From contig NZ_BJYS01000014.1 of NCBI RefSeq assembly GCF_007991635.1, positions 1 to 64,000 of the forward strand: a stretch of 64,000 nucleotides of DNA, given 5' to 3'. Shown here piece after piece: positions 1 through 64,000 of the stretch. The stretch's first letter is position 1; each line of letters opens with the position of its first letter. Source of the stretch: Adhaeribacter aerolatus. GTDB lineage: Bacteria > Bacteroidota > Bacteroidia > Cytophagales > Hymenobacteraceae. The position numbers and the translations under genes were made by a program. The notes under the pieces were generated by a model. That model had not been told where the DNA came from and did not search any database. It saw nothing but the letters and a program-made list of their open reading frames with translations.

Positions 1-174
1 AAAAGTCTTATAATTTATATTATGTTAAATAGCTCTTTAAACTCCTACCGAATAGTCAATGTGCCACTTTCAGCTGTTATGTTTATCTAAATAAATGAAT
101 CTACTTTAATATAATTTATGGTGAGGCAGCCTTAACTAATAATAGTTGTCCTTTTTGAATAACGTTCTTTTTTG
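1..174. other. AT-rich spacer at window edge
   Basis: This AT-rich sequence lies downstream of the last gene of the minus-strand sialic-acid operon. I find no coding sequence and no convincing hairpin terminator here, so the end of the operon transcript is not defined. Confidence 0.5.
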
Positions 175-2748
175 CTATTCTTCACCTAACGGAACAACGG
201 TAAATATCCATTTAACCGGATTTTGCCAATCAGTGCCTTTAAAGCTTTTTACCGGCAGTTTCACTAAAATGGTATTCCACCCCTGGCGAACATTGCCAAT
301 GGTGGGCTCCCGGAATTCGTAACCTTCATCCAGAAGCGGAATTTCGCTGTTGCCTTTCTGACCGGGCCGTTTCCAGACCGGCGGAGGCATAGGTTTACCG
401 TTCAGGAAAACGGCGCTGCCGCGGTTATCCCAGGTGCCGGCCGCCGGAGAATCGGAATTATAGGACCGGGATAAATTATTGAAACCTACCCAAAACTTTT
501 TCGGGCCGCTTACCTCACTCCAGAATTGGGCATATGCGTACCAGGTAGTATTTTCCTGCGGATTTTCCAGGACGCCCGTAACCAACGGGTGCCAGAAATG
601 CCGCAGAACAACCGTACCTCCTACGGCTGGTAAAGCTGCTTTTTCAGGCTTAAAGCCCTTTTGCTCCGGCGCAAAAGCCTTGGTAATATCGCCTTCGTTC
701 GGGTAAGGCCCTAATAACTGCCAGTTTAACCCCGATTGTGCTGCGTAAGGAAAAGGAAGACCGGTAAAATATTGCTGCTGGTGGTTTAATAACCGGTTTT
801 CGAAATTACGGAAAGCGGCGAGTTGCGTTTGAGCATGCGGATTAATATTCGAAATCCAGCCGGGGTAGCCGCCCCCCTGCCAGCTGCGTTCGGCAAAGGC
901 CAGCATAGCCGGGTAAGCCGGGTTCATATGCAGCACATCTTCTTCTTTCAGTACGTTACGGTCGTGCCACACGCAAAAAGTGGCGCCCATAACCTGGTCG
1001 CTGCCTTTATCGGTATCGCCCAGCCGCCGGTTAAAAATGGTGGTTACACTTTCCAGCGGGTCCATGTGGTTCAGGTAAAGGTGGCGCGATTCAATATATT
1101 TAAGTTCCGGCTGACGCGGACCTTCGGTCATCCAGAGTTGCCGGACAGTGGTTGGGGCCAGATTCCCGCCCGGATCCCAGCCTATGGTTTTTTTGCCCAG
1201 TTGGTGAAGCAATTTGGTAATAGCCGGTAAAAATTCCGGATTGGTTATTTTTACCTCGTCGCCGCCTATGTGAATATAAGGCACGTCGTAGGTTTTACTT
1301 ACATGGGTAAATATTTCTTTCACCAGGGCCAGCCCCCCCGGGCTCTGCATTTCTACGCCCATGGCGCGGGTAAAAGCGGCACTGTGGCCTGGAACATCAA
1401 TTTCGGGTACCAGCGTAATGTGGCGGTCGCGGCAGTATTGAATTAAATCTTGCATCTCGGCCTCCGAATAATAAGCGCCTTTGTTGCGGAGCATATTTTC
1501 GGGCGCGGTTAGCTGCGGATATTTCGGAATTTGCAGGCGCCAGGCAATATCTTCGGTCAGGTGAAAGTGAAAAATATTAAGCTTGTACTGCGCCATTTTA
1601 TCGATCTGCTGTTTCAGCAAAGGCACTGACTGGAAGTTGCGCCCTACATCTACCATGTACCCGCGCCAGGCAAAAGCCGGCCAGTCGGTGATATGGCAGG
1701 CATCTACCAGCTCGTTGTCCCGGATAAGTTGGTTCAGGGTTTGAATACCGTTGAACACACCGTGCGCCGCATTGGCCGTTATTACTATTTTTCCTTCGGT
1801 TACTTCTAACTGGTAGGCTTCTGTGGCATTTTGAGGGGCTTTTACTTTTCCTAACCGCAGTTGTATATAGGGTTCATTTCGGGGAGCGGTGTTGGCAATA
1901 GTGGCCGTCACTCCTTTGGCTGATAAAACCTGGCGGAGCCGTTCTGCTTCCGGACGTAAGGCCTTTTTTTTTACCACAATATTGTTTGCGCCCTGCAACC
2001 GGAAATAACCCGGGTTCCATTTCAATTGCTGCGGTAACGGAATCAGGGCCGGTTTGGGTTCCAGCCCCAGTACGTGCGGATAAAGCAGGTGCTTCCACAA
2101 AGCATAGCCTTGGCCGGTCAGGTGCAGGCCATCGTTGGTAAAGGCGGGCGCTAGTTCTCCTTTATCGTTCGCAAAAGCCGCCGTTAAATCGATAAAGGAA
2201 TATTTATACGTGCTGGCATTTTGCTGCAGCTGCGTATTTATATTTTTAATTTGCGCTCCTTTACCTGTATGGCCGGCAAATTTACCGAACACAGCATTTA
2301 CTGGTAATATGCTTTGGACGAAAAGTTGGGTCTGGGGTGATTCGCGACGCAGGTAGGCGGCCATGCGGAAAATATTTTGCAACACGGTATCGGCCGGAAT
2401 ATTCCGGGCCAGGTCGTTGGTGCCAATCAGTAGGAATACTTTAGCCGGTTTACCAGCAGCCACCTGGGGCAATCTTTTTAAAACACCAACTGATACGTCG
2501 CCGCTGATGCCGCGGTTTTTAACGCGGTTATCCGCGAACAATTCGCCCCATTCTCCGCCATCGGTGAGACTATTTCCCAGGAAAACAATATCCCTGGATG
2601 TGGCCGGCAGGGAACCAAAATGGCTAACCCGTTGGTGGTAGTAGGGTGAATGACCTGAATCTGGATTTGCCGGCTGGACAGACTGGGACCAACCAGCAAA
2701 AGACCAGGTTAACAACCAGAACAAAGCAATTATTTTCCTGAATATCAC
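175..2748 (-). CDS. SGNH esterase-GH20 beta-N-acetylhexosaminidase fusion
   Basis: This is an 857-residue exported enzyme with a hydrophobic signal peptide (about residues 1-22). Residues 50-230 form an SGNH/GDSL esterase domain: block I is GNSLTDG near 58-64, the block III region is IGTND near 108-112, and the C-terminal block is DGLHLT near 206-211. A GH20b-like domain (about 235-345) and a GH20 TIM barrel follow. The barrel carries HFHLTED near 394-400 and HIGGDEV near 493-499, whose Asp-Glu pair is the substrate-assisted catalytic pair of GH20. GH20 enzymes release terminal GlcNAc or GalNAc; the esterase domain probably removes acyl groups from the same glycan, which is inference. It is the last gene of the sialic-acid operon, 224 bp after the epimerase gene, so it would expose or follow sialylated HexNAc chains. 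The fusion to SGNH is unusual for GH20. Confidence 0.9.
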   Translation of the reverse strand: MIFRKIIALFWLLTWSFAGWSQSVQPANPDSGHSPYYHQRVSHFGSLPATSRDIVFLGNSLTDGGEWGELFADNRVKNRGISGDVSVGVLKRLPQVAAGKPAKVFLLIGTNDLARNIPADTVLQNIFRMAAYLRRESPQTQLFVQSILPVNAVFGKFAGHTGKGAQIKNINTQLQQNASTYKYSFIDLTAAFANDKGELAPAFTNDGLHLTGQGYALWKHLLYPHVLGLEPKPALIPLPQQLKWNPGYFRLQGANNIVVKKKALRPEAERLRQVLSAKGVTATIANTAPRNEPYIQLRLGKVKAPQNATEAYQLEVTEGKIVITANAAHGVFNGIQTLNQLIRDNELVDACHITDWPAFAWRGYMVDVGRNFQSVPLLKQQIDKMAQYKLNIFHFHLTEDIAWRLQIPKYPQLTAPENMLRNKGAYYSEAEMQDLIQYCRDRHITLVPEIDVPGHSAAFTRAMGVEMQSPGGLALVKEIFTHVSKTYDVPYIHIGGDEVKITNPEFLPAITKLLHQLGKKTIGWDPGGNLAPTTVRQLWMTEGPRQPELKYIESRHLYLNHMDPLESVTTIFNRRLGDTDKGSDQVMGATFCVWHDRNVLKEEDVLHMNPAYPAMLAFAERSWQGGGYPGWISNINPHAQTQLAAFRNFENRLLNHQQQYFTGLPFPYAAQSGLNWQLLGPYPNEGDITKAFAPEQKGFKPEKAALPAVGGTVVLRHFWHPLVTGVLENPQENTTWYAYAQFWSEVSGPKKFWVGFNNLSRSYNSDSPAAGTWDNRGSAVFLNGKPMPPPVWKRPGQKGNSEIPLLDEGYEFREPTIGNVRQGWNTILVKLPVKSFKGTDWQNPVKWIFTVVPLGEE

Positions 2749-2972
2749 GGTTTATTAGGTTTGATTAAGAATTTTTAAATTTTAGATATATTAACTGGCT
2801 CATGGGGCCAGCGACAGGGGAATATTTATTCTTTCCTGCTGATTACCTTATGAAAATTATCTTTAGAAACTGACCTGAATGGATAATGACGGCACTTGCC
2901 AAAAAGACTCTTCGCCCGGCTTAATTAGGTAACCGAGGCAAAGAATCTTCCTTTTCAGAGAAAAATTATACT

Positions 2973-4172
2973 TTAGCTGACCGGTTCCTTTTGTAAAAAA
3001 GCCTCCAGCGTCTGCCAGCAGTACCACTCCTGGCGCGGCAAATGGAATGGTCCTTTAAATAAATTTCCTTTGATACTGGATGATAAACGCCCGTCGCGGT
3101 GCAGGTAGCCGAACCATTCCCCGTTTTCCCGGTCGTGAAAATGCTCGTAAGCATAATCGTGTACCTGCCGGTGCCATTCGGCGTATATAGGGTTACCGGT
3201 CATCAGATAGGCCAGGAGCGTGGCGATAATGGTTTCGTTTTGGGGCCACCAAAATTTCATGTCGTGCCAATATTCCTGAACAGGCTTGTTGTATACATCC
3301 TGGAAGTAAAGAATACCTCCATATTCGGTATCCCAGCCCCGCTCCCACATGTAATCAAGCATGCGGCAGCCAAGGTTAATCAAATGAGGATCGTTGTTGC
3401 GGTGTTTGGCTTCGTGCAAAATAAACCAGGCACCTTCAATGGAATGGCCGGGGTTAAGGGTTCGGCCGTCAAAATGATCAATAATATTCCCTTCGGGGCT
3501 TACCTGCTCCATCACGCACCGGATATCGTCCTTCACAAAATCCTGCTCAATTTGGGTAATCCACTTCGAAATCCATTCGTCGCACCGGTCATCGCCAATC
3601 GTATCGCGCAGCTGCTGAGCCGTATTAATCATTATCATGGGTACCCCGATGCCTTTAGCCGGACGCGTATCGGTATATTTGGGTATCAGCAGGCCGGGCG
3701 TGGTGGCGTATTCCAGGCATTTACCAAACAGACGCCGGGCTTCGGCGGCAATTTCTTCGTCGCCGGAGGCTTTGGCATAGGCCGCGAAAGCGATAACGGC
3801 AAAAGTCTCCGAAAAAAAATAACGCCGCTTCCGGATAGGCGCGCCCTCGCGGGTCATGTGAAAAAACATCCGGCCGTCGGTGTCGAAGCAATATTTACGC
3901 AGAAAGTCGATGCCTTTTTTGGCGCCCGCCAGCCACTCGGGCCTGGGCTCCACGGTATTATACAGGGTAGACAGCAACCAGGCTGCTCGCCCCTGTATCC
4001 ACACGGCTTTGTCGTCGTCGAGCAGTCTGCCGTCCGCGTCACGCATCAGCAAATAACCACCAAATTCTTCGTCAATCGAGCGAGGAAACCAGAATGGAAC
4101 GGTATCTTCCAGCAGCTGTTTCTTATAAAAATTCTTATAATGTTCTAAATTCGGTTCGAATGGGGTTTCCAT
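2973..4172 (-). CDS. nanE: N-acylglucosamine 2-epimerase (AGE/RenBP family), likely ManNAc to GlcNAc
   Basis: The 399-residue protein has no signal peptide and matches the length of the AGE (renin-binding protein) family, an alpha/alpha barrel. Visible family motifs are NPGHSIEGAW (His243 and Glu246, of the catalytic region), KFWWPQNE further on, and a C-terminal His-rich stretch around HFHDRENGEW. AGE enzymes interconvert GlcNAc and ManNAc. In Bacteroides and Tannerella nan loci an AGE-type enzyme converts the ManNAc made by the lyase to GlcNAc, and the position of this gene in a nan operon supports that role here. It follows the O-acetylesterase gene after a 277-bp gap that contains a very long perfect inverted repeat. 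The family also contains cellobiose and mannose epimerases, so the substrate is inferred from context. Confidence 0.87.
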   Translation of the reverse strand: METPFEPNLEHYKNFYKKQLLEDTVPFWFPRSIDEEFGGYLLMRDADGRLLDDDKAVWIQGRAAWLLSTLYNTVEPRPEWLAGAKKGIDFLRKYCFDTDGRMFFHMTREGAPIRKRRYFFSETFAVIAFAAYAKASGDEEIAAEARRLFGKCLEYATTPGLLIPKYTDTRPAKGIGVPMIMINTAQQLRDTIGDDRCDEWISKWITQIEQDFVKDDIRCVMEQVSPEGNIIDHFDGRTLNPGHSIEGAWFILHEAKHRNNDPHLINLGCRMLDYMWERGWDTEYGGILYFQDVYNKPVQEYWHDMKFWWPQNETIIATLLAYLMTGNPIYAEWHRQVHDYAYEHFHDRENGEWFGYLHRDGRLSSSIKGNLFKGPFHLPRQEWYCWQTLEAFLQKEPVS

Positions 4173-4244
4173 ATCTGACTTATATTATTCTATTATTTTG
4201 ACTTAAAATATGATGTTATCCTAATGTCTAAAAGTTGCGGTTTA

Positions 4245-4327
4245 AGGAACCCACTTGTGTCATTCAGGAGGAAACTATTTGGCTACCTGCTAAATAGTTT
4301 CCTCCTGAATGACACAAGTGGGTTCCT
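4245..4327. repeat. 36-bp perfect inverted repeat with 11-nt loop
   Basis: The left arm 4245-4280 and right arm 4292-4327 are exact reverse complements, separated by 11 nt. The arms contain CATTCAGGAGGAAAC and its complement, so an AGGAGG sequence is buried in the stem. In the minus-strand transcript it would form a very stable hairpin between the O-acetylesterase and epimerase genes. No U-tract follows it on either strand, so a classical terminator is not obvious. It may be an mRNA processing or stability element, or a small dispersed palindromic repeat. Confidence 0.9.
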
Positions 4328-4449
4328 CAGCTTTAGTAAGTATGGCGTACCATTAGTTAGACCATTATTCAAGACGCTTCTTTTTTCTGGCAGCGTTTGA
4401 TGTTCCTGCTTATTTTTCTAATATCCGCTTATAATACTATTAAGCCTGG

Positions 4450-6537
4450 TTAATCAATATTTTGTACTTCTGTTTTAAAAGTGGAGGCCGGTAAAGTTGC
4501 TCCGTTGGTCAGGTTGGCCCGGGTGTAAGGCTCCCAGCCGTAGCGAACATACCTGGGGCGCGGCACTTCCGGAGAAGAAACCATTACTTTATTCCGGCGG
4601 ATATTGGCTTTTGCTTTTTTAAATACCAGGTCGCTGCCGGCAATTTCGAAGCCGCGCAAAGGTTGCCCGTCGCTGGTTTGCAGTTTATTATCAAACGCAA
4701 ACGTACAGATTACTTCCTGGCCTTTTATTTTTCCCGTTTTGAGCAGCGGTCCGCTGTATATTATTTTTTTACCGTAAGTCTGCGCTAGGGCCCAGGCGGC
4801 CAAACGCTCACCTACCTGCCGTTTCTGGCGCGGATGTACGTCCGTGGAATCTCCTATGTCGCTGGTTACCGCCATACCCACCTTATTAAGTTGCGGGAGC
4901 AGCCGGCGCTGGCTATCACGGAAATGGGGCCAACTGGGGCGGCTGAGACTGGATAGCTGGGTATAATAAAACGGAAAATCATAGCCCCAATGCTGCCGCC
5001 AGCTACGCACCATTGTGCGGAATAATTCGGCGTGCAGCGCCTCGTTATGCGTGTTACTTTCGCCCTGGTACCAAATTACCCCTTTTATGGGAAAGGAGGT
5101 GAATGGCGCTATACCGGCCTCATAATTATAAGCGGGCTCATACGGGTGCCGCTGTTTTGCCACCGTCGTGTTTTTTAAATTTACCCCGGCGCGTTCCCGG
5201 CACCAGTCCATAATAAAGTCGGAAGTTTGCCATTTGGGGAGCAAATCTACCAGTTGCGGATGATGCTCTAAAGTATAGCGGTCAATCCACGATTCGGTAT
5301 TAGAACCGCCTACGGCCACCTGAATCAGGCCAATGGGAATATTTAGTTCCTGATACAACTGTTGGCCGAAAAAGTAAGCAACAGCCGAAAAATCGCGGGC
5401 ACTTACCGAATCGCAACGCTGCCAGCTTCCGGAAAAATATTGCAGTTGGTTTACCTGGCGGAGCGTTGCGGAATCCCAGGCAAAATTGCCGGTTTCGGCT
5501 AAAGGTTTCATCCGGAGCAAGCGGATGTTGCCGGATTGTTGCGCACGTTTCATCTCATCATCGGTCCGTTGGGCTGCACTAAGCGGAAATGCCATGTTAG
5601 ACTGGCCGGAACTCAGCCAGACCTCCCCCACCAGAATATCCTGCACCATAATTTTTTTAGTAGTCGTAGCTACTTCCAATTGGTAAGGACCTCCCGCTTT
5701 TTTCGGGGCCAGGATGGCTTTCCAGCGGCCATCGGCGCTGGCTTTGGTTTTTAGCTGTTCCTTGCCAAACTTAATCGTAATCTCTTCGCCGGCATCGGCG
5801 GTGCCTTGTACTGGTATCGGCATTTTTTGCTGCAGAACCATGTGGTCGGTGAATACCGGAGCCAATTGCAACCCGCCGTACTTGCCTGTCAGTTGACCAA
5901 AAAGCGTTCGGACAATAATAGAAGCGCCTTCGGCGGTTGGGTGCAATTCATCCGGAAATAAATCGGAGCGGTTATGCAGCGGGCGGTTTAAATCTACCAA
6001 TTCCACCGATCGGGCCCGGGCAATTACCGGAATCAGGTCCTGGATCTGCCAGTACCAGTCGCGGGTACCAGATTTAAAGCGCGGGTGCCCCGAAAATATT
6101 GGGGTGAGCCGGCAAACCAGGATGCGCACTTTCGGATTTACCGCCCGCAGGGTATCAATCAAACTATAATAATCGGCGGTAAATTCGTCCTGATAATTGG
6201 GCCAGTTGCGGGGATCTGTATCATTCAGGCCCAGGTGAATAATAGCAATATCGGGTTTAAAGGTTAGGGCATCTTTATACTGCTGGGTTTTATGGTAGGG
6301 CCGGTGGCCTTTCTGCAACAGAGTTGCCCCGTTTAAACCAAAATTACCAACATCATAACCGGTACCGAGTAGCTTCTGCAGTTGGGCCGGATAAGAATTA
6401 TGCTCCCGGTCTTCAATACCCGCCCCAAAGGTTACTGAATTACCAATACAGGCTACTTTCTCCTTTGCCTGGCTTTGTCTGGCCAGGCAAGGGAGAGAAA
6501 GCAAACCGGTAAGCAGAATCAGGAAAATTCTCTTCAT
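4450..6537 (-). CDS. nanS: Two-domain sialate O-acetylesterase (SGNH + SASA)
   Basis: This 695-residue exported protein has a signal peptide at about 1-19. Residues 25-215 are an SGNH hydrolase domain, with CIGNSVTFG near 30-38, HLGLND near 101-106 and DELHPT near 196-201. Residues from about 225 to the end form the sialate O-acetylesterase (SASA, DUF303) part: VFTDHMVLQQ at the start, a beta-sandwich insert, then the Ser block SSGQSNMAFPL and GVIWYQGESNT. The same two-catalytic-domain layout is known for Tannerella forsythia NanS, which removes O-acetyl groups from sialic acids so that the sialidase can act. It sits 21 bp downstream of the sialidase gene in the same operon. The function is well supported; regiospecificity cannot be read from sequence. 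Confidence 0.9.
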   Translation of the reverse strand: MKRIFLILLTGLLSLPCLARQSQAKEKVACIGNSVTFGAGIEDREHNSYPAQLQKLLGTGYDVGNFGLNGATLLQKGHRPYHKTQQYKDALTFKPDIAIIHLGLNDTDPRNWPNYQDEFTADYYSLIDTLRAVNPKVRILVCRLTPIFSGHPRFKSGTRDWYWQIQDLIPVIARARSVELVDLNRPLHNRSDLFPDELHPTAEGASIIVRTLFGQLTGKYGGLQLAPVFTDHMVLQQKMPIPVQGTADAGEEITIKFGKEQLKTKASADGRWKAILAPKKAGGPYQLEVATTTKKIMVQDILVGEVWLSSGQSNMAFPLSAAQRTDDEMKRAQQSGNIRLLRMKPLAETGNFAWDSATLRQVNQLQYFSGSWQRCDSVSARDFSAVAYFFGQQLYQELNIPIGLIQVAVGGSNTESWIDRYTLEHHPQLVDLLPKWQTSDFIMDWCRERAGVNLKNTTVAKQRHPYEPAYNYEAGIAPFTSFPIKGVIWYQGESNTHNEALHAELFRTMVRSWRQHWGYDFPFYYTQLSSLSRPSWPHFRDSQRRLLPQLNKVGMAVTSDIGDSTDVHPRQKRQVGERLAAWALAQTYGKKIIYSGPLLKTGKIKGQEVICTFAFDNKLQTSDGQPLRGFEIAGSDLVFKKAKANIRRNKVMVSSPEVPRPRYVRYGWEPYTRANLTNGATLPASTFKTEVQNID

Positions 6538-6557
6538 GCCCGGGGTTCTTGGTTCCG

Positions 6558-8135
6558 TTATTTTATTATTTCATCTACCGGCACGGCTACAAAGTATAAA
6601 TCCTTGATGCCTTCGTAAAGAATGCCAATGGTGTTATCATCTATTTTGGTAAGCGAAGAATAGCCGTAGCTGGGGCGTTCGTCTACCATTGTTTTATTCA
6701 CTTGCGACCATGTTTCGCCTAAATCCAGGCTGGCTTTAATGGCAATATTATTCCGGCTGTAAGAATTATCGGGGTTGCTGAAAAATAATACCTCCCGGAG
6801 CTTGCCTTTCACTTTAACGTTGGCTTTTATCAGGCTGCCCATGCAAACGGGGTCGATCAGGGTATTATAAGAAGTAATGTGTTCTACCCAGTTTTTACCT
6901 AAATCGGTGGTAGTGGCTACACTCCGGAATTCGCCCCGGTTATCGCGCATGTTCAGCATTAAGGTGCCCGGCGTGGTTTCTACTACCTGGCTTTCGGTGG
7001 TGTTGGCTTTGGGTCCGGCCAGGCTGCCAACCCAGGTTTTACCGTGGTCGGCGCTGTAAATAATGGTAGAATGGGGCATGCCTTTTTCGTCCCAGTACTG
7101 GGCCGGGAATACCAGTTTACCATCTTTCATGGCAATGGCGTTACCTGGTCCGTTAAAGAATAAATTCCAGGCCGGATTTTTTACCTGGGAGGTTATGTTC
7201 ATGGGCTCCGACCAGGTTTTTCCGTCGTCGGCGCTGCTTACCAGTACAAACTGGCCGGTTTCGTCGGGCGAGAGGCCGGGTTTAGAACCCGCAATAGACC
7301 GGTTGCCTTTGCTCCAGAGAGCGGCCACCCATATTTTTTTGGTTGCCGGATCAAACAGAATAGCCGGGTCGCCGATACCGTTGTTTTCGTGCGGCGCGCC
7401 CATATCCATTATTATTTTCATACGTTCCCAGGTTTTGCCACCGTCGGTGCTCCGGCTCATGCCCACATCAATATTGCCGGGTAAGTCGCGGGAAGTTTCG
7501 TAGCGGATATCGTATACCGAAATCAAAGTGCCTTTATCGGTGGTGGCTATGCCCGGAATGCGGTAAGTGTTTACTTTTTCGTCGCCGGCCCGCCGTACCG
7601 GAACCCCAATTCTTTTCACGTAGGCCGATTTATCTTCGGTGATTTTTTGGCCTTTGTTCTGGTTATTAAAAAGCTGGGTGCAGTGTACCTCAATCTTTTC
7701 TTTAATATTGGCTGTTTCTTTTAAGCTGGCGCTCAGCCAGATATAATGCCATCCTGGTTTGAGGGTCAGTTGTACCGGAATTTTAAAATCAGTACTGGTT
7801 GGGGTAAACGTAGCTATCGGTTTGGTAGCGGCAAATTTCGGCTCCTGGTCGGTGAAATAAACGTTCAACTCCCGGATGGCCAGTACCGCCGCTTTATTAA
7901 TACTGGTTTGGATGCCTGTATAGGTTACTTTCGAAACACCCGCCGGTACGTAAATGCCAATTCGCACCAACGGATTGGCGGCTACACCCAATAACACCGG
8001 ATTGGCCGGGGCCGTACTGGTTATTATTACTTCCGGTTCGAACACCCGGTTATGCTGTTTTCCCACAAAACCAAAACTGCTGATTAATGCAACCAGCATA
8101 AAGCATAGTAACTTATGTTCTTTTATCTTTCTCAT
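6558..8135 (-). CDS. nanH: GH33 exo-alpha-sialidase
   Basis: This is a 525-residue exported sialidase. After a signal peptide (about 1-24) comes an N-terminal beta-sandwich domain (about 30-160) like the sialidase N-terminal (BNR_assoc_N) domain. The six-bladed propeller then carries YRIPGI at 191-196 (the FRIP box, with Tyr in place of Phe) and five Asp-boxes: STDGGKTW near 229, SADDGKTW near 301, SADHGKTW near 361, TTDLGKNW near 409 and SLDLGETW near 469. Candidates for the catalytic machinery are an Asp in RDLPGNID near 217-223, Glu in TESQVVE near 381, the Arg residues in YRIP, MRDNR and NSYSRNN, and the nucleophilic Tyr in RPSYGYSSL near 490. It releases terminal sialic acid from glycoconjugates. 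It lies between the MFS transporter and the O-acetylesterase in the operon. Confidence 0.95.
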   Translation of the reverse strand: MRKIKEHKLLCFMLVALISSFGFVGKQHNRVFEPEVIITSTAPANPVLLGVAANPLVRIGIYVPAGVSKVTYTGIQTSINKAAVLAIRELNVYFTDQEPKFAATKPIATFTPTSTDFKIPVQLTLKPGWHYIWLSASLKETANIKEKIEVHCTQLFNNQNKGQKITEDKSAYVKRIGVPVRRAGDEKVNTYRIPGIATTDKGTLISVYDIRYETSRDLPGNIDVGMSRSTDGGKTWERMKIIMDMGAPHENNGIGDPAILFDPATKKIWVAALWSKGNRSIAGSKPGLSPDETGQFVLVSSADDGKTWSEPMNITSQVKNPAWNLFFNGPGNAIAMKDGKLVFPAQYWDEKGMPHSTIIYSADHGKTWVGSLAGPKANTTESQVVETTPGTLMLNMRDNRGEFRSVATTTDLGKNWVEHITSYNTLIDPVCMGSLIKANVKVKGKLREVLFFSNPDNSYSRNNIAIKASLDLGETWSQVNKTMVDERPSYGYSSLTKIDDNTIGILYEGIKDLYFVAVPVDEIIK

Positions 8136-8288
8136 TATTTTTTAAAATATCAGCGCTTCTAATACCAAAAAGTATAAAGGCTGTTTTATTTGATAATCAG
8201 CTTCTTTGAAAGAAACTCTTCTATAAAACTGGTACTGGTGGTAGGAGGTCTATAATAGAAAGCATCATCTGTTCAGCTTATCTAATTA

Positions 8289-9551
8289 TTAAGCATTTAC
8301 AAAATTGTTGACTTTCGGGCGAAGGAAATATAATTGTACGAGGAGCGCCACCACTACTATTCCCGCCAGCATCGCAAAGCTTTTTCCCAGATTGCCGGCG
8401 TCGGTCGACTTACCTAATAAATCAGTAATAAAAGCGCCGGCAAAAACCCCGGTCATATTCATCAGACCATAAGCGGTAGCCCGGTATTTGGCCGAAACAA
8501 ACTGGCAAAGAATAGGCATATTATTCGCATCGAACATACCGTAGCCAAAACCAAAGCAAAAGGCAGCTCCCATTACATTAAATAAGGAATCACCAAAACC
8601 AATCAGCAATAAAGACGGAATAGTTAACCCCAGGCCAATAGCGCTGGTGTAAACCCGGCCGCGTATATTTTTTTGCACCCATCTATCGGATAAAATGCCG
8701 CCGAAGATGACTCCCAAAAACGAAGAGGCCGCAATGGTAATGGTAGACAAAGGACCGGCCGTGGCCATGTCGATGTTTAAATTTTGGGCAAACAAGGTAG
8801 GCAGCCAGTTTTTAGTAGCCCAGCCCGGCAGACTGGGAATGGCAAAATAAAACAGGATGACCCAAAAGGATATATTCGTAAATAAGACGCCCAGTCCCTT
8901 TAAAACAGAGGTCTTATCTTCCGGATTAAGGCTATTAATATTTGCTGTGGCTGCCGCATCTTTCTTCTCTCTTAAAAAAAATATCAAAACAACAGAATAC
9001 GCAATACCTATTAAGCCAAATGTATGAAAAGTGGTATGCCACGAATAAGTGGCGGCAATCGTAGCCCCGAAACCACCTAATGCCTGCCCCATATAAAGCC
9101 CCGTCATGTGAATACCGATGGCCAAGGAACGGGTTTTATCTTCATGGAAATCGGCAATGAGCGATAAGCTCGCGGGTATATACAAGGCTTCGCTTACGCC
9201 CATAATGGCCCGCAACCAATATAGCTCCTGGAAGGTATCGGCATAGCCCATGGCATACGTAACGCCCGACCAAACAAATAAGCTACTCACAATAATCCAT
9301 TTCCGGTCGAATTTATCAGCAATTATGCCCGCTACCGGACTCATTAGGCCATAGATCCACAGAAAAATACCCATTAAATAACCGAAATTGGTAGCCGACT
9401 GTAATTCAGAGATATCTACTTCCATAGAAGGCCGCATGGTAGACAGCATTTGGCGGTCCATGTAGTTTAACAAGGCTACTACCCATAATAAACCTACCAC
9501 TATCCAGGGGTAATATTTTCGGAATTTTGATTGTGTAGCCACCATCTGCAT
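8289..9551 (-). CDS. nanT: MFS transporter, probable sialic acid importer
   Basis: The 420-residue protein has about 12 hydrophobic transmembrane segments and the layout of a major facilitator of the sugar-acid (ACS-like) type. It shows LNYMDRQMLSTMRP after the first helix and ADKFDRKW in the loop between helices 2 and 3, the conserved MFS motif A region. It acts in the inner membrane. Its place between the mutarotase and the sialidase genes makes N-acetylneuraminate the likely substrate, as for NanT in Bacteroides/Tannerella nan loci. The substrate assignment rests on context, because related proteins carry hexuronates and other organic anions. Confidence 0.82.
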   Translation of the reverse strand: MQMVATQSKFRKYYPWIVVGLLWVVALLNYMDRQMLSTMRPSMEVDISELQSATNFGYLMGIFLWIYGLMSPVAGIIADKFDRKWIIVSSLFVWSGVTYAMGYADTFQELYWLRAIMGVSEALYIPASLSLIADFHEDKTRSLAIGIHMTGLYMGQALGGFGATIAATYSWHTTFHTFGLIGIAYSVVLIFFLREKKDAAATANINSLNPEDKTSVLKGLGVLFTNISFWVILFYFAIPSLPGWATKNWLPTLFAQNLNIDMATAGPLSTITIAASSFLGVIFGGILSDRWVQKNIRGRVYTSAIGLGLTIPSLLLIGFGDSLFNVMGAAFCFGFGYGMFDANNMPILCQFVSAKYRATAYGLMNMTGVFAGAFITDLLGKSTDAGNLGKSFAMLAGIVVVALLVQLYFLRPKVNNFVNA

Positions 9552-9600
9552 TTGTTAAAAAAGATGTTTCTGTCAGCACCTACCGGCGCCAACACCTATA

Positions 9601-10779
9601 TTATTTATGAATAAATTTCCCGAGTAATAGCTGCGGGGTGCGTACGCCGGCTTTTATCTCACCACTGGGTATAAGTACTCCGTCGGCCCAGTTAACCGCT
9701 GTGGTCGTAACCGGCACCTCAAAAGGAATCGTGCCTAATTTTTTCCAGGTATCGGCATGGGCATTGTATTGCAGCACTTCCTTGCTAAATCCCGGATGGG
9801 CTGACTGTAAATTAGCTTTTTGCTGAATTAATTCCTGTTTCTTCGCTTCGCCTTTTTCGGCAGCAATAGCCGCTAGCAACTGTTCGGTTTTATGAAACGT
9901 TTCGCCTTTATCGCCACCGAATAATAATATATTGCCGGCTCGGGTTGCCATACCGGTTCCAGCTGATAAAGCATAAGGTAAGGATTGCTTTTGCTGCCAC
10001 TGGCTACTTTTCAAATCATATTGGTAAACCGAATCATATAAGTCGCTGATGCCATTGCTGTTTTTCTTTCTGCCGCCGATTAAATAAATATATTGATGTT
10101 CACCACTGGACTGCATCACCATTACGGCGTGGGAAATTGGTTTTGGCAATGGGGGCAATTGCTGCCAACCAGCCGCCGGATGGTTTAAATCAAGGCTAAA
10201 AAACTGATTGGATACGCCGTCTGCCATTTCGCCTCCACCCACATAAACTTTATTATTTATAGATGTTATAGCGGCATTCGTAACCGCTATGGGCAAGTCA
10301 GGCAGGTTTTTTACCGCTATATTTTTAGTGGCTGTATCCCATTGTATTAAAAGCACCTGGTTGGTGATGCCCTTATCGTTTTCGCCACCGGCGCAAATTA
10401 TGCCTGAAGGCGTGGAACAACTGGCGCCGTACGCCACCGGGTTGGACAAATGAAAAAGCTTTGGGTAGGGTTTAATAGTATTTCCTTTAGCCTCTTTTTC
10501 AAACACGTATATATCGTTGTAATATTTTTTTGTGCCACCGAGCCAGGGCATCTTATCCGGAAAGTTGGCGCCGCCCGCTACTACCAGCACCTGGTGGTGA
10601 ACGCCCGCAACCGGACCTGCCAGGCCTAAGGCCTTGGCTTGTCCGGTTAGGGCTGGCAGTTCAACGGCCACTTTCCAGTTTATAGCCTGAACGGTTTGGC
10701 TTTGGGCCATCGTTTGATTATGCATTATCATTACTAAGATTAAAGCAATTGTATGGAATAGCTCTATTTTCATCAGCAA
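9601..10779 (-). CDS. nanM: Kelch-repeat N-acetylneuraminate epimerase (cyclically permuted mutarotase)
   Basis: This 392-residue exported protein has a signal peptide at about 1-25 (start at Met1 or Met3). It consists of Kelch-type blades with repeated Gly-Gly strand ends, for example VVAGGANFPD, ICAGGEND, VGGGEMADG, LIGGRKK and LFGGDKGE. NanM-type mutarotases speed conversion of alpha-N-acetylneuraminate, the sialidase product, to the beta anomer in the periplasm. The GGANFPDKMPW segment is typical of this family. It begins 4 bp after the NanA stop codon, so the two are probably translated together. Its location between lyase and transporter supports the call. Confidence 0.88.
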   Translation of the reverse strand: MLMKIELFHTIALILVMIMHNQTMAQSQTVQAINWKVAVELPALTGQAKALGLAGPVAGVHHQVLVVAGGANFPDKMPWLGGTKKYYNDIYVFEKEAKGNTIKPYPKLFHLSNPVAYGASCSTPSGIICAGGENDKGITNQVLLIQWDTATKNIAVKNLPDLPIAVTNAAITSINNKVYVGGGEMADGVSNQFFSLDLNHPAAGWQQLPPLPKPISHAVMVMQSSGEHQYIYLIGGRKKNSNGISDLYDSVYQYDLKSSQWQQKQSLPYALSAGTGMATRAGNILLFGGDKGETFHKTEQLLAAIAAEKGEAKKQELIQQKANLQSAHPGFSKEVLQYNAHADTWKKLGTIPFEVPVTTTAVNWADGVLIPSGEIKAGVRTPQLLLGKFIHK

Positions 10780-10783
10780 TAAG

Positions 10784-11725
10784 CTAAGATGTTACTAGCT
10801 GCGGATTTCTGGATTTATAAGTCTCAAACGGAAGAGCCTGTACCTCTTTTTTAAAGGCCTCAAACGCATTGTGGCTCATATTTTTTACCGGCAGGCGAAA
10901 TTCGCCGCAATTCAGTCCCACTAATTTCATGTAAGCTTTACCCGTAGCAATGCCGCCGTATTTGCCTAACAAACTAATCATGTCAATCGATTGCTGCTGC
11001 AGTGCCTGTGCCTTGCTGAGATCGCCTTTGTTGAACGCATCAATCAGTTGATTATATAAGGGCGCAGCATAGTTGTAGGTGCTTCCTACCCCACCTTTGG
11101 CTCCCAGTACCAACGCCGACAACAAGTTCTCGTCGCGGCCCCAGAGCAAATCGTATTTACCATTGGCAAAATGCAGGCAGGAGAGAAAATCCATAAAATC
11201 TTCGTGGGTATATTTAATGCCGGCAAAATTAACAATGCGGCCGTCAACTTCCCGCAACAAGTCAATCATGGCAAAATTTACGCCGGTGAGCACCGGAATG
11301 TGGTAATAATAAAATGGCATTTCCGGTACGGCTTCGGCAACAGCCTGGCAACAGGCCGCCAACATTTGCACATTGGCCGGTTTAAAATAAAAAGGCGCGG
11401 TAAACGAAACAGCGTATAAATTTACACTTTGGGCATGGCGGGCCAGGTCGATGGCATCCTGTAGGCAGGTACCACCCACCAACGTGATAACTTTAAAATC
11501 AGCATCCTGCTCCGTAGCGCTGGCCCAAGCTTCGGCTACGCTTTTCTTCTCTTCGAGGGTAAGCGACACGCCTTCGCCGGTAGAGCCGCAGATAAAAGCC
11601 CCGGTATTAGCGTTGGCTTTCAGCATGCGGTAATAATCCGGAATAATATCCAGGTTTAAGCTACCATCGGGGTGCATGGGCGTAAAAGGAGCCGCAATAA
11701 GCCCGGTTAATTGATTGATTTTCAT
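10784..11725 (-). CDS. nanA: N-acetylneuraminate lyase
   Basis: The 313-residue cytosolic protein belongs to the DHDPS/NAL class I aldolases. It has the pyruvate-carboxylate motif GSTGEG (47-52), the Tyr-rich strand PFYYYHIP (about 137-144) that holds the catalytic Tyr, and the Schiff-base lysine in FAGIKYT (Lys171). It splits N-acetylneuraminate into N-acetylmannosamine and pyruvate. In sialic-acid lyases the residue pattern after GSTGEG differs from DHDPS, and the genetic context (sialidase, O-acetylesterase, NanM, epimerase) settles the choice in favour of NanA. It is separated from the upstream SusD gene by 224 bp containing hairpins. Confidence 0.92.
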   Translation of the reverse strand: MKINQLTGLIAAPFTPMHPDGSLNLDIIPDYYRMLKANANTGAFICGSTGEGVSLTLEEKKSVAEAWASATEQDADFKVITLVGGTCLQDAIDLARHAQSVNLYAVSFTAPFYFKPANVQMLAACCQAVAEAVPEMPFYYYHIPVLTGVNFAMIDLLREVDGRIVNFAGIKYTHEDFMDFLSCLHFANGKYDLLWGRDENLLSALVLGAKGGVGSTYNYAAPLYNQLIDAFNKGDLSKAQALQQQSIDMISLLGKYGGIATGKAYMKLVGLNCGEFRLPVKNMSHNAFEAFKKEVQALPFETYKSRNPQLVTS

Positions 11726-11853
11726 TTGATTTTAATTAATTAATTAATAATCAGAAATTTATTTTTTTTCCTGCAGAACAGGTAATTCCTTACTACCCTT
11801 TCCCTGTGATTAAACTGAGAAAACCGGCATTTAATCGTGCGGAGGAACCAGGT

Positions 11854-11942
11854 GGCTAAACCTGGCAGTTTCGTATTTGCTGCCAGGAATTATTTAGCCA
11901 TCCCGGTAATCCACCCGTACTAAAAATTCTCTGTAATTTTTA
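11854..11942 (-). promoter_or_regulatory. Two intercistronic hairpins between susD and nanA
   Basis: On the minus-strand transcript, the first hairpin (TAAAAATT at 11921-11928 with AATTTTTA at 11935-11942) lies just after the SusD stop. A stronger one follows: CTGCCAGG at 11880-11887 with CCTGGCAG at 11861-11868, extended by GGCTAAA/TTTAGCC outer arms and a 5-nt bulge. Hairpins after SusCD may lower expression of downstream genes or protect the upstream message; that function is inferred. Confidence 0.45.
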
Positions 11943-11949
11943 GCAGGCT

Positions 11950-13482
11950 TTAGAATTTAGCGTAGCCAGGGGTTTGTTCCAGGGCCCGGTTATTAGTTAA
12001 AGAGTTCCGGTCAATGGGCCACAGCACTTTATAAGCTTCGGTAGGCGATAAGGTGGTATGAGCATACACGTAATTGTCTCCCATGCGGCGTAAATCGTAC
12101 CAGCGTTTGCCTTCAAAAATAAACTCGTAAAAGCGTTCCTGCAGCAGGGCTTCCCGGGGGTTGGCATCAATGGATTGATTAGGGTAGGCATGAACGGCCG
12201 GTTTATAATTAGCACCAAAAGCCCGGGTTCTTACCGCATTTATTTCAGTGGCCGGATTTTCGCCCAGCACCACTTTGGCTTCAGCCAGCAGCAAGAGCAA
12301 ATCGGCGTGCCGGTAAATCGGGAAATCGTTCGTATACTGGCGGGCACCAGCATTCTGTTCGCCCGGATATTTCTTCACAAAAGCGCCGGCAATAACATAA
12401 TTGCCGCCTACCCGCTGGGAAGCCGGCTGGATGGTAACCCGTTTGCGGGTATCGTCATCTTTAAACTTCCGGAAAGCGGCTACCCTTACCGGTGCCCGCA
12501 GCAAACCACCCCAGTTATCGGTGGTAACATTAAATTGCCGGTTGGCCAGCGAATCGTAAAAGTTCGCGATTAAGCCGGACTGGGGTACAAAGCTACTCGG
12601 GATAAAACTTTGGGTTGACTCGTTTAACAAGTAGCGGCTGGCAAATATTATCTCGGGGTTGCCTTTAGTGGTAAATACATCGGCAAAATTAGGCAGTAAA
12701 GCCAATCCCGGCACGTTGGTCTGAATATCGGTCAGCGCATTTTTGGCGATGGTGGCATCGGCTGCTCCCCCGCCCCGATGAGCCGTCCATAAATAAACCT
12801 CGCCTTTGAGCATGAGCGTAGCCGCCTTCGACCAGTAAGATTTTGTCTGACGGAATGAATAATTAGTGCCGAAGCTGGTCACTGAGTTATCTAAATCGGA
12901 CTTAATCAGTTGCATTACTTCGGCTTCCGACGACGCTGGCTTGGCCAAATTGGCAATATCAATTTCGATTACCGGCTCGGTTTGGATAACCACCTGGCCC
13001 CAGGACCGCAACAACTGGAAATAATAAAAAGCGCGCATGCCGTAAGCCTGACCCAGGTAATAGCTTTTATTTGCTTCCGTTACCACATTGGTGGTGTTTA
13101 ATTTCTCTATCAGTAAGTTCAGCTGGTTAATATTGGTGTAAAATCCGCCAAAGTTACTAATCCCGGGGTTGTCCAGGTCCAGGGTTTGCAGCCACATGCG
13201 CTCCAGGCCCTGCGAGGCTTCGCCGGTAAACGAAGCGCTGGAGCCGGGCTCCGTTCCAAAAATATCGGCCCGCAGTTCGCCCAGGAACAGGAAATTGCCA
13301 TTGTGGCTCCGGAACCGGGTATGTACGCCGGTTACAAAAGCTTCGATCTGATCCGGCGACTGCCAGTAGTTGGCATCGCTGATAGAACTGACTGGCGCCA
13401 AATCTAATTTATCCGAGCAGGAGGTGTTCAGCATTACCATCCCGGCGGCAATAATTAATATATTTTTTATATTCTTTTTCAT
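11950..13482 (-). CDS. SusD/RagB-family glycan-binding lipoprotein of the sialic acid locus
   Basis: This 510-residue outer-membrane lipoprotein has a signal peptide ending in the lipobox LNTSC (Cys22). It has the SusD layout: an N-terminal SusD-like part with TPR-type helices (NKSYYLGQAYGMRAFYYFQLLRSWG), and the C-terminal RagB/SusD signature RHADLLLLLAEAKVVLGE, ending with QERFYEFIFEGKRWYDLRRMGD. SusD proteins bind glycan at the cell surface and form the lid on the SusC barrel. It lies 21 bp after the SusC gene. The ligand is presumably sialic acid or a sialylated glycan, inferred from the operon. Confidence 0.93.
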   Translation of the reverse strand: MKKNIKNILIIAAGMVMLNTSCSDKLDLAPVSSISDANYWQSPDQIEAFVTGVHTRFRSHNGNFLFLGELRADIFGTEPGSSASFTGEASQGLERMWLQTLDLDNPGISNFGGFYTNINQLNLLIEKLNTTNVVTEANKSYYLGQAYGMRAFYYFQLLRSWGQVVIQTEPVIEIDIANLAKPASSEAEVMQLIKSDLDNSVTSFGTNYSFRQTKSYWSKAATLMLKGEVYLWTAHRGGGAADATIAKNALTDIQTNVPGLALLPNFADVFTTKGNPEIIFASRYLLNESTQSFIPSSFVPQSGLIANFYDSLANRQFNVTTDNWGGLLRAPVRVAAFRKFKDDDTRKRVTIQPASQRVGGNYVIAGAFVKKYPGEQNAGARQYTNDFPIYRHADLLLLLAEAKVVLGENPATEINAVRTRAFGANYKPAVHAYPNQSIDANPREALLQERFYEFIFEGKRWYDLRRMGDNYVYAHTTLSPTEAYKVLWPIDRNSLTNNRALEQTPGYAKF

Positions 13483-13503
13483 AATGAATTGCCTCTGACT
13501 TTA

Positions 13504-16500
13504 TTAAAATGAAACCTGCACGCCTAATACTGCTGACCGGGGAGTTGGGTAAGTACCGGTGTAAATTCCGGTAATAGAACCGCTAACAGCTGGTGGTTCG
13601 GGGCTGGGACCGCTGAACGGCGTGACATAGAATAAATTATTTAAGCTGGTATAAATCCGGGCCTGCGAAATTAGTTTAGTCCGGGCCAGCAAGGATTTAG
13701 ATACATCGTAAGACAAGGTAATTTCGCGACTGGCTAAATAATTACCTTTTTCGTAGAAGCGTGAGTTATTACCATTTAATACGGAGCCGGCGTTGTTGGC
13801 CCGGGTATAGTTTTGTTTGGAGCCCGCTACCTGGTCGGCAAAATATACCTTAGGAATATCGGTTTCGGTGTTTGTTGGTGACCAGGCATTTTTCTGCCAA
13901 TCGATGTAATTGAATGTGCCCTGGTAATTACCTAGTGTCCGGGCTACTAAATCGTTGTAAATGGTATGGCCTACGGCAAAATCAAAACGGTTGTACAGGG
14001 TAAAGTTTTTGTACGACAAGGTAGTAGAAAAACCGCCGGTCCATTTCGGGAAAATATTACCCAGATAAACCTGGTCGCGGGAGTCGATGATGTTGTTTTG
14101 GTCAACGTCTTCCCAATTTACATCGCCCGGGGTAATGCGGCCGTTCGGTCCGACGGGTAATCCGGGACCGGTAATGCGGGCAATCGCATCGGTCCGGTTG
14201 CCGGCTACTGCGGCTACTTCTTCGGCATCTTTAAAGATAGATACCTGGCGGAATCCGTAAATATCGCCTAAGCGGCCACCTTCCTGCAAACCACCTACCC
14301 AAACTACTTCACCGGCTTTGGGGTCGTACACCTGAATACCGCCCTGGCGGTTTCTTTCGTTGCCATTAAAGGGAAGTTGCAGAATTTTGTTTTTGATATA
14401 AGAAGCATTACCACCAATGGTCAGGTTAACCCCCGATGGCGAGCGCAGCACATCGGCACTCACGGTAAACTCGTATCCCTGGTTCTGGTAAGTACCTAAA
14501 TTGGTCCGCACCGTGTTAAAGCCAATGTAGCTGGGCAGGGTTAAATTAGTTAATAAATCGCTGGTGCGGCGGTCGAAATAATCGAACAGCACCGAAACTC
14601 TGTTGTCGAGGAAACCTATATCGGCCCCCACATCTATGGTTTTGCTTTTTTCCCAGCGCAGGCCTGGGTTCGGGAATTCGGTGTTCAGGAAACCGGCGTT
14701 GCCGTTGTAATTGCCTTGCAGGCCATAAACGCCCTGCACTTCGTAGCGACCTAAGCCGGCCACGTTGCCGTTTTCGCCGTAGCTTACCCGCGGCTTAAGC
14801 GATGACACATATTTCTGCAAGCCAAGGTTCTGGAAAAAAGGTTCGCGGTGAATATTCCAGCCGGCCGACATGCCCGGAAAGAAACCCGCGCGGTTATCCT
14901 GGGCTAAGCTCGAAACAGCGTCGCGCCGGAACACGGCGGTAAACAGGTAACGCTGGTCGTAATCGTAATTAAACCGGCCAAAAGCCGACAAAATGCGGTA
15001 CTCCGAAATATTACTGTAATTACTGCCGGCTGCAAAAATAGTAGAGGCATTGGCCGTAGGAATATCATCGGTAGGTGCATTCTGACCCAATACCTGCATA
15101 TCGTTCGAGCGTACGCTAAAATATTCGGCGCCCACCATGGCATCTACATTATGTTTATTGCCTATTGTCCGGACGTAGTTTAATAAACCATTGTATTGCT
15201 GCTGAAAATCGCGCGCAAAGCCGTTGGTAGAAGTACGGCTGGTATTGTTGAACGAAGGCGGATTAGCAAAAATATTGGCGTAAGTCTGTGTCGATTTCTG
15301 GAACGACTGGTTCAGATTTTCGAACAGGTAGGCGTTACCGGTTCCTTTAAAGTAAAAGCCCGGCAATATTTCCCAGTTTACGGCACCGTTTACCGTTATC
15401 CGGTTCACTTCGTTGTTCCGTTCCGCCCGGTTCAGCCAGTAAAGCGGGTTCCCGTCGCTGATGCTGTTACCCGGGTTCGGTTGGGTTTTGGCCGCATCTA
15501 TCCACGGGTTGAAGGTAGGCCAGATGGCCAGACTCCGGTAAAGGGTATTGGCCTCGCCACCTAATACACCCACCTGCGAAGAGGTAGACATGGTAACGCC
15601 GGTACTTACTTCTACATTGGGGCGAATTTTGTAGGAACCATTCAACACGCCGGAATAACGCTTGTAGCTGGAGCCAACGATAACTCCGTCTTCATCGAAA
15701 TAATCGAAGCTGGCAAAATATTTACCTTTTTCGTTCCCGCCCACCGCACTGATGTAATGGTCGCGCGTATAAGTATTCCGGAAGACCAGGTCTTCAATTT
15801 CGCCGCCGTGATCGCGGAAAATAATGGAATCGGCGGAGGTGTTATAAGGATCTGCCATTACCTCCCACCCTTCGGCGAGTAAGCCCCGGTTGCTGCCGCT
15901 GAGTTTCTGGATATCAAAAGTAGCCAGGTTAGCAGGGTCAGTCAGCATGCCCAGGCCCCGCGAAGAATTTACCTGCGCCAAGGTGCGGCCGGCGTTTAAA
16001 TAACCAAGGCGGGTATAATATATATAATCGCGGGCGCCTAAATATTTATATCCTTCCCGGCCCTTGTTATAACCACCGGTAAATTTATAAGAAATTTGGG
16101 CGGTACCACTTTTACCTTGTTTGGTGGTAATTAGAATAACCCCGTTGTTGGCCCGGGCGCCGTAAATGGCCGTTGAGGCGGCATCTTTCAGCAGTTCAAT
16201 GGAAGCAATATCTTCCGAGGCAATGTCGTTGAGCGAGCGCACAACGCCATCCACAATTACCAGTGGTGCTCCCGGACTGTTAATTGAGGCACCACCTCTT
16301 AACAAAATTACCGGTCCTGCACCTGGCTGACCGGTGCTGTTTACCACCTGCACCCCGGAAACGGTTCCCTGCAGCGCACTGCCCACATTGGCCCGTGGTA
16401 CACTTTCCAGCACCTCGGTATCTACTTTGGCCACCGAGTTGGTCAGAGTTTCGCGACTCTGGGTTCCATAACCCACCACTACTACTTCGCCCAGCATTTT

Positions 16501-16809
16501 GGCCGAAGGTTTTAAAGTTACCGTAATCGCTTCGGCGGCATTTTTAACAGGTATTTCCTGCGCATCAAAACCGGTATAACTAAAAACCAGCACATCGCCC
16601 GCCTTAGCCGGCACCGTAAATTTACCTTCCAAATCGGTAGAGGCACCTTGGGTGGTGCCTTTTACCAGTACCGTTACGCCAATCAGCGGCTGGTTATCTT
16701 CGCCGGAACTAACGCGCCCACTCACGCCCGGGGCTTGGGCACTTAAAAAATGACTGATGAGAAAGCCAATATTCAGTAATAGAATTCGGCGTAAAATTTT
16801 TGATTTCAT
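13504..16809 (-). CDS. SusC/RagA-family TonB-dependent transporter of the sialic acid locus
   Basis: This 1101-residue outer-membrane transporter has a signal peptide at about 1-24. A carboxypeptidase-regulatory-like domain follows (about 27-110, with GVTVLVKGTTQGASTDLEGKF), then the TonB-box-like stretch VVVGYGTQSRETLT. The plug domain is marked by ILLRGGASINSPGAPLVIVDG and IELLKDAASTAIYGARANNGVILITTK, and a long beta-barrel ends in an aromatic residue (VLGVQVSF). There is no STN domain, so it is unlikely to signal through an anti-sigma factor. It is the first gene of the nine-gene operon, and its upstream region carries GTAAGAC operator candidates. The start codon is preceded by CCTCCACCC, a sequence seen before other starts in the window. 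Confidence 0.95.
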   Translation of the reverse strand: MKSKILRRILLLNIGFLISHFLSAQAPGVSGRVSSGEDNQPLIGVTVLVKGTTQGASTDLEGKFTVPAKAGDVLVFSYTGFDAQEIPVKNAAEAITVTLKPSAKMLGEVVVVGYGTQSRETLTNSVAKVDTEVLESVPRANVGSALQGTVSGVQVVNSTGQPGAGPVILLRGGASINSPGAPLVIVDGVVRSLNDIASEDIASIELLKDAASTAIYGARANNGVILITTKQGKSGTAQISYKFTGGYNKGREGYKYLGARDYIYYTRLGYLNAGRTLAQVNSSRGLGMLTDPANLATFDIQKLSGSNRGLLAEGWEVMADPYNTSADSIIFRDHGGEIEDLVFRNTYTRDHYISAVGGNEKGKYFASFDYFDEDGVIVGSSYKRYSGVLNGSYKIRPNVEVSTGVTMSTSSQVGVLGGEANTLYRSLAIWPTFNPWIDAAKTQPNPGNSISDGNPLYWLNRAERNNEVNRITVNGAVNWEILPGFYFKGTGNAYLFENLNQSFQKSTQTYANIFANPPSFNNTSRTSTNGFARDFQQQYNGLLNYVRTIGNKHNVDAMVGAEYFSVRSNDMQVLGQNAPTDDIPTANASTIFAAGSNYSNISEYRILSAFGRFNYDYDQRYLFTAVFRRDAVSSLAQDNRAGFFPGMSAGWNIHREPFFQNLGLQKYVSSLKPRVSYGENGNVAGLGRYEVQGVYGLQGNYNGNAGFLNTEFPNPGLRWEKSKTIDVGADIGFLDNRVSVLFDYFDRRTSDLLTNLTLPSYIGFNTVRTNLGTYQNQGYEFTVSADVLRSPSGVNLTIGGNASYIKNKILQLPFNGNERNRQGGIQVYDPKAGEVVWVGGLQEGGRLGDIYGFRQVSIFKDAEEVAAVAGNRTDAIARITGPGLPVGPNGRITPGDVNWEDVDQNNIIDSRDQVYLGNIFPKWTGGFSTTLSYKNFTLYNRFDFAVGHTIYNDLVARTLGNYQGTFNYIDWQKNAWSPTNTETDIPKVYFADQVAGSKQNYTRANNAGSVLNGNNSRFYEKGNYLASREITLSYDVSKSLLARTKLISQARIYTSLNNLFYVTPFSGPSPEPPAVSGSITGIYTGTYPTPRSAVLGVQVSF

Positions 16810-16826
16810 GGGTGGAGGTTATTGTA

Positions 16827-16841
16827 TTAAGTAAGACATAA
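16827..16841. promoter_or_regulatory. Candidate GntR operator site 1
   Basis: The sequence TTAAGTAAGACATAA contains the GTnnnAC core of GntR-superfamily operators. It differs at one position from the palindrome at 17092-17106. It lies 18 bp upstream of the SusC start codon, where a bound repressor could block transcription of the sialic-acid operon. The regulator is encoded on the other side of the region. Confidence 0.6.
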
Positions 16842-16891
16842 TTAAATAAAAAGCATTCCTTAACTAAAAATCATTTAAATTTTAAGCAAAA

Positions 16892-16898
16892 GTCTTAC
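16892..16898. promoter_or_regulatory. Candidate GntR operator site 2 (inverted core)
   Basis: GTCTTAC is the exact reverse complement of the GTAAGAC core at sites 1 and 3. Its flanks are less symmetric than those of the other two, so it may be a weaker site. Confidence 0.45.
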
Positions 16899-16937
16899 AA
16901 CTTTGGCAGTAAAAAATTATATATGTTAAAAAATCTG

Positions 16938-16945
16938 TATCTTTG
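16938..16945 (+). promoter_or_regulatory. Bacteroidetes-type -7 box (TATCTTTG)
   Basis: TATCTTTG is an exact match to the Bacteroidetes -7 consensus TAnnTTTG and points towards the gntR gene. A start here would give a leader of about 280 nt. No clear TTG/TTTG -33 element stands at the usual distance, so the promoter call is tentative. Confidence 0.45.
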
Positions 16946-17091
16946 CAGCCCTAAAAAGGAAAATTTAGGACAGGAAAAATTCTTCTGACGCTAAAGATGA
17001 TTATTAAATTGGAACTTAATTTTCTGTACAAGTATTTTATAGACATATCAATTGATGCCGAGAGTCTTTAAAGCCAAAATAACATATTGCT

Positions 17092-17106
17092 TTATGTAAG
17101 ACATAA
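17092..17106. promoter_or_regulatory. Candidate GntR operator site 3 (perfect palindrome)
   Basis: TTATGTAAGACATAA is a perfect inverted repeat (TTATGT / ACATAA around AAG) with the GTnnnAC core expected for FadR-type GntR regulators. It lies 121 bp upstream of gntR, consistent with autoregulation and with control of the divergent sialic-acid operon. Confidence 0.65.
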
Positions 17107-17227
17107 GAAAGGTAAAAATTACTTTCAGCTATTCCAAACAAAATCTTAAATATTTTTTAACATAACCTTAATCTGGCTTAATAAGTAGGTCGGGTTAGAA
17201 TGAGGTACATCTGAATATATACCGTTA

Positions 17228-17929
17228 ATGGAGAATATAATTAATAAATTAGAGATGATTGACACCAGCTCGCTGGTAGATAGAGTCGAAATGAATTTAA
17301 TTGAATTGCTGGTTAAAAAGAATTTAAAGGTGGGCAGCTCTATCCCGACCGAAATTGAACTGGCTGGCGCCTTGGGAGTGAGCCGCTCCGTTATTCGGGA
17401 GGCTCTGGTGCGGCTGCGCATGATAGGGTTGATTGAATCTAAAAAACACCGGGGCGCTATTATTACCAACCCGGACCTGCTGGCTCTGCTGGAGAAAAGA
17501 ATGATTCCGCAGGTGCTGGATGATGGAACGCTGCGCGAAATATTTGAATTGCGTTTGGTGCTGGAAATAGGTATGGCTGATCTCATTATGGAAAGAGTAA
17601 CGCCGGAGCAAATAGCCGAACTTAAGGAAATTGTAGCCAACGAACCCAACCAAACCGAATCGTACCAGTTTCAGATTCAGCACGAAATTAATTTCCACGG
17701 CAAATTGTATGACATATCTGGTAACGAAACCCTGAAAAAGTTTCAGAAGATGCTGTTGCCGGTATTTGATTATGTGCACCAAAGTGGCCTTTTGAAAAAA
17801 GATGCTATCATCCGCAAATTTGTTTCGCACAAAGGCTTGGTTGATATTATTGAACACGGCTCCGCTGAAATGCTGAGAAATGCCATGCGTAATCACCTGG
17901 AAAACCATTTTGCGCGGCTATTTCATTAA
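17228..17929 (+). CDS. FadR-type GntR transcriptional regulator (NanR-like)
   Basis: This 233-residue cytosolic regulator has an N-terminal winged helix-turn-helix (about residues 15-85; SIPTEIELAGALGVSRSVIREALVRL is the recognition region, followed by the wing with KKHRGAII). Its C-terminal all-helical FCD domain (about 95-230) contains the DLIMERV, HEINFHGKLYDISG and HKGLVDIIEHG segments typical of FadR-subfamily ligand domains. FCD proteins bind small organic acids, often with a metal ion. Divergent placement next to the complete nan operon suggests it senses a sialic-acid intermediate and controls that operon. It is functionally analogous to E. coli NanR, though the exact ligand is not shown by sequence. 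Confidence 0.88.
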   Translation: MENIINKLEMIDTSSLVDRVEMNLIELLVKKNLKVGSSIPTEIELAGALGVSRSVIREALVRLRMIGLIESKKHRGAIITNPDLLALLEKRMIPQVLDDGTLREIFELRLVLEIGMADLIMERVTPEQIAELKEIVANEPNQTESYQFQIQHEINFHGKLYDISGNETLKKFQKMLLPVFDYVHQSGLLKKDAIIRKFVSHKGLVDIIEHGSAEMLRNAMRNHLENHFARLFH

Positions 17930-18408
17930 TCCCTTTTTCTTTAAAATTCCTTTTTGATATTATATCTTAATAAATATATTTTGATTTAAATTTACCCTGA
18001 AGCAGTTTAACATTTAATAAGTTGGCATATGCTGTTACCCATGCTGCGGGAGTACGAACAAGTAGTCTGGCAGAAACTTTAGCATAGGCGGTAATAACCC
18101 ATGGTTAGCACCTAATTCAAAGCAAGCAATACCTACCGGCTACTTTATCTCACAGTATTTACGCATTGGGTTTCTGCAACTAATTCTCTTTAGCTGAATT
18201 TTAATAGGGTTTTCGCACTATAAATATATGTATCAGAAGGCTTCCTCTCTTCCTGGCAGCAGATGCTCACCCCCTATTGCTCAGCTTGCTTCTGGTTAAT
18301 CCGGGGCTGTGCGTTCAATATGGGTTGATAAGAAAATGATTGGATTTATATTTTATTTATTTTATATTTAAAAAACCTGTTTTCCTTAATTAATTTAAAT
18401 TTTTAAGC
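17930..18408. other. Intergenic region without recognised gene
   Basis: This 479-bp region separates gntR from the ECF sigma gene. It is AT-rich near both ends and has mixed composition in the middle. I see no convincing ORF, tRNA, strong hairpin or exact -7 box. Confidence 0.5.
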
Positions 18409-18984
18409 ATGCCTCTAAAAAATGCTTTTAATGAATGGGAAGATTGTGCGTTATGGGATAGTTTTAGAAATAATAACCTGGAAGCTTTTACCGTGCTGTT
18501 CTTCCGTCATTATTCCTTTTTATTCCGTACCGGAAAGCAGATGCAGATAGAGGAAGAACTGGTAAAAGATACTTTACAGGAATTTTTTGAATATTTATGG
18601 CAGCACCGGCAAAACTTAAGTGATGCCAGGTTCCCAAAGTTATATTTAGTCAAATCATTTAAGCGCCTACTCTTAAACAAAGTTTCTAAATCTTCTGTTT
18701 TGGTTTCTGTTTCGGATATTGATGAATTAAAAATAAGAGAGCACGAGCCTTCTGTTGAAAAAAAACTCATAGAGCAACAAGAAAGTCAACTACAATTAAT
18801 GCGGCTTCAGGAGGAAATCAAGAAGCTTCCCGAGCGTCAGCAGGAAGCACTTCATTTAAAATATTTTTGCGAAATGGATTACGACCAAATCTCCTCCGCT
18901 TTAGACATTAGTTATCAGTCAAGTCGTAATCTTATTCACAAAGCCGTACAAAAACTCAGAGAAAGTTTCAAGATAGGTTTCTGA
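18409..18984 (+). CDS. ECF-type RNA polymerase sigma factor
   Basis: The 191-residue protein has a region 2 (about 20-85, with LWDSFRNNNLEAFTVLFFRHYSFLF and DTLQEFFEYLWQHR) and a region 4 helix-turn-helix (about 130-185, with LPERQQEALHLKYFCEMDYDQISSALDIS). This is the arrangement of Bacteroidetes ECF sigma factors linked to SusC. It would direct transcription of the following FecR and SusC genes when its anti-sigma factor releases it. It lies 143 bp before the FecR gene on the same strand. There is no sign of damage. Confidence 0.9.
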   Translation: MPLKNAFNEWEDCALWDSFRNNNLEAFTVLFFRHYSFLFRTGKQMQIEEELVKDTLQEFFEYLWQHRQNLSDARFPKLYLVKSFKRLLLNKVSKSSVLVSVSDIDELKIREHEPSVEKKLIEQQESQLQLMRLQEEIKKLPERQQEALHLKYFCEMDYDQISSALDISYQSSRNLIHKAVQKLRESFKIGF

Positions 18985-19127
18985 AAATCAGAAGAACGCT
19001 ACTTTTTATCTCCTTCACTCCTTATTAATATATCTCTATATCTGCCGTAATTTAAATCTTAATATTAGGGTACAAAACTAAAAAATACTCTCTTTTAAGT
19101 TAACTTAGTAATTATAATAGAATAGTT

Positions 19128-20165
19128 ATGCCCTATTCAGATTTTAATACAGAAGATTTTGTTAAAGATCCGTATTTTCAGGTTTGGGTATTACAGGACG
19201 ATCCGGAAGCAAATTCTTTTTGGGAATTATGGATGGAGCTATATCCGGAAAAAGAAAAAACCGTTTCGGCTGCCATCGAAATTCTCTTGAATGAGAATGT
19301 TGAAAAGGAATTAATTGTACCAGAGGCGCAAATTAAAGAAGCATGGGAACAATTAAATATAAATATCCAACCAAATGTAATTCCAATCAGTAGTCCCTCC
19401 TATTCGGGCACGCACCCCAAAAAACCTGTTAGCTGGCTGTTAGTGGCGGCGGCTATTACCGGTATATTAATGCTAACCTTTGGTTTTCTATACTTCCGGG
19501 AGCAGCATAAAACAGTTACGTATACTTCTGTTAACAGCCAGGTTTTGCCCATTACTTTGCCCGATGGTTCAGCGGTAATGCTCAATTCCAATTCATCGTT
19601 AGCTTTTAAAAAGACCTGGACTAACCAAAGCCAGCGGGAAGTCTGGTTAAAGGGTGAAGCCTTCTTTTCGGTAACTAAAAAGCCGTTGAAAGGTATGCCA
19701 ACCTTTACGGTACATGCAAACAAAGTTCAGGTTCAAGTGCTGGGCACGCAGTTTAATGTTGCCGACCGGGCTTCTCAAACCCAGGTAATCTTAAATTCCG
19801 GCAAAATTAAATTAATGGTTAATGATACCCGTAAGCCCACGGCTTTAACCATGTTGCCCGGTGATTATGTAGCTTTAGATAAATACGAAGAAAAGATCAT
19901 TAAATTAAAAGTTAATCCGGAAGCTTTTTCGGGTTGGCGTTCACAAAAATTGGTATTTAAAAATACGCCGTTGGCCGAAATTATCGCCCAAATAGAACAG
20001 ACTTACGGTACTAAAATTATTTTAACTGATACCAGTTTAGTAGACCGAACCTTTACCGGCACTTTCCCGAATAATAATTTACCGGTACTGTTACAGACCT
20101 TAGAAAAAGCATTTCAGTTAAATATAAGCCAACAAGGTCAGATCTTAACTTTTCGCAAGATTTAA
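19128..20165 (+). CDS. FecR-family anti-sigma factor
   Basis: The 345-residue inner-membrane protein has an N-terminal cytoplasmic part (about 1-100) that would hold the sigma factor and one transmembrane segment (about 104-127, SWLLVAAAITGILMLTFGFLYF). Its periplasmic FecR domain (about 140-235) contains LPDGSAVMLNSNSSLAFKKTW, GEAFFSV and VLGTQFNV. A C-terminal DUF4974 domain (about 270-340, KLVFKNTPLAEIIAQIEQTYG) probably contacts the STN domain of SusC. With the upstream sigma factor and downstream STN-SusC it forms a complete trans-envelope signalling set. Confidence 0.92.
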   Translation: MPYSDFNTEDFVKDPYFQVWVLQDDPEANSFWELWMELYPEKEKTVSAAIEILLNENVEKELIVPEAQIKEAWEQLNINIQPNVIPISSPSYSGTHPKKPVSWLLVAAAITGILMLTFGFLYFREQHKTVTYTSVNSQVLPITLPDGSAVMLNSNSSLAFKKTWTNQSQREVWLKGEAFFSVTKKPLKGMPTFTVHANKVQVQVLGTQFNVADRASQTQVILNSGKIKLMVNDTRKPTALTMLPGDYVALDKYEEKIIKLKVNPEAFSGWRSQKLVFKNTPLAEIIAQIEQTYGTKIILTDTSLVDRTFTGTFPNNNLPVLLQTLEKAFQLNISQQGQILTFRKI

Positions 20166-20207
20166 TAATCCGCTCCAGATTTTATACTTGCTTTTTAAGC
20201 TTGTTCC

Positions 20208-20250
20208 CTTCATTCAGGATAAAAATTAAAAAAATTTATCCTGAGTGAAG
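20208..20250 (+). terminator. Hairpin after the FecR gene
   Basis: Arms at 20208-20223 and 20235-20250 pair over 16 bp with one G.U wobble, around an A/T-rich 11-nt loop. It stands between the FecR stop and the SusC start. No clear U-tract follows, so it may act as a partial terminator or attenuator rather than a full stop. Confidence 0.5.
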
Positions 20251-20457
20251 AGTACAAACAATACCTCACTCTCTCTTTATAGCTACACAACCAAATTTAA
20301 GCTCTAAAATATTTGAGCTGATATTTTCCTATAAGGAAATACTTACGATTAAGGCTTGTGTGGTAAGCTCTTCATAGAAAGGAAGTGCGTTAGCTGCCAG
20401 GCTCTAAATTTTGCTGCGTTAAAACAAACTTTTTATAAACTTTTATCCACCACTTTT

Positions 20458-23400
20458 ATGAAAAACAGCTACAAACTTGCCTTATGGGTATGTGCGATAG
20501 TACTTTTTTCTCACGGCCATATACAGGGCCAGGAATTAGCACTTTCGAAACCTGAAGCGAACACACCGCAAAATAAATCCCAGGCAGCCCAATCCCTCCA
20601 GAAAATTCTTTCACAACTGGAATCGCAGTACAAAGTAAATTTCGCCTACGAAGAAGCGCTCGTTACCGATAAAGTAATACAGCTTCCGGCTGGCCGGATA
20701 ACGAATCTGGCAAAAACATTGAACGAACTTTTAAATCCTTTAAACCTGAAGGTTGAAAAAATTAATAATAATTTATTTTTAATCTTAAGTCAACCCGAAA
20801 AGGGTAAGCCCCAAAGTAAAACCAACACGCAAGTAAGCCCCCATAACTCCGTAAACACAACTATTATAGCGGCTGATTTCTCCGTTAACGGCAAAGTAAC
20901 CGACGAAAGCGGTACCGGTTTACCCGGGGTAAGCGTTTTGGTCAAAGGCACAACCCTTGGCACAACTACCAATTCTGACGGTACTTTTACTTTATCGGTG
21001 CCCCAGAGAAACAGTATTTTAATATTCTCTTTTATTGGGTTTTCTTCGCAGGAAGTGCCCGTAAACGGCCAGGCCAACCTTTCCATCCAGATGGCGCCCG
21101 ATGCCAAAGCCCTGGACGAAGTAGTGGTGGTAGGCTATGGCGTAGTGAAGAAAAGTGATTTAACGGGGTCATTATCGCAGGTTAAAACACAGGAAATCCG
21201 CTCTTTCCCCACCAATAATGTTTTACAGGCCATTTCGGGCCGGGCCAGCGGCGTACAGGTGCTGCAAACAACAGGGGCGCCGGGGGCCGGCTTAAATGTC
21301 CGGATCAGAGGTACTAATTCTATCCAGGGCGGCAACGAACCGCTTTATGTGATAGACGGATTTCCTTTTTCGGGCAATCCCACCAATTTAAACAACGCCG
21401 ATATTGAAAGCATAGAAGTGCTGAAAGATGCTTCGGCCACGGCTATCTATGGCTCCAGGGGTGCCAATGGGGTGGTACTGATTACCACCAAACAAGGTAA
21501 AGCCGGCCAGACCCGCGTAGAGTATGAAACCACTTACAGCATGCAGACTTTACGCAAGAAGCTGGAATTAATGAATGGGCAAGAGTACGCCATGCTGAAT
21601 AACCTGCAGGCTGCCAACGATAAAATTGCCCTGTATTTTACCCAGGAACAAATAAATAATTTTGGCGAAGGCACCGATTGGCAGGACGTGGTTTTTCAGA
21701 AAGCGCCCATGGCTTCTTCGTCATTAAGCGTAAACGGTGGCAATGAGAAAACGCAGTTTTCCGTAACCGGCAGTTATTTGGGCCAGGAAGGTATTATTAA
21801 AGGCAGCGATTATAACCGCTACGCCTTAAGCACCAAGATCAATCACAAGATCAGCGATAAATTTCAAATAAATTTTTCTAATAATGCCAGCCGTTTAGCT
21901 ACCGAAAGAAAAGATAGCGAAGGCGGCTCGCGGGGTAATTCTATGATTGGGGCAGCTATTTCGGCCGCGCCCATTTCTACTCCTTACCGCGAAGATGGTT
22001 CTTACTCCATCTTGTCGCAGGATTATCCTTTTGTAGCAGTTGATATCAGAAACCCGCTGAATTATATTAATGAGCAATTTAATACCATAAAAGCTAATGT
22101 CTTATTAACCAATGCCTCGCTTTTGTTTAATCCCATTCCGGAACTAACAGTTAAAATATCCGGGGGCATAGAAAACCGCGACGACCGCACCGATAATTAC
22201 ACCACCCGCAAATTCTTAAACTCCGAAGGCCGCGCCAGTGTAAGCACCAGCCAATTTACCAGTTTATTAAGTGAAAACACCATCAGCTACCTAAAAACGC
22301 TGAACGAAGATCACCAGATTTCGGCGGTAGCGGGTTTTACCTACCAGGATTTTTTAACCACTTCTTTATCGGGTAGCGGTACCGGTTTCCTGAGCGATGC
22401 TTTTGAAACCTATAACCTGGAAGCTGCGGCTACGCCCGGAATTGCAAATTCCGGCTATGCCAAATCAGTTTTATTATCGTATTTAGGCCGGCTTAATTAT
22501 TCCTTCAACAATAAATATTTACTTACTGTAAGTTTCCGTACCGATGGTTCTTCACGGTACAGCGACGGTAAAAAGTGGGGCAGTTTCCCTTCTGCGGCCC
22601 TGGCCTGGCGGGCTTCGGAAGAAGAATTCCTGAAATCCAGCAATATTTTCTCGGACCTGAAAGTACGCGCCAGTTGGGGATTAACCGGTAGCCAGGCCAT
22701 TAGCCCATACACCACGCTAAATCAATTATCATCCGGCAATACCGTTTTTGGCAATTCGCTGTACACCACTTTTGCCCCCAGCACGGTTTTACCCGGTAAT
22801 TTAAAATGGGAAACCACCGAGCAAATAAATTTTGGTTTCGATTTAGGTATTCTGGAGAACCGTTTATACCTGACTACCGATTATTACATTAAAAATACCC
22901 GCGATTTATTAAATACCGTGCGGCTACCTAATTCTTTGAGCTTTACCACCACCATCCGGAACGTAGGCGAAGTACAAAACAAGGGGCTGGAATTAGGGCT
23001 GGAAGCAAAAGCCATTCAGGGCAAATTTAACTGGGATTTGTTCGGGAATATTTCCTTTAACCGCAACAAGGTGGTTAGCTTAAACGATGGCAAAGATATT
23101 TTAGGCACCTCTATTAATGTGCTGGTATTATCCGATAATCTTACCATTCTGCGTGAAGGACGACCCATTGGCCAGTTTTGGGGCTACCAGGAAGATGGCT
23201 ATACCGATAAAGGACAAATTAAATTTAAAGATTTAAACAACGATGGCGCCATTTCGGCGGACGATAAAACCTACATCGGCAACCCGAATCCTAAATTTAT
23301 TTACGGCCTGAACTCAAACATGTCGTTTAACAATTTTGAGTTAACCGCCTTCTTCCAGGGTTCTTACGGCAACGATATTTTTAATGTAAGCGCCATTCCC

Positions 23401-23772
23401 AGCACCCTCGATTACGGCCAAGGATTGAACATGCCCCGCGAAGTATTTCAAAATCATTGGACCCCGGAAAATCCTAATGCCAAATATCCCATCATCAGCC
23501 GTACCACTTCCGCCCGGGCATCCGACCGCTGGATAGAAGACGGCTCGTATTTGCGCCTCCGGAATATTCAGTTAGCCTACAACCTCCCCATCGAGAAGTT
23601 TAGCTTGGGCTGGATTAAAAATGCCCAGGTAAGTGTGAGCGGGCAAAACTTAGTTACCTGGACCAAATATTCCTGGTGGGACCCCGAAATTAACTCCCGC
23701 GGCGCCGGTATCGATTATTACAGCTACCCCATTTCCAAAGTGGTTACCGCCGGTATCCGGATTGGTTTTTAA
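20458..23772 (+). CDS. SusC/RagA-family TonB-dependent transporter with STN signalling domain
   Basis: The preferred start at 20458 gives a 1104-residue protein that begins with a clean signal peptide (MKNSYKLALWVCAIVLFSHG); an upstream in-frame start at 20356 would bury it. After the signal come an STN (secretin/TonB N-terminal) domain (about 40-110, ILSQLESQYKVNFAYEEALV), a carboxypeptidase-regulatory-like domain (about 140-220, GVSVLVKGTTLGTTTNSDGTF), and the plug (ALDEVVVVGYGVVKKSDLTG, then VRIRGTNSIQGGNEPLYVIDGF). The barrel ends in GIRIGF. The STN domain transmits substrate binding to the FecR protein encoded just upstream. The partner SusD gene 50 bp downstream is interrupted by a stop codon. 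The leader contains TATCCACCAC four bases before ATG. Confidence 0.93.
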   Translation: MKNSYKLALWVCAIVLFSHGHIQGQELALSKPEANTPQNKSQAAQSLQKILSQLESQYKVNFAYEEALVTDKVIQLPAGRITNLAKTLNELLNPLNLKVEKINNNLFLILSQPEKGKPQSKTNTQVSPHNSVNTTIIAADFSVNGKVTDESGTGLPGVSVLVKGTTLGTTTNSDGTFTLSVPQRNSILIFSFIGFSSQEVPVNGQANLSIQMAPDAKALDEVVVVGYGVVKKSDLTGSLSQVKTQEIRSFPTNNVLQAISGRASGVQVLQTTGAPGAGLNVRIRGTNSIQGGNEPLYVIDGFPFSGNPTNLNNADIESIEVLKDASATAIYGSRGANGVVLITTKQGKAGQTRVEYETTYSMQTLRKKLELMNGQEYAMLNNLQAANDKIALYFTQEQINNFGEGTDWQDVVFQKAPMASSSLSVNGGNEKTQFSVTGSYLGQEGIIKGSDYNRYALSTKINHKISDKFQINFSNNASRLATERKDSEGGSRGNSMIGAAISAAPISTPYREDGSYSILSQDYPFVAVDIRNPLNYINEQFNTIKANVLLTNASLLFNPIPELTVKISGGIENRDDRTDNYTTRKFLNSEGRASVSTSQFTSLLSENTISYLKTLNEDHQISAVAGFTYQDFLTTSLSGSGTGFLSDAFETYNLEAAATPGIANSGYAKSVLLSYLGRLNYSFNNKYLLTVSFRTDGSSRYSDGKKWGSFPSAALAWRASEEEFLKSSNIFSDLKVRASWGLTGSQAISPYTTLNQLSSGNTVFGNSLYTTFAPSTVLPGNLKWETTEQINFGFDLGILENRLYLTTDYYIKNTRDLLNTVRLPNSLSFTTTIRNVGEVQNKGLELGLEAKAIQGKFNWDLFGNISFNRNKVVSLNDGKDILGTSINVLVLSDNLTILREGRPIGQFWGYQEDGYTDKGQIKFKDLNNDGAISADDKTYIGNPNPKFIYGLNSNMSFNNFELTAFFQGSYGNDIFNVSAIPSTLDYGQGLNMPREVFQNHWTPENPNAKYPIISRTTSARASDRWIEDGSYLRLRNIQLAYNLPIEKFSLGWIKNAQVSVSGQNLVTWTKYSWWDPEINSRGAGIDYYSYPISKVVTAGIRIGF

Positions 23773-23822
23773 TTCTTTGGGTATTAGCGAAACAGATAAA
23801 ATATTATTTAAAGCGAGAGGAA

Positions 23823-25307
23823 ATGAAAATGCTAAATATAATTTCGGCTAAACCGGGAAGAAGTTTAAAAAGAGCGGCTTATGGCCTTTTAACACTTTCT
23901 GTGCTTTTTACCTTACCGGCTTGCGAAGATGAGTTACAAGAAGCGCCTAAAACCGTTGCGGTAGAAAATTTTTACAACACCGCCGAGGAAGTAGAAACCG
24001 CCACCAATGCCATATACAGTCCTTTGCGTTCTACGCGGGCGGAGCAAATTGCCGTGCTGGATGCCCATACCGATTGGGGTTACGGCCGCGGCAGCCGGGC
24101 CCAGTACAACGACTTTGCGGGTTTAAACTCAGGTAACATGAATGCGGCTACTGCTCGTTGGAACTCTTTTTACCAGGCCATCCGGAATGCCAATCTGGTA
24201 ATAAGTAATGCCCCCAACGGTAAAAATATTAATGAGGCAGATATTGCTAAATACGTAGCGGAAGCTAAGTTTCTGCGGGCTTTAAGTTATTTTGATTTGG
24301 TGCGCAACTGGGGCGGCGTACCCATTCGGACCGAAAGTAATTATACCGAAATAGGCGTTAAAAGAAGCACTGTACCGGAAGTTTACGAGCTTATTCTGGC
24401 TGATTTAGCAGAAGCCGAAAAGAACTTACCGGATGAACCCAAGCATGTTGGCCGGCCAACTAAATTAGCCGCCAAAACCATGCTGGCCGAGGTCTATTTA
24501 ACCCTGAAGCGCTACCCCGAAGCCCGCGACAAAGCCAACGAAGTAATTAAAGCAAATAAATATTCTTTGGTACCCGTAACCAAAAAAGAAGATTTTCAGC
24601 TAAAGCTTTTTGGCCCCGATTTGCTGACTACCCCCGAAGAAATATTTTATTTTAAATATGCGCGCCAGGTGGGCCAAGGCAATTTTATGCTTTGGATCTT
24701 AAACCACCCCAACACCAAACTTTTCAATTTTGGCGGCGCTTATGCCCATTATTCCGATCAAAACACCCCGTTTTACAAAGCCTAGGATGATCAGGATATC
24801 CGGAAATCGCTGTGGGATGTGGTAAACTTTGGTTTGGGCGCTACTACCCTGGTGAGCAGCAAGTACGTAGAACCGGCCGCTGTTAGTCAGAACGATGCCG
24901 GCAACGATTTACCTATTTACCGCTACGCCGAAGTATTGTTAATTTTTGCGGAGGCCGCCAGCCAGGCCGATAAGGGCCCAACCCCGGAAGCCGTGGAGGC
25001 GCTGAACCAGGTGCACCGCCGGGCCTATGGTCAGAACCCTACCCAACCTGCGGCCATAGATTTTAAACGGGAAGATTATACCGCCCAAACCTTTCAGGAC
25101 CTGGTATTACAGGAACGGGCTTATGAATTTATTTTTGAAGGCAAACGCTGGCTGGATTTAAAACGAACCGGAAAAGCCCAGGAAGCCATTTTAAAAGGCA
25201 AAGGCAAAACCATAGCTGAGGCGCATTATTTATGGCCCATTCCGCTTGATGAATTAAGTTTTAATACTGCCTTAAATGCTACCCAAGACCAAAATCCAGG
25301 CTATTAA
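23823..25307 (+). pseudogene. SusD-family lipoprotein gene interrupted by an in-frame TAG
   Basis: One reading frame runs from ATG at 23823 to TAA at 25305-25307, broken only by TAG at 24783-24785. The first part (320 residues) has a lipobox LPAC (Cys34) and SusD helices (YVAEAKFLRALSYFDLVRNWGG, LAAKTMLAEVYLTLKRY). The second part continues in the same frame with DDQDIRKSLWDVVNFG, the RagB/SusD signature YRYAEVLLIFAEAASQA and QERAYEFIFEGKRWLDLKRTG. Joined, they would be about 494 residues, normal for SusD. A single base change in a sense codon (for example CAG, AAG or GAG to TAG) explains it. Either it is a true recent nonsense mutation or a sequencing error. If real, only the N-terminal two thirds would be made, without the conserved C-terminal region. 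Confidence 0.88.
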
Positions 25308-25398
25308 AAAATTCAAAGCAGGTTATTTTTTAAAGCGGGCAAAGCAAATAAGAATTAAAATAAAGAGCCCTAACTTATAAGTTTAAGCTATATCTTTT

Positions 25399-26763
25399 AT
25401 GACAAATATTAACAGAAGAACGCTTCTTAAATCAATTGGTTTGGCCTCCGTAGGAGCTGTTACCCCCAATTTATTGCACGGAGAAAGATTAAGCCAACCT
25501 TACCAGGTAAAAGCCCAGAAACTTCAAACCGATGTATTGGTTATAGGCGGCGGTACGGCTGGTGTTATTGCGGCCATTCAGGCCGGCAGAGCCGGGGCCA
25601 AGGTTATATTGGTAGAAAATGGCAGCCAATTAGGCGGTACCACAACTACCGGCGGGGTTAATTTTCCGGGAATATTTTTCGCCTGGGGCAAGCAAGTAAT
25701 TGGGGGTATTGGCTGGGAACTGGTGCAGGAGGCAGTAGCGTTTAACGACGATGTTTTGCCCGATTTTTCGGTTCCGCACGGCAAACAGCATTGGAAGCAC
25801 CAGGTCCGGGTTAATAAAGCGGTATATACCATTCTGGCCGAAGAAAAATGCCTGAATGCCGGCGTTAAGATTCGGTTTTACGAAACCCCCATCAGTTGCT
25901 CGTTTAAAAACAATAATTGGGTGGTGCAAACCGTAGGAAAAGGAACCAGCACCGAAATAACCTGTAACCAGCTAATTGATTGCACCGGCAATGCCTACGC
26001 GGCTTCTATTGCCGGTTTCCCGTTGCTAAGGGAGGCCGAAACTCAACCCGGTACCCTTAATTTTGAATTAGGTGGTTACGATTTTGACGCGCTCGATAAG
26101 AAGCAGATTCAGGAGGCCTATTTGCAGGCCATAAAAAAAGGAGAATTGAGCAAACCTGATTTTAAGGGTAATATTATAGCTTTACTTCAGCATAAAGGCG
26201 ATAACAATCAGCATATTGCCGGCGCCGATTCTACTACCTCCGAAACCCATACCTTGGCCAATATTAAAGGCAGAGCTTCCTTAATAAAACACCTGCGTTT
26301 TTTAAGAACCTTACCTGGTTGCGAAAAAATGAAAATTGTTGACATGCAGCAAGAAACGGCCGTACGCGAAACTTTTAGAATAGACGGCTTATATAAAATA
26401 ACGCAGGAAGATTACGTAACCGGCAAAAAATACGACGATGCGGTTTCTTACTCTTATTACCCCATTGATTTACACGACGAACACGGCGTGGTTCCCAATC
26501 AGTTAAATAAAGGCACCATACCCACCATTCCTTTACGCGCCTTAATACCCCGAAACAGCCGCAATTTTATGGTGGCGGGCCGAAGCATCAGCAGCGATCG
26601 TTTGGCCAATTCGGCCTTACGGGTACAAGCTTCGTGTATGGGAATGGGACAGGCGGCCGGCGCCGTAGCCGTTTTGGCCCATAAAAGTAACAAAACGCCC
26701 CACGAGGTGCCCATGCGCGATATCCGCAAATTAATTCAGGAGCACGGCGGAATTGTACCTTAA
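25399..26763 (+). CDS. Exported FAD-dependent oxidoreductase (FAD_oxidored family)
   Basis: The 454-residue protein begins with a Tat-like signal (NRRTLLKSIGLASVGA). Residues 46-76 are the FAD-binding Rossmann segment VLVIGGGTAGVIAAIQAGRAG, ending at VILVE, and LGGTTTTGGVNFPG follows. The C-terminal FAD motif is present as FMVAGRSISSDRLANSALRVQASCMGMGQAAG near 398-430. This is the PF12831-type layout found in many Bacteroidetes and Planctomycetes sugar loci. It would fold with FAD in the cytoplasm and be exported folded. The substrate is unknown. It follows the broken SusD gene by 91 bp and is probably cotranscribed with the following unrecognised gene. Confidence 0.85.
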   Translation: MTNINRRTLLKSIGLASVGAVTPNLLHGERLSQPYQVKAQKLQTDVLVIGGGTAGVIAAIQAGRAGAKVILVENGSQLGGTTTTGGVNFPGIFFAWGKQVIGGIGWELVQEAVAFNDDVLPDFSVPHGKQHWKHQVRVNKAVYTILAEEKCLNAGVKIRFYETPISCSFKNNNWVVQTVGKGTSTEITCNQLIDCTGNAYAASIAGFPLLREAETQPGTLNFELGGYDFDALDKKQIQEAYLQAIKKGELSKPDFKGNIIALLQHKGDNNQHIAGADSTTSETHTLANIKGRASLIKHLRFLRTLPGCEKMKIVDMQQETAVRETFRIDGLYKITQEDYVTGKKYDDAVSYSYYPIDLHDEHGVVPNQLNKGTIPTIPLRALIPRNSRNFMVAGRSISSDRLANSALRVQASCMGMGQAAGAVAVLAHKSNKTPHEVPMRDIRKLIQEHGGIVP

Positions 26764-26809
26764 TTTTAGCTTTTGGGTTTGAAATAATAGCAAGAACGTA
26801 CTATAAAAA

Positions 26810-27967
26810 ATGAATAATAAAATCAGCAACAAGCGGGCATTCACGGTTATACTGGTGTGGTTCCTGTTGCTCTGTGGGTTTCAAAATAAAGGCAAAATCA
26901 GGTATTTCCAAACCCAAACGGTGTCCTTTAAACCCCATAAGATAGTACCTATTATCGTAGATTTTCAGGATTCTACTTTTAACGATACGTTGTTTCAAAT
27001 TAGATCAAAAGAAAATTACCCGGTATCATATTTCCGTAAAATCCAAGCCAGCGTCTGCTTCGATGACAAATGCCGGTTGTTGGATATTGTACTCTACTGG
27101 AACATTACAGGCCGGTACCTGGGTTTTGAAATGCCCGATGGTGAATATTTGAGTAAAACCGACCACGATCCTTTCCAGCCTGGTGAGTATAAAAAATTAA
27201 ACCAGGTTTTAGCCGATCCCAACTCGCCGATGGGCACTTTTACTTACGAGCAACTAACGCTACAACCGCCTAAAAACAGCCCGGGCGTAGATGCCACCAC
27301 CTCACCCATCCCGCCCTTGGTTGCCGAACATATTGTGCAGGGGGCGGCCTATACCACCTATAAGTTATGGCATTTTATTTACGGCCGTACGCAAACCGAA
27401 GTCCGGAATGCCACCTTAAAAGCGCTCACGCCCACCCTGATGAAGGAAATCTTAGCCAGTCCGGACGAAAAAGACAAAATGTGGGCCTTAAACCACATCA
27501 ACGGCTATGTAGAACTAACGCCGGAGTTGCAAAACAAAGTTGTAGCATTAATAGATGATAAAAATTTCAGCCTCGCCGAAAGAGCCGTAAACGCCATCAA
27601 CAAAAAGGATCTAGGCTCCAAAACTTTGCAACTTTTACTACTCGATAAATTCTATTCGACTGATTACAGCTTAAAAAAACTGATCATCGATAAACTAAAA
27701 CAAGCGCCGGAATTAGATAACCAGGTAAAAGCAAACTTAGCTAAAAGTTTAAATCAACTGAACGGTGAAATATTAAGCCGGGTGTTAGATGTTTTTAAAC
27801 AGCATAAAAACTTAAATAAAGAAACCTTGCTTAGTATTTCGGAATTATTGCTGAATGAAAATGCTTTTATCTCCAGGAAAGCATTTGATTTTTTCCAGAA
27901 CATAGCGGTAAAAGATCAGGAAATAAACAACAGAATTAGTAAATATAAGGCTACGCAAGGCATTTAA
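26810..27967 (+). CDS. Unrecognised exported protein with C-terminal helical repeats
   Basis: I do not recognise this 385-residue protein by name. Residues 8-25 are hydrophobic (signal peptide or anchor). Residues about 75-200 form a mixed alpha/beta part with RKIQASVCFDDKCRLLDIV and GVDATTSPIPPLVAEHIVQGAAYTTY, which loosely resembles the Asp-x-(Ser/Thr)-Gly-Ala-Thr flavinylation region of FMN-binding (NqrC/RnfG-like) domains, but without the Gly-Ala-Thr. From about 200 to the end the sequence is leucine-rich and helical, with repeats of 30-40 residues resembling HEAT repeats. It starts 46 bp after the FAD oxidoreductase gene, so it may be its partner, perhaps an electron carrier or docking protein. 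That role is speculation. Confidence 0.7.
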   Translation: MNNKISNKRAFTVILVWFLLLCGFQNKGKIRYFQTQTVSFKPHKIVPIIVDFQDSTFNDTLFQIRSKENYPVSYFRKIQASVCFDDKCRLLDIVLYWNITGRYLGFEMPDGEYLSKTDHDPFQPGEYKKLNQVLADPNSPMGTFTYEQLTLQPPKNSPGVDATTSPIPPLVAEHIVQGAAYTTYKLWHFIYGRTQTEVRNATLKALTPTLMKEILASPDEKDKMWALNHINGYVELTPELQNKVVALIDDKNFSLAERAVNAINKKDLGSKTLQLLLLDKFYSTDYSLKKLIIDKLKQAPELDNQVKANLAKSLNQLNGEILSRVLDVFKQHKNLNKETLLSISELLLNENAFISRKAFDFFQNIAVKDQEINNRISKYKATQGI

Positions 27968-28081
27968 AAAATACAAAATGGTACTTTCCTGTTCCTCCCA
28001 AAAGAATTTAAAATACCCGATTTAATTAATACAAATTATAACCATTAAAATTTTGCCAATAAAACTTGGCTGGCCTTAAAC

Positions 28082-28509
28082 ATGAAATTTATATTTGTTC
28101 TATTAACCTCTTTTTTATCGCTAATAACACCTACTTGGCTAACTAATTTAGAAAAGGCAAAAACTGAAGCTAAAGCAAAACAAAAACTTATACTGCTTAA
28201 TTTTTCCGGATCGGATTGGTGCGTGCCCTGCATTAAGTTAGAAAGAGGAATATTTGAAACCGAAGCGTTCAAGAAATATGCAGCTGATAAACTGGTACTG
28301 GTAAAAGCCGACTTCCCGCGCCAAAAAAAAATCAGTTGGCTAAAGAGCAGCAAGCTTTAAATGAAGCCCTGAAAAAAAAATACAACCAAATAGGTGCTTT
28401 CCCGCTTACCTTGTTATTAGATGCAAATGGCAACGTGCTGAAACAATGGGATGGCATTCCGGCCAGTACACCTACCGAATTTATTACCAAATTGAGCAGC
28501 CTGGAATAA
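28082..28509 (+). pseudogene. Thioredoxin-family protein gene with a frameshift in an A tract
   Basis: The frame from 28082 encodes a signal peptide (MKFIFVLLTSFLSLITP) and a thioredoxin-like domain with FSGSDWCVPCIKLE, the CxxC active site, ending in KADFPRQKK. It then hits a stop at 28358-28360. After the run of nine A at 28323-28331 the neighbouring frame continues the fold with NQLAKEQQALNEALKKKYNQIG, the cis-proline region AFPLTLLLDANGNVL and a stop at 28507-28509. Adding one A restores one reading frame of about 143 residues. The intact protein would be an exported thiol oxidoreductase. A homopolymer sequencing error is as likely as a true frameshift. Confidence 0.82.
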
Positions 28510-28849
28510 AAGCTTTTAATACCTAAATCTGATCTTTTATGGCTCCTGCTTTTATTCTACTAACGCTGGCTGTCGGTAAAATTTAAAAGAAAAGTAATGG
28601 TACAAAGAATAGGGCCTCCTGATCCTGAAATATGGTTGCTTTTAGGTTTTCCAATGATATTATTTAATAATCCACCTCCAGAAGTGTCAGCTCTATTAAA
28701 CACCTGAGGAGGGTTTTCTGCCACAATTTATTTTGTCGCAATTAACCCTTCTTTTTGTCATTATTGCCCCTGCTGTGTTCCGTCTGTTCCCGCTATATTT
28801 GTGCTATTAAGATGTCAATCAGGCACTAACACTATCAAAGATAATAACG
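28510..28849. other. Intergenic region upstream of the SRPBCC gene
   Basis: This 340-bp stretch has no convincing ORF. It ends with a -7-like box (28794-28801) before the SRPBCC gene. No stable hairpin with a U-tract is seen. Confidence 0.5.
28794..28801 (+). promoter_or_regulatory. Possible -7 box (TATATTTG)
   Basis: TATATTTG matches TAnnTTTG and lies 48 bp upstream of the SRPBCC start codon. No TTG is present at the usual -33 distance, so this rests on the -7 match only. Confidence 0.35.
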
Positions 28850-29740
28850 ATGGAAACAACTAACAGCACCAGCATTAAAGTAGAAACCACCATTCAGGCG
28901 CCGGTAGAAAAAGTTTGGCAGTACTGGACCGAACCCCGCCACATCACCCAATGGAATCAGGCTTCTGACGATTGGCATACCCCACGCGCAGAAAATGATT
29001 TACGGGTAGGTGGCGCCTTTCTCTCGCGCATGGAAGCGAAAGATGGCAGTTTCGGGTTTGATTTTACCGGTAACTATACTGAAGTTCAGGAGCACCAGCA
29101 AATCAGTTACACCATGGAAGACGGTAGAAAAGTGCAGATATTATTTGAAGGCAACGGTCCGGAAACAACTGTAATTGAAACTTTTGATGCAGAAACCAAC
29201 CACTCGCCTGAGATGCAACAAGCCGGCTGGCAAGCAATCCTGAACAATTTCAAAAACTATGTAGAAGCTTCAAACAAATTTGAAAATTTGCATTTCGAAA
29301 TCAACATCCAGGCCAATGCAGAACAAGTTTATCGCACCATGTTGAATGAAAAATATTATGCTGCCTGGACAGCCGTATTCAACCCGACGTCGCATTATAA
29401 AGGCTCCTGGGAAAAAGGCGCTAAAATCTTGTTCTTAGGAGTAGACAAAGATGGCAATACCGAAGGCATGATAAGCAGAATTAAAGAAAATATTCCCAAT
29501 CAATTTGTTAGCATCGAACATTTAGGCATGGTTCGTAATGAGGAGGAAATTACGAGTGGTGCGGAAGTAAAGGGTTGGGCAGGAGCTTTGGAGAATTATA
29601 CTTTTAAGGAAGCAAACGGGCAAACCTTGCTATTAGTAGATTTGGATGTTAACCAAGAATACAAAGATTATTTTACCCAAACCTGGCCGCAAGCTTTGCA
29701 AAAACTTAAAGAAATTTGCGAAGACGGAAAATGGAATTAA
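28850..29740 (+). CDS. Tandem SRPBCC (AHSA1/START-like) domain protein
   Basis: This 296-residue cytosolic protein contains two SRPBCC domains. The first (about 8-140) has the AHSA1-type start IKVETTIQAPVEKVWQYWTEPRHITQWNQASDDWHTP and GGAFLSRMEAKDGSFGFDFTGNYTE, ending at GWQAILNNFKNYVE. The second (about 148-292) starts HFEINIQANAEQVYRTMLNEKYYAAWTAVFNP and ends WPQALQKLKEICE. Each domain has a hydrophobic ligand cavity in this fold, but no ligand can be read from sequence. Usually these are separate single-domain proteins, so this is a fusion or duplication. The next two genes encode PhnB/VOC proteins, a frequent neighbourhood for AHSA1 proteins; the function is unknown. Confidence 0.82.
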   Translation: METTNSTSIKVETTIQAPVEKVWQYWTEPRHITQWNQASDDWHTPRAENDLRVGGAFLSRMEAKDGSFGFDFTGNYTEVQEHQQISYTMEDGRKVQILFEGNGPETTVIETFDAETNHSPEMQQAGWQAILNNFKNYVEASNKFENLHFEINIQANAEQVYRTMLNEKYYAAWTAVFNPTSHYKGSWEKGAKILFLGVDKDGNTEGMISRIKENIPNQFVSIEHLGMVRNEEEITSGAEVKGWAGALENYTFKEANGQTLLLVDLDVNQEYKDYFTQTWPQALQKLKEICEDGKWN

Positions 29741-29758
29741 AAACCAAAAAATATTTCA

Positions 29759-30199
29759 ATGATGGCAAAAGTAAGCACGTATCTAAACTTTACCAACCAA
29801 ACCGAAGAAGCCTTTAATTTTTACAAAACGGTATTCGGCACCGAGTTTATAGGAGGTATTTCCCGCTTCGGCGATATTCCACCTTCTAATGATATGCCGC
29901 CCATACCAGAAGCTGATAAAAACCTGGTGATGAATGTAGCCTTGCCTATTCTGGGTGGCCATGTAATCATGGGAATCGACGCGCCCGAATCTATGGGCTT
30001 TCGGTTAACTAAAGGCAATAATGTTTATATTACCCTGCAACCCGATACCCGCGAAGAAACCGAACGCTTATTTAATGCCCTTTCGGAGGGTGGCCAAGTA
30101 GAACAGGAATTGCAGGATATGTTCTGGGGGGATTATTATGGCAGTTGCCAGGATAAATTTGGGGTACAGTGGATGTTTAACTGTGACCAAAAGAAGTAA
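29759..30199 (+). CDS. PhnB-like VOC family protein (single domain)
   Basis: The 146-residue protein has the vicinal-oxygen-chelate layout of the PhnB / 3-demethylubiquinone-methyltransferase-like group: STYLNFTNQTEEAFNFYKTVFGTEF at the start, GGHVIMGIDAPE in the middle, and FWGDYYGSCQDKFGVQWMFNCD at the end. No metal-binding set of His and Glu is obvious, so enzymatic activity is uncertain. It begins 18 bp after the SRPBCC gene and is probably in the same transcript. Met1 and Met2 are both possible starts. Confidence 0.85.
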   Translation: MMAKVSTYLNFTNQTEEAFNFYKTVFGTEFIGGISRFGDIPPSNDMPPIPEADKNLVMNVALPILGGHVIMGIDAPESMGFRLTKGNNVYITLQPDTREETERLFNALSEGGQVEQELQDMFWGDYYGSCQDKFGVQWMFNCDQKK

Positions 30200-30354
30200 T
30201 GCCTTTCTAAAGGTATCACCAGCAGCTAACAACCACTACAATCCACCCATAAAGAAATTTTGCACCTGCACGAATTGAATAAAAGTTCACTGCCCAAACT
30301 ATTGTAGGCTTTAGCAGCCATAAAACTAACCTTCAGAACCAAAAAGTTTAAAAA

Positions 30355-31194
30355 ATGACTAACGAAATATATCCTTGCCTCTGGTTTAATGGGAATGCCA
30401 AAGAGGCCGCCGAATTATATTGTTCTGTTTTTCCGAACGCAAAAATTACAGTTAACACGCCAATGGTGGTAAACTTTTCGTTAGCCGGTCAGAAATTTAT
30501 GGGGCTAAACGGTGGGCCAGCGCATGTACCCAATCCCTCTATTTCCTTTTTTGTGGTTTGCGAAACTCCGGAAGAAGTCGAAAATGCCTGGAAAAAGTTA
30601 TCGAAAGGCGGTTCTGTGTTGATGGCCTTAGACCAATACCCCTGGAGCGAAAAATACGGTTGGGTGCAGGATATGTACGGCATTAGCTGGCAATTATCGC
30701 TGGGTAAATTAGCGGAAGTAGGACAGAAATTTACGCCCTGCCTTATGTTTACCGGCCAGCAAACCGGCAAAGCCGAACAAGCTATTCATTTCTATACCTC
30801 GGTGTTCGACAATTCATCGGTAGTAGGCATTTTAAAATACGATGCTAATGATAATGAAATCGCAGGCAATGTAAAACATGCGCAATTTAAATTAGGAGAC
30901 CAGGTGTTTATGGCCATGGATAGTTCCAGGTCGCATGCCTTTAACTTTAACGAAGGCATTTCTTTGGTAATAAATTGTAGAACCCAGGAAGAAATTGATT
31001 ATTACTGGGGTAAGCTCACCGAAGGAGGAAAAGAAGACAGGTGCGGGTGGCTGAAGGACCAATATGGTATATCGTGGCAAATTGTGCCCGCTATTTTAGG
31101 CAAGCTTATGACTGATTCGGATAAAGCACCTCGGGTAATGCAAGCTTTTATGCAAATGAAGAAGTTTGATATTGAGAAATTAGTAAATGCCTGA
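30355..31194 (+). CDS. Tandem PhnB-like VOC family protein
   Basis: This 279-residue protein has two PhnB-type VOC domains. The first (about 1-120) starts IYPCLWFNGNAKEAAELYCSVFPN and ends YGWVQDMYGISWQLS. The second (about 128-255) starts FTPCLMFTGQQTGKAEQAIHFYTSVF and ends RCGWLKDQYGISWQIVP. Such proteins are annotated as methyltransferase- or glyoxalase-like, but their activity is generally not known. It follows the single-domain paralogue by 155 bp. The two domains and the upstream gene look like products of duplication. Confidence 0.84.
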   Translation: MTNEIYPCLWFNGNAKEAAELYCSVFPNAKITVNTPMVVNFSLAGQKFMGLNGGPAHVPNPSISFFVVCETPEEVENAWKKLSKGGSVLMALDQYPWSEKYGWVQDMYGISWQLSLGKLAEVGQKFTPCLMFTGQQTGKAEQAIHFYTSVFDNSSVVGILKYDANDNEIAGNVKHAQFKLGDQVFMAMDSSRSHAFNFNEGISLVINCRTQEEIDYYWGKLTEGGKEDRCGWLKDQYGISWQIVPAILGKLMTDSDKAPRVMQAFMQMKKFDIEKLVNA

Positions 31195-31256
31195 GTGGGC
31201 CATGTAAATCAATTCTCCATTATGTTTACAAAGATTTTGAGAGCCTTAGAATATTC

Positions 31257-31302
31257 TTTTAAAGCAGTGTGCCAGAATTAATTCCGGCACGCTGCTTTAA
31301 AA
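31257..31302. terminator. Near-perfect inverted repeat between convergent genes
   Basis: Arms 31257-31279 and 31280-31302 pair over 23 bp with one mismatch and one G.T wobble, centred on GAATT/AATTC. They lie between the convergent VOC gene (plus) and lyase gene (minus), a natural place for a bidirectional terminator. The flanking runs are A rather than T on the plus strand, so the call is moderate. Confidence 0.55.
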
Positions 31303-31366
31303 AAAATAAAAAATTAAAAATAAATTTTCCACTGGGGTTAAGATATAAACAGGTGAACCTGTTTCC

Positions 31367-32554
31367 TCAAAACCAAATAACTGGGTTGCGGATAGGCAAA
31401 TTGCGCACTACTTCTTCTACCTGCGGATGGTGGTCCAGTTTTTTCCAGGTGTTGAACCAGTATTTATTTTGGAACCGAACGGCCCCAAAAATCAGGAAAG
31501 GCTGCGCAACCGGCCAGTTCTCCCAGTACATTACATCCTGCTGAAAAGGCCATTTGCTTTTATCCGCCACATACGGGTGCAAATACGCTAACCCTTTTTT
31601 AATCGAGCGCCCATCCGGGGTTTCGTAAGTCCACAAATTATCTTTTTCCGTCGAAAGAATCTGGCAAACCATGGTCATGGCATCGAGGTTGAACATAGAA
31701 TAACCATAGGGCTTGGTGCGGCGGAGTTCGAGCGGGAAAGAGCCGTCCGGCCCCATTTGGTCGGGCAATAAAATTGTTTTGTAGCGTTCCCGGCAAAATT
31801 TCAGAATTTCCTCGTTGCCGGTTAGTCGGGCAAAAGCGGCGACCTGCATTACCCAGCAAGTACCATGGTTGTTTTTGGCGTTCATTTCGTCTTTACCGTA
31901 CTGGTGCGTAGTGAGCCAGGTCAGGTATTGGGAAAACCAATTTTTGAAACCAGCCAGATCGGCCGCCGCAAAAGCTTTGGCGTTTTGCATTACCATAATG
32001 CCCTGGGCTACTTCCATCAGGTGAATGGTATCGATAATGCCAATGCCGCGCCCCGTGTGGCGGCCTTTAATGGCTTGGGCATACAACAAAGATGGGTTCA
32101 TCAGCGTAGCCGGATTCGTAAACCAAGCTTTGAGGTGCACCAGAGCATGGCGCACGTATTTTTTGTCGTTCGTAATTTTATAGGCCGAGGCCAGCGCACT
32201 CACAATGCGACTGAATCGAATCATGGCGAGACGGTGCGCTACAAAATTTTCCGGATTGGTCATGCCGTCCTTCTGAATATACGGGCCTTCCGGGTTTTGC
32301 GGATCCGGCCACCAATAATCACCTTCGGAGAAAAAATCGTGGGCGGTACCGCTACTACGGGGCGATACACTGGCCGTTACCGTAACAGGTTGCTGTTGCA
32401 AAGCCCAGGCCGCCTCATTTAATATTTGTGATTTTAAAACCTGAATAGCTTGTTTTTGTAAACTTTTGGCTGGCTTTACCGGTCCCGACCAGCCAGTTCC
32501 GGTTCCTAATAATACCAGTAGTAACAGAAAAGTAAATTTTAATTTTGAGTTCAT
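31367..32554 (-). CDS. Alginate-lyase-family polysaccharide lyase (PL5/PL38-like)
   Basis: This 395-residue exported protein (signal peptide about 1-23) has the alpha/alpha-toroid alginate_lyase (PF05426) layout. Family features are GDYWWPDPQNPEGPYIQKDG near 80-99, a conserved ENFVAHRLAMIRFSR helix, the catalytic-type NNHGTCW near 215-221, and RRTKPYGYSMFNLDA near 270-284 with a candidate catalytic Tyr. Members of this group cleave uronate polymers such as alginate or glucuronan by beta-elimination. The resemblance is closest to the NNHGT-type enzymes placed in PL38, but I cannot confirm the family. It is the second gene after the GH31 gene on the minus strand, so a uronate-containing polysaccharide with alpha-glycosyl substituents is a possible target. 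Confidence 0.8.
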   Translation of the reverse strand: MNSKLKFTFLLLLVLLGTGTGWSGPVKPAKSLQKQAIQVLKSQILNEAAWALQQQPVTVTASVSPRSSGTAHDFFSEGDYWWPDPQNPEGPYIQKDGMTNPENFVAHRLAMIRFSRIVSALASAYKITNDKKYVRHALVHLKAWFTNPATLMNPSLLYAQAIKGRHTGRGIGIIDTIHLMEVAQGIMVMQNAKAFAAADLAGFKNWFSQYLTWLTTHQYGKDEMNAKNNHGTCWVMQVAAFARLTGNEEILKFCRERYKTILLPDQMGPDGSFPLELRRTKPYGYSMFNLDAMTMVCQILSTEKDNLWTYETPDGRSIKKGLAYLHPYVADKSKWPFQQDVMYWENWPVAQPFLIFGAVRFQNKYWFNTWKKLDHHPQVEEVVRNLPIRNPVIWF

Positions 32555-32626
32555 GGCGGATAATGGTTGCAGAAGCGAAATTATAAAAATTCCGCTTCGG
32601 TAAAGAAAGATATTAAGCAGGTAATA

Positions 32627-34789
32627 TTATTTAGTGGTCATAAACTTCCAGGTAACTTTGCCAACGGAGTTTGGTTTACCCGTTGGGGCTTTTGAAATAG
32701 AGCCTTTAAACTGGCCATTTTTCTGACGGCTTACTTTAATATTACGCCAGGTGAACTGGCCTTTTTCAAAGTCAAAAGTTTCCCCGTCATCATCGTACAA
32801 GCGGTAAGCGCCGTCCTTTTCGCCATAATGGTGAATTTCCAGGTTTACTTTCTGTCCAGCTTTGGGCGCCTGCAGCAAGGGTGGCATCATCGGAATAATA
32901 CCGCCATCTTTAACAAACACGGGTATTTTATCTAAGCCGGGTGTAATGGTTAGTACCTGGCCATTGCCCACGTATTCGCCGGTATAAAAATCGTACCAGC
33001 GGCCTTTGGGTAAAATAACTTTGCGGCTGGTCTGGCCGGCAAACATGGGAGCTACCAGCAAATATTCACCGGCCATATACTGGTCCTTCACTTCTTTGGC
33101 TACCGCTTCCAGGTAAGGATTTTCTTCCAGGTTGTTATTGGCAACTGCGGTAACCTTTTCAGTTTTAGTATCGGGTTGGTAGCCGTCTTCCAGGTTCATG
33201 GCCCGAAATGGCGGCGTGCCTTCAAAATGATATTTGGCAAATTCGGTATACCAGTAAGGCATCATTTGCATCCGCAGCAAAGCGTATTCCTTTACTTGCT
33301 TTTCTACTTCCGGGTAGGTCCAGGGCTTAGTGCCGCTGGCCCAGGCGTTAATCATGGCCATCGGCGAGAACACATTCGACTGGAAGCGGCGCAACCATTC
33401 TTCCCCGGTTTTGGAAGCGCGTACTTCGGGCGTCCAGAGCACCCCGGCAAAGCCGCTGTTAATCAAAGCTGTAATAAAATCTTCGTGGTTGTAATAATCG
33501 TTATAAAGCACATACGGGAAAGAGGTGCCGCCGCCGTTTGAAGCCCGCACCAGGCCAAACGTCCGCCGGTTGTGTTTCTTAAACATTTCGGCACTGTAGC
33601 GCATCGTTAACAAGCCATATGTCTGGCGCATTTGCTCGGCGCTGGTGCCCGACGGAAATAGGGCCACATCGGGCCATAACCAATAATCATAGCCATCTAC
33701 TTCATCAATTTTATACCCGCTCACGCCAATGTCTACCTGGTTTCGTTGCAACTGCGAAAAGAAAATCCGCCGGGCTTCAGGTAGGGTAAAATCTGGCACC
33801 AATCCTAACCAGACCGTATGCGATGCAGTTAAAGGCTTTATCTGATCATAAAAAGGCGCGGCCGGCGATACGTACGGGTTTATCCATAAATTCAGGCGAA
33901 TTCCTTTCTTCAGCATAGCCTGGGTAAATTTTGCCGGGTCCGGAAATCGGGTTTTATCCCAGGTAAAGCTACCCGGATAAGCTTTGCTTTGCCAGCCCGG
34001 TTCCAGCCCAACAAAATCCAGCGGATAGCCTTTTTCGGCAAAAGTATTAACTTCCTGCTCTACCTCGGCGGCCGTAAACTTGGTCATAACCCGTTGGGTA
34101 AAACCCAGGCCCCAGCGCGGCGGCAGGTACCCCCCACCATTAAATAAATTATATCGTTTTACGGCATCCAGGGGGCGCGGACCGGCAAATACGTAAACCT
34201 CTACCCCTTCGGCCGGCACCAGCATCTCTACCGCATCGGAATAAGGTCGGGCCGCCCAGGTTTTATCGGTATTGCGGTCTTTGGGTGTCGGAAAATTTTC
34301 ACTGTCTTGCCGTACCCCGGTACCTGCCCAAACTTTAATGTACCGGGCCGAATTCACAAATATGCCGTAGCCGTTAGAGGATACATAAAAGGGGGTTGGG
34401 GCGTGGGTGCGGCCATTATCGCGGCCACCATAATGATCAACGTGCAGTTCTAATACTTTTCCCCGCTGGTGTACAGTCTGGAAATTTAAACCAAACCCGT
34501 ATAGCTGTTCATTTTTTTCTAGCGGAAACCGCAAGTAAGTTTTATGATCTTTTACAATGGCCGAAAGCTGATCTAGAGGCAGGGGAAATGCCGCTTTCCC
34601 TATTTTAGCCAGTCCTTCCTGGTAAGGGGTAGCGCCCGCCGCTTTTAGCAAATCATAGGCTTCCGGCTTGCCGGCCACTCCCTTCCAAACACCCGGCGCT
34701 ACTTCCTGCCAGGTAAATCCCTGGGCCAGCCCTGATAACAGGGTGCTCCAGAGCGTGAAAAAGAAAATTAAAAATTTGAGTTGCTTCAT
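32627..34789 (-). CDS. GH31-family alpha-glycosidase
   Basis: This 720-residue exported enzyme has a signal peptide at about 1-23, an N-terminal beta-sandwich (about 25-215), and a GH31 TIM barrel (about 225-560) with GLGFTQRVMTKFTAAEVEQEV, FVGLEPGWQSKAYPG and the nucleophile region GVSGYKIDEVDGYD (Asp362). A proximal beta domain and a DUF5110-like C-terminus follow (YRLYDDDGETFDFEKGQF). The usual acid/base Gly-Asp motif is replaced by LWTPEVRAS (Glu455 in that region). The most probable activities are alpha-glucosidase, alpha-xylosidase or a related alpha-glycosidase. It is 72 bp upstream of the lyase gene in the same orientation and divergent from the PA14-protein gene. Confidence 0.88.
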   Translation of the reverse strand: MKQLKFLIFFFTLWSTLLSGLAQGFTWQEVAPGVWKGVAGKPEAYDLLKAAGATPYQEGLAKIGKAAFPLPLDQLSAIVKDHKTYLRFPLEKNEQLYGFGLNFQTVHQRGKVLELHVDHYGGRDNGRTHAPTPFYVSSNGYGIFVNSARYIKVWAGTGVRQDSENFPTPKDRNTDKTWAARPYSDAVEMLVPAEGVEVYVFAGPRPLDAVKRYNLFNGGGYLPPRWGLGFTQRVMTKFTAAEVEQEVNTFAEKGYPLDFVGLEPGWQSKAYPGSFTWDKTRFPDPAKFTQAMLKKGIRLNLWINPYVSPAAPFYDQIKPLTASHTVWLGLVPDFTLPEARRIFFSQLQRNQVDIGVSGYKIDEVDGYDYWLWPDVALFPSGTSAEQMRQTYGLLTMRYSAEMFKKHNRRTFGLVRASNGGGTSFPYVLYNDYYNHEDFITALINSGFAGVLWTPEVRASKTGEEWLRRFQSNVFSPMAMINAWASGTKPWTYPEVEKQVKEYALLRMQMMPYWYTEFAKYHFEGTPPFRAMNLEDGYQPDTKTEKVTAVANNNLEENPYLEAVAKEVKDQYMAGEYLLVAPMFAGQTSRKVILPKGRWYDFYTGEYVGNGQVLTITPGLDKIPVFVKDGGIIPMMPPLLQAPKAGQKVNLEIHHYGEKDGAYRLYDDDGETFDFEKGQFTWRNIKVSRQKNGQFKGSISKAPTGKPNSVGKVTWKFMTTK

Positions 34790-35203
34790 TATTTAGGTGT
34801 AAAATATTGTGCGTTAAAGTGCCGATTTAAGCATTATTTTTAAAACCTCAGAATGAAATAGGATGGTTAAATTAAAAGTTAAAAGTTTAAAATCCATTAT
34901 CAACTATTTAATATCAATTTTGAAACGATACGACACAGCAACATAGGTTTTGGCTTAGAAGATATTGATTCACCTGTGTTATAGAATTATCTATAATTTT
35001 ATAAAAACGAAAGTAACCGCAGTGCGGCAAACAACTGAATATATTATTTTAATAATGAAAATAGTTTTTATATATAAATTATTTTATTATTTTTAATCTG
35101 CTGAAATTTGGATGAATAGTTATGCCTTTTTGGCTTAAATTTTTCGGCAGTTTGCTTGTACCCCAATAGAGAGATTATAAACGGCAAAATAAATTAGCCC
35201 CTC
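34790..35203. other. Divergent intergenic region, no recognised element
   Basis: This 414-bp AT-rich region lies between the GH31 (minus) and PA14 (plus) genes and must hold both promoters. I found no exact TAnnTTTG box in the right place and no strong inverted repeat. Confidence 0.5.
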
Positions 35204-37057
35204 ATGCGCCAAAAGTTTTTCTTATTTATTTGCATAACCTTTTTCGCGGTCAGAATACTTTCGCCGGAAAAAGGATTGGCCCAAGCCCTGGCCAAATCAG
35301 TTTCCCAGGAAAAATTACCGGCACAAACCATTCATCTCACTGATTTAAAAGCTTTTAGTCCGGTTAAGAAAAAACAATGGCGCCTGGCCGGCCAAGTTTT
35401 TGCCGACCGTAAAAAGGATAAGCACCTGGAAATTAGCAGAGGGACGGGCATACTGGTATTGCAGCCGCAGCCGAAAAATACCCCTATCCAAACCAAACTG
35501 CAGCACGGCGATTTAGATCTGGAGCTGGATTTTTTATTAGCAAAAGGAACCGCTGCAGCTATTGCTTTACAAGGCCGGTATATTATTAATCTAAAAGATA
35601 GCTGGCTGCAAAACAATTTAACCGCTACCGATTGTGGTGGTATTTCGCAGGCAACCGGCGGCGTGGCTCCGGCCCTGAATGCTACCAAAGCACCGGGTTT
35701 ATGGCAGCACCTGCGCATTAGTTTTAAAGCGCCCCGGTTCGATGCCGCCGGCAAAAAAATTGCCAATGCCCAACTGATAGCCGTTGCTATAAACGGTAAA
35801 GTAGTGCAGCAAAATATTACGTTACCGGCTCCTTCGGCCAATGCACCTCATTCGAAGGAAAGAGCAACCGGCCCCTTTATGCTCTTAGGCAGCTCCGGGC
35901 CGGCGGCTTTTAGAAATTTAGAATATAAAGCTTACGCCGATCAGCGGCTGGTATTATCAACCATGCAGTACCAGTTGCACAAAGGCCGCTTCCGGGAACT
36001 GAATAAATTACCAACTACCGCCCCTATTAAATCCGGCCAAACGGACTCCCTATCGCACCGGTTGGGCGACGAAGATGAACTCTTAATTGTAGAAGGCGAA
36101 GTTGAGGCGCCACGCAGTGGTGATTATTTATTTCGGGTCGCAGCGGCCGGACCAACCTGGGTTTTTCTGGACAATAAATTAGTGGTAGAAAATAAAGGCA
36201 CCCGCGATTTTGAACGTTTTTTTTACGGAAGCACTAATTTAACGGCCGGCAAACACCCTTTTAAGGTTATTTTTTCGAACCACGATCAAAGCCTGGTGCT
36301 GGGGTACGAAGGGCCAAATATTCCCTGGACAACTTTAACCACCCCTACTTCTAAACGAAAAGTTTCGGGGCAGGAAAGCCTCTTGTTAACCGTTAAAAAA
36401 GAACCGATACTCCAGCGCGGATTTATGCTGCACCAGCAAGGTAAGAATGCTTATGCGATGGCGGTGGGCATGCCGGGCGGTATAAACTTTGCCTATGACC
36501 TAAATGCGTATACTCCATTGAGCGCCTGGCACGGCAACTTCCTGGATGTAGGGCTTATGTGGGTGGAACGCGGGGAAAAACAACTGGCACAACCCTTAGG
36601 TCCGGAATTACAATTTTCCGGTTTACCCACTATTACTACTTTAAGTGGGCAGGAAGCCGCCTGGCCCGACACCGTCCATCCCGACAGCAGTCCTTATGCA
36701 AAAAAAGGTTATCAGTTGCGGCCAAATGGGTTACCAGCCTTCTTTTATAACATAGCCAACGTTTCGGTAGAAGATTATATCGCCCCAACCGCTGCCCACG
36801 AAGGCTTAACCCGGGAGTTAACCGTGAAATCCGGCAACACCAGAGAGCCGATTTACTTGCTGCTGGCTAGTGGCGGCGATATCCAATTATTGCCAAACGG
36901 GAATTATGCCGTAGATAATAAACGCTATTACCTCGAAGATATCCAGTCTGGCAATATCAAACCCATTCTCCGGACCAGCAATGGCCAGACCCAATTGTTA
37001 TTACCGCTACCTGCCAGTGCTAACAGTACGCAGGTTAAATATTCCATTATTTGGTAG
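35204..37057 (+). CDS. Exported PA14-domain protein with N-terminal DUF1080-like sandwich
   Basis: This 617-residue protein has a signal peptide at about 1-27. Residues about 45-245 look like a 3-keto-disaccharide-hydrolase (DUF1080, GH16-like) beta-sandwich (WRLAGQVFADRKKDKHLEI, LDLELDFLLAKGTAAAIALQGRY, GLWQHLRISFKAPRFD). Residues about 250-385 are a PA14-like domain (RVAAAGPTWVFLDNKLVVENKG, GKHPFKVIFSN). The C-terminal 230 residues have GGINFAYDLNAYTPLSAWHGNFLDVG, a segment I associate with large exported proteins of Planctomycetes and Bacteroidetes that also carry propeller/heme modules. It ends 12 bp before the propeller-cupredoxin gene, so the two probably form an operon. Carbohydrate binding is likely; catalysis is unproven. 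Confidence 0.75.
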   Translation: MRQKFFLFICITFFAVRILSPEKGLAQALAKSVSQEKLPAQTIHLTDLKAFSPVKKKQWRLAGQVFADRKKDKHLEISRGTGILVLQPQPKNTPIQTKLQHGDLDLELDFLLAKGTAAAIALQGRYIINLKDSWLQNNLTATDCGGISQATGGVAPALNATKAPGLWQHLRISFKAPRFDAAGKKIANAQLIAVAINGKVVQQNITLPAPSANAPHSKERATGPFMLLGSSGPAAFRNLEYKAYADQRLVLSTMQYQLHKGRFRELNKLPTTAPIKSGQTDSLSHRLGDEDELLIVEGEVEAPRSGDYLFRVAAAGPTWVFLDNKLVVENKGTRDFERFFYGSTNLTAGKHPFKVIFSNHDQSLVLGYEGPNIPWTTLTTPTSKRKVSGQESLLLTVKKEPILQRGFMLHQQGKNAYAMAVGMPGGINFAYDLNAYTPLSAWHGNFLDVGLMWVERGEKQLAQPLGPELQFSGLPTITTLSGQEAAWPDTVHPDSSPYAKKGYQLRPNGLPAFFYNIANVSVEDYIAPTAAHEGLTRELTVKSGNTREPIYLLLASGGDIQLLPNGNYAVDNKRYYLEDIQSGNIKPILRTSNGQTQLLLPLPASANSTQVKYSIIW

Positions 37058-37069
37058 ACCAATCCTTTT

Positions 37070-39073
37070 ATGAAAATAAGATTTCACCACCTGCTACTAT
37101 TTTTTAGTTTTGCTTTATCGCCGCTATTAATTAAAGCCCAACAAGGAGATGCCGCCCGGGAAAGTAAATATTACGGAATTAAAAATGTACCCATTCCCGA
37201 TAGTGTGATGCTGGAGGTTGGCGGCATGGCTTTTACCCACGACGACAAGTTAGGCGTAGCTACCCGCCGCGGCGAAATCTGGGTAATAGAAGACCCGTAT
37301 GGTAAAAAGCTAAAAACGCCTAAATATACCAGGTTTGCCTCGGGTTTGCACGAACCTTTGTACCTGGCCTACCGCAACAATGCCTTTTATACCACCCACC
37401 GTTCGGAGCTAACCAAAATAACCGATACCGACCAGGACGGCAAAGCTGATTTATTTAAAACGATTTACGCCTGGCCTTTATCGGGCAATTACCACGAATA
37501 TTCTTACGGCCCCTTGTTTTTGCCCAATGGCGATATGCTGGTTAGTTTGAACCTATCGTGGATAGGCCGGGGTGCCAGTTTAACCAAATGGCGGGGCTGG
37601 ATGCTGAAGATAACCGAGAATGGTGAAATGTCGCCTTTTGCTACCGGGCTTCGCTCCCCAGCCGGCTTTGGCCTGAACGCCGCCGGCGATATTTTTTACG
37701 CCGAAAACCAGGGCGACTGGATTGGATCGGGTCGTATAACGCAACTGAACTTAGGTGATTTTGCCGGCAATCCTGCAGGATTACGCTGGTCTGGCGAACC
37801 TAATTCCCCGCTACAGCTTAAGCCCGAGATGTTCGCTGATTCCATTGGGTTGATGTATGATTTCGCCCAGAAACACGATAAAGTAAAGTTGCCCACCGTT
37901 TGGTTTCCTCATACTATTATGGGTATTTCAACATCAGCTATTCTGAATATTGATAATGATGCTTTTGGTCCGTTTAAAGGGCAAATGCTGGTGGGCGACC
38001 AAGGCCACAGCAAAGTAATGCGGGTATTCCTGGAAAAAGTTAACGGTGAATACCAGGGCGCCTGCTTCCCTTTCCGCGAAGGTTTTTCATCGGGCATTTT
38101 GCGCATGGCTTGGGGTAGCGATAATTCTTTATTTGTGGGCATGACCAGCCGGGGCTGGGCATCCACCGGTAAAGATTTGTACGGCCTGCAACGACTAACC
38201 TACAACGGTAAAACCCCTTTCGAAATGAAAGCCGTCCGCGCGCAAAAAGATGGCTTTGAAATAGAATTTACCCAACCCATTAACAAAATGCAGGCAGCCA
38301 GTTTGGCCAATTACCAGCTAAACAGCTTTACGTATGCCTACCACCGCACCTACGGCAGCCCCATAATTAATACATTAAGCTTGCCGGTTTCCAAAGCCGT
38401 TGTCTCGGGCGACGGAAAAAAGGTAAAAATTATGGTTAATGGCTTACGGGCCGGCTATATCCATGAACTAAAAATTAAAGGCTTGCAAAACCAAGCCGGA
38501 GAAGAACTGCTGCACCCGGTGGCTTATTACACCCTGAATAATATTCCGGGTGGCGGCGCCAACCACCACGACCACGCTGCTATGTTAGCTGCTCAAAAAA
38601 CTTCCACATCTACTAACGATAATTCTCCTTGCGGACCAGATGACAGTAAAAATATTTCGGTTCAGCCTGCCAATTGGACAAACGGCCCAGAAGTAACGAT
38701 TAATATTGGCACCAAACCCGGCCTGAAATTCGCGATTGAAAATTTTGAAGTACCCGAAGGCAGCCGCGTAAAACTGGTTTTCAACAATACCGACGATATG
38801 CTGCACAACCTGGTTATTGTTAAAAAAGGTAAGGCCGAGGCGGTTGGAAAAATGGCTATGGAGTTAGGCATCAACGGTTCTAAATTAGGTTACGTGCCGC
38901 CCTCACCAGATGTGCTATTTAATACTTGCCTGCTCCAACCAGAAACCTCCCAAAGCATTTATTTTACTGCTCCCAAAGCAGGAGATTACCCGTACGTTTG
39001 TACCTTTCCGGGTCATTATTTTGTAATGAAAGGAAACATGAAAGTAGTGCCGAGCGCTACTGGTAAGAAATAA
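37070..39073 (+). CDS. Exported beta-propeller dehydrogenase-like protein with C-terminal type-1 copper domain
   Basis: This 667-residue protein has a signal peptide at about 1-23. Residues about 45-390 form a propeller of the membrane-bound dehydrogenase / glucose-sorbosone-dehydrogenase-like type (GGMAFTHDDKLGVATRRGEIWVI, ITDTDQDGKADLFKTIYAWPLSGNYHEYSYGPLFLPNGD, GLRSPAGFGLNAAGDIFYAENQGDW, VGDQGHSKVMRVFLEK). An Ig-like linker follows (about 395-490). Residues about 550-660 are a plastocyanin/azurin-like cupredoxin with a full type-1 copper set: His579, Cys644, His649 and Met653. The propeller could oxidise a sugar-like substrate and pass electrons to copper; that is inference. It follows the PA14 gene by 12 bp and ends before a clear terminator. 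Confidence 0.83.
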   Translation: MKIRFHHLLLFFSFALSPLLIKAQQGDAARESKYYGIKNVPIPDSVMLEVGGMAFTHDDKLGVATRRGEIWVIEDPYGKKLKTPKYTRFASGLHEPLYLAYRNNAFYTTHRSELTKITDTDQDGKADLFKTIYAWPLSGNYHEYSYGPLFLPNGDMLVSLNLSWIGRGASLTKWRGWMLKITENGEMSPFATGLRSPAGFGLNAAGDIFYAENQGDWIGSGRITQLNLGDFAGNPAGLRWSGEPNSPLQLKPEMFADSIGLMYDFAQKHDKVKLPTVWFPHTIMGISTSAILNIDNDAFGPFKGQMLVGDQGHSKVMRVFLEKVNGEYQGACFPFREGFSSGILRMAWGSDNSLFVGMTSRGWASTGKDLYGLQRLTYNGKTPFEMKAVRAQKDGFEIEFTQPINKMQAASLANYQLNSFTYAYHRTYGSPIINTLSLPVSKAVVSGDGKKVKIMVNGLRAGYIHELKIKGLQNQAGEELLHPVAYYTLNNIPGGGANHHDHAAMLAAQKTSTSTNDNSPCGPDDSKNISVQPANWTNGPEVTINIGTKPGLKFAIENFEVPEGSRVKLVFNNTDDMLHNLVIVKKGKAEAVGKMAMELGINGSKLGYVPPSPDVLFNTCLLQPETSQSIYFTAPKAGDYPYVCTFPGHYFVMKGNMKVVPSATGKK

Positions 39074-39716
39074 AAGATTAGCATTTTACCTTTAGGTAAT
39101 AGGAAATATATTTAAAAACAAAAGCTTGGAATATTTCCCATGCTTTTGTTTTTTCCTCTGGATAGCCATAGCGGTTGCTATAAACTAATCTCCTAAATGG
39201 TATTCCACAAATGGCCAGTTTTATCTGTATATCTTTTAAAAGATTACATCTTTCAATGGGCAGGTGCTAACTGTCTTTACAGGTCTAAGAAGCCTCCCGG
39301 CCAGCGGGCCCCGTTTGGCCACTCGGGCCGCTCAACTTTCCTTTCCTCCTGCGTCGGAATGCTGCGCACCGTAAACTCAGAAGAGCATCTTCCAAAAGGC
39401 CCTCATCGCCCAAACTGCTGTCAGTTGCCAGTAGCTATTGCTATCTGATACGCATTCATTTTAAAAAATAATCCTCCTCGTAGCTAATGGGCAATGGTAC
39501 GGTTTGGCCGCAGTTTCTTCCCTAATTTATGGATGGTGCCCGGAGGGCGGAAGGGTTAATATCTTCCAAGAGAAAAGTAATTGCCAACCAATCAAGCAAA
39601 CAGCCGAAAAAGGAAAATGATTGATAAATTTTACTGTTTAATGGGCTAAAGAGAACTATTTATCCTAAATATTATTTGGACCAGATTTCTTGCCGAAAAC
39701 CTCAATCAAAATATTA
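39074..39716. other. Long spacer with terminator and a GC-rich patch
   Basis: This 643-bp region lies between convergent genes. It starts with the terminator at 39114-39153. A GC-rich patch near 39288-39385 contrasts with AT-rich flanks and contains GGGCCCCGTTTGGCC and a downstream GGGCCG. The only ORF there (39197-39448, 83 codons) has no recognisable protein character. The patch may be a repeat copy or gene remnant. Confidence 0.45.
39114..39153 (+). terminator. Rho-independent-type terminator
   Basis: AAAAACAAAAGC at 39114-39125 pairs with GCTTTTGTTTTT at 39142-39153, and inner bases TTGGAA/TTCCCA partly pair. The right arm ends in a T-run, as expected for a plus-strand terminator after the propeller-cupredoxin gene. 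Confidence 0.8.
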
Positions 39717-40883
39717 TTAATTAACAACTACTTTTTTGGTGGCTCGCCCAATGCCAAACTGATCACCCGCTTTAACTACTTTATTGCCGGCTAGTTGAAC
39801 TTCTACCATTTTCTCGCTGGCTACTTGGTTGTAAAACTCATCTTTCAGCGTCATCAGGATTTTACGGGTTTTAACCTCAATTACTTCCCCGCTCGATGGG
39901 TAAGCATATTTACCATCCATGCTAAAGGTTATCCAACCGGGCATATCCTGTAAAGCAATGGTGGTTAATTGCTGATAAGGTTTTTCGGCACTAAAAATAT
40001 GCAGGCGCATGTTATGGCCATCGGCCAGCCAAATTTCTTTTTCATCCGGCGTGAGGCCAATCCCATGACTCGGATTGCCGTGTCGCCGGACCGGACCTTT
40101 GTTCCAGCCTTCTACTATTACCCGGTCCAGGAACTTACCCGTCTTCAGGTCGGCTACTTCAAAACCCAGCAGGCTATCCACCGTCGCAAAAACCATCGTT
40201 TCATTATGGTTGATGGTAAAGGGGCGAATGCCATTACTAAAAGGACCTACCTTTTTCACAATCGTATGGGTTTTGGTATCGGCTACATGCAGCAACGGCG
40301 AAGCAATATCGGCTAAATAAGCGAAATCTCCGGAAGGACCATAAATGGTATTATGCGCCCGGCCCACTACTTCTATTTTCTTTAGCAACTTCCCTGTTTC
40401 GCAATCAACCACGTTCCAGAAAGTTTTCTCTAAAGAGGGAAGATACATGGTTTTACCATCCGGAGAAATGGCCATCCGGTCGGCGCCACCTTCGTAGGGT
40501 TTCTCCCACAATACCTTTTCGGTAGTGAGGTCTATGCGCTGTAGGGTACCCAATGTGCTGATATAAATACTATTAAGTGGCACGCTGACCGCTATTCCTT
40601 TCACGTTCGCTGGTTTACCGTTCCGGCTTAAGCCCTGGGTTTTAATGCGCTTCACAAATTTATGCCCATTATCCATATCAAAAACCAGCAAGCCGTGGCC
40701 GCCATAGCCCAGGTAATTACGGATTCCCGGCACAGCTACATATAAAAAACGTCCTGCCTTTGGGGCCAACCCTACAGTAGAGGCCTGCAGATTCAGCCAG
40801 GGGCTCCAGGCAAAATTAAATCCAAGCACCAGCCCGAAGAATATTAAAAATAAAATAGAAGTTTTTGCTTTCATAATTAACAT
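39717..40883 (-). CDS. Exported YncE-like beta-propeller protein
   Basis: This 388-residue protein begins with a signal peptide (start at Met1 or Met4, 40883 or 40874). It is a seven-bladed-type propeller with YncE/SMP-30-like blades: LYVAVPGIRNYLGYGGHGLLVFDMDNGHKF, ISTLGTLQRIDLTTEKVLWEKPYEGGADRMAISPDGKTMYLPS, GLTPDEKEIWLADGHNMRLHIFS and WITFSMDGKYAYPSSGEVIEVKTRKI. No catalytic residues or cofactor motif are apparent. Related proteins are exported, and many lie beside heme- or copper-containing dehydrogenases, as here. It is divergent from the cytochrome-containing propeller gene. A scaffold or ligand-binding role is possible; the function is unknown. Confidence 0.78.
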   Translation of the reverse strand: MLIMKAKTSILFLIFFGLVLGFNFAWSPWLNLQASTVGLAPKAGRFLYVAVPGIRNYLGYGGHGLLVFDMDNGHKFVKRIKTQGLSRNGKPANVKGIAVSVPLNSIYISTLGTLQRIDLTTEKVLWEKPYEGGADRMAISPDGKTMYLPSLEKTFWNVVDCETGKLLKKIEVVGRAHNTIYGPSGDFAYLADIASPLLHVADTKTHTIVKKVGPFSNGIRPFTINHNETMVFATVDSLLGFEVADLKTGKFLDRVIVEGWNKGPVRRHGNPSHGIGLTPDEKEIWLADGHNMRLHIFSAEKPYQQLTTIALQDMPGWITFSMDGKYAYPSSGEVIEVKTRKILMTLKDEFYNQVASEKMVEVQLAGNKVVKAGDQFGIGRATKKVVVN

Positions 40884-41312
40884 CAGTTTAAAGCATCAGG
40901 TAGAATACTTCTTAAATATACAAAGTATGTTCTTTAATTTTTGAACTTCATGGATATAACAGCCCAGGACAAAACAAAATCTGAAAACCAGGAAAGCCAA
41001 CTTTAAATAATAGATGTCATTTACCAACTGGTAGTTATTTGTAAATGCTACCATTACTATAATATAATTTTAATCCGAACAAATATATCAGCGCCTGTTA
41101 TTATTTGTATATTGCTTTAGTAGCCAAGCCTTAATGAAGGCTATGGAAAAACTTACCAGGCATAAATCTCAAGAATTATCATTTTCAATTCTGACCTGCT
41201 GACTTTAGAAGAGGAAACGCATAGGTTGGAGAAACCAGCATCCGAAAGGGTATTGAAATAGCGAACTGGGTAATTCTACCAGGTAATACTAAAGTAGCAA
41301 ATATCAGGATTT
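40884..41312. other. Divergent intergenic region, no recognised element
   Basis: This 429-bp AT-rich region lies between the YncE-like gene (minus) and the cytochrome-propeller gene (plus). I see no exact -7 box, strong hairpin or ORF. Confidence 0.5.
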
Positions 41313-43880
41313 ATGATAAATCACCTTTATCAGTTTTGCTTGATTTATATTTGCCTGCTGGGCCTGGTTGGCTGCACCACTAAACCTGGCAATATTTTAG
41401 AGGAAGGACCCTCCCCCGCCCAAACACCCGCCCAAGAGTTAACAACTTTTAAACTAGAACCCGGTCTAAAAATTCAGCTGGTGGCGGCAGAGCCCCTGGT
41501 ACAAGACCCGGTAGTTATAACTTTTGATGCCGATGGACGACTCTGGGTGGTGGAAATGCGGGGATTTATGCCGGATATAAATGGCACGGGAGAAAAAGAA
41601 CCCATTGGCCGGATTTCGGTGCTGACCGATTCAGATGGCGACGGGAAAATGGATGCCAGCCGGATTTTTCTCGACAGCCTGGTAATGCCCAGAGCCCTGG
41701 CCCTGGTGCCGGGCGGAGCCTTGGTGGCCCATAACGAAGCGCTTTGGCTGGCGGAGGATTTTAACCACGATCTGAAAGCAGACAAAATTACTTTAATTGA
41801 TAAAGATTATGCCGGTAGTCCTTTGCCGGAGCACGCCGGCAATGGTTTATGGCGAGGCCTGGATAATTGGTACTATAATGCTAAATCCAGGTACCGGTAC
41901 CGGCTGCAAGCCGGTAAGTGGGTACGCGACAGCACCGAGTACCGGGGCCAGTGGGGTATCAGCCACGACGACGAAGGCCGTTTATACTACAACTACAATT
42001 GGTCGCAGTTGCACGCTGACCTGGTTCCGCCCAACTATCTTTCCCGAAACAAAAATCATCGCCCCACCACCGGCATCGATCACGGCCTCACCATCGACCG
42101 GCGTATATATCCTATCCGTCCGAATCCGGCCGTAAACCGGGGCTATATTCCGGGTACGCTCGATGAGGCTGGCCGTTTGCGTGAGTTTACCGCGGCCTGT
42201 TCTCCCCTATTTTACCGCGGCACCGCTTTGCCACCGGCGTATTACGGCAATGTCTTCGTATGTGAGCCATCGGGTAACCTGATTAAAAGGAATTTAGTGA
42301 CAGAAGCGGATTTACTTCTTTCGGCAAAGGATCCGCATCCGGGAACCGAATTCCTGGCTTCTACCGATGAACGGTTCCGGCCGGTTCACCTGGCTACTGG
42401 TCCGGATGGGGCGCTATATATTGCAGATATGTACCGGGGATTGGTGCAGCATGGCGCTTATATTACCCCTTACCTGCGGGAACAAACCCTCTCCAGGAAA
42501 TTGGTACAACCCATTAACCGGGGGCGCATCTGGCGGGTGGTGCCGGAAAACTGGCAACCCACCAGTTCAGCCAAACTTTCCGGTTTATCGGCCGGAGAAT
42601 TGGTTCCCTACTTATCGCACCCCAATGGCTGGCACCGGGATATGGCGCAACGGCTGTTGGTGGAGCGGAATGACCAGGACATTATCCCGGCTTTGACCCA
42701 AATGGCTTTAACCGGCAAAAGTGAGTTTGGCCGGTTACATGCCCTTTGGGCGTTGGCCGGTATGCAAGTAAACAGCCCGGAGGTATATTTTAAAGCTTTA
42801 GATGATGGCAGCCTGCTAATACGAACCTCCGCTTTACGATTACTGGAACCGCTGGCCAGGGAAAATAAAAATATCCGCTCAAATTTAGGAACCAGGCTGA
42901 TGGGCGAATGGGAGAATACGCCTATCAAACAGATATTACAAACCGCCCTCACGGCCCGGGTACTTGAACCAGAAATTTCGCATCAATTGTTAGCCGGGAT
43001 TTCCGAAAAATACAACCACTTGCCCTTAATGCGGGATGCAATACTGAGTAGTTTGGATGACCAGGAATTTGTTTTTTTAGAACGCCTCTGGAAATTACCC
43101 GGCTGGCAAATTGCCACACCAGGTAAAGAAATATTCCTGGAGATGCTGGCCACCGCTATTATCCGCAAGCACGAATCAGCTGAACTGGCTTCCTTACTGG
43201 CTTTATTAGAGCAGCCGGACCAAAATAAGAAAGCTTATTTTGGCTGGCAACACAAAGCGGTCCTCACCGGGTTATCGATGGGAGGCCTGAATAAACAGGA
43301 ACCTATGCAGCTAACTTCCGCCCCGGCAATATTTAAGCAGGCTGCCGGTAAACTAGATGCCAGCAGGTTAGCCGCTGTAACGGACTTATTTAGGTGGCCC
43401 GGCCATAATGCTGCGGTTAATATTACCCAGCAAAAGAATATTTTAAACGAAGAACAACAACAGCAGTTTGCCCTGGGCCGACAGCATTACCTTACCTCCT
43501 GCGCCGGTTGCCACAGTACCAATGGCGCGGGCATGAGCCGGTTTGCACCGCCACTCGTAGGCTCCGATTGGGTTTTGGGGGATGAAAAACGTTTGGCTTT
43601 AATCCTATTACATGGCCTGGAAGGGCCCGTAGAAGTAGCCGGCAAAATTTATGATGCGCCGGAAATTCTGCCGGTAATGCCTGCCCATTCTACCCTGGAT
43701 GATGCCACGATAACAGCAATTTTAACTTATATTCGGAACGAATGGGGCAACCAAGCCGGGCCAGTAGGAAAACGCACCGTAGGTAGCACACGCAACACTT
43801 CCCAGGGCCGGGTTAGCCCCTGGAAACCAGATGAACTGAATAATTATATTAGCCAATCCAAAAACATAGAAAGTAAATAA
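41313..43880 (+). CDS. PVC-type heme-binding CxxCH lipoprotein (propeller + HEAT + cytochrome c)
   Basis: This 855-residue lipoprotein has the lipobox GLVGC (Cys21). Residues about 45-420 form a membrane-bound-dehydrogenase-type propeller (LEPGLKIQLVAAEPLVQDPVVITFDADGRLWVVEMRGF, DSDGDGKMDASRIF, HLATGPDGALYIADMYRGLVQHG). HEAT-like helical repeats span about 430-700, with RLHALWALAGM and related segments. A C-terminal cytochrome c domain holds the heme motif CAGCH (730-734); Met789 is a probable axial ligand. This matches the family called PVC-type heme-binding CxxCH proteins. It likely takes electrons from a sugar-like substrate in the periplasm. It is followed at 72 bp by a Tat-type sugar isomerase gene and then an SDR gene on the same strand. 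Confidence 0.9.
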   Translation: MINHLYQFCLIYICLLGLVGCTTKPGNILEEGPSPAQTPAQELTTFKLEPGLKIQLVAAEPLVQDPVVITFDADGRLWVVEMRGFMPDINGTGEKEPIGRISVLTDSDGDGKMDASRIFLDSLVMPRALALVPGGALVAHNEALWLAEDFNHDLKADKITLIDKDYAGSPLPEHAGNGLWRGLDNWYYNAKSRYRYRLQAGKWVRDSTEYRGQWGISHDDEGRLYYNYNWSQLHADLVPPNYLSRNKNHRPTTGIDHGLTIDRRIYPIRPNPAVNRGYIPGTLDEAGRLREFTAACSPLFYRGTALPPAYYGNVFVCEPSGNLIKRNLVTEADLLLSAKDPHPGTEFLASTDERFRPVHLATGPDGALYIADMYRGLVQHGAYITPYLREQTLSRKLVQPINRGRIWRVVPENWQPTSSAKLSGLSAGELVPYLSHPNGWHRDMAQRLLVERNDQDIIPALTQMALTGKSEFGRLHALWALAGMQVNSPEVYFKALDDGSLLIRTSALRLLEPLARENKNIRSNLGTRLMGEWENTPIKQILQTALTARVLEPEISHQLLAGISEKYNHLPLMRDAILSSLDDQEFVFLERLWKLPGWQIATPGKEIFLEMLATAIIRKHESAELASLLALLEQPDQNKKAYFGWQHKAVLTGLSMGGLNKQEPMQLTSAPAIFKQAAGKLDASRLAAVTDLFRWPGHNAAVNITQQKNILNEEQQQQFALGRQHYLTSCAGCHSTNGAGMSRFAPPLVGSDWVLGDEKRLALILLHGLEGPVEVAGKIYDAPEILPVMPAHSTLDDATITAILTYIRNEWGNQAGPVGKRTVGSTRNTSQGRVSPWKPDELNNYISQSKNIESK

Positions 43881-43952
43881 TTTAAACCAGAAATAATATT
43901 CCTTAAAATAAAAGTATATTATACCAGGCCACCTAATAAATCAAGCTTAAAG

Positions 43953-45011
43953 ATGCACCGAAGAGATTTTTTGCAGAAGGCAGCCGCCGGAACAATGGTT
44001 CTGGCTTTACCCGAAGTAAATGGCTTTTTTAAGGACAGGCCTATGGGGGTGGTGGTGCATTCTTATGGCCAACGGTGGCAATCTAAACTTAACAGCCCCA
44101 AATACCCGGGCTTTAAAGATGCGCTAGACCTTCTGGAGCATTGCCATACTTTGGGCGCCGGCGGGGTGCAGGTAATAGTAAAAGACTGGACCCCTGACTT
44201 TGCTAAAAAGTTGAACCGCCGGCGGGAGAAACTGGGTATGTACCTGGAAGGCTCTATTGCGGTACCGCAAGATAGAAGTGATGTTGGTCGTTTTGACCAG
44301 GAAATAAAAAATGCCAAAGCAGCGGGCGTCCATGTTCTCCGGACGGTATGCTCCTCCGGTCGCCGTTACGAAAATTATCACTCCGAAGCCGCTTTCCGGG
44401 AATTGCAGCAAAAAGCCCTGGCTTCGCTGCAATTAGCAGAACCTGTTTTGCAGCAGCATAAAATGAAATTGGCGCTAGAAAACCACAAAGACTGGCTGGC
44501 TAATGAGCTGGTAGCGATGCTTAAAAAACTGGACAGTCCCTGGATAGGTGTAACCCTTGATTTTGGAAACAGCATTGCTTTGCTGGAAGACCCGAATACA
44601 GTTATCCAAACTTTGGTACCTTATGTTTTCTCGACGCATGTAAAAGACATGGCCCTGGAGGAATATGCCGATGGTTTTTTATTATCGGAGGTGCCGCTGG
44701 GTAAAGGAATTCTGGACCTGCCCCAAATTATTGCACTTTGTAAGAAACACAATCCGGAGGTAACTTTTAACCTCGAAATGATTACCCGTGACCCACTGGA
44801 AATACCCTGCCTGAAAGAAAATTATTGGCCAACGTTGGGCGGGGTAACCGGAGCCGAACTGGCCCGGGCGCTCCGGCAGGTGCGGCAGCACCAATATGCC
44901 CCGGGTTTGCCCCGGGTTTCGCATTTAACACCCGAAGAGCGACTGGTGGTGGAGGAGCAGAATATTAACGCTTGTCTGGAATATAGTAAAAACACTCTAG
45001 CATTAAAATAA
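43953..45011 (+). CDS. Exported sugar phosphate isomerase/epimerase-like TIM barrel protein
   Basis: This 352-residue protein starts with a Tat-like signal (HRRDFLQKAAAGTMVLALPEV). The rest is a xylose-isomerase-like TIM barrel (AP_endonuc_2, PF01261): LEHCHTLGAGGVQVIVKDWTPDFAKKL, MKLALENHKDWLANELVAMLKKLDSPWIGVTLDFGN, YVFSTHVKDMALEEYADGF and VTFNLEMITRDPLEIPC. The Glu/Asp/His/Glu pattern along the barrel fits a divalent-metal site. Members isomerise, epimerise or, in some cases, act on 3-keto-sugars; the substrate here is unknown. Export together with an oxidising heme protein encoded just upstream suggests it acts on a periplasmic oxidised sugar, which is inference. The next gene begins 17 bp later. 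Confidence 0.82.
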   Translation: MHRRDFLQKAAAGTMVLALPEVNGFFKDRPMGVVVHSYGQRWQSKLNSPKYPGFKDALDLLEHCHTLGAGGVQVIVKDWTPDFAKKLNRRREKLGMYLEGSIAVPQDRSDVGRFDQEIKNAKAAGVHVLRTVCSSGRRYENYHSEAAFRELQQKALASLQLAEPVLQQHKMKLALENHKDWLANELVAMLKKLDSPWIGVTLDFGNSIALLEDPNTVIQTLVPYVFSTHVKDMALEEYADGFLLSEVPLGKGILDLPQIIALCKKHNPEVTFNLEMITRDPLEIPCLKENYWPTLGGVTGAELARALRQVRQHQYAPGLPRVSHLTPEERLVVEEQNINACLEYSKNTLALK

Positions 45012-45028
45012 AAATCAGAACCGACCAA

Positions 45029-45814
45029 ATGGGTACAACAATCCTCCCGGGAATAAAACAGTTTGATTTAAGCGGCAAATCTGCAATAATAACGGGTGGC
45101 TCCAAGGGCCTGGGCCTGGCAATGGCGGCCGGTCTGGCATCGGCCGGGGCTAACGTTATGCTGGTAAACAGAAATGCGGCCGAAGGTGCCTTGGCCGCTG
45201 AACAATTAAGGGCATCTTATGGTACCACAGCTCTTTCGTTCGGGGCCGATATTACCAGCCAGGAACAAACCGAAGCCATGGCGGCCGCCGCAATGGAAGC
45301 TTTTGGGCAAATAGATATTTTAATTAACAGCGCCGGCATTAATATCCGCGGCCCGATTGATGAACTAACCCCGGCTGAATTTAACCAGGTGATGGCGGTA
45401 AATGTAAACGGGACCTGGCTCTGTTGCCGGGCCGTTACGCCTTACCTGAAAAAAGCCGGAGGCGGCAGCATTATTAACCTGGCCAGCACCCTCGGACTGG
45501 TTGGGCTGGCAAACCGGACCCCTTATACGGCCAGTAAAGGCGCCGTGGTGCAGATGACCCGTGCCCTTGCCCTGGAACTTGCCCCTTATAATATTAAGGT
45601 AAATGCCATCTGCCCGGGACCATTTTTAACCGAAATGAATATGCCTATTGCCGATACCGAAGAAGGAAAAAAGTTTGTGGTAGGCGCTACCGCCCTGGGC
45701 CGCTGGGGAGAAATGCGGGAAATCCAGGGCGCGGCTATTTTCCTGGCCAGCGATGCCGCCAGTTACATGATCGGTTCTATGCTTACGGTTGACGGTGGCT
45801 GGACCGCCCGTTGA
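45029..45814 (+). CDS. SDR-family oxidoreductase (gluconate 5-dehydrogenase-like)
   Basis: This 261-residue cytosolic protein has the classical SDR layout: NAD(P) motif TGGSKGLG (22-29), NSAG (100-103) and catalytic Ser153, Tyr166 and Lys170 in NLAS and PYTASK, followed by VNAICPGPFLTEM. Its opening (GIKQFDLSGKSAIITGGSKGLGLAMA) resembles gluconate 5-dehydrogenase / 2-deoxy-D-gluconate 3-dehydrogenase enzymes, which oxidise or reduce sugar acids. The convergent neighbour is a GntP-type sugar-acid permease, which agrees. The exact substrate cannot be read from sequence. It is the last of three plus-strand genes. Confidence 0.87.
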   Translation: MGTTILPGIKQFDLSGKSAIITGGSKGLGLAMAAGLASAGANVMLVNRNAAEGALAAEQLRASYGTTALSFGADITSQEQTEAMAAAAMEAFGQIDILINSAGINIRGPIDELTPAEFNQVMAVNVNGTWLCCRAVTPYLKKAGGGSIINLASTLGLVGLANRTPYTASKGAVVQMTRALALELAPYNIKVNAICPGPFLTEMNMPIADTEEGKKFVVGATALGRWGEMREIQGAAIFLASDAASYMIGSMLTVDGGWTAR

Positions 45815-45858
45815 TTATTTTATTCGGGCAGCCGCTGCGGTTCGAGGTTTTTTTAACC

Positions 45859-47187
45859 TCAGATAAAAAAAGTAATAATATAAATCAACACAATTGATGA
45901 CAGGGCCAGGATTAAAGTGCCCAGGCTGTGGGTTTGATTTCCCACCTTTATATTCATGCCGGTAAGCTGGGTCATGGCCCAGAAAAAACTGTCGTTGGCA
46001 TGCGAAATAGCAATAGCCCCTGCCCCAATGGCCAGAACGGCAAACACCCGTAAAGTTTCGGTATCCAGCCCCAAAGCCGGCAACAGCGGTGCCACAATCG
46101 AAGCCGTGGTAATCATAGCCACCGTTGAAGAACCCTGGGCCGTTTTTAAGGCCAGTGCCATCAGGAACGGCAATAAAAGTCCCCAGTTGGCGCCACTCAG
46201 GTTGTTGGTTACCAATTCGGCAATGCCGGAATTCTGCAACATCTTGCCGAAAACGCCGCCCGCCCCGGTAATTAAAATAACCGGGGCTGCCACCATTAAC
46301 GAATCGCCAATCCAACCGGTCGAGGATAAAAGCTGCCGGTCAAACTTTTCCGGTAGCGCAAAAGACATGAATACGCCCAGCAGCAAGGCAATTACGGGGT
46401 TCCCCATAAAAGTTAAAATGGAAGTAAAGGTATTCTGGCCAAAAGGATGGGAAGGATAACTGGCAATGGAGGCAAGCACAATTAATAACAAAGGAACAAT
46501 AATGGGTAAGGCTGCTTTTCCTAAGGAAGGATATTTTTTTATTTCGGCGGTATCTGCACCCGGAACAAAAAGCGGCTCCAGATGGAACCTGGTAACGTAA
46601 TACTTAACAAAAAAGAAACAAGGAATCAAAGCCACAGAACTAACAATAATGCCCCAGAAAATTACCATTCCCAAATTCGCCCCCAGAATACCGGCAGCAG
46701 CAATCGGCCCGGGTGTAGGCGGCACCAAGGAATGGGTAGCCGTGACCCCTAATGTTAAAGCCACCGTAGTTGCGGCGTAAGGCAATTTCCCTTTTATCGC
46801 CAGTGATTTACTGATGGGGTTCATCATAATAAAGGCACTGTCTCCAAAAACAGGTATGGACAATATCCAACCGGTAATCATCATAGCCAGCAGCACCGAT
46901 TTTTCGCCGATCCAGGCTAAAACCCGAAGCGCAATAACAAAGGCGCCACCGGTTTTTTCCAGGAAAGTACCAATAATAACCCCAAGCAAGATAACTAATC
47001 CTATTTTTCCGAGGACGCCCCCAAAACCATCAGTAATAGAGGTGAGAATCAGATCCGGCGACATGCCAGCTAGTAAACCATAAACAATAGCTCCTACAAA
47101 CAGCGCCAGAAAAGGATGAATATCATACTTAATTATTGCAATAATAATTAAAGCCAACGCGAATAAAACAGTCAGGGCAAGAAGCAT
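45859..47187 (-). CDS. GntP-family sugar-acid permease
   Basis: The 442-residue inner-membrane protein is almost wholly hydrophobic, with about 12-14 segments. It begins LLALTVLFALALIIIAIIKYDIHPFLALFVGAIVYGL and has the typical GntP segments SIPVFGDSAFIMMNPISKSLA, GVTATHSLVPPTPGPIAAAGILG, ALALKTAQGSSTVAMITTASI and ISHANDSFFWAMTQLTGM. GntP permeases import gluconate or related aldonates with protons. It lies between an SDR gene and the AraD1/dehydratase block, so the substrate is probably an aldonate fed to those enzymes. Confidence 0.93.
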   Translation of the reverse strand: MLLALTVLFALALIIIAIIKYDIHPFLALFVGAIVYGLLAGMSPDLILTSITDGFGGVLGKIGLVILLGVIIGTFLEKTGGAFVIALRVLAWIGEKSVLLAMMITGWILSIPVFGDSAFIMMNPISKSLAIKGKLPYAATTVALTLGVTATHSLVPPTPGPIAAAGILGANLGMVIFWGIIVSSVALIPCFFFVKYYVTRFHLEPLFVPGADTAEIKKYPSLGKAALPIIVPLLLIVLASIASYPSHPFGQNTFTSILTFMGNPVIALLLGVFMSFALPEKFDRQLLSSTGWIGDSLMVAAPVILITGAGGVFGKMLQNSGIAELVTNNLSGANWGLLLPFLMALALKTAQGSSTVAMITTASIVAPLLPALGLDTETLRVFAVLAIGAGAIAISHANDSFFWAMTQLTGMNIKVGNQTHSLGTLILALSSIVLIYIITFFI

Positions 47188-47428
47188 ATTTTAAGTTTAA
47201 GTTGGTTCTGACTTTAGAATATTATATTTTCAAGCTGTAGAATATATTAAGCTCATAATATAAATAATTAGATTCTATCTGATTCTATTTGACACCATTA
47301 TTATTTTAAAAGTAAAAAGATGGACAAATGAGAAAGTCCTGAATTGAAAACTCGGTCGGAAAAATCTAGTTAAAAAATTTATTCCGAAATCACTCATTAC
47401 AATTAATGTAAAGGCAAATTCTTAAGAA

Positions 47429-48445
47429 ATGACTACCACTTCTATCCGGTTGGTTCAGATTATGCATCCGCAGTTGGGGCGGCAGGTGGGCCTGGTGCAG
47501 GAACCTTTTCTGGTATTGCTACAGCAGGTGCGTTCGGTTTATAATTTAGCTTTAGAAGCGATTAACACAAAAAATAAAGTTGCGGCAATTATTCAATCGC
47601 GTTTGTCCGCAGAAACGCTGGATTATGATGCGGTTTACCAGGGCCTTTCCGACTGGCGGCTGCTCCCGGCTTTTGACCACCCGGAGAACCCAATGAATTG
47701 TATTGTTTCGGGTACCGGACTTACGCATAAAAACAGCGCATTAAACCGCCAGATGATGCACCAGGCTGCAACAGATAAACCCACCGATAGCATGCAGATG
47801 TACCTATGGGGATTAGCTGGCGGACAACCCGAAGCCGGAACTGTTGGTGTACAACCGGAATGGTTTTACAAAGGGATTGGGGCCATGCTGCGGGGCCACA
47901 GCGAAACCTTGGAAGTACCTTCTTACGCCAACGATGGCGGCGAAGAACCGGAAATTGCCGGGGCTTACCTCGTAGATTCCGAAGGCTATCCCTGGCGCAT
48001 AGGTTTTTGTACCGGCAATGAGTTCTCGGATCACGTGATGGAGAAAAAAAATTACCTGTACCTCGCTCCTTCTAAATTGCGAACCTGTGCTATAGGTCCG
48101 GAATTAGTTTTAGACACCAACTTCCAGGATATTTCGGGCAGCGTGCGCATCTTACGAAATAAAGAAATAATCTGGTCTAAGGAAATAAAAACCGGTGAGA
48201 AAAACATGGCCCACAGCCTGCAGAATTTAGAACATCACCATTTCAAATACGCGGGTCACCGGGTTCCCGGACAGGCGCACGTTCATTTTTACGGAGCCGA
48301 TGCTTTCAGTTTTGGCGAAAAGGTACAATTGCAATCCGGCGATATTATAGCTATTGAATGGGCCGGATTGGGACGCTCCTTACTAAACCCAATTAAAGTG
48401 GCTGCCGAAAAAGAAGAACTGGTGCAGGTAAAATCTATTACCTAA
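47429..48445 (+). CDS. AraD1/GguC-family protein (FAH superfamily)
   Basis: The 338-residue cytosolic protein belongs to the fumarylacetoacetate-hydrolase-like superfamily, in the group named AraD1 or GguC. Visible segments are GKGxGAMLRG-like YKGIGAMLRGHSETLEVPSYANDGGEEPEIAGAYLVDSEG near 150-190 (Glu residues that could hold a divalent metal), GFCTGNEFSDHVMEKKNYLYLAPSKLRTCAIGPEL near 197-231, and GDIIAIEWAGLGRSL near the end. FAH-type relatives dehydrate or hydrolyse 2-keto-3-deoxy sugar acids, the products of IlvD/Edd dehydratases. An IlvD-type dehydratase gene lies about 5 kb away, which fits one pathway. The precise reaction is not shown by sequence. Confidence 0.78.
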   Translation: MTTTSIRLVQIMHPQLGRQVGLVQEPFLVLLQQVRSVYNLALEAINTKNKVAAIIQSRLSAETLDYDAVYQGLSDWRLLPAFDHPENPMNCIVSGTGLTHKNSALNRQMMHQAATDKPTDSMQMYLWGLAGGQPEAGTVGVQPEWFYKGIGAMLRGHSETLEVPSYANDGGEEPEIAGAYLVDSEGYPWRIGFCTGNEFSDHVMEKKNYLYLAPSKLRTCAIGPELVLDTNFQDISGSVRILRNKEIIWSKEIKTGEKNMAHSLQNLEHHHFKYAGHRVPGQAHVHFYGADAFSFGEKVQLQSGDIIAIEWAGLGRSLLNPIKVAAEKEELVQVKSIT

Positions 48446-48525
48446 AATCAGCCAAATTATTTGGAAGCCTATATTCTTGCAAATATTACCTGTTGAGTGT
48501 TACAGATACCCCTGGCGCCTGATTT

Positions 48526-49575
48526 CTATAAATTAGTTAAACGGGTACCAGGTGTTTCCAATATTAAGGAAGAGCCGAACAAGCTGGCTGGGGTATAATA
48601 GCCCGAATAATCATGCTGGTTAAGCAATTTCCTTACAATGTTTAAAGCTGTTTCGGCAGTTAATAAATACGTTTCCGAGCACTGCAGGAGCGCCGCCGCA
48701 AATATTCCCTCTCCATTACTAACCTGCCCCCACACCAAAGATTTGCCTTGTTGATTTTGCATTTGGGAAGGTCCTGTTACCTTTTTATCGACATACTGTT
48801 GCAGGCGGCTTTTAATCAATTTAGAACGAAGCAATGGATTGAATAACCCCTGCAGTTTCAGAATATAGAACATAGGTTGGGGAACAACTGCATACACTTT
48901 AATATTGGAAATACCCGTTGAGGTATAGGCGGTTGAGACATCGCCCCAGGGGATGGTAACCGCAAATTTTTTCTCCCGGCCAAAATTTATCCATTTACCT
49001 TGCTGACCCAGCGGCTGCGTTATTATTTTACCATTTTCCCGTACAGCGCCCATTTTTCCTAGTCCTTCAATCATGGTACTGAGGGTACCATGGGAAATGC
49101 TGCCGCCCAGGCTGCAAATCGCTAGCTCCAGGTGGGTAGCATCCGGTAGTTTTTCGTTCAGATAAACGGCCAGACAATCAGTCGGCACTACGTCAAACCC
49201 GACGCCCGGCATCAGTACAATCCCTTTTTCCTGTGCTTGCCAGTGATAAGATTTAATGGTTTCGAATACTTCAATTTCACCCGTAATATCTAGGTAATGG
49301 GTTTTGGTTAATAAGCAGGCTTCAACCATTGGTCGGGCCGTCTGGCTAAATGGGCCGGCGCAGTTTAGCACGAGCGAAAAATTTTGGAGGTGGCCGGCTA
49401 CTTCGGAAATATTATCGAGCGAAAAAACCAGAAACGGCAAATTGTAAGCCTCGGCCAACGGCTTTATTTTGCTTTCGGACCGACCGGCGAGTATTGGTCT
49501 TAACCCTTGTTGTAATGCTTTTTGAATAATAAGTTTTCCGGTATAGCCATTGGCGCCGTAAAGCAGAAAGGACAT
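48526..49575 (-). CDS. Saccharopine-dehydrogenase-like NAD(P)-binding oxidoreductase
   Basis: The 349-residue protein begins with an NAD(P)-binding Rossmann motif LLYGANGYTGKLI (GxxGxxG at 8-14) followed by LAGRSESKIKPLAEAYNL, as in the saccharopine dehydrogenase NADP-binding (Sacchrp_dh_NADP) family and the trans-acting enoyl reductase group. VLNCAGPFSQTARPMVEACLLTKTHYLDITGE and LMPGVGFDVVPTDCLAVYL are typical of the latter. The substrate is unknown. It is 284 bp downstream of the isomerase gene block on the same strand and may not belong to the pathway. Confidence 0.8.
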   Translation of the reverse strand: MSFLLYGANGYTGKLIIQKALQQGLRPILAGRSESKIKPLAEAYNLPFLVFSLDNISEVAGHLQNFSLVLNCAGPFSQTARPMVEACLLTKTHYLDITGEIEVFETIKSYHWQAQEKGIVLMPGVGFDVVPTDCLAVYLNEKLPDATHLELAICSLGGSISHGTLSTMIEGLGKMGAVRENGKIITQPLGQQGKWINFGREKKFAVTIPWGDVSTAYTSTGISNIKVYAVVPQPMFYILKLQGLFNPLLRSKLIKSRLQQYVDKKVTGPSQMQNQQGKSLVWGQVSNGEGIFAAALLQCSETYLLTAETALNIVRKLLNQHDYSGYYTPASLFGSSLILETPGTRLTNL

Positions 49576-49859
49576 GTGTTTTTATTTAGGCTTTCTTCCG
49601 GATACGGCAAATGGCTTCTTCAGACCAAAATAATTAGGCAGAATAATAATTTAGGAGAGGAAAGTAGTTTAAATTTCTGGAGATACTCTTTCGTATTTCT
49701 GTTTAGAACAGAATCTGGCGCCATTAGCGGGTTATGCCCGCCTATTCTTAAAGCTTCTGCCCGACTACCTGCTGGTAAAAACTCTCAGAGGACAGCGGTT
49801 TCATCCAACTATTAGAATTCTATACAGCTTCCACATTAATATTATTTAAGGTAAATATT

Positions 49860-50759
49860 TCAATTTATTGAATTTTCAGGCCAGAATTCAACTATTTTTT
49901 TGCGCAAAAAGGTAACGCTGCGTTCCAGTTGGTCCATGCCCTCTACCCCATCTTCAATGCTGATCCAGCCATTAAAGCCGACACGTTTTAATTCAGTAAA
50001 AATTGCATTGTAATTGTTCAGGCCTTTTCCAATTTCGCCGTGCCGGAGCCGCCTGGCGTAGCCGGACGCACCACCTTCCTCTCGTCGTAAATCTTCCAGG
50101 GTACCTTCTATTAAATAGCGGTCGCTGGCGTGCATGGTAACTACCCGGTCCGAAACCCGCCTCAATAATTCCAAGGGATCTTCGCCGGCTAAATAGGTAT
50201 TGCTGGGATCGTAGTTTACGCCGAAATTCTGGTGCGGCAAGCGGTCTACCAAATCACAAAAAACGTCCATCTTTTGGGCGAATTCCGGGTATTCCCAAAA
50301 GTCGTCTTTATAATGATTTTCGATAATAAGCGTAATGTCCCGCTCCTGCGCATAAGGCAAACACGCGTTGATGCAATCAGCGGCCAGTTGAATACCCGCT
50401 TCAACACTCAGTTCCGGCCGGCGCTGACCGGAGAGCACCCGGCAATAAGTGCAACCCAGCGCCTGCGCCATATCAATCCAGTGTTTCTGTTTGGCTATTT
50501 CCTTGTCCCGGAAAGCTTTATCAGGATGCGTGAAATCCGGGGAGCAGCAGAGCATGGGAATTACTTTGCCCTTTTCTTCCACCTGTTGGCGAAAGAGCAG
50601 CCAGTTTGCTTCATCGGCCATCTCCAGAAATCCTGCATACCACTCTAACCCATCAATATCCAGTTCTGTAGCTAAATCTATCCATTCGGAAACCCGCATG
50701 GTACCGTCTTTACAAAGGGCCTGCATAAAAGCTTTGGGAAAAGCAGCGAGTTGGGGCAT
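49860..50759 (-). CDS. Sugar phosphate isomerase/epimerase-like TIM barrel protein (cytosolic)
   Basis: This 299-residue protein has no signal peptide and an AP_endonuc_2-type TIM barrel: LATELDIDGLEWYAGFLEM, DITLIIENHYKDDFWEYPEFAQKMDVFCDLVDRL, FGVNYDPSNTYLAGEDPLELLRRV, RVVTMHASDRYLIEGTL and FNGWISIEDGVEG. The Glu, Asp, His and Glu in these strands match the usual metal site. It is the last of four closely spaced minus-strand genes (decarboxylase-like, ADH, SDR, isomerase), so it probably interconverts a keto-sugar intermediate of that pathway. It differs from the exported paralogue-like protein at 43953 in lacking a signal. Confidence 0.84.
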   Translation of the reverse strand: MPQLAAFPKAFMQALCKDGTMRVSEWIDLATELDIDGLEWYAGFLEMADEANWLLFRQQVEEKGKVIPMLCCSPDFTHPDKAFRDKEIAKQKHWIDMAQALGCTYCRVLSGQRRPELSVEAGIQLAADCINACLPYAQERDITLIIENHYKDDFWEYPEFAQKMDVFCDLVDRLPHQNFGVNYDPSNTYLAGEDPLELLRRVSDRVVTMHASDRYLIEGTLEDLRREEGGASGYARRLRHGEIGKGLNNYNAIFTELKRVGFNGWISIEDGVEGMDQLERSVTFLRKKIVEFWPENSIN

Positions 50760-50824
50760 AATAATATTTAATAGGATGAGAAATATTGTACGTAAATGCG
50801 TTTAGTTGATGCCGTATCGAATCT

Positions 50825-51628
50825 TCACTTGGTAGTAGTTGCTAGCGTGGAAGTATCTTTGGGTGGATTGCGCCCCTGTAACGGATATTGCTCCAGATCC
50901 ACCACCTGACCGCTGATGGGGCCGCTTTCATCGGCCAGCCAATATACGGCGGCAGCGGCTATCTCGGCGGGCCACAAAATCCGGCCGGCTGGTGCAAATA
51001 CCGGTGGCACCGCTTCGTACCAGTTTTCCGCCAGGCCCTGCTCCTGCTTACGTTGCGCTTCTTTTTCAGTCAGCACCCAACCCGGATTAATTTGGTTTAC
51101 CCGTACCCGGTTTTCGCGGTGCAAGGTATCGCCAAGGTTGCGGGTTAAAGTCTGAAGAGCACCCTTCGAAATGCTATAGGCCAGTAGATTCGGTTCGCCG
51201 CTCCAGGCATTCACCGATCCAATATTGAGGATACAGCCACGGGTTCGGGAAAGATGGGGCAAAGATTCTTTAATAAGCATGAAGGGAGCCACGGTATTCA
51301 CCTCCAGCACCCGGCGCAAAAACTCCGCATCTGTGCTATTAATATCCGAAGACACCACCATAGCCGCATTATTAACTATAGCATCCAGTTTGCCAAAAGC
51401 CGCCAAAGCTAAAGCCACCAATTGTTCCGGGGCATCAGAGTCTGTAAGGTCCTGGATGTGCAGCCGGGCATTTTCCGGACCTAAACTTTCTACTACGGCT
51501 TCGCCTAAGTACGGCTCCAGCCCGTGAATGATAACTTTTGCGCCTTCGGCCACACAGCGCTCTGCAATAGCTTTGCCAATGCCGGTGCAACTGCCAGTTA
51601 TAATAATTACTTTATCCTGGAGGCGCAT
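50825..51628 (-). CDS. SDR-family oxidoreductase
   Basis: The 267-residue protein shows TGSCTGIG (11-18), NNAA (86-89), catalytic Ser138, Tyr151 and Lys155 (YSISK), and VNQINPGWV after the active site. This is the classical SDR pattern; the NNAA form instead of NNAG is a minor change. It follows the zinc alcohol dehydrogenase gene by 3 bp, so the two are surely cotranscribed. It is probably an NAD(P)-dependent sugar or sugar-acid dehydrogenase; the substrate is unknown. Confidence 0.88.
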   Translation of the reverse strand: MRLQDKVIIITGSCTGIGKAIAERCVAEGAKVIIHGLEPYLGEAVVESLGPENARLHIQDLTDSDAPEQLVALALAAFGKLDAIVNNAAMVVSSDINSTDAEFLRRVLEVNTVAPFMLIKESLPHLSRTRGCILNIGSVNAWSGEPNLLAYSISKGALQTLTRNLGDTLHRENRVRVNQINPGWVLTEKEAQRKQEQGLAENWYEAVPPVFAPAGRILWPAEIAAAAVYWLADESGPISGQVVDLEQYPLQGRNPPKDTSTLATTTK

Positions 51629-51631
51629 GGC

Positions 51632-52657
51632 TCAGACGGGTTTCAGCACACTTTTTACCACTTCGCCCCGGTGCATTTTCTCAAAAGCTTCATGCCATTC
51701 GGTAATTGGCCAAACGCCCCCTATTATAGGTTTTACATCTAAAGTCCCGCTGGCAAGCAAAGCCAGAACCCGCTCCCAAATGGGCCAATTGTGGCTGAAG
51801 CTACCTTGCAATGTTACATTCTTTTGCACCAGGGGGTCGAGGGAAAAATTCAGCGGCTGCGGGCCCCACCCTACCTTGGTAATGTGGCCGTTGGGCCGAA
51901 CCAGTTGCAGGGCAATATTTAAGGTAGCACTCACTCCGGCCGCATCTATGATACAATCAGCTCCTAAGCCATCGCGCTGTTTAGCCCATTCTGTAGCCTC
52001 CCGGATAATCGGTACGCAGCCGTATTGCGCCGCAATTTCTAAACGGTTTTGGTCAGCTTCTAAACCTACAATAGCAACTTCGGCCCCGCACAAGCGGGCT
52101 ACGGCTGCACACAATATGCCAATGGTACCCGGCCCCAGCACTACCACGCGGTCGCCGGGCCTGATACGGGAGTTTTCTACTACGGCATTATAGGCCACAC
52201 TGCAAGGCTCGGTGAGGCAAGCTTGTTCAAAAGATAAGGTGTCAGGCACCTGGTGGAGGCAACGGGCCGGCACCCGGACAAAGCGGGTCATGGCGCCATT
52301 AACGCCGTAGCCAAAACCTTTGCGGGTAGGATCGAGGTTATAAAGCCCCCGGCGGCACAAGGGATTATTGGGATCGATAACCGCTGCCGTTTCGCTTACG
52401 ACCCGGTCCCCTTCTTTCCAACCCACTACCCGGCTGCCTACTTCCGCAATGTGCCCACCAAATTCATGACCCAGCACTACTGGGTAATTCACCGGCCAGC
52501 TGTGGTCGGCGGTCCATTGGTGCAGATCGCTGCCGCAAACGCCCACGTTGGCCACTTCTAACAGTACATCGTCTTCTCCAATGGTGGGTTTAGGAATTTC
52601 CCGGATCTCAACGGAGCCTTTTTCCGGGGCATAGTTTACAACGGCAGCTGATTTCAT
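51632..52657 (-). CDS. Zinc-type medium-chain alcohol dehydrogenase lacking most structural-zinc cysteines
   Basis: The 341-residue protein is of the threonine / L-iditol dehydrogenase type. The catalytic zinc ligands are Cys41, His64-Glu65 (GHEFGGH) and Glu150, and the NAD-binding motif is VVVLGPGTIGIL near 171-182. The lobe that normally holds four cysteines for structural zinc (about residues 90-112) has only Cys101 (DPNNPLCRRGLYNLDPTRKGFGYG), so that zinc site is lost. It is the second gene after the decarboxylase-like gene, 23 bp downstream of it, and 3 bp before the SDR. It probably oxidises a polyol or sugar hydroxyl. Confidence 0.88.
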   Translation of the reverse strand: MKSAAVVNYAPEKGSVEIREIPKPTIGEDDVLLEVANVGVCGSDLHQWTADHSWPVNYPVVLGHEFGGHIAEVGSRVVGWKEGDRVVSETAAVIDPNNPLCRRGLYNLDPTRKGFGYGVNGAMTRFVRVPARCLHQVPDTLSFEQACLTEPCSVAYNAVVENSRIRPGDRVVVLGPGTIGILCAAVARLCGAEVAIVGLEADQNRLEIAAQYGCVPIIREATEWAKQRDGLGADCIIDAAGVSATLNIALQLVRPNGHITKVGWGPQPLNFSLDPLVQKNVTLQGSFSHNWPIWERVLALLASGTLDVKPIIGGVWPITEWHEAFEKMHRGEVVKSVLKPV

Positions 52658-52680
52658 AAGGCAAAGAATATTTTAAATAT

Positions 52681-53388
52681 TTAAACCTGGCCCACCGGAA
52701 CATCGCCGTAGGCATGAATTTTTTCGCATATCAACCGCAGCGAGCTTTCCAGGTCCCCGTCCGCAGTGCGAAAGGCATCGGCATCTATCGTGAGCGGCGC
52801 ACCGAGTACTACTAGTGGGGCACCGTATTCCGGACAGCGAATGGCTTGTTCCAGCGAAAGGCCACCCACCGCCTGCACCGGCACCTGAACCGCCTGCACC
52901 ACTTCGCGCAATTGGTCCAGCGGACTGGGCATCCGTTGGCCTTGGGCAGCAATACCCCGGCGTTCGTCGTAGCCAATGTGGTGAATTACATAATCGCAGC
53001 CCAAATCCTCCAGCCATTTAGCGCCGGCTACCATGTCCGGACAAACCATGTTATCACCCATAACCTTCACCCCAAAATCGCGACCCGCCTGTACCACACA
53101 TTTTATGGTTTCGGCGTGGGCGCGGGCCATTACCACCACGTGGGTAGCCCCGGCTTTGGCCATCATTTCGGCCTCCAGGTAGCCGCCATCCATGGTCTTC
53201 AAATCAGCTACCAACGGCACTCCCGGAAAAGCTTCCCGTAACTTCCGGACGCCGTGCAGCCCTTCCGCGAGAATCAAAGGTGTACCTACCTCCAGCCAGT
53301 CCACCCCGGCGCGCATAGCTAAGGCCGCGGTTTCCAGTGCTTCGTCAATATTGGTTAGGTCGAGGGATATTTGCACAACTGGTTTCAT
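52681..53388 (-). CDS. OMPDC/HUMPS-family decarboxylase-like protein
   Basis: With the start at 53388 (a longer start at 53433 adds 15 residues that do not fit the family) the protein has 235 residues. It begins MKPVVQISLDLTNIDEAL, and has ADLKTMDGG near 61-69, the Asp-x-Lys-x-x-Asp motif (Asp62, Lys64, Asp67) of the orotidine-monophosphate-decarboxylase suprafamily. VQAVGGLSLEQA near 180 is the phosphate-loop region. Relatives include 3-keto-L-gulonate-6-phosphate decarboxylase and hexulose-6-phosphate synthase. No phosphohexuloisomerase or sugar-phosphate-specific partner is adjacent; its neighbours are an ADH, an SDR and an isomerase. The substrate is therefore open. Confidence 0.82.
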   Translation of the reverse strand: MKPVVQISLDLTNIDEALETAALAMRAGVDWLEVGTPLILAEGLHGVRKLREAFPGVPLVADLKTMDGGYLEAEMMAKAGATHVVVMARAHAETIKCVVQAGRDFGVKVMGDNMVCPDMVAGAKWLEDLGCDYVIHHIGYDERRGIAAQGQRMPSPLDQLREVVQAVQVPVQAVGGLSLEQAIRCPEYGAPLVVLGAPLTIDADAFRTADGDLESSLRLICEKIHAYGDVPVGQV

Positions 53389-53835
53389 GGGCAGGATTAG
53401 TTTTAATAAAACAAACGCGGAAAAAGATGCCACCCAAAAAAATAGCGCCGGTTGGCTAGGGAATTGTAAAATATAAAATTTTATTATACAAATAAGATAT
53501 CTGTTTAGATTTTTTTAAATGTGGGGAATAGCCAGATTAATTTGGCGTCGGTTCTTAACCTATGAGTTGGTTGAGCAGTCCAAAAGAAAACAGCTTAACA
53601 ACAAAAGATAAATAGGGACTTATAATTTAGTTTACGAATAAGCTTAATTACAAAATATTAGCATAAACCTACAGTTTAACCGGGAATATTTTCGAGGGGA
53701 AAGCCAGGACAACTCGGGAATCAACTGGTCAGTAGCAATAAAAAACTGAAAAGTAATAAATCAGGCGCAGCCGGTATTTGCCAGTTGCGCCTGATTAACT
53801 TTCCTAGATAGAAAGATAAGGTAAATTTTTGGTTC
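53389..53835. other. AT-rich spacer with terminator of the upstream gene
   Basis: This 447-bp region lies between the dehydratase stop and the decarboxylase-like gene start. Apart from the terminator at 53759-53796 it is AT-rich and must hold the promoter of the four-gene minus-strand operon. I see no exact -7 box. Confidence 0.5.
53759..53796 (-). terminator. Terminator of the dehydratase gene
   Basis: AATCAGGCGCA at 53759-53769 pairs with TGCGCCTGATT at 53786-53796, with further inner pairing (GCCGG/CCAGT, one mismatch and one wobble). On the minus strand it is followed by TTTATTACTTTT and a run of six T, as expected for a terminator just after the IlvD-type gene. Confidence 0.75.
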
Positions 53836-55557
53836 TTAATGAAGATCCCGGGTTAATTCTGAACCGGAGCCACCCTGCAACAAATCCATATCGGCGCCTA
53901 AATGGGCCTGCTGCACATGGTTGATGTACAGCTTTACGTACCCCCGGACAGCCCGGGGAGCCGGTGGTACCCACGCGGCTTTGCGGCGCTGTAATTCTTC
54001 GTCCGAAATATCCAGGTGCAATCTCCGCTGCTCCACGTCCAGTTCAATCATATCACCATTCTGCACTACCGCTAAAGTACCACCTACGGCCGATTCCGGC
54101 GATACGTGTAACACCACGGTACCGGCGGCCGTGCCGCTCATGCGGCCATCCGAAATCCGCACCATATCCCGGATTCCTTTTTTCAGGAGTTTTTCCGGTA
54201 AATCCACATTGCCTACTTCGGGCATACCGGGGTAACCTTTCGGCCCCACTCCTTTCAGCACGATAACGCAGGTTTCATCAATATCCAGATCCGGATCATC
54301 AATCCGGGCGTGATAATCTTCGATGGTTTCGAAAACAACAGCCCGGCCGCGGTGTTTCATCAGGGCCGGTGAGGCGGCGGATGGCTTGATGAGGGCACCA
54401 TTCTCGCACAGATTTCCTTTGAGCACCGCTATCCCGGCTTCGGTTTGCAACGGCTCCGCCAGGGTGGCAATTACCTCCTTATTGTGGCACGTCATTTCGG
54501 CATTATTCTGGCCCAGGGTGCTGCCGTTTACCGTAATAGTATCGGGGTGCAGGTAAGGCATTATTTCCTGTAGCACCACGGGTAAGCCGCCGGCATAATA
54601 AAAATCCTCCATTAAATATTTGCCCGAAGGTTTCAGGTTTACCAGCAGCGGAATTTTACTGCCAAGTGCATCAAAATCATCGAGGTTTAACGCCACGCCA
54701 ATCCGACCGGCAATGGCCAGCAGGTGAATAATAAAATTGGTAGATTCGCCAACGGCCGCATTCACCACAATGGCATTTTCGAAAGCTTCGCGGGTGAGTA
54801 CTTTCGACAGTTTTAAATCTTCTTTTACCATTTCCACAATCCGGCGGCCGGAAAGCTGTGCCATTACTTTTTTGCGTGAATCAACAGCCGGAATTGCCGC
54901 CGCCCCCGGCAACGTGAGCCCCAGTGCTTCTACCATACAGGCCATGGTTGAGGCCGTGCCCATGGTCATGCAATGGCCCTGGCTGCGCGCAACGCCAATT
55001 TCCATTTCCAGAATATCGGCCGCGGTATAATTTTCTACGGTTTGTTTTTCTTTAATCAGCCAGTTAAAAGAACCGGAACCCACGCATTCGCCTTTATAGC
55101 GGCCGTTCAGCATGGGGCCGCCCGGCACCACAATGGTGGGCAGGTCTACGCTACAGGCACCCATTAAAGTAGAAGGCGTAGTTTTATCGCAACCGGTCAG
55201 CAGCACAACCCCATCCAGCGGGTTAGCCCGGATAGTTTCTTCGGTATCCATGCTGGCAAGGTTCCGGAAAAGCATGGTAGATGGTCGCATAATAGTTTCA
55301 CCCAGAGAGGTTACCGGAAACTCCAGCGGAAACCCACCGGCTTCAATAACGCCCCTTTTAACTACCTCGGCAAAATCGCGCAAGTGGGCGTTACACGGGG
55401 TTAAATCCGACCATGTATTGCAAATCCCGATTACCGGGCGGCCATCAAAATAATCACTCGGGTACCCTTGGTTCCGCAACCAGGACCGGTGCACAAATCC
55501 CATTTTATCAGATTTGCCAAACCAATCGTAACTCCTGAATTTTTTATCATTGGACAT
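53836..55557 (-). CDS. IlvD/Edd-family sugar-acid dehydratase (L-arabinonate dehydratase-like)
   Basis: The 573-residue cytosolic enzyme has the three cysteines expected to bind a [2Fe-2S] cluster: Cys55 (SDLTPCN), Cys123 (TGCDKT) and Cys196 (SQGHCMTMG). MRPSTMLFRN, IVVPGGPMLNGRYKGE and DGRMSGTAAGTVVLHVSPESAVGG are family segments. The spacing of the cysteines and the length fit the aldonate dehydratases of the L-arabinonate / D-xylonate group better than dihydroxy-acid dehydratase. It removes water from an aldonate to give a 2-keto-3-deoxy acid. The exact sugar is not determined. It is followed by a strong terminator, and the hydroxyacid dehydrogenase gene lies upstream on the same strand. 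Confidence 0.87.
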   Translation of the reverse strand: MSNDKKFRSYDWFGKSDKMGFVHRSWLRNQGYPSDYFDGRPVIGICNTWSDLTPCNAHLRDFAEVVKRGVIEAGGFPLEFPVTSLGETIMRPSTMLFRNLASMDTEETIRANPLDGVVLLTGCDKTTPSTLMGACSVDLPTIVVPGGPMLNGRYKGECVGSGSFNWLIKEKQTVENYTAADILEMEIGVARSQGHCMTMGTASTMACMVEALGLTLPGAAAIPAVDSRKKVMAQLSGRRIVEMVKEDLKLSKVLTREAFENAIVVNAAVGESTNFIIHLLAIAGRIGVALNLDDFDALGSKIPLLVNLKPSGKYLMEDFYYAGGLPVVLQEIMPYLHPDTITVNGSTLGQNNAEMTCHNKEVIATLAEPLQTEAGIAVLKGNLCENGALIKPSAASPALMKHRGRAVVFETIEDYHARIDDPDLDIDETCVIVLKGVGPKGYPGMPEVGNVDLPEKLLKKGIRDMVRISDGRMSGTAAGTVVLHVSPESAVGGTLAVVQNGDMIELDVEQRRLHLDISDEELQRRKAAWVPPAPRAVRGYVKLYINHVQQAHLGADMDLLQGGSGSELTRDLH

Positions 55558-55668
55558 AAAACAAATTATTACTTAGTGGTGGATATTTTATTTGAACGGG
55601 TAATTAACGAATTATTTTGGCAGGTACCGGTAAGTTATATGTGACCGCTTTTTGGACTATATATTTTA

Positions 55669-56601
55669 TTAATAGCCCTGTGACAGGTTTATTAGGTTTT
55701 CAAGTGGTTCACCGGCCAGGAACTTGTTTAAGTTTCGTAAAAATAATCTAACCTTACCTTCTTCTTCCGCTTTAAAGCCGCCGCTCGTGTGTTGGGTTAA
55801 AATTACATTTTCCATTTCCCACAAAGGGCTGGTTTCGGGTAGCGGTTCCTGTGCGGTTACATCTAACACGGCTCCGGCTAATTTGCCGGATTGTAAAGCT
55901 TGGATCAAGGCCTGTTCATCGGTGGTATTTCCCCGACCTACACTGGCATAGAGGCTGCCGGGTTTCATTGCCTGAAAAAAAGCTGCGGAAACATATTTAT
56001 CTAAGCCGCCCGGCAGCGTATTAATTACCAGGTCGGTTTCTGGTAAAGCCTCCAGTAAAGCTTCAAAAGTATAAATCTGGGCCTGCGGATTACGGCGGGC
56101 CGTCATCCGAACCGCACAGCCAAACCCCATCAGCATTTGTTTCACCGCCTGGCCAATGGAGCCAGCCCCTAAAATAATGACCTTTTTATTGCTGAGTAAA
56201 TCCAGGTTGGGCCTGATTTTACCGCCTAACCACCGTTTCTGTTCCTGGCATTTCACCAGCAAAGGCAAACCCCGGTAAAAAGCCAGAATACCACCTACCA
56301 TGGTTTCGGCACAAGGTTTCGCATAAAAATCTCCCATATTTGCCACTTGGGCATCCAGAAGCAGGTGCTGATACTGGTTAAAGCCGGCCGAATCTAGTTG
56401 CCAGAAAACTAAACGGGGTGGAATTTGCGCGAACCAATCAACCGGCGGATTGCCCATGATTATTTCGGCTTCGGCAAAAGCTTCGGTTAAGGCAGTACCA
56501 AGTAATTCTTTTCTAAAAACAGGTTGTAACGATGCGGGTAAGGCACTCCTTAAATAGGACCGTAAAGATTCGTTCAGCGGCGAATAGATAAATAGCTTCA
56601 T
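55669..56601 (-). CDS. D-2-hydroxyacid dehydrogenase
   Basis: The 310-residue protein has the NAD-binding motif GAGSIG (145-150) and the catalytic triad Arg223 (ASVGRGN), Glu252 (AQEPLPETSPLW) and His271 (TQHTSGG). This is the pattern of glyoxylate/hydroxypyruvate reductase-like enzymes. It lies 111 bp upstream of the dehydratase gene in the same orientation. It may reduce a 2-keto acid from sugar-acid breakdown, or a glyoxylate-type product. The exact substrate is unknown. Confidence 0.87.
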   Translation of the reverse strand: MKLFIYSPLNESLRSYLRSALPASLQPVFRKELLGTALTEAFAEAEIIMGNPPVDWFAQIPPRLVFWQLDSAGFNQYQHLLLDAQVANMGDFYAKPCAETMVGGILAFYRGLPLLVKCQEQKRWLGGKIRPNLDLLSNKKVIILGAGSIGQAVKQMLMGFGCAVRMTARRNPQAQIYTFEALLEALPETDLVINTLPGGLDKYVSAAFFQAMKPGSLYASVGRGNTTDEQALIQALQSGKLAGAVLDVTAQEPLPETSPLWEMENVILTQHTSGGFKAEEEGKVRLFLRNLNKFLAGEPLENLINLSQGY

Positions 56602-57014
56602 TGCTGCTAAAAGTAGAAAAAAAGGCTATTACTCCCAACCAGATGCTTAAAAATACCGGCAATGCCTTACTATGAATTTATTAGAATTAGCCGGCAAGTG
56701 GTATTTAAAAAAGGTGGGTAAAATGTCAATTATTTTCCTCAGGAAGAACCTGAAATAACCTGCTACAACTTCTTCATTTGTTTTATGTAACACCCTTATT
56801 CCGGTATAACAATTACAATTAACCGATAAATAGCTTTGCACCCACTTACCAATTCATAAGCTAAATATTCCATTACGCACCCATTTTAATCAACTTCATC
56901 TACTGTTAATTATTTATTATTGAAATTTATATTTATATTTAAACTTTTAACTTGCTTAAAAAGCGTTAGAAATAAAATCAGTTTTAAACCAAATAGTATC
57001 TTTATCCACCACAA
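56602..57014. other. AT-rich divergent intergenic region
   Basis: This 413-bp region separates the hydroxyacid dehydrogenase (minus) and the MGH1-like gene (plus). It is AT-rich. TATCTTTA at 56997-57004 is one base from a -7 box but lies too close to the start codon to be convincing. No ORF or strong hairpin is visible. Confidence 0.5.
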
Positions 57015-58592
57015 ATGATACAGTTGCGCATAAAAGTATATTTGTTTTGTTCACTTCTAATTTTGGTTAAACTTTTAACCGGCCCCACTTTGCTCCTGGC
57101 ACAGGGTAAGGTTGTAAGAACCGATAAACTCCAACAGCACGTTAATTATTTTAACCAGATGGAGCCCGAAGATGTGAAAAACTTTGTTCCTAACGATCAG
57201 GCCTTTGATTGGCTTTCTCAAAATATTCCTTTGTTCGAGTGCCCCGATTCGGTGATGGAAGCCACTTATTATTACCGCTGGTGGAGCTTCCGGAAACACC
57301 TGAAACAAACCCCGGACGGCTTTATCTTTACCGAATTTATTACCCCGGTAGGCCATGCGGGCAAACACAATTCTATTTCCTGCGCGTTGGGCCACCATAT
57401 TTACGAGGGGCGCTGGCTCCACAACTCCGAATATATCGACCAGTACACCCGCTTTTGGTTTACCGGCGATAAAAACCAAGCCAAACCCCGTTTCCACCAG
57501 TTCAGCAGTTGGGTGGGCGACGCAGTTTACAATCGTTACCTCGTTAACCAGAACAAAACGTTTCTGCTCTCGCTGGTAGATAATCTGGATGCCGATTATA
57601 AAGTTTGGGACCAGGAAAAAAGCTTGGGCAATGGCCTTTACTGGCAGTTTGACGTGCGCGATGGCATGGAAGAATCGATGAGTGGCTCGCGCAAAGATAA
57701 AAATGCCCGCCCGACTATCAACAGTTACATGTACGGTTACGCCCAGGCCATGAACCGCATTGCTACCATCGCTAACAAACCCGAGATGGCCAAAGCTTAC
57801 GCCGACAAAGCAAAACAGGTAAAATCGGTGGTGTTAACGCAGCTCTGGGATGAGGAGGAAAATTTCTTTAAAACCAAGCTGGAGAAAGGCGGTTTGCATC
57901 CAGCCCGGGAGGCCATCGGGTATATTCCGTGGTATTTTAACTTGCCAGAAGACTCCCCGAAATATGCCAAAGCCTGGGAGCAGCTAACCGATCCCGAAGG
58001 TTTCTCTTCGCCGTGGGGCTTAACCACCGCCGAGCGCCGCGACCCCACTTTCCAGACCCGCGGTTCCGGCCATGGTTGCGAGTGGGATGGTCCGATATGG
58101 CCGTTTGCCTCTACCCAAACCCTGAAAGGTTTAGCCAATTTACTAAATAATTACCAGCGCCACGACCAGACGAAAGAGCAATATTTCCAGACCTTGCGCA
58201 CCTATGCCCTATCGCACCAGAAAAATGGGAAGCCTTACCTGGGCGAATACCAGGACGAAACCACCGGTTATTGGTTAAAAGGCGATAACCCCCGCAGCAG
58301 CTACTACAACCACTCCGGCTTTTGCGACCTGGTTATAAACGACCTGATTGGCCTGAAACCCCGGGAGGACAATATTCTGGAAGTTAAACCTTTAATACCG
58401 GAAGGAAAATGGGATTGGTTTTGCCTCGATAATGTAAAATACCACAACCAAATAATAACTATTCTGTGGGACAAAACCGGTAAAAAATACGGTAAAGGCA
58501 AAGGCTTCCGGATTTTTGCCAACGGCAAGCAAATTCACAACGCTAAAAAACTGGCTCCGGTTCAGGCCAAATTACCCCGGCAGGCAAGTTAG
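57015..58592 (+). CDS. Exported MGH1-like glycoside hydrolase (GH63/GH37-type alpha/alpha barrel)
   Basis: This 525-residue exported protein has a signal peptide at about 1-30. The rest resembles the MGH1-like / GH63-type (alpha/alpha)6 barrel: VMEATYYYRWWSFRKHLKQTPDGFIFTEF near 80-108, DNLDADYKVWDQEKSLGNGLYWQFDVRDGMEESMSGS near 195-231, YMYGYAQAMNRIATIANKPEMAKAYADKAKQVKSVV near 243-278, and a C-terminal DPTFQTRGSGHGCEWDGPIWPFASTQTLKGLANLLNNY stretch near 340-380. The Asp in RDGMEES and the acidic residues near CEWDG are candidate catalytic residues. It probably removes sugars from oligosaccharides, but its specificity is unknown. TATCCACCAC precedes the ATG by two bases. Confidence 0.8.
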   Translation: MIQLRIKVYLFCSLLILVKLLTGPTLLLAQGKVVRTDKLQQHVNYFNQMEPEDVKNFVPNDQAFDWLSQNIPLFECPDSVMEATYYYRWWSFRKHLKQTPDGFIFTEFITPVGHAGKHNSISCALGHHIYEGRWLHNSEYIDQYTRFWFTGDKNQAKPRFHQFSSWVGDAVYNRYLVNQNKTFLLSLVDNLDADYKVWDQEKSLGNGLYWQFDVRDGMEESMSGSRKDKNARPTINSYMYGYAQAMNRIATIANKPEMAKAYADKAKQVKSVVLTQLWDEEENFFKTKLEKGGLHPAREAIGYIPWYFNLPEDSPKYAKAWEQLTDPEGFSSPWGLTTAERRDPTFQTRGSGHGCEWDGPIWPFASTQTLKGLANLLNNYQRHDQTKEQYFQTLRTYALSHQKNGKPYLGEYQDETTGYWLKGDNPRSSYYNHSGFCDLVINDLIGLKPREDNILEVKPLIPEGKWDWFCLDNVKYHNQIITILWDKTGKKYGKGKGFRIFANGKQIHNAKKLAPVQAKLPRQAS

Positions 58593-58659
58593 ATTCCCTC
58601 AGTTTTAATCCTCTACCGTTTTTGAAGCAATATTTATTATACGCATTAAATTCTACCTC

Positions 58660-60258
58660 ATGAGATTCAGCAGCATCAATATTTTATCTCTGCTTATATT
58701 TTGCACCATAGCTTTTACTGCCTGGAAAACGCCCGTAAAAAACAATATTTACTACAATGTGCTCGACTACGGCGCCAAAAATAACGGGAGTAAAATAGCT
58801 ACCGAGGCCATTAAAAAAGCCATTGCGGCCGCTTCCGCCAAAGGTGGTGGTACCGTCTATTTCCCGGCCGGCGAATACCTGACGGGCCCCATTCACCTGA
58901 AAAGTAATATTACTATTTTTATTGATGCCGGCGCCCTAATCAAATTCAGCGATAACTTCGATGATTACCTGCCCATGGTTCCATCGCGCTACGAAGGCAT
59001 TGATGTAACCAGTTTTTCGCCTTTGTTTTACGCCAACAAAGCCGAAAATATTACCATCCAGGGCCGGGGAACCATCGATGGCCAGGGCAAAAAATGGTGG
59101 GACTTTGCCGAAGGCCAATCCCGGAAAAGCAATGATTCGAAGTGGCAAAAAGAGTTTCACCGGCTGAACCAGGATATTTTGCGGCCCGATTTGCCCGGCG
59201 TGATTGAGCGGGGTTTCTTGCGGCCGCCCTTTATCCAATTTATGTCCTGCAAAAATATTCTCATCGAAGGTATCACCATCATCAACTCCCCTTTCTGGAC
59301 CGTGAACCCGGAGTTCTGCGAGAATGTAACCATTACGGGTGTTACTATCAACAATCCGCCTTCGCCCAATACCGACGGCATTAACCCGGAGTCCTGCAAA
59401 AACGTGCATATATCCAATTGCCACATCAGCGTCGGCGATGACTGCATTACTATTAAATCCGGTAAAGACCGGGCCGGCCGGAAAATGGCAGCACCCGCCG
59501 AAAATTATACCATTACTAACTGCACCATGCTGTCGGGCCACGGCGGCGTTGTAATTGGCAGCGAAATGTCGGGCGATGTGCGAAAAATAACTATTTCTAA
59601 TTGTATTTTCGACGGCACTGACCGGGGTATCCGGATAAAATCGGCCAGGGGCCGCGGCGGCATAGTAGAAGAAATCCGGGTAGACAATATTATCATGAAA
59701 AATATTCGCGAGCAAGCCATTGTACTGGATTTGCAGTACGCCAAAACCCAACCCGAGCCGGTATCGGAACGGACCCCGCGGTTCCGGAATATTCACTTCA
59801 GCGATATTACCGCCGAGGGCAACCAGGCCGCCTTCCTGAACGGTTTAGCCGAAATGCCCATCGAAAATATTACTTTTAGCAACCTGAATATTCAGGCCAA
59901 AACAGGGTTCACCATCAAAGAAGCAAAAAATATTGAGTTTCATAATGTACAGATAAATGCTGCCACCGGACCGGCCATAACCGCCGAAAACGTTAATAAT
60001 ATCGAGATAGAAGGTGTAAAAACTTATTCGCCCCAACCAGGCCTACCGGTAGTTAAATTAACCAATGTGGCGGATGCTTTTATCTATAATTCTTCACCGC
60101 GGCCCGGCACCGAAATATTCTTACAACTGACTGGCGATAAAACAAAAAGTATAATTCTGGAAGGAAATAATTTCAGGCACGTAAAAACGCCGGTGTTAAA
60201 AGATAAAGAGGTAACCGATTCACCTAAAATGAACGCCTCTAAAATTGCTGTTGAATAA
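58660..60258 (+). CDS. Exported GH28 polygalacturonase-family enzyme
   Basis: This 532-residue exported enzyme has a signal peptide at about 1-22 and a right-handed beta-helix with all GH28 signatures: NTDG (237-240), the Asp pair GDDC (260-261), SGHGG (GHG 293-295) and GIRIKSARGRGG (RIK 325-327). GH28 enzymes hydrolyse alpha-1,4-galacturonic acid or rhamnogalacturonan linkages; the exported form and the lack of a carbohydrate-binding domain fit an enzyme acting on pectin fragments. It lies 67 bp after the MGH1-like gene in the same orientation. Confidence 0.95.
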   Translation: MRFSSINILSLLIFCTIAFTAWKTPVKNNIYYNVLDYGAKNNGSKIATEAIKKAIAAASAKGGGTVYFPAGEYLTGPIHLKSNITIFIDAGALIKFSDNFDDYLPMVPSRYEGIDVTSFSPLFYANKAENITIQGRGTIDGQGKKWWDFAEGQSRKSNDSKWQKEFHRLNQDILRPDLPGVIERGFLRPPFIQFMSCKNILIEGITIINSPFWTVNPEFCENVTITGVTINNPPSPNTDGINPESCKNVHISNCHISVGDDCITIKSGKDRAGRKMAAPAENYTITNCTMLSGHGGVVIGSEMSGDVRKITISNCIFDGTDRGIRIKSARGRGGIVEEIRVDNIIMKNIREQAIVLDLQYAKTQPEPVSERTPRFRNIHFSDITAEGNQAAFLNGLAEMPIENITFSNLNIQAKTGFTIKEAKNIEFHNVQINAATGPAITAENVNNIEIEGVKTYSPQPGLPVVKLTNVADAFIYNSSPRPGTEIFLQLTGDKTKSIILEGNNFRHVKTPVLKDKEVTDSPKMNASKIAVE

Positions 60259-60322
60259 ACCTTTTAAATAAAAGTTAAGAAACCTGAAGGTTCAGTTAAT
60301 ATTTCACCAAATTATCCGAAAG

Positions 60323-60358
60323 CTCCCCGCCTCAGATGAGGAGGGGTTGGGGGTGGTT
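60323..60358. repeat. Short palindromic G/C-rich repeat-like sequence
   Basis: CTCCCCGCCTC pairs with GAGGAGGGG around an AGAT loop, followed by TTGGGGGTGGTTGA. The composition is unlike the AT-rich flanks. Sequences ending in GGGGTTGGGGGTGGTT are often repeated in Bacteroidota genomes, so I suspect a REP-like dispersed element; this cannot be tested within one window. It lies between the GH28 and GH95 genes. Confidence 0.5.
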
Positions 60359-60449
60359 GATTTACACCATTCAAATTCACCACCGAACTCGACTTAGAAA
60401 ATTGCCAAAACCCAAGAATTACACTATCCTGAAAAATCCTCCACCACAA

Positions 60450-63278
60450 ATGACCAAACTAAATAAAGCCGGAATTCTTACCTTTTGTTTATTATTCCTA
60501 ATGCTGGTAAGCAGTTTTGGTCAGTCAGGCCCAAAGCCGGAATTGAAACTCTGGTATACCCAACCCGCCGCCAAATGGACGGACGCCTTACCCATCGGCA
60601 ATGGCCGCTTAGGCGCTATGGTATTTGCCGGCGTAGAGCAGGACCGTATTCAGTTTAACGAAGAAACCCTTTGGACTGGTGAGCCCCGCAACCATAACCG
60701 CGAAGGAGCCGCCGCCTACTTACCTGAAATAAGAAAATTACTGGCCGAAGGAAAACAGGCTGAAGCCGAAAAGCTAGCTAGTGAAAAATTTATGGGCCTG
60801 AAAAGCAGTGAGGGTCAACGGGAGGCTTGGTTTAAGAATATGCGGGCTTTTGAAGGCCTGGACGGTAACCCGGCATTAACTAATTACAACGACAGCCAAT
60901 GGAAAACTTTTCCGGTGCCCACCTACGAAGGCTGGGAAAGTACCGGCATGGAAGGCCTGGACGGAGCCGTTTGGTTCAGAACCACTTTTGATTTACCTGC
61001 TAACTGGCAAGGGAAAAACCTGGTACTAAATTTAAACCGCATCCGCGACCAGGATTTTACTTATGTAAACGGTAAACTGGTTGGCTCCACCGATGGCACT
61101 GAAAGCCGGAAATATATTATCCCGAAAGAAGTACTGCAGCAGGGCCAGAATATTTTGGCCATCCAGGTTCTTAATTATTTCGATAAGGGCGGTATTGCCG
61201 GCTACAAAGATACCTCCCGACCAATTGGAATTTATCCCGAAGGTGCTTCAGAAAAGAACGGAATTTCTTTGGTAAAGGCTTGGAAGTACAAAATTCAAAA
61301 CGACGAGCCCCCAGCCGTTCCCCGCTTCCAGGCTGATTACCAGCCTTTCGGCGATTTATGGCTAAATTTTTCGGGCCACGGCAATGCCCAAAATTATCGG
61401 CGCGAACTGGACCTGACCCAGGCAGCTTCCCGGACCACTTACACCGTAGGCAGCGTTCAGTTTACCCGCGAATATTTGGTTAGTCAGCCCAACCAGGTGA
61501 TTGCCATCCATCTCACCGCCAGTAAACCCGGCAGTATTAGCTTCCAAACCAGCTTAACCAGCCCGCATAAAAAAGCTGCTACCCGGCGAGTAGACAACCA
61601 AACGCTTGCGCTGGCTTTGCAAGTACGCAATGGTGCCTTAAAAGGTGAAAGTTATTTACGGGTAGTTACCACAAAGGGGCAAGCCAGTGTCTCCGAAGAT
61701 AAAATTACCGTAACCAACGCCGATGCCGTGACTTTGTACTTGACAGCCGGCACGAACTACAAAAATTACAAAGATGTTTCAGGAGACCCGGCAGCACCAT
61801 GTAAATCAGCACTCGCTTCCATTCAGGAGAAAAATTATGAGCAAATAAGACAAGCTCATATCCGGGAATATCAGGGCTATTTTAACACACTTTCCATTAA
61901 TTTGGGCCGCAGCGAAAACGAAAAGCTGCCAACCGATAAACGTATTGAGCAGTTTGCGTCATCTGCCGACCCAGCTTTAGCCGCTCTTTACCTGCAATAT
62001 GGCCGCTATTTGCTTATTTCAAGTTCCCGGCCCGGCACCCGGCCCGCCAACCTGCAGGGTATCTGGAACGATTTACTCACGCCGCCCTGGGGCAGTAAAT
62101 ATACCACCAACATCAACGCCGAAATGAATTACTGGCCGGCCGAAGCCCTGAACTTATCGCCGATGCACGAGCCTTTGTTCGGGATGATTGCGGAGCTGGC
62201 TGAGGCCGGAAGGCAAACCGCTAAAGTGCATTACAATGCGCCCGGTTGGGTTTTACACCACAACACCGATTTGTGGCGGGGCACGGCTCCTATCAATGCT
62301 TCTAATCACGGCATTTGGGTTACCGGCGGGGCCTGGCTCAGTCAGCATTTATGGGAGCGCTATTTATATACCCAGGATCAGAAATTTCTGAAGCAGGAAG
62401 CTTACCCCATTATGAAAGAGGCGGCCCGTTTTTTCAATAATTTCCTGGTAAAAGACCCGAAAACCGGCTGGCTCATCAGCACGCCTTCCAATTCCCCGGA
62501 ACAAGGCGGCCTGGTAGCCGGACCTACCATGGATCACCAGCTAATTCGGGCGCTTTTCCAGAGCACCATCCAGGCCAGCGAGTTACTGAAAACGGATAAA
62601 AGCCTGCGGGATTCTTTAAAAACGAAATACGGCCAGATTGCGCCTAACCAAATCGGGAAGCACGGGCAATTGCAGGAGTGGCTCGAAGATGTAGATGACC
62701 CTAAAAATAAGCACCGCCACGTATCGCACCTCTGGGGCGTGCACCCGGGTAACGAAATAAATTGGGATAAAACACCCGAGTTAATGATAGCGGCCCGCCA
62801 GTCGTTAATATTCCGGGGCGATGAAGGCACCGGCTGGAGCCTGGCCTGGAAAATAAATTTTTGGGCCCGGTTTAAAGACGGCGATCATGCCGACAAAATG
62901 GTAAAAATGCTTATTAGCCCGGCGGCCAAAGGCGGTGGCTCCTACGTGAATTTATTCGATGCTCACCCGCCTTTCCAGATCGACGGCAATTTTGGGGGTG
63001 CGGCCGGCATTGGGGAAATGCTGGTGCAAAGCCACACCGGTCTCATCGATATATTGCCGGCTTTACCCTCCGAATTGCCCACCGGCGAAATAAACGGCAT
63101 CTGTGCCCGTGGCGGTTTCGACCTGAACCTAAAGTGGAATAACGGGAAACTACAGGCCTTGGAAGTGCTCTCCAAAGCCGGCACACCTTGCCAGCTTCGT
63201 TACGGCGACAAAACCATCAGCTTTAAAACGAAAAAAGGCCAACGGTATAAACTGGATGCCAACCTGAAACGAATCTAA
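60450..63278 (+). CDS. Exported GH95-family alpha-L-fucosidase-like enzyme with inserted beta-domain
   Basis: The start at 60450 gives 942 residues beginning with a clear signal peptide (TKLNKAGILTFCLLFLMLVSSFGQ); the upstream in-frame start at 60336 would add 38 residues not like a signal. GH95 segments are LKLWYTQPAAKWTDALPIGNGRLGAMVFAG near 32-61, PANLQGIWNDLLTPPWGSKYTTNINAEMNYWPAEALNL, LHHNTDLWRGTAPI, HRHVSHLWGVHPG, DEGTGWSLAWKINFWARF and FDAHPPFQIDGNFGGAAGIGEML. Residues about 122-297 are an additional beta-sandwich resembling a galactose-binding fold (WKTFPVPTYEGWESTG, NLVLNLNRIRDQDFTYVNGKLVG), inserted in the N-terminal domain, which explains the extra length over the usual roughly 780 residues. 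Members act on alpha-L-fucose or alpha-L-galactose. Confidence 0.9.
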   Translation: MTKLNKAGILTFCLLFLMLVSSFGQSGPKPELKLWYTQPAAKWTDALPIGNGRLGAMVFAGVEQDRIQFNEETLWTGEPRNHNREGAAAYLPEIRKLLAEGKQAEAEKLASEKFMGLKSSEGQREAWFKNMRAFEGLDGNPALTNYNDSQWKTFPVPTYEGWESTGMEGLDGAVWFRTTFDLPANWQGKNLVLNLNRIRDQDFTYVNGKLVGSTDGTESRKYIIPKEVLQQGQNILAIQVLNYFDKGGIAGYKDTSRPIGIYPEGASEKNGISLVKAWKYKIQNDEPPAVPRFQADYQPFGDLWLNFSGHGNAQNYRRELDLTQAASRTTYTVGSVQFTREYLVSQPNQVIAIHLTASKPGSISFQTSLTSPHKKAATRRVDNQTLALALQVRNGALKGESYLRVVTTKGQASVSEDKITVTNADAVTLYLTAGTNYKNYKDVSGDPAAPCKSALASIQEKNYEQIRQAHIREYQGYFNTLSINLGRSENEKLPTDKRIEQFASSADPALAALYLQYGRYLLISSSRPGTRPANLQGIWNDLLTPPWGSKYTTNINAEMNYWPAEALNLSPMHEPLFGMIAELAEAGRQTAKVHYNAPGWVLHHNTDLWRGTAPINASNHGIWVTGGAWLSQHLWERYLYTQDQKFLKQEAYPIMKEAARFFNNFLVKDPKTGWLISTPSNSPEQGGLVAGPTMDHQLIRALFQSTIQASELLKTDKSLRDSLKTKYGQIAPNQIGKHGQLQEWLEDVDDPKNKHRHVSHLWGVHPGNEINWDKTPELMIAARQSLIFRGDEGTGWSLAWKINFWARFKDGDHADKMVKMLISPAAKGGGSYVNLFDAHPPFQIDGNFGGAAGIGEMLVQSHTGLIDILPALPSELPTGEINGICARGGFDLNLKWNNGKLQALEVLSKAGTPCQLRYGDKTISFKTKKGQRYKLDANLKRI

Positions 63279-63370
63279 AATCAAGAAAAATGATTGAAAG
63301 CACTCGGCTTTGAGATTTAGAGGGAATAAAATATTGCCTCTAAAAATTTAAGCTGTCACCAATAACAGAC

Positions 63371-64000
63371 ATGAAAAGAACCTCTAAAATATGTTTCGGT
63401 TGGGCTTTTTGGGCAGCTAATCTCCTGCTTAGTTCCGATTTAAAGGCCCAGGCTTTTGACCAATCGCTGCTGTGCCAGGGGCGCTATTACACCGAAACCG
63501 AAGGGAAAGCGGCGCTGGAAAAGTTTGCGGCTACTTACGCCAACCGAAAAGGCTGGGAGAAAAGAGCCGACCGCATTCGCCAGGGCATTTGGGAAGGAGC
63601 TAATCTGGAAGGCCTGCCTACCAATATCCCGTTAAAGCCAATCATCCACAGCAAACGTACTTACGATGGGTACACCGTCGAAAATATTGCCTTCGAAAGT
63701 TTACCCGGCTTCTTTGTAACCGGCAATTTATACCGGCCATTGGAGCCGCAAAAATCTTACGCCGCCATATTATCGCCCCACGGCCACGGTACTAATCCGC
63801 GCTTCAGCGAAGATATGCAGAAGCGTTGTGCTACCCTCGCCCGCATGGGCGCTATCGTACTGGCTTACGACATGGTAGGTACCGGCGATTCGGACCAAAC
63901 CATTCATAAACATCCGTATGCACTGCAACTGCAAACCCACAACAGCCGCCGGGCCATCGACTTCCTGCTTTCTTTGCCCAACGTAGACCCGAAACGGATT
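63371..64000 (+). CDS. Exported alpha/beta-hydrolase esterase, cut by the window end
   Basis: The frame opens at 63371 and stays open for 210 codons to the last base of the window, so only the N-terminal part is visible. It has a signal peptide at about 1-28 (KICFGWAFWAANLLLSSDLKA). The visible part resembles exported dienelactone-hydrolase / acetyl-xylan-esterase-type proteins: YTVENIAFESLPGFFVTGNLYRP near 100-122, AAILSPHGHGTNPRFSEDMQKRCATLARMGAIVLAYDMVGTGDS near 130-173, and LQTHNSRRAIDFLLSLPNVDPKRI at the end. The catalytic Ser region lies beyond the window. It follows the GH95 gene by 92 bp and probably removes acyl groups from the same polysaccharide. Confidence 0.8.
   Translation, partial: MKRTSKICFGWAFWAANLLLSSDLKAQAFDQSLLCQGRYYTETEGKAALEKFAATYANRKGWEKRADRIRQGIWEGANLEGLPTNIPLKPIIHSKRTYDGYTVENIAFESLPGFFVTGNLYRPLEPQKSYAAILSPHGHGTNPRFSEDMQKRCATLARMGAIVLAYDMVGTGDSDQTIHKHPYALQLQTHNSRRAIDFLLSLPNVDPKRI

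Follow-up and report, generated by a model that had tools for sequence, protein, structure and literature searches.

A putative exported carbohydrate-oxidizing system with interchangeable copper and heme ends, and a separate PVC-type cassette beside it, in Adhaeribacter aerolatus

We analyzed a stretch of 64,000 nucleotides, here called the window, from contig C14 of the genome of the soil bacterium Adhaeribacter aerolatus. Genes for glycan degradation are abundant throughout the window around two propeller genes, both on the forward strand, one encoding a protein that ends in a copper domain (37070 to 39073; the copper protein) and the other a protein that ends in a cytochrome c (41313 to 43880; the heme protein). 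Both open reading frames are intact; the initial annotation had given their coordinates and the four copper ligands exactly, and its view that both proteins are exported is borne out by a Sec signal in the copper protein and a lipobox (LVGC) in the heme protein, both assigned by eye. Between them, on the reverse strand, lies a gene for a YncE-like propeller (39717 to 40883) with weak matches to PF21783 and NHL. A promoter and terminator scan of the region gave no signal clearly over chance. Elsewhere in the window, positions 175 to 16809 hold a cluster of sialic acid type (GH20, a sialidase-like BNR protein, a SASA esterase, a NanM-like kelch protein, a member of the DHDPS family, and SusC/SusD). 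A further SusD homologue (23823 to 25307) is split by one in-frame stop into an N-terminal half (23823 to 24785, PF14322) and a C-terminal half (24819 to 25307, PF07980) in the same frame, through nonsense mutation, sequencing error or recoding. Genes of sugar acid type occupy 49860 to 56601 (IlvD/EDD dehydratase, OMP decarboxylase/HUMPS family, zinc alcohol dehydrogenase, SDR and TIM barrel), adjoined by GguC/AraD1 at 47429 to 48445.

Fold, copper ligands, gene pairing, exchange of ends, module shuffling and the independence of the two cassettes were all shown by computation. The copper protein is modeled as a six-bladed propeller (37172 to 38221), an Ig-like domain (38222 to 38545) and an azurin- or auracyanin-like cupredoxin (38708 to 39046), with a pLDDT of 90.0 for the AF2 model built from a 74-sequence alignment. 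The cupredoxin matched PF00127 at 33.5 bits against a cut-off of 21.2, and the nearest fold of the C-terminal part was auracyanin 6kol, at 36% identity. His579, Cys644, His649 and Met653 (38804 to 39028) form the His-Cys-His-Met ligand set of a type-1 blue copper site within a cupredoxin fold. Conservation among relatives agrees with the complete site first proposed: His579 is present in all 85 aligned cupredoxin-ended relatives, and the other three ligands in all 83 that are untruncated at that end.

The propeller of the copper protein has a fold of the GSDH type. Its VIA-align ranks 1 to 16 were all PQQ sugar dehydrogenases or close kin (Z 27.6 to 29.5, rmsd 2.6 to 3.4 over 287 to 323 residues); the next group reached Z 24.1 (HHIP and Diels-Alderase), with SMP30 and lactonase propellers at about 24. 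Profile-profile comparison with GSDH (PF07995) gave a probability of 97.3 and an E value of 2e-11. A Pfam profile search with the copper protein yielded no GSDH match above cut-off, and its score against DUF7133 (12.6 bits, under the cut-off of 27) leaves it outside the PVC-type family (TIGR02604/DUF7133). Among its relatives, 58 of 74 matched DUF7133 and 11 of 74 matched GSDH (Pfam, E<=0.01). Judged by these profiles, the copper protein is a distant sister of the PVC-type family, outside it by profile cut-off.

Twelve base pairs upstream of the copper gene ends the gene of an exported partner protein (35204 to 37057, forward strand). The initial annotation had described it as a PA14 protein, and PA14 is present (36080 to 36292; PF07691, 35.9 bits); the full protein also contains an N-terminal DUF1080 domain (35414 to 35923; PF06439, 53.3 bits versus a cut-off of 26.8) and a C-terminal domain, detected with a profile of our own, which we call domain X (36356 to 37054). 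In 78 of 80 related loci from Bacteroidota and Rhodothermota (Rhodothermales), all but L026 and L031, a gene bearing domain X precedes the copper gene in the same orientation, and the gaps between the two genes are mostly below 130 bp. No other neighbor was found at comparable frequency in these 80 loci, where only lineage-specific housekeeping genes are otherwise conserved. Eight loci (L050, L052, L063, L065, L071, L075, L076 and L082) have a conserved open reading frame of about 364 amino acids between the X and propeller genes. DUF1080 occurs in most partners, and both it and PA14 are optional. The partners in 13 Pedobacter loci consist of domain X alone (244 to 262 amino acids); since DUF1080 is missing from these, it was ruled out as the invariant partner, and the constant element is domain X rather than DUF1080 or PA14.

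Most partner DUF1080 domains keep the N-S-G and Q-G-D-H-G motifs, which are lost in the window copy and in that of the sister species. The window DUF1080 reads AAA and LLGSSG at the conserved N-S-G and Q..H sites, and so does not carry the motifs of a 3-keto-disaccharide hydrolase. The genome as a whole has 23 DUF1080 domain matches, and the three with the lowest scores are those fused to domain X.

Domain X is predicted to be a galactose-mutarotase-like supersandwich (AF2 pLDDT 91.9). VIA-align, in agreement with Foldseek, groups it with supersandwich domains (Z 9.6 to 11.4) found in enzymes of families GH38, GH65 and GH2 and in polysaccharide lyases; the modeled fold is one common in carbohydrate enzymes. 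It also resembles the P1 domain of YidC (Z 10.9), and because the fold occurs there too, sugar binding by domain X is likely rather than proven. Domain X appears to be distantly related to DUF6797 (PF20601): the window copy gave no match to that profile, and 19 of 76 relatives matched weakly at E<=0.1 (best 6.6e-5).

The electron-transfer end of this propeller family is exchangeable. Another contig of the same genome (C62) has a DUF1080-X gene followed by a propeller of the copper type (47 to 50% identity) that ends in a CLACH cytochrome c. We collected 10 such heme-ended members from 10 genomes, all with a DUF1080-X gene upstream; because the search patterns behind the 80-locus set included cupredoxin, heme-ended members are under-sampled in it. 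In a tree of the propellers, rooted by a single outgroup, they form one clade (SH-aLRT 99), so a single switch is the simplest count, with cytochrome c probably taking the place of cupredoxin. The copper-for-heme exchange within the copper protein's own propeller family is real, and the two electron exits on one propeller type described in the initial annotation do exist in other copies of the same genome, though not in the pair for which they were proposed. The PVC family shows an exit swap of its own: a 1,199-amino-acid PVC-type propeller protein on contig C3 (L099, 6613 to 10212) has a cupredoxin end in place of the cytochrome.

The modules themselves are shuffled among loci. A DUF1080-PA14-X protein is paired with a propeller-cupredoxin in the window, X alone with a propeller-cupredoxin in the 13 Pedobacter loci, DUF1080-X with a propeller-cytochrome c (contig C62; L223), and a cupredoxin-X protein with a propeller standing alone in two genomes (contig C15 of our own and G034; L098 and L224). 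Cytochrome c, DUF6797 and propeller are joined in one fused chain in the four such proteins that were read; here DUF6797 was placed by coordinates between the CxxCH motif (residue about 76 to 97 in three of the four, residue 184 in the fourth) and the propeller, which starts at about residue 470 to 590. The shuffling and the fused chain are Rosetta-stone evidence for what would be one three-part redox unit. Directly upstream of a second DUF1080-X and propeller-cupredoxin pair, contig C2 also encodes a 1,124-amino-acid protein with a GSDH domain and a CxxCH motif (L096, 2670 to 6044).

Cupredoxin- and heme-ended proteins largely share their candidate active-site residues. At H94, E95, R111, E113, H142, R195, Q214, D310, R318, R361 and W363, every aligned sequence of both groups has the same residue, and N213 is likewise invariant across the intact copper and heme family (alignment A1 and its extension); N140, E212 and H281 vary. 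By eye, E49, H94/E95, H142, R195 and the mostly conserved H281 sit at the inner end of one blade after another, and this conserved center could be a metal or quinone site. The Arg of the GSDH R-N-P motif aligns with the invariant R195, and the invariant His142 falls one residue off the GSDH catalytic His in hhalign, a one-residue ambiguity. The GSDH loops for calcium and PQQ (NYGW, DExN and R-N) are replaced in this family, R228-N229 becoming R-S. PqqC was not detected in the A. aerolatus genome or, above cut-off, among 39 genomes, and PQQ biosynthesis genes were accordingly dropped as support for a PQQ enzyme. PQQ might be taken up from outside, even with PqqC undetected; from the altered loops, classical use of PQQ by the copper propeller looks doubtful. 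A literature search found no paper on PQQ together with cupredoxin and propeller proteins.

On balance, we favor the reading that the genes at 35204 to 37057 and 37070 to 39073 encode one exported three-part system for carbohydrate oxidation, and that 41313 to 47187 encodes an independent system of broadly similar type. Domain X would bind or present the carbohydrate, and the GSDH-type propeller would oxidize it where the central channel opens, taking two electrons. The cupredoxin would accept these singly and pass them to the respiratory chain, a role that a cytochrome c on the same propeller may fill in some relatives. Catalysis, the carbohydrate substrate and the direction of electron flow are inferred, sugar oxidation by the heme protein included.

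The propeller might instead be a hydrolase, a lactonase or a binding scaffold, with the cupredoxin or cytochrome serving as an electron shuttle or metal carrier. SMP30 and lactonase propellers do match it as well, and the altered cofactor loops and the lack of a detected pqqC fit such a function. The GSDH-type matches, however, stand 3.5 to 5 Z units above the lactonases, and the exit is always a one-electron carrier, with copper and heme swapped on the same propeller, which is hard to explain without electron flow; we regard this possibility as rather unlikely. An equally unlikely proposal is a narrower version of the favored one, in which the copper propeller would be a C3-dehydrogenase and DUF1080 an extracellular 3-keto-glycoside hydrolase or lyase, much as LacABC acts with DUF1080 in Caulobacter (PMC9007349). 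Most loci have DUF1080 in the partner, many copies keeping the NSG and QGDHG motifs, and PVC-type proteins also pair with DUF1080, as at L100, where the gene before that of a PVC-cytochrome protein encodes DUF1080. This route is at odds, however, with the DUF1080-free partners of Pedobacter and with the loss of the motifs in the window and sister copies. That the substrate is an alcohol, an aromatic compound or a metal ion rather than a carbohydrate is more improbable still, given the GSDH-type fold, the supersandwich partner with its DUF1080 and PA14 domains and the wealth of glycan-degradation genes in the window.

The heme protein is the first gene of a different cassette. It comprises a propeller of the DUF7133/PVC type (41427 to 42548; DUF7133 E 2.4e-93, 314 bits versus a cut-off of 27), a HEAT-like region (42600 to 42782) and a class I cytochrome c (43470 to 43739; PF00034, 34.3 bits versus 21.3) with CAGCH at 43500 to 43514, starting at residue 730. 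TIGR02604 at 196 bits (cut-off 122.2) makes it a clear PVC-type member. The heme end is thus as first read, with HEAT_2 below its cut-off. There follow, on the forward strand, a xylose-isomerase-like TIM barrel (PF01261; 43953 to 45011), apparently Tat exported (twin Arg by eye; the NCBIfam TAT domain just under cut-off), and an SDR resembling gluconate 5-dehydrogenase (45029 to 45814); a divergent gene for a permease of the GntP (gluconate) family lies on the reverse strand (45859 to 47187), these last two being assigned by profile match and synteny. The same PVC-TIM-SDR order with a divergent or adjacent GntP gene occurs in two genomes of another family (L189 and L190; identities of 52 to 54% for PVC, 52 to 57% for TIM, 72 to 77% for SDR and 63 to 64% for GntP), with no copper protein within the 18 kb read. 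PVC-TIM-SDR also recurs in the genus, and at L225 to L227 the TIM gene adjoins the PVC gene.

GntP and the gluconate dehydrogenase-like SDR hint at uptake of an aldonate or keto-sugar, and the cassette, with its PVC-type propeller, cytochrome c exit, TIM-barrel enzyme, SDR and importer, would probably oxidize an extracellular sugar or glycoside, and the cell would take up the resulting sugar acid or keto-sugar. We considered the TIM protein as a 3-keto-glycoside beta-eliminase of the AtOGE/PuCGE kind (PMC10628242), since its E-N-H...D...H...E pattern fits by eye. This assignment was dropped: the other TIM protein of the window also has E-N-H, and the PDB search gave only a weak match to Art22.

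The propellers of the copper and heme proteins had been taken as one broad type, which holds at the level of the GSDH superfamily and not below it. Profile-profile comparison of the two gave a probability of 90.9 and E 1.2e-6, and the heme-protein propeller matched GSDH at 96.7 (E 3.3e-10), so that both are closer to GSDH than to each other; BLASTP found no similarity between them (best E 0.16), and they belong to different subfamilies. Genome comparison across eight genomes of the genus, ours included, separates the two further. The sister species, Adhaeribacter rhizoryzae (G001, L016), has the copper protein at 95% identity and no PVC orthologue. Because its alignment with the window covers 35342 to 40754 and resumes at 49879 to 55795, the block from 40.75 to 49.88 kb is wholly missing there; this block of about 9 kb holds the PVC, TIM, SDR, GntP, GguC and saccharopine dehydrogenase-like genes, and about 0.4 kb separates its flanks in the sister genome. 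Five other genomes have a PVC orthologue (67 to 71%) but a copper-protein copy of only 53 to 56%, and one that is 78% complete (G007) has neither. Only A. aerolatus, one of eight, has both. The copper and heme genes are thus neighbors through chance events in the history of the genome.

The initial annotation had joined the two proteins, as alternative exits for the same oxidation, with the YncE-like propeller in a single periplasmic redox module; the genes are neighbors and both propellers are of the GSDH superfamily, but the different subfamilies, the separate partners (domain X versus TIM-SDR-GntP), the block missing from the sister genome and the co-occurrence in one genome make this very improbable. 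Membership of the YncE-like gene fares no better: the sister species (L016, L228) was the sole other case in which it adjoined the copper protein, and it stands outside the conserved module.

Several known systems bear on these two. The copper propeller is like soluble PQQ glucose dehydrogenase and aldose sugar dehydrogenase (1qbi, 2ism, 3a9g and 2g8s) in its six-bladed fold (Z 27.9 to 29.5), in profile homology and, apparently, in the conserved Arg of R-N-P-Q-G and a conserved His near the catalytic His. It differs in its PQQ and calcium loops, in an invariant H94-E95 within an insertion, in the undetected pqqC and in having a fused cupredoxin or cytochrome and the partner X. Fungal AA12 pyranose dehydrogenases (6jt5 and 6i1t), which oxidize pyranoses with PQQ and have a cytochrome b domain as partner, have a similar fold (Z 27.6 to 28.0). 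The AA12 enzyme CcPDH combines a propeller, an electron-transfer domain and a carbohydrate module, a plan that resembles the copper system, which differs in its cupredoxin or cytochrome c exit and in carrying the carbohydrate-type domain X on a separate protein. DUF6797 proteins resemble the copper system in an apparent distant relationship to domain X and in the joining of cytochrome c, DUF6797 and propeller in a single chain, and differ from it in domain order and electron-transfer domain; the literature searched gave no function for DUF6797.

The heme protein is itself a PVC-type CxxCH protein (TIGR02604; PF23500, DUF7133), and its TIGR02604-HEAT_2-Cytochrom_C layout is that of verrucomicrobial Lac161_ORF7, for which glucose release from lactose was reported, the assayed protein having been produced in E. 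coli BL21(DE3) after induction with IPTG (PMC5342196). The PVC propeller profile had no match at E<=0.1 among PDB sequences. E. coli BL21(DE3) is lac+, and a LacZ contaminant is therefore a worry for the Lac161_ORF7 assay. The 3-keto-glycoside route of Caulobacter, with LacABC and DUF1080, establishes extracytoplasmic sugar oxidation beside DUF1080 as a real strategy (PMC9007349). In the system proposed here, oxidation would likewise take place outside the cytoplasm and in the company of DUF1080; its putative dehydrogenase, however, is unrelated to LacABC, and DUF1080 is optional and, in the window, degenerate.

Tentatively, and with less confidence than in the oxidation of carbohydrate as such, we suggest that the copper-protein family may represent an undescribed class of extracytoplasmic sugar-oxidizing systems in Bacteroidota and Rhodothermota, built from three exchangeable parts, namely domain X, a GSDH-type propeller with a changed E-H/E-H-R-H center and a copper or heme exit, possibly using a cofactor other than PQQ and having switched between copper and heme in evolution. 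Propeller proteins that end in a cytochrome or a copper domain and have no known function are numerous in Bacteroidota genomes. The pair of domain X and propeller, with the copper-heme swap inside one genome, offers a direct way to test the sugar-dehydrogenase role, the cofactor and a link between habitat and choice of exit. If active on glycosides, such systems would provide an oxidative route of glycan breakdown alongside hydrolysis.
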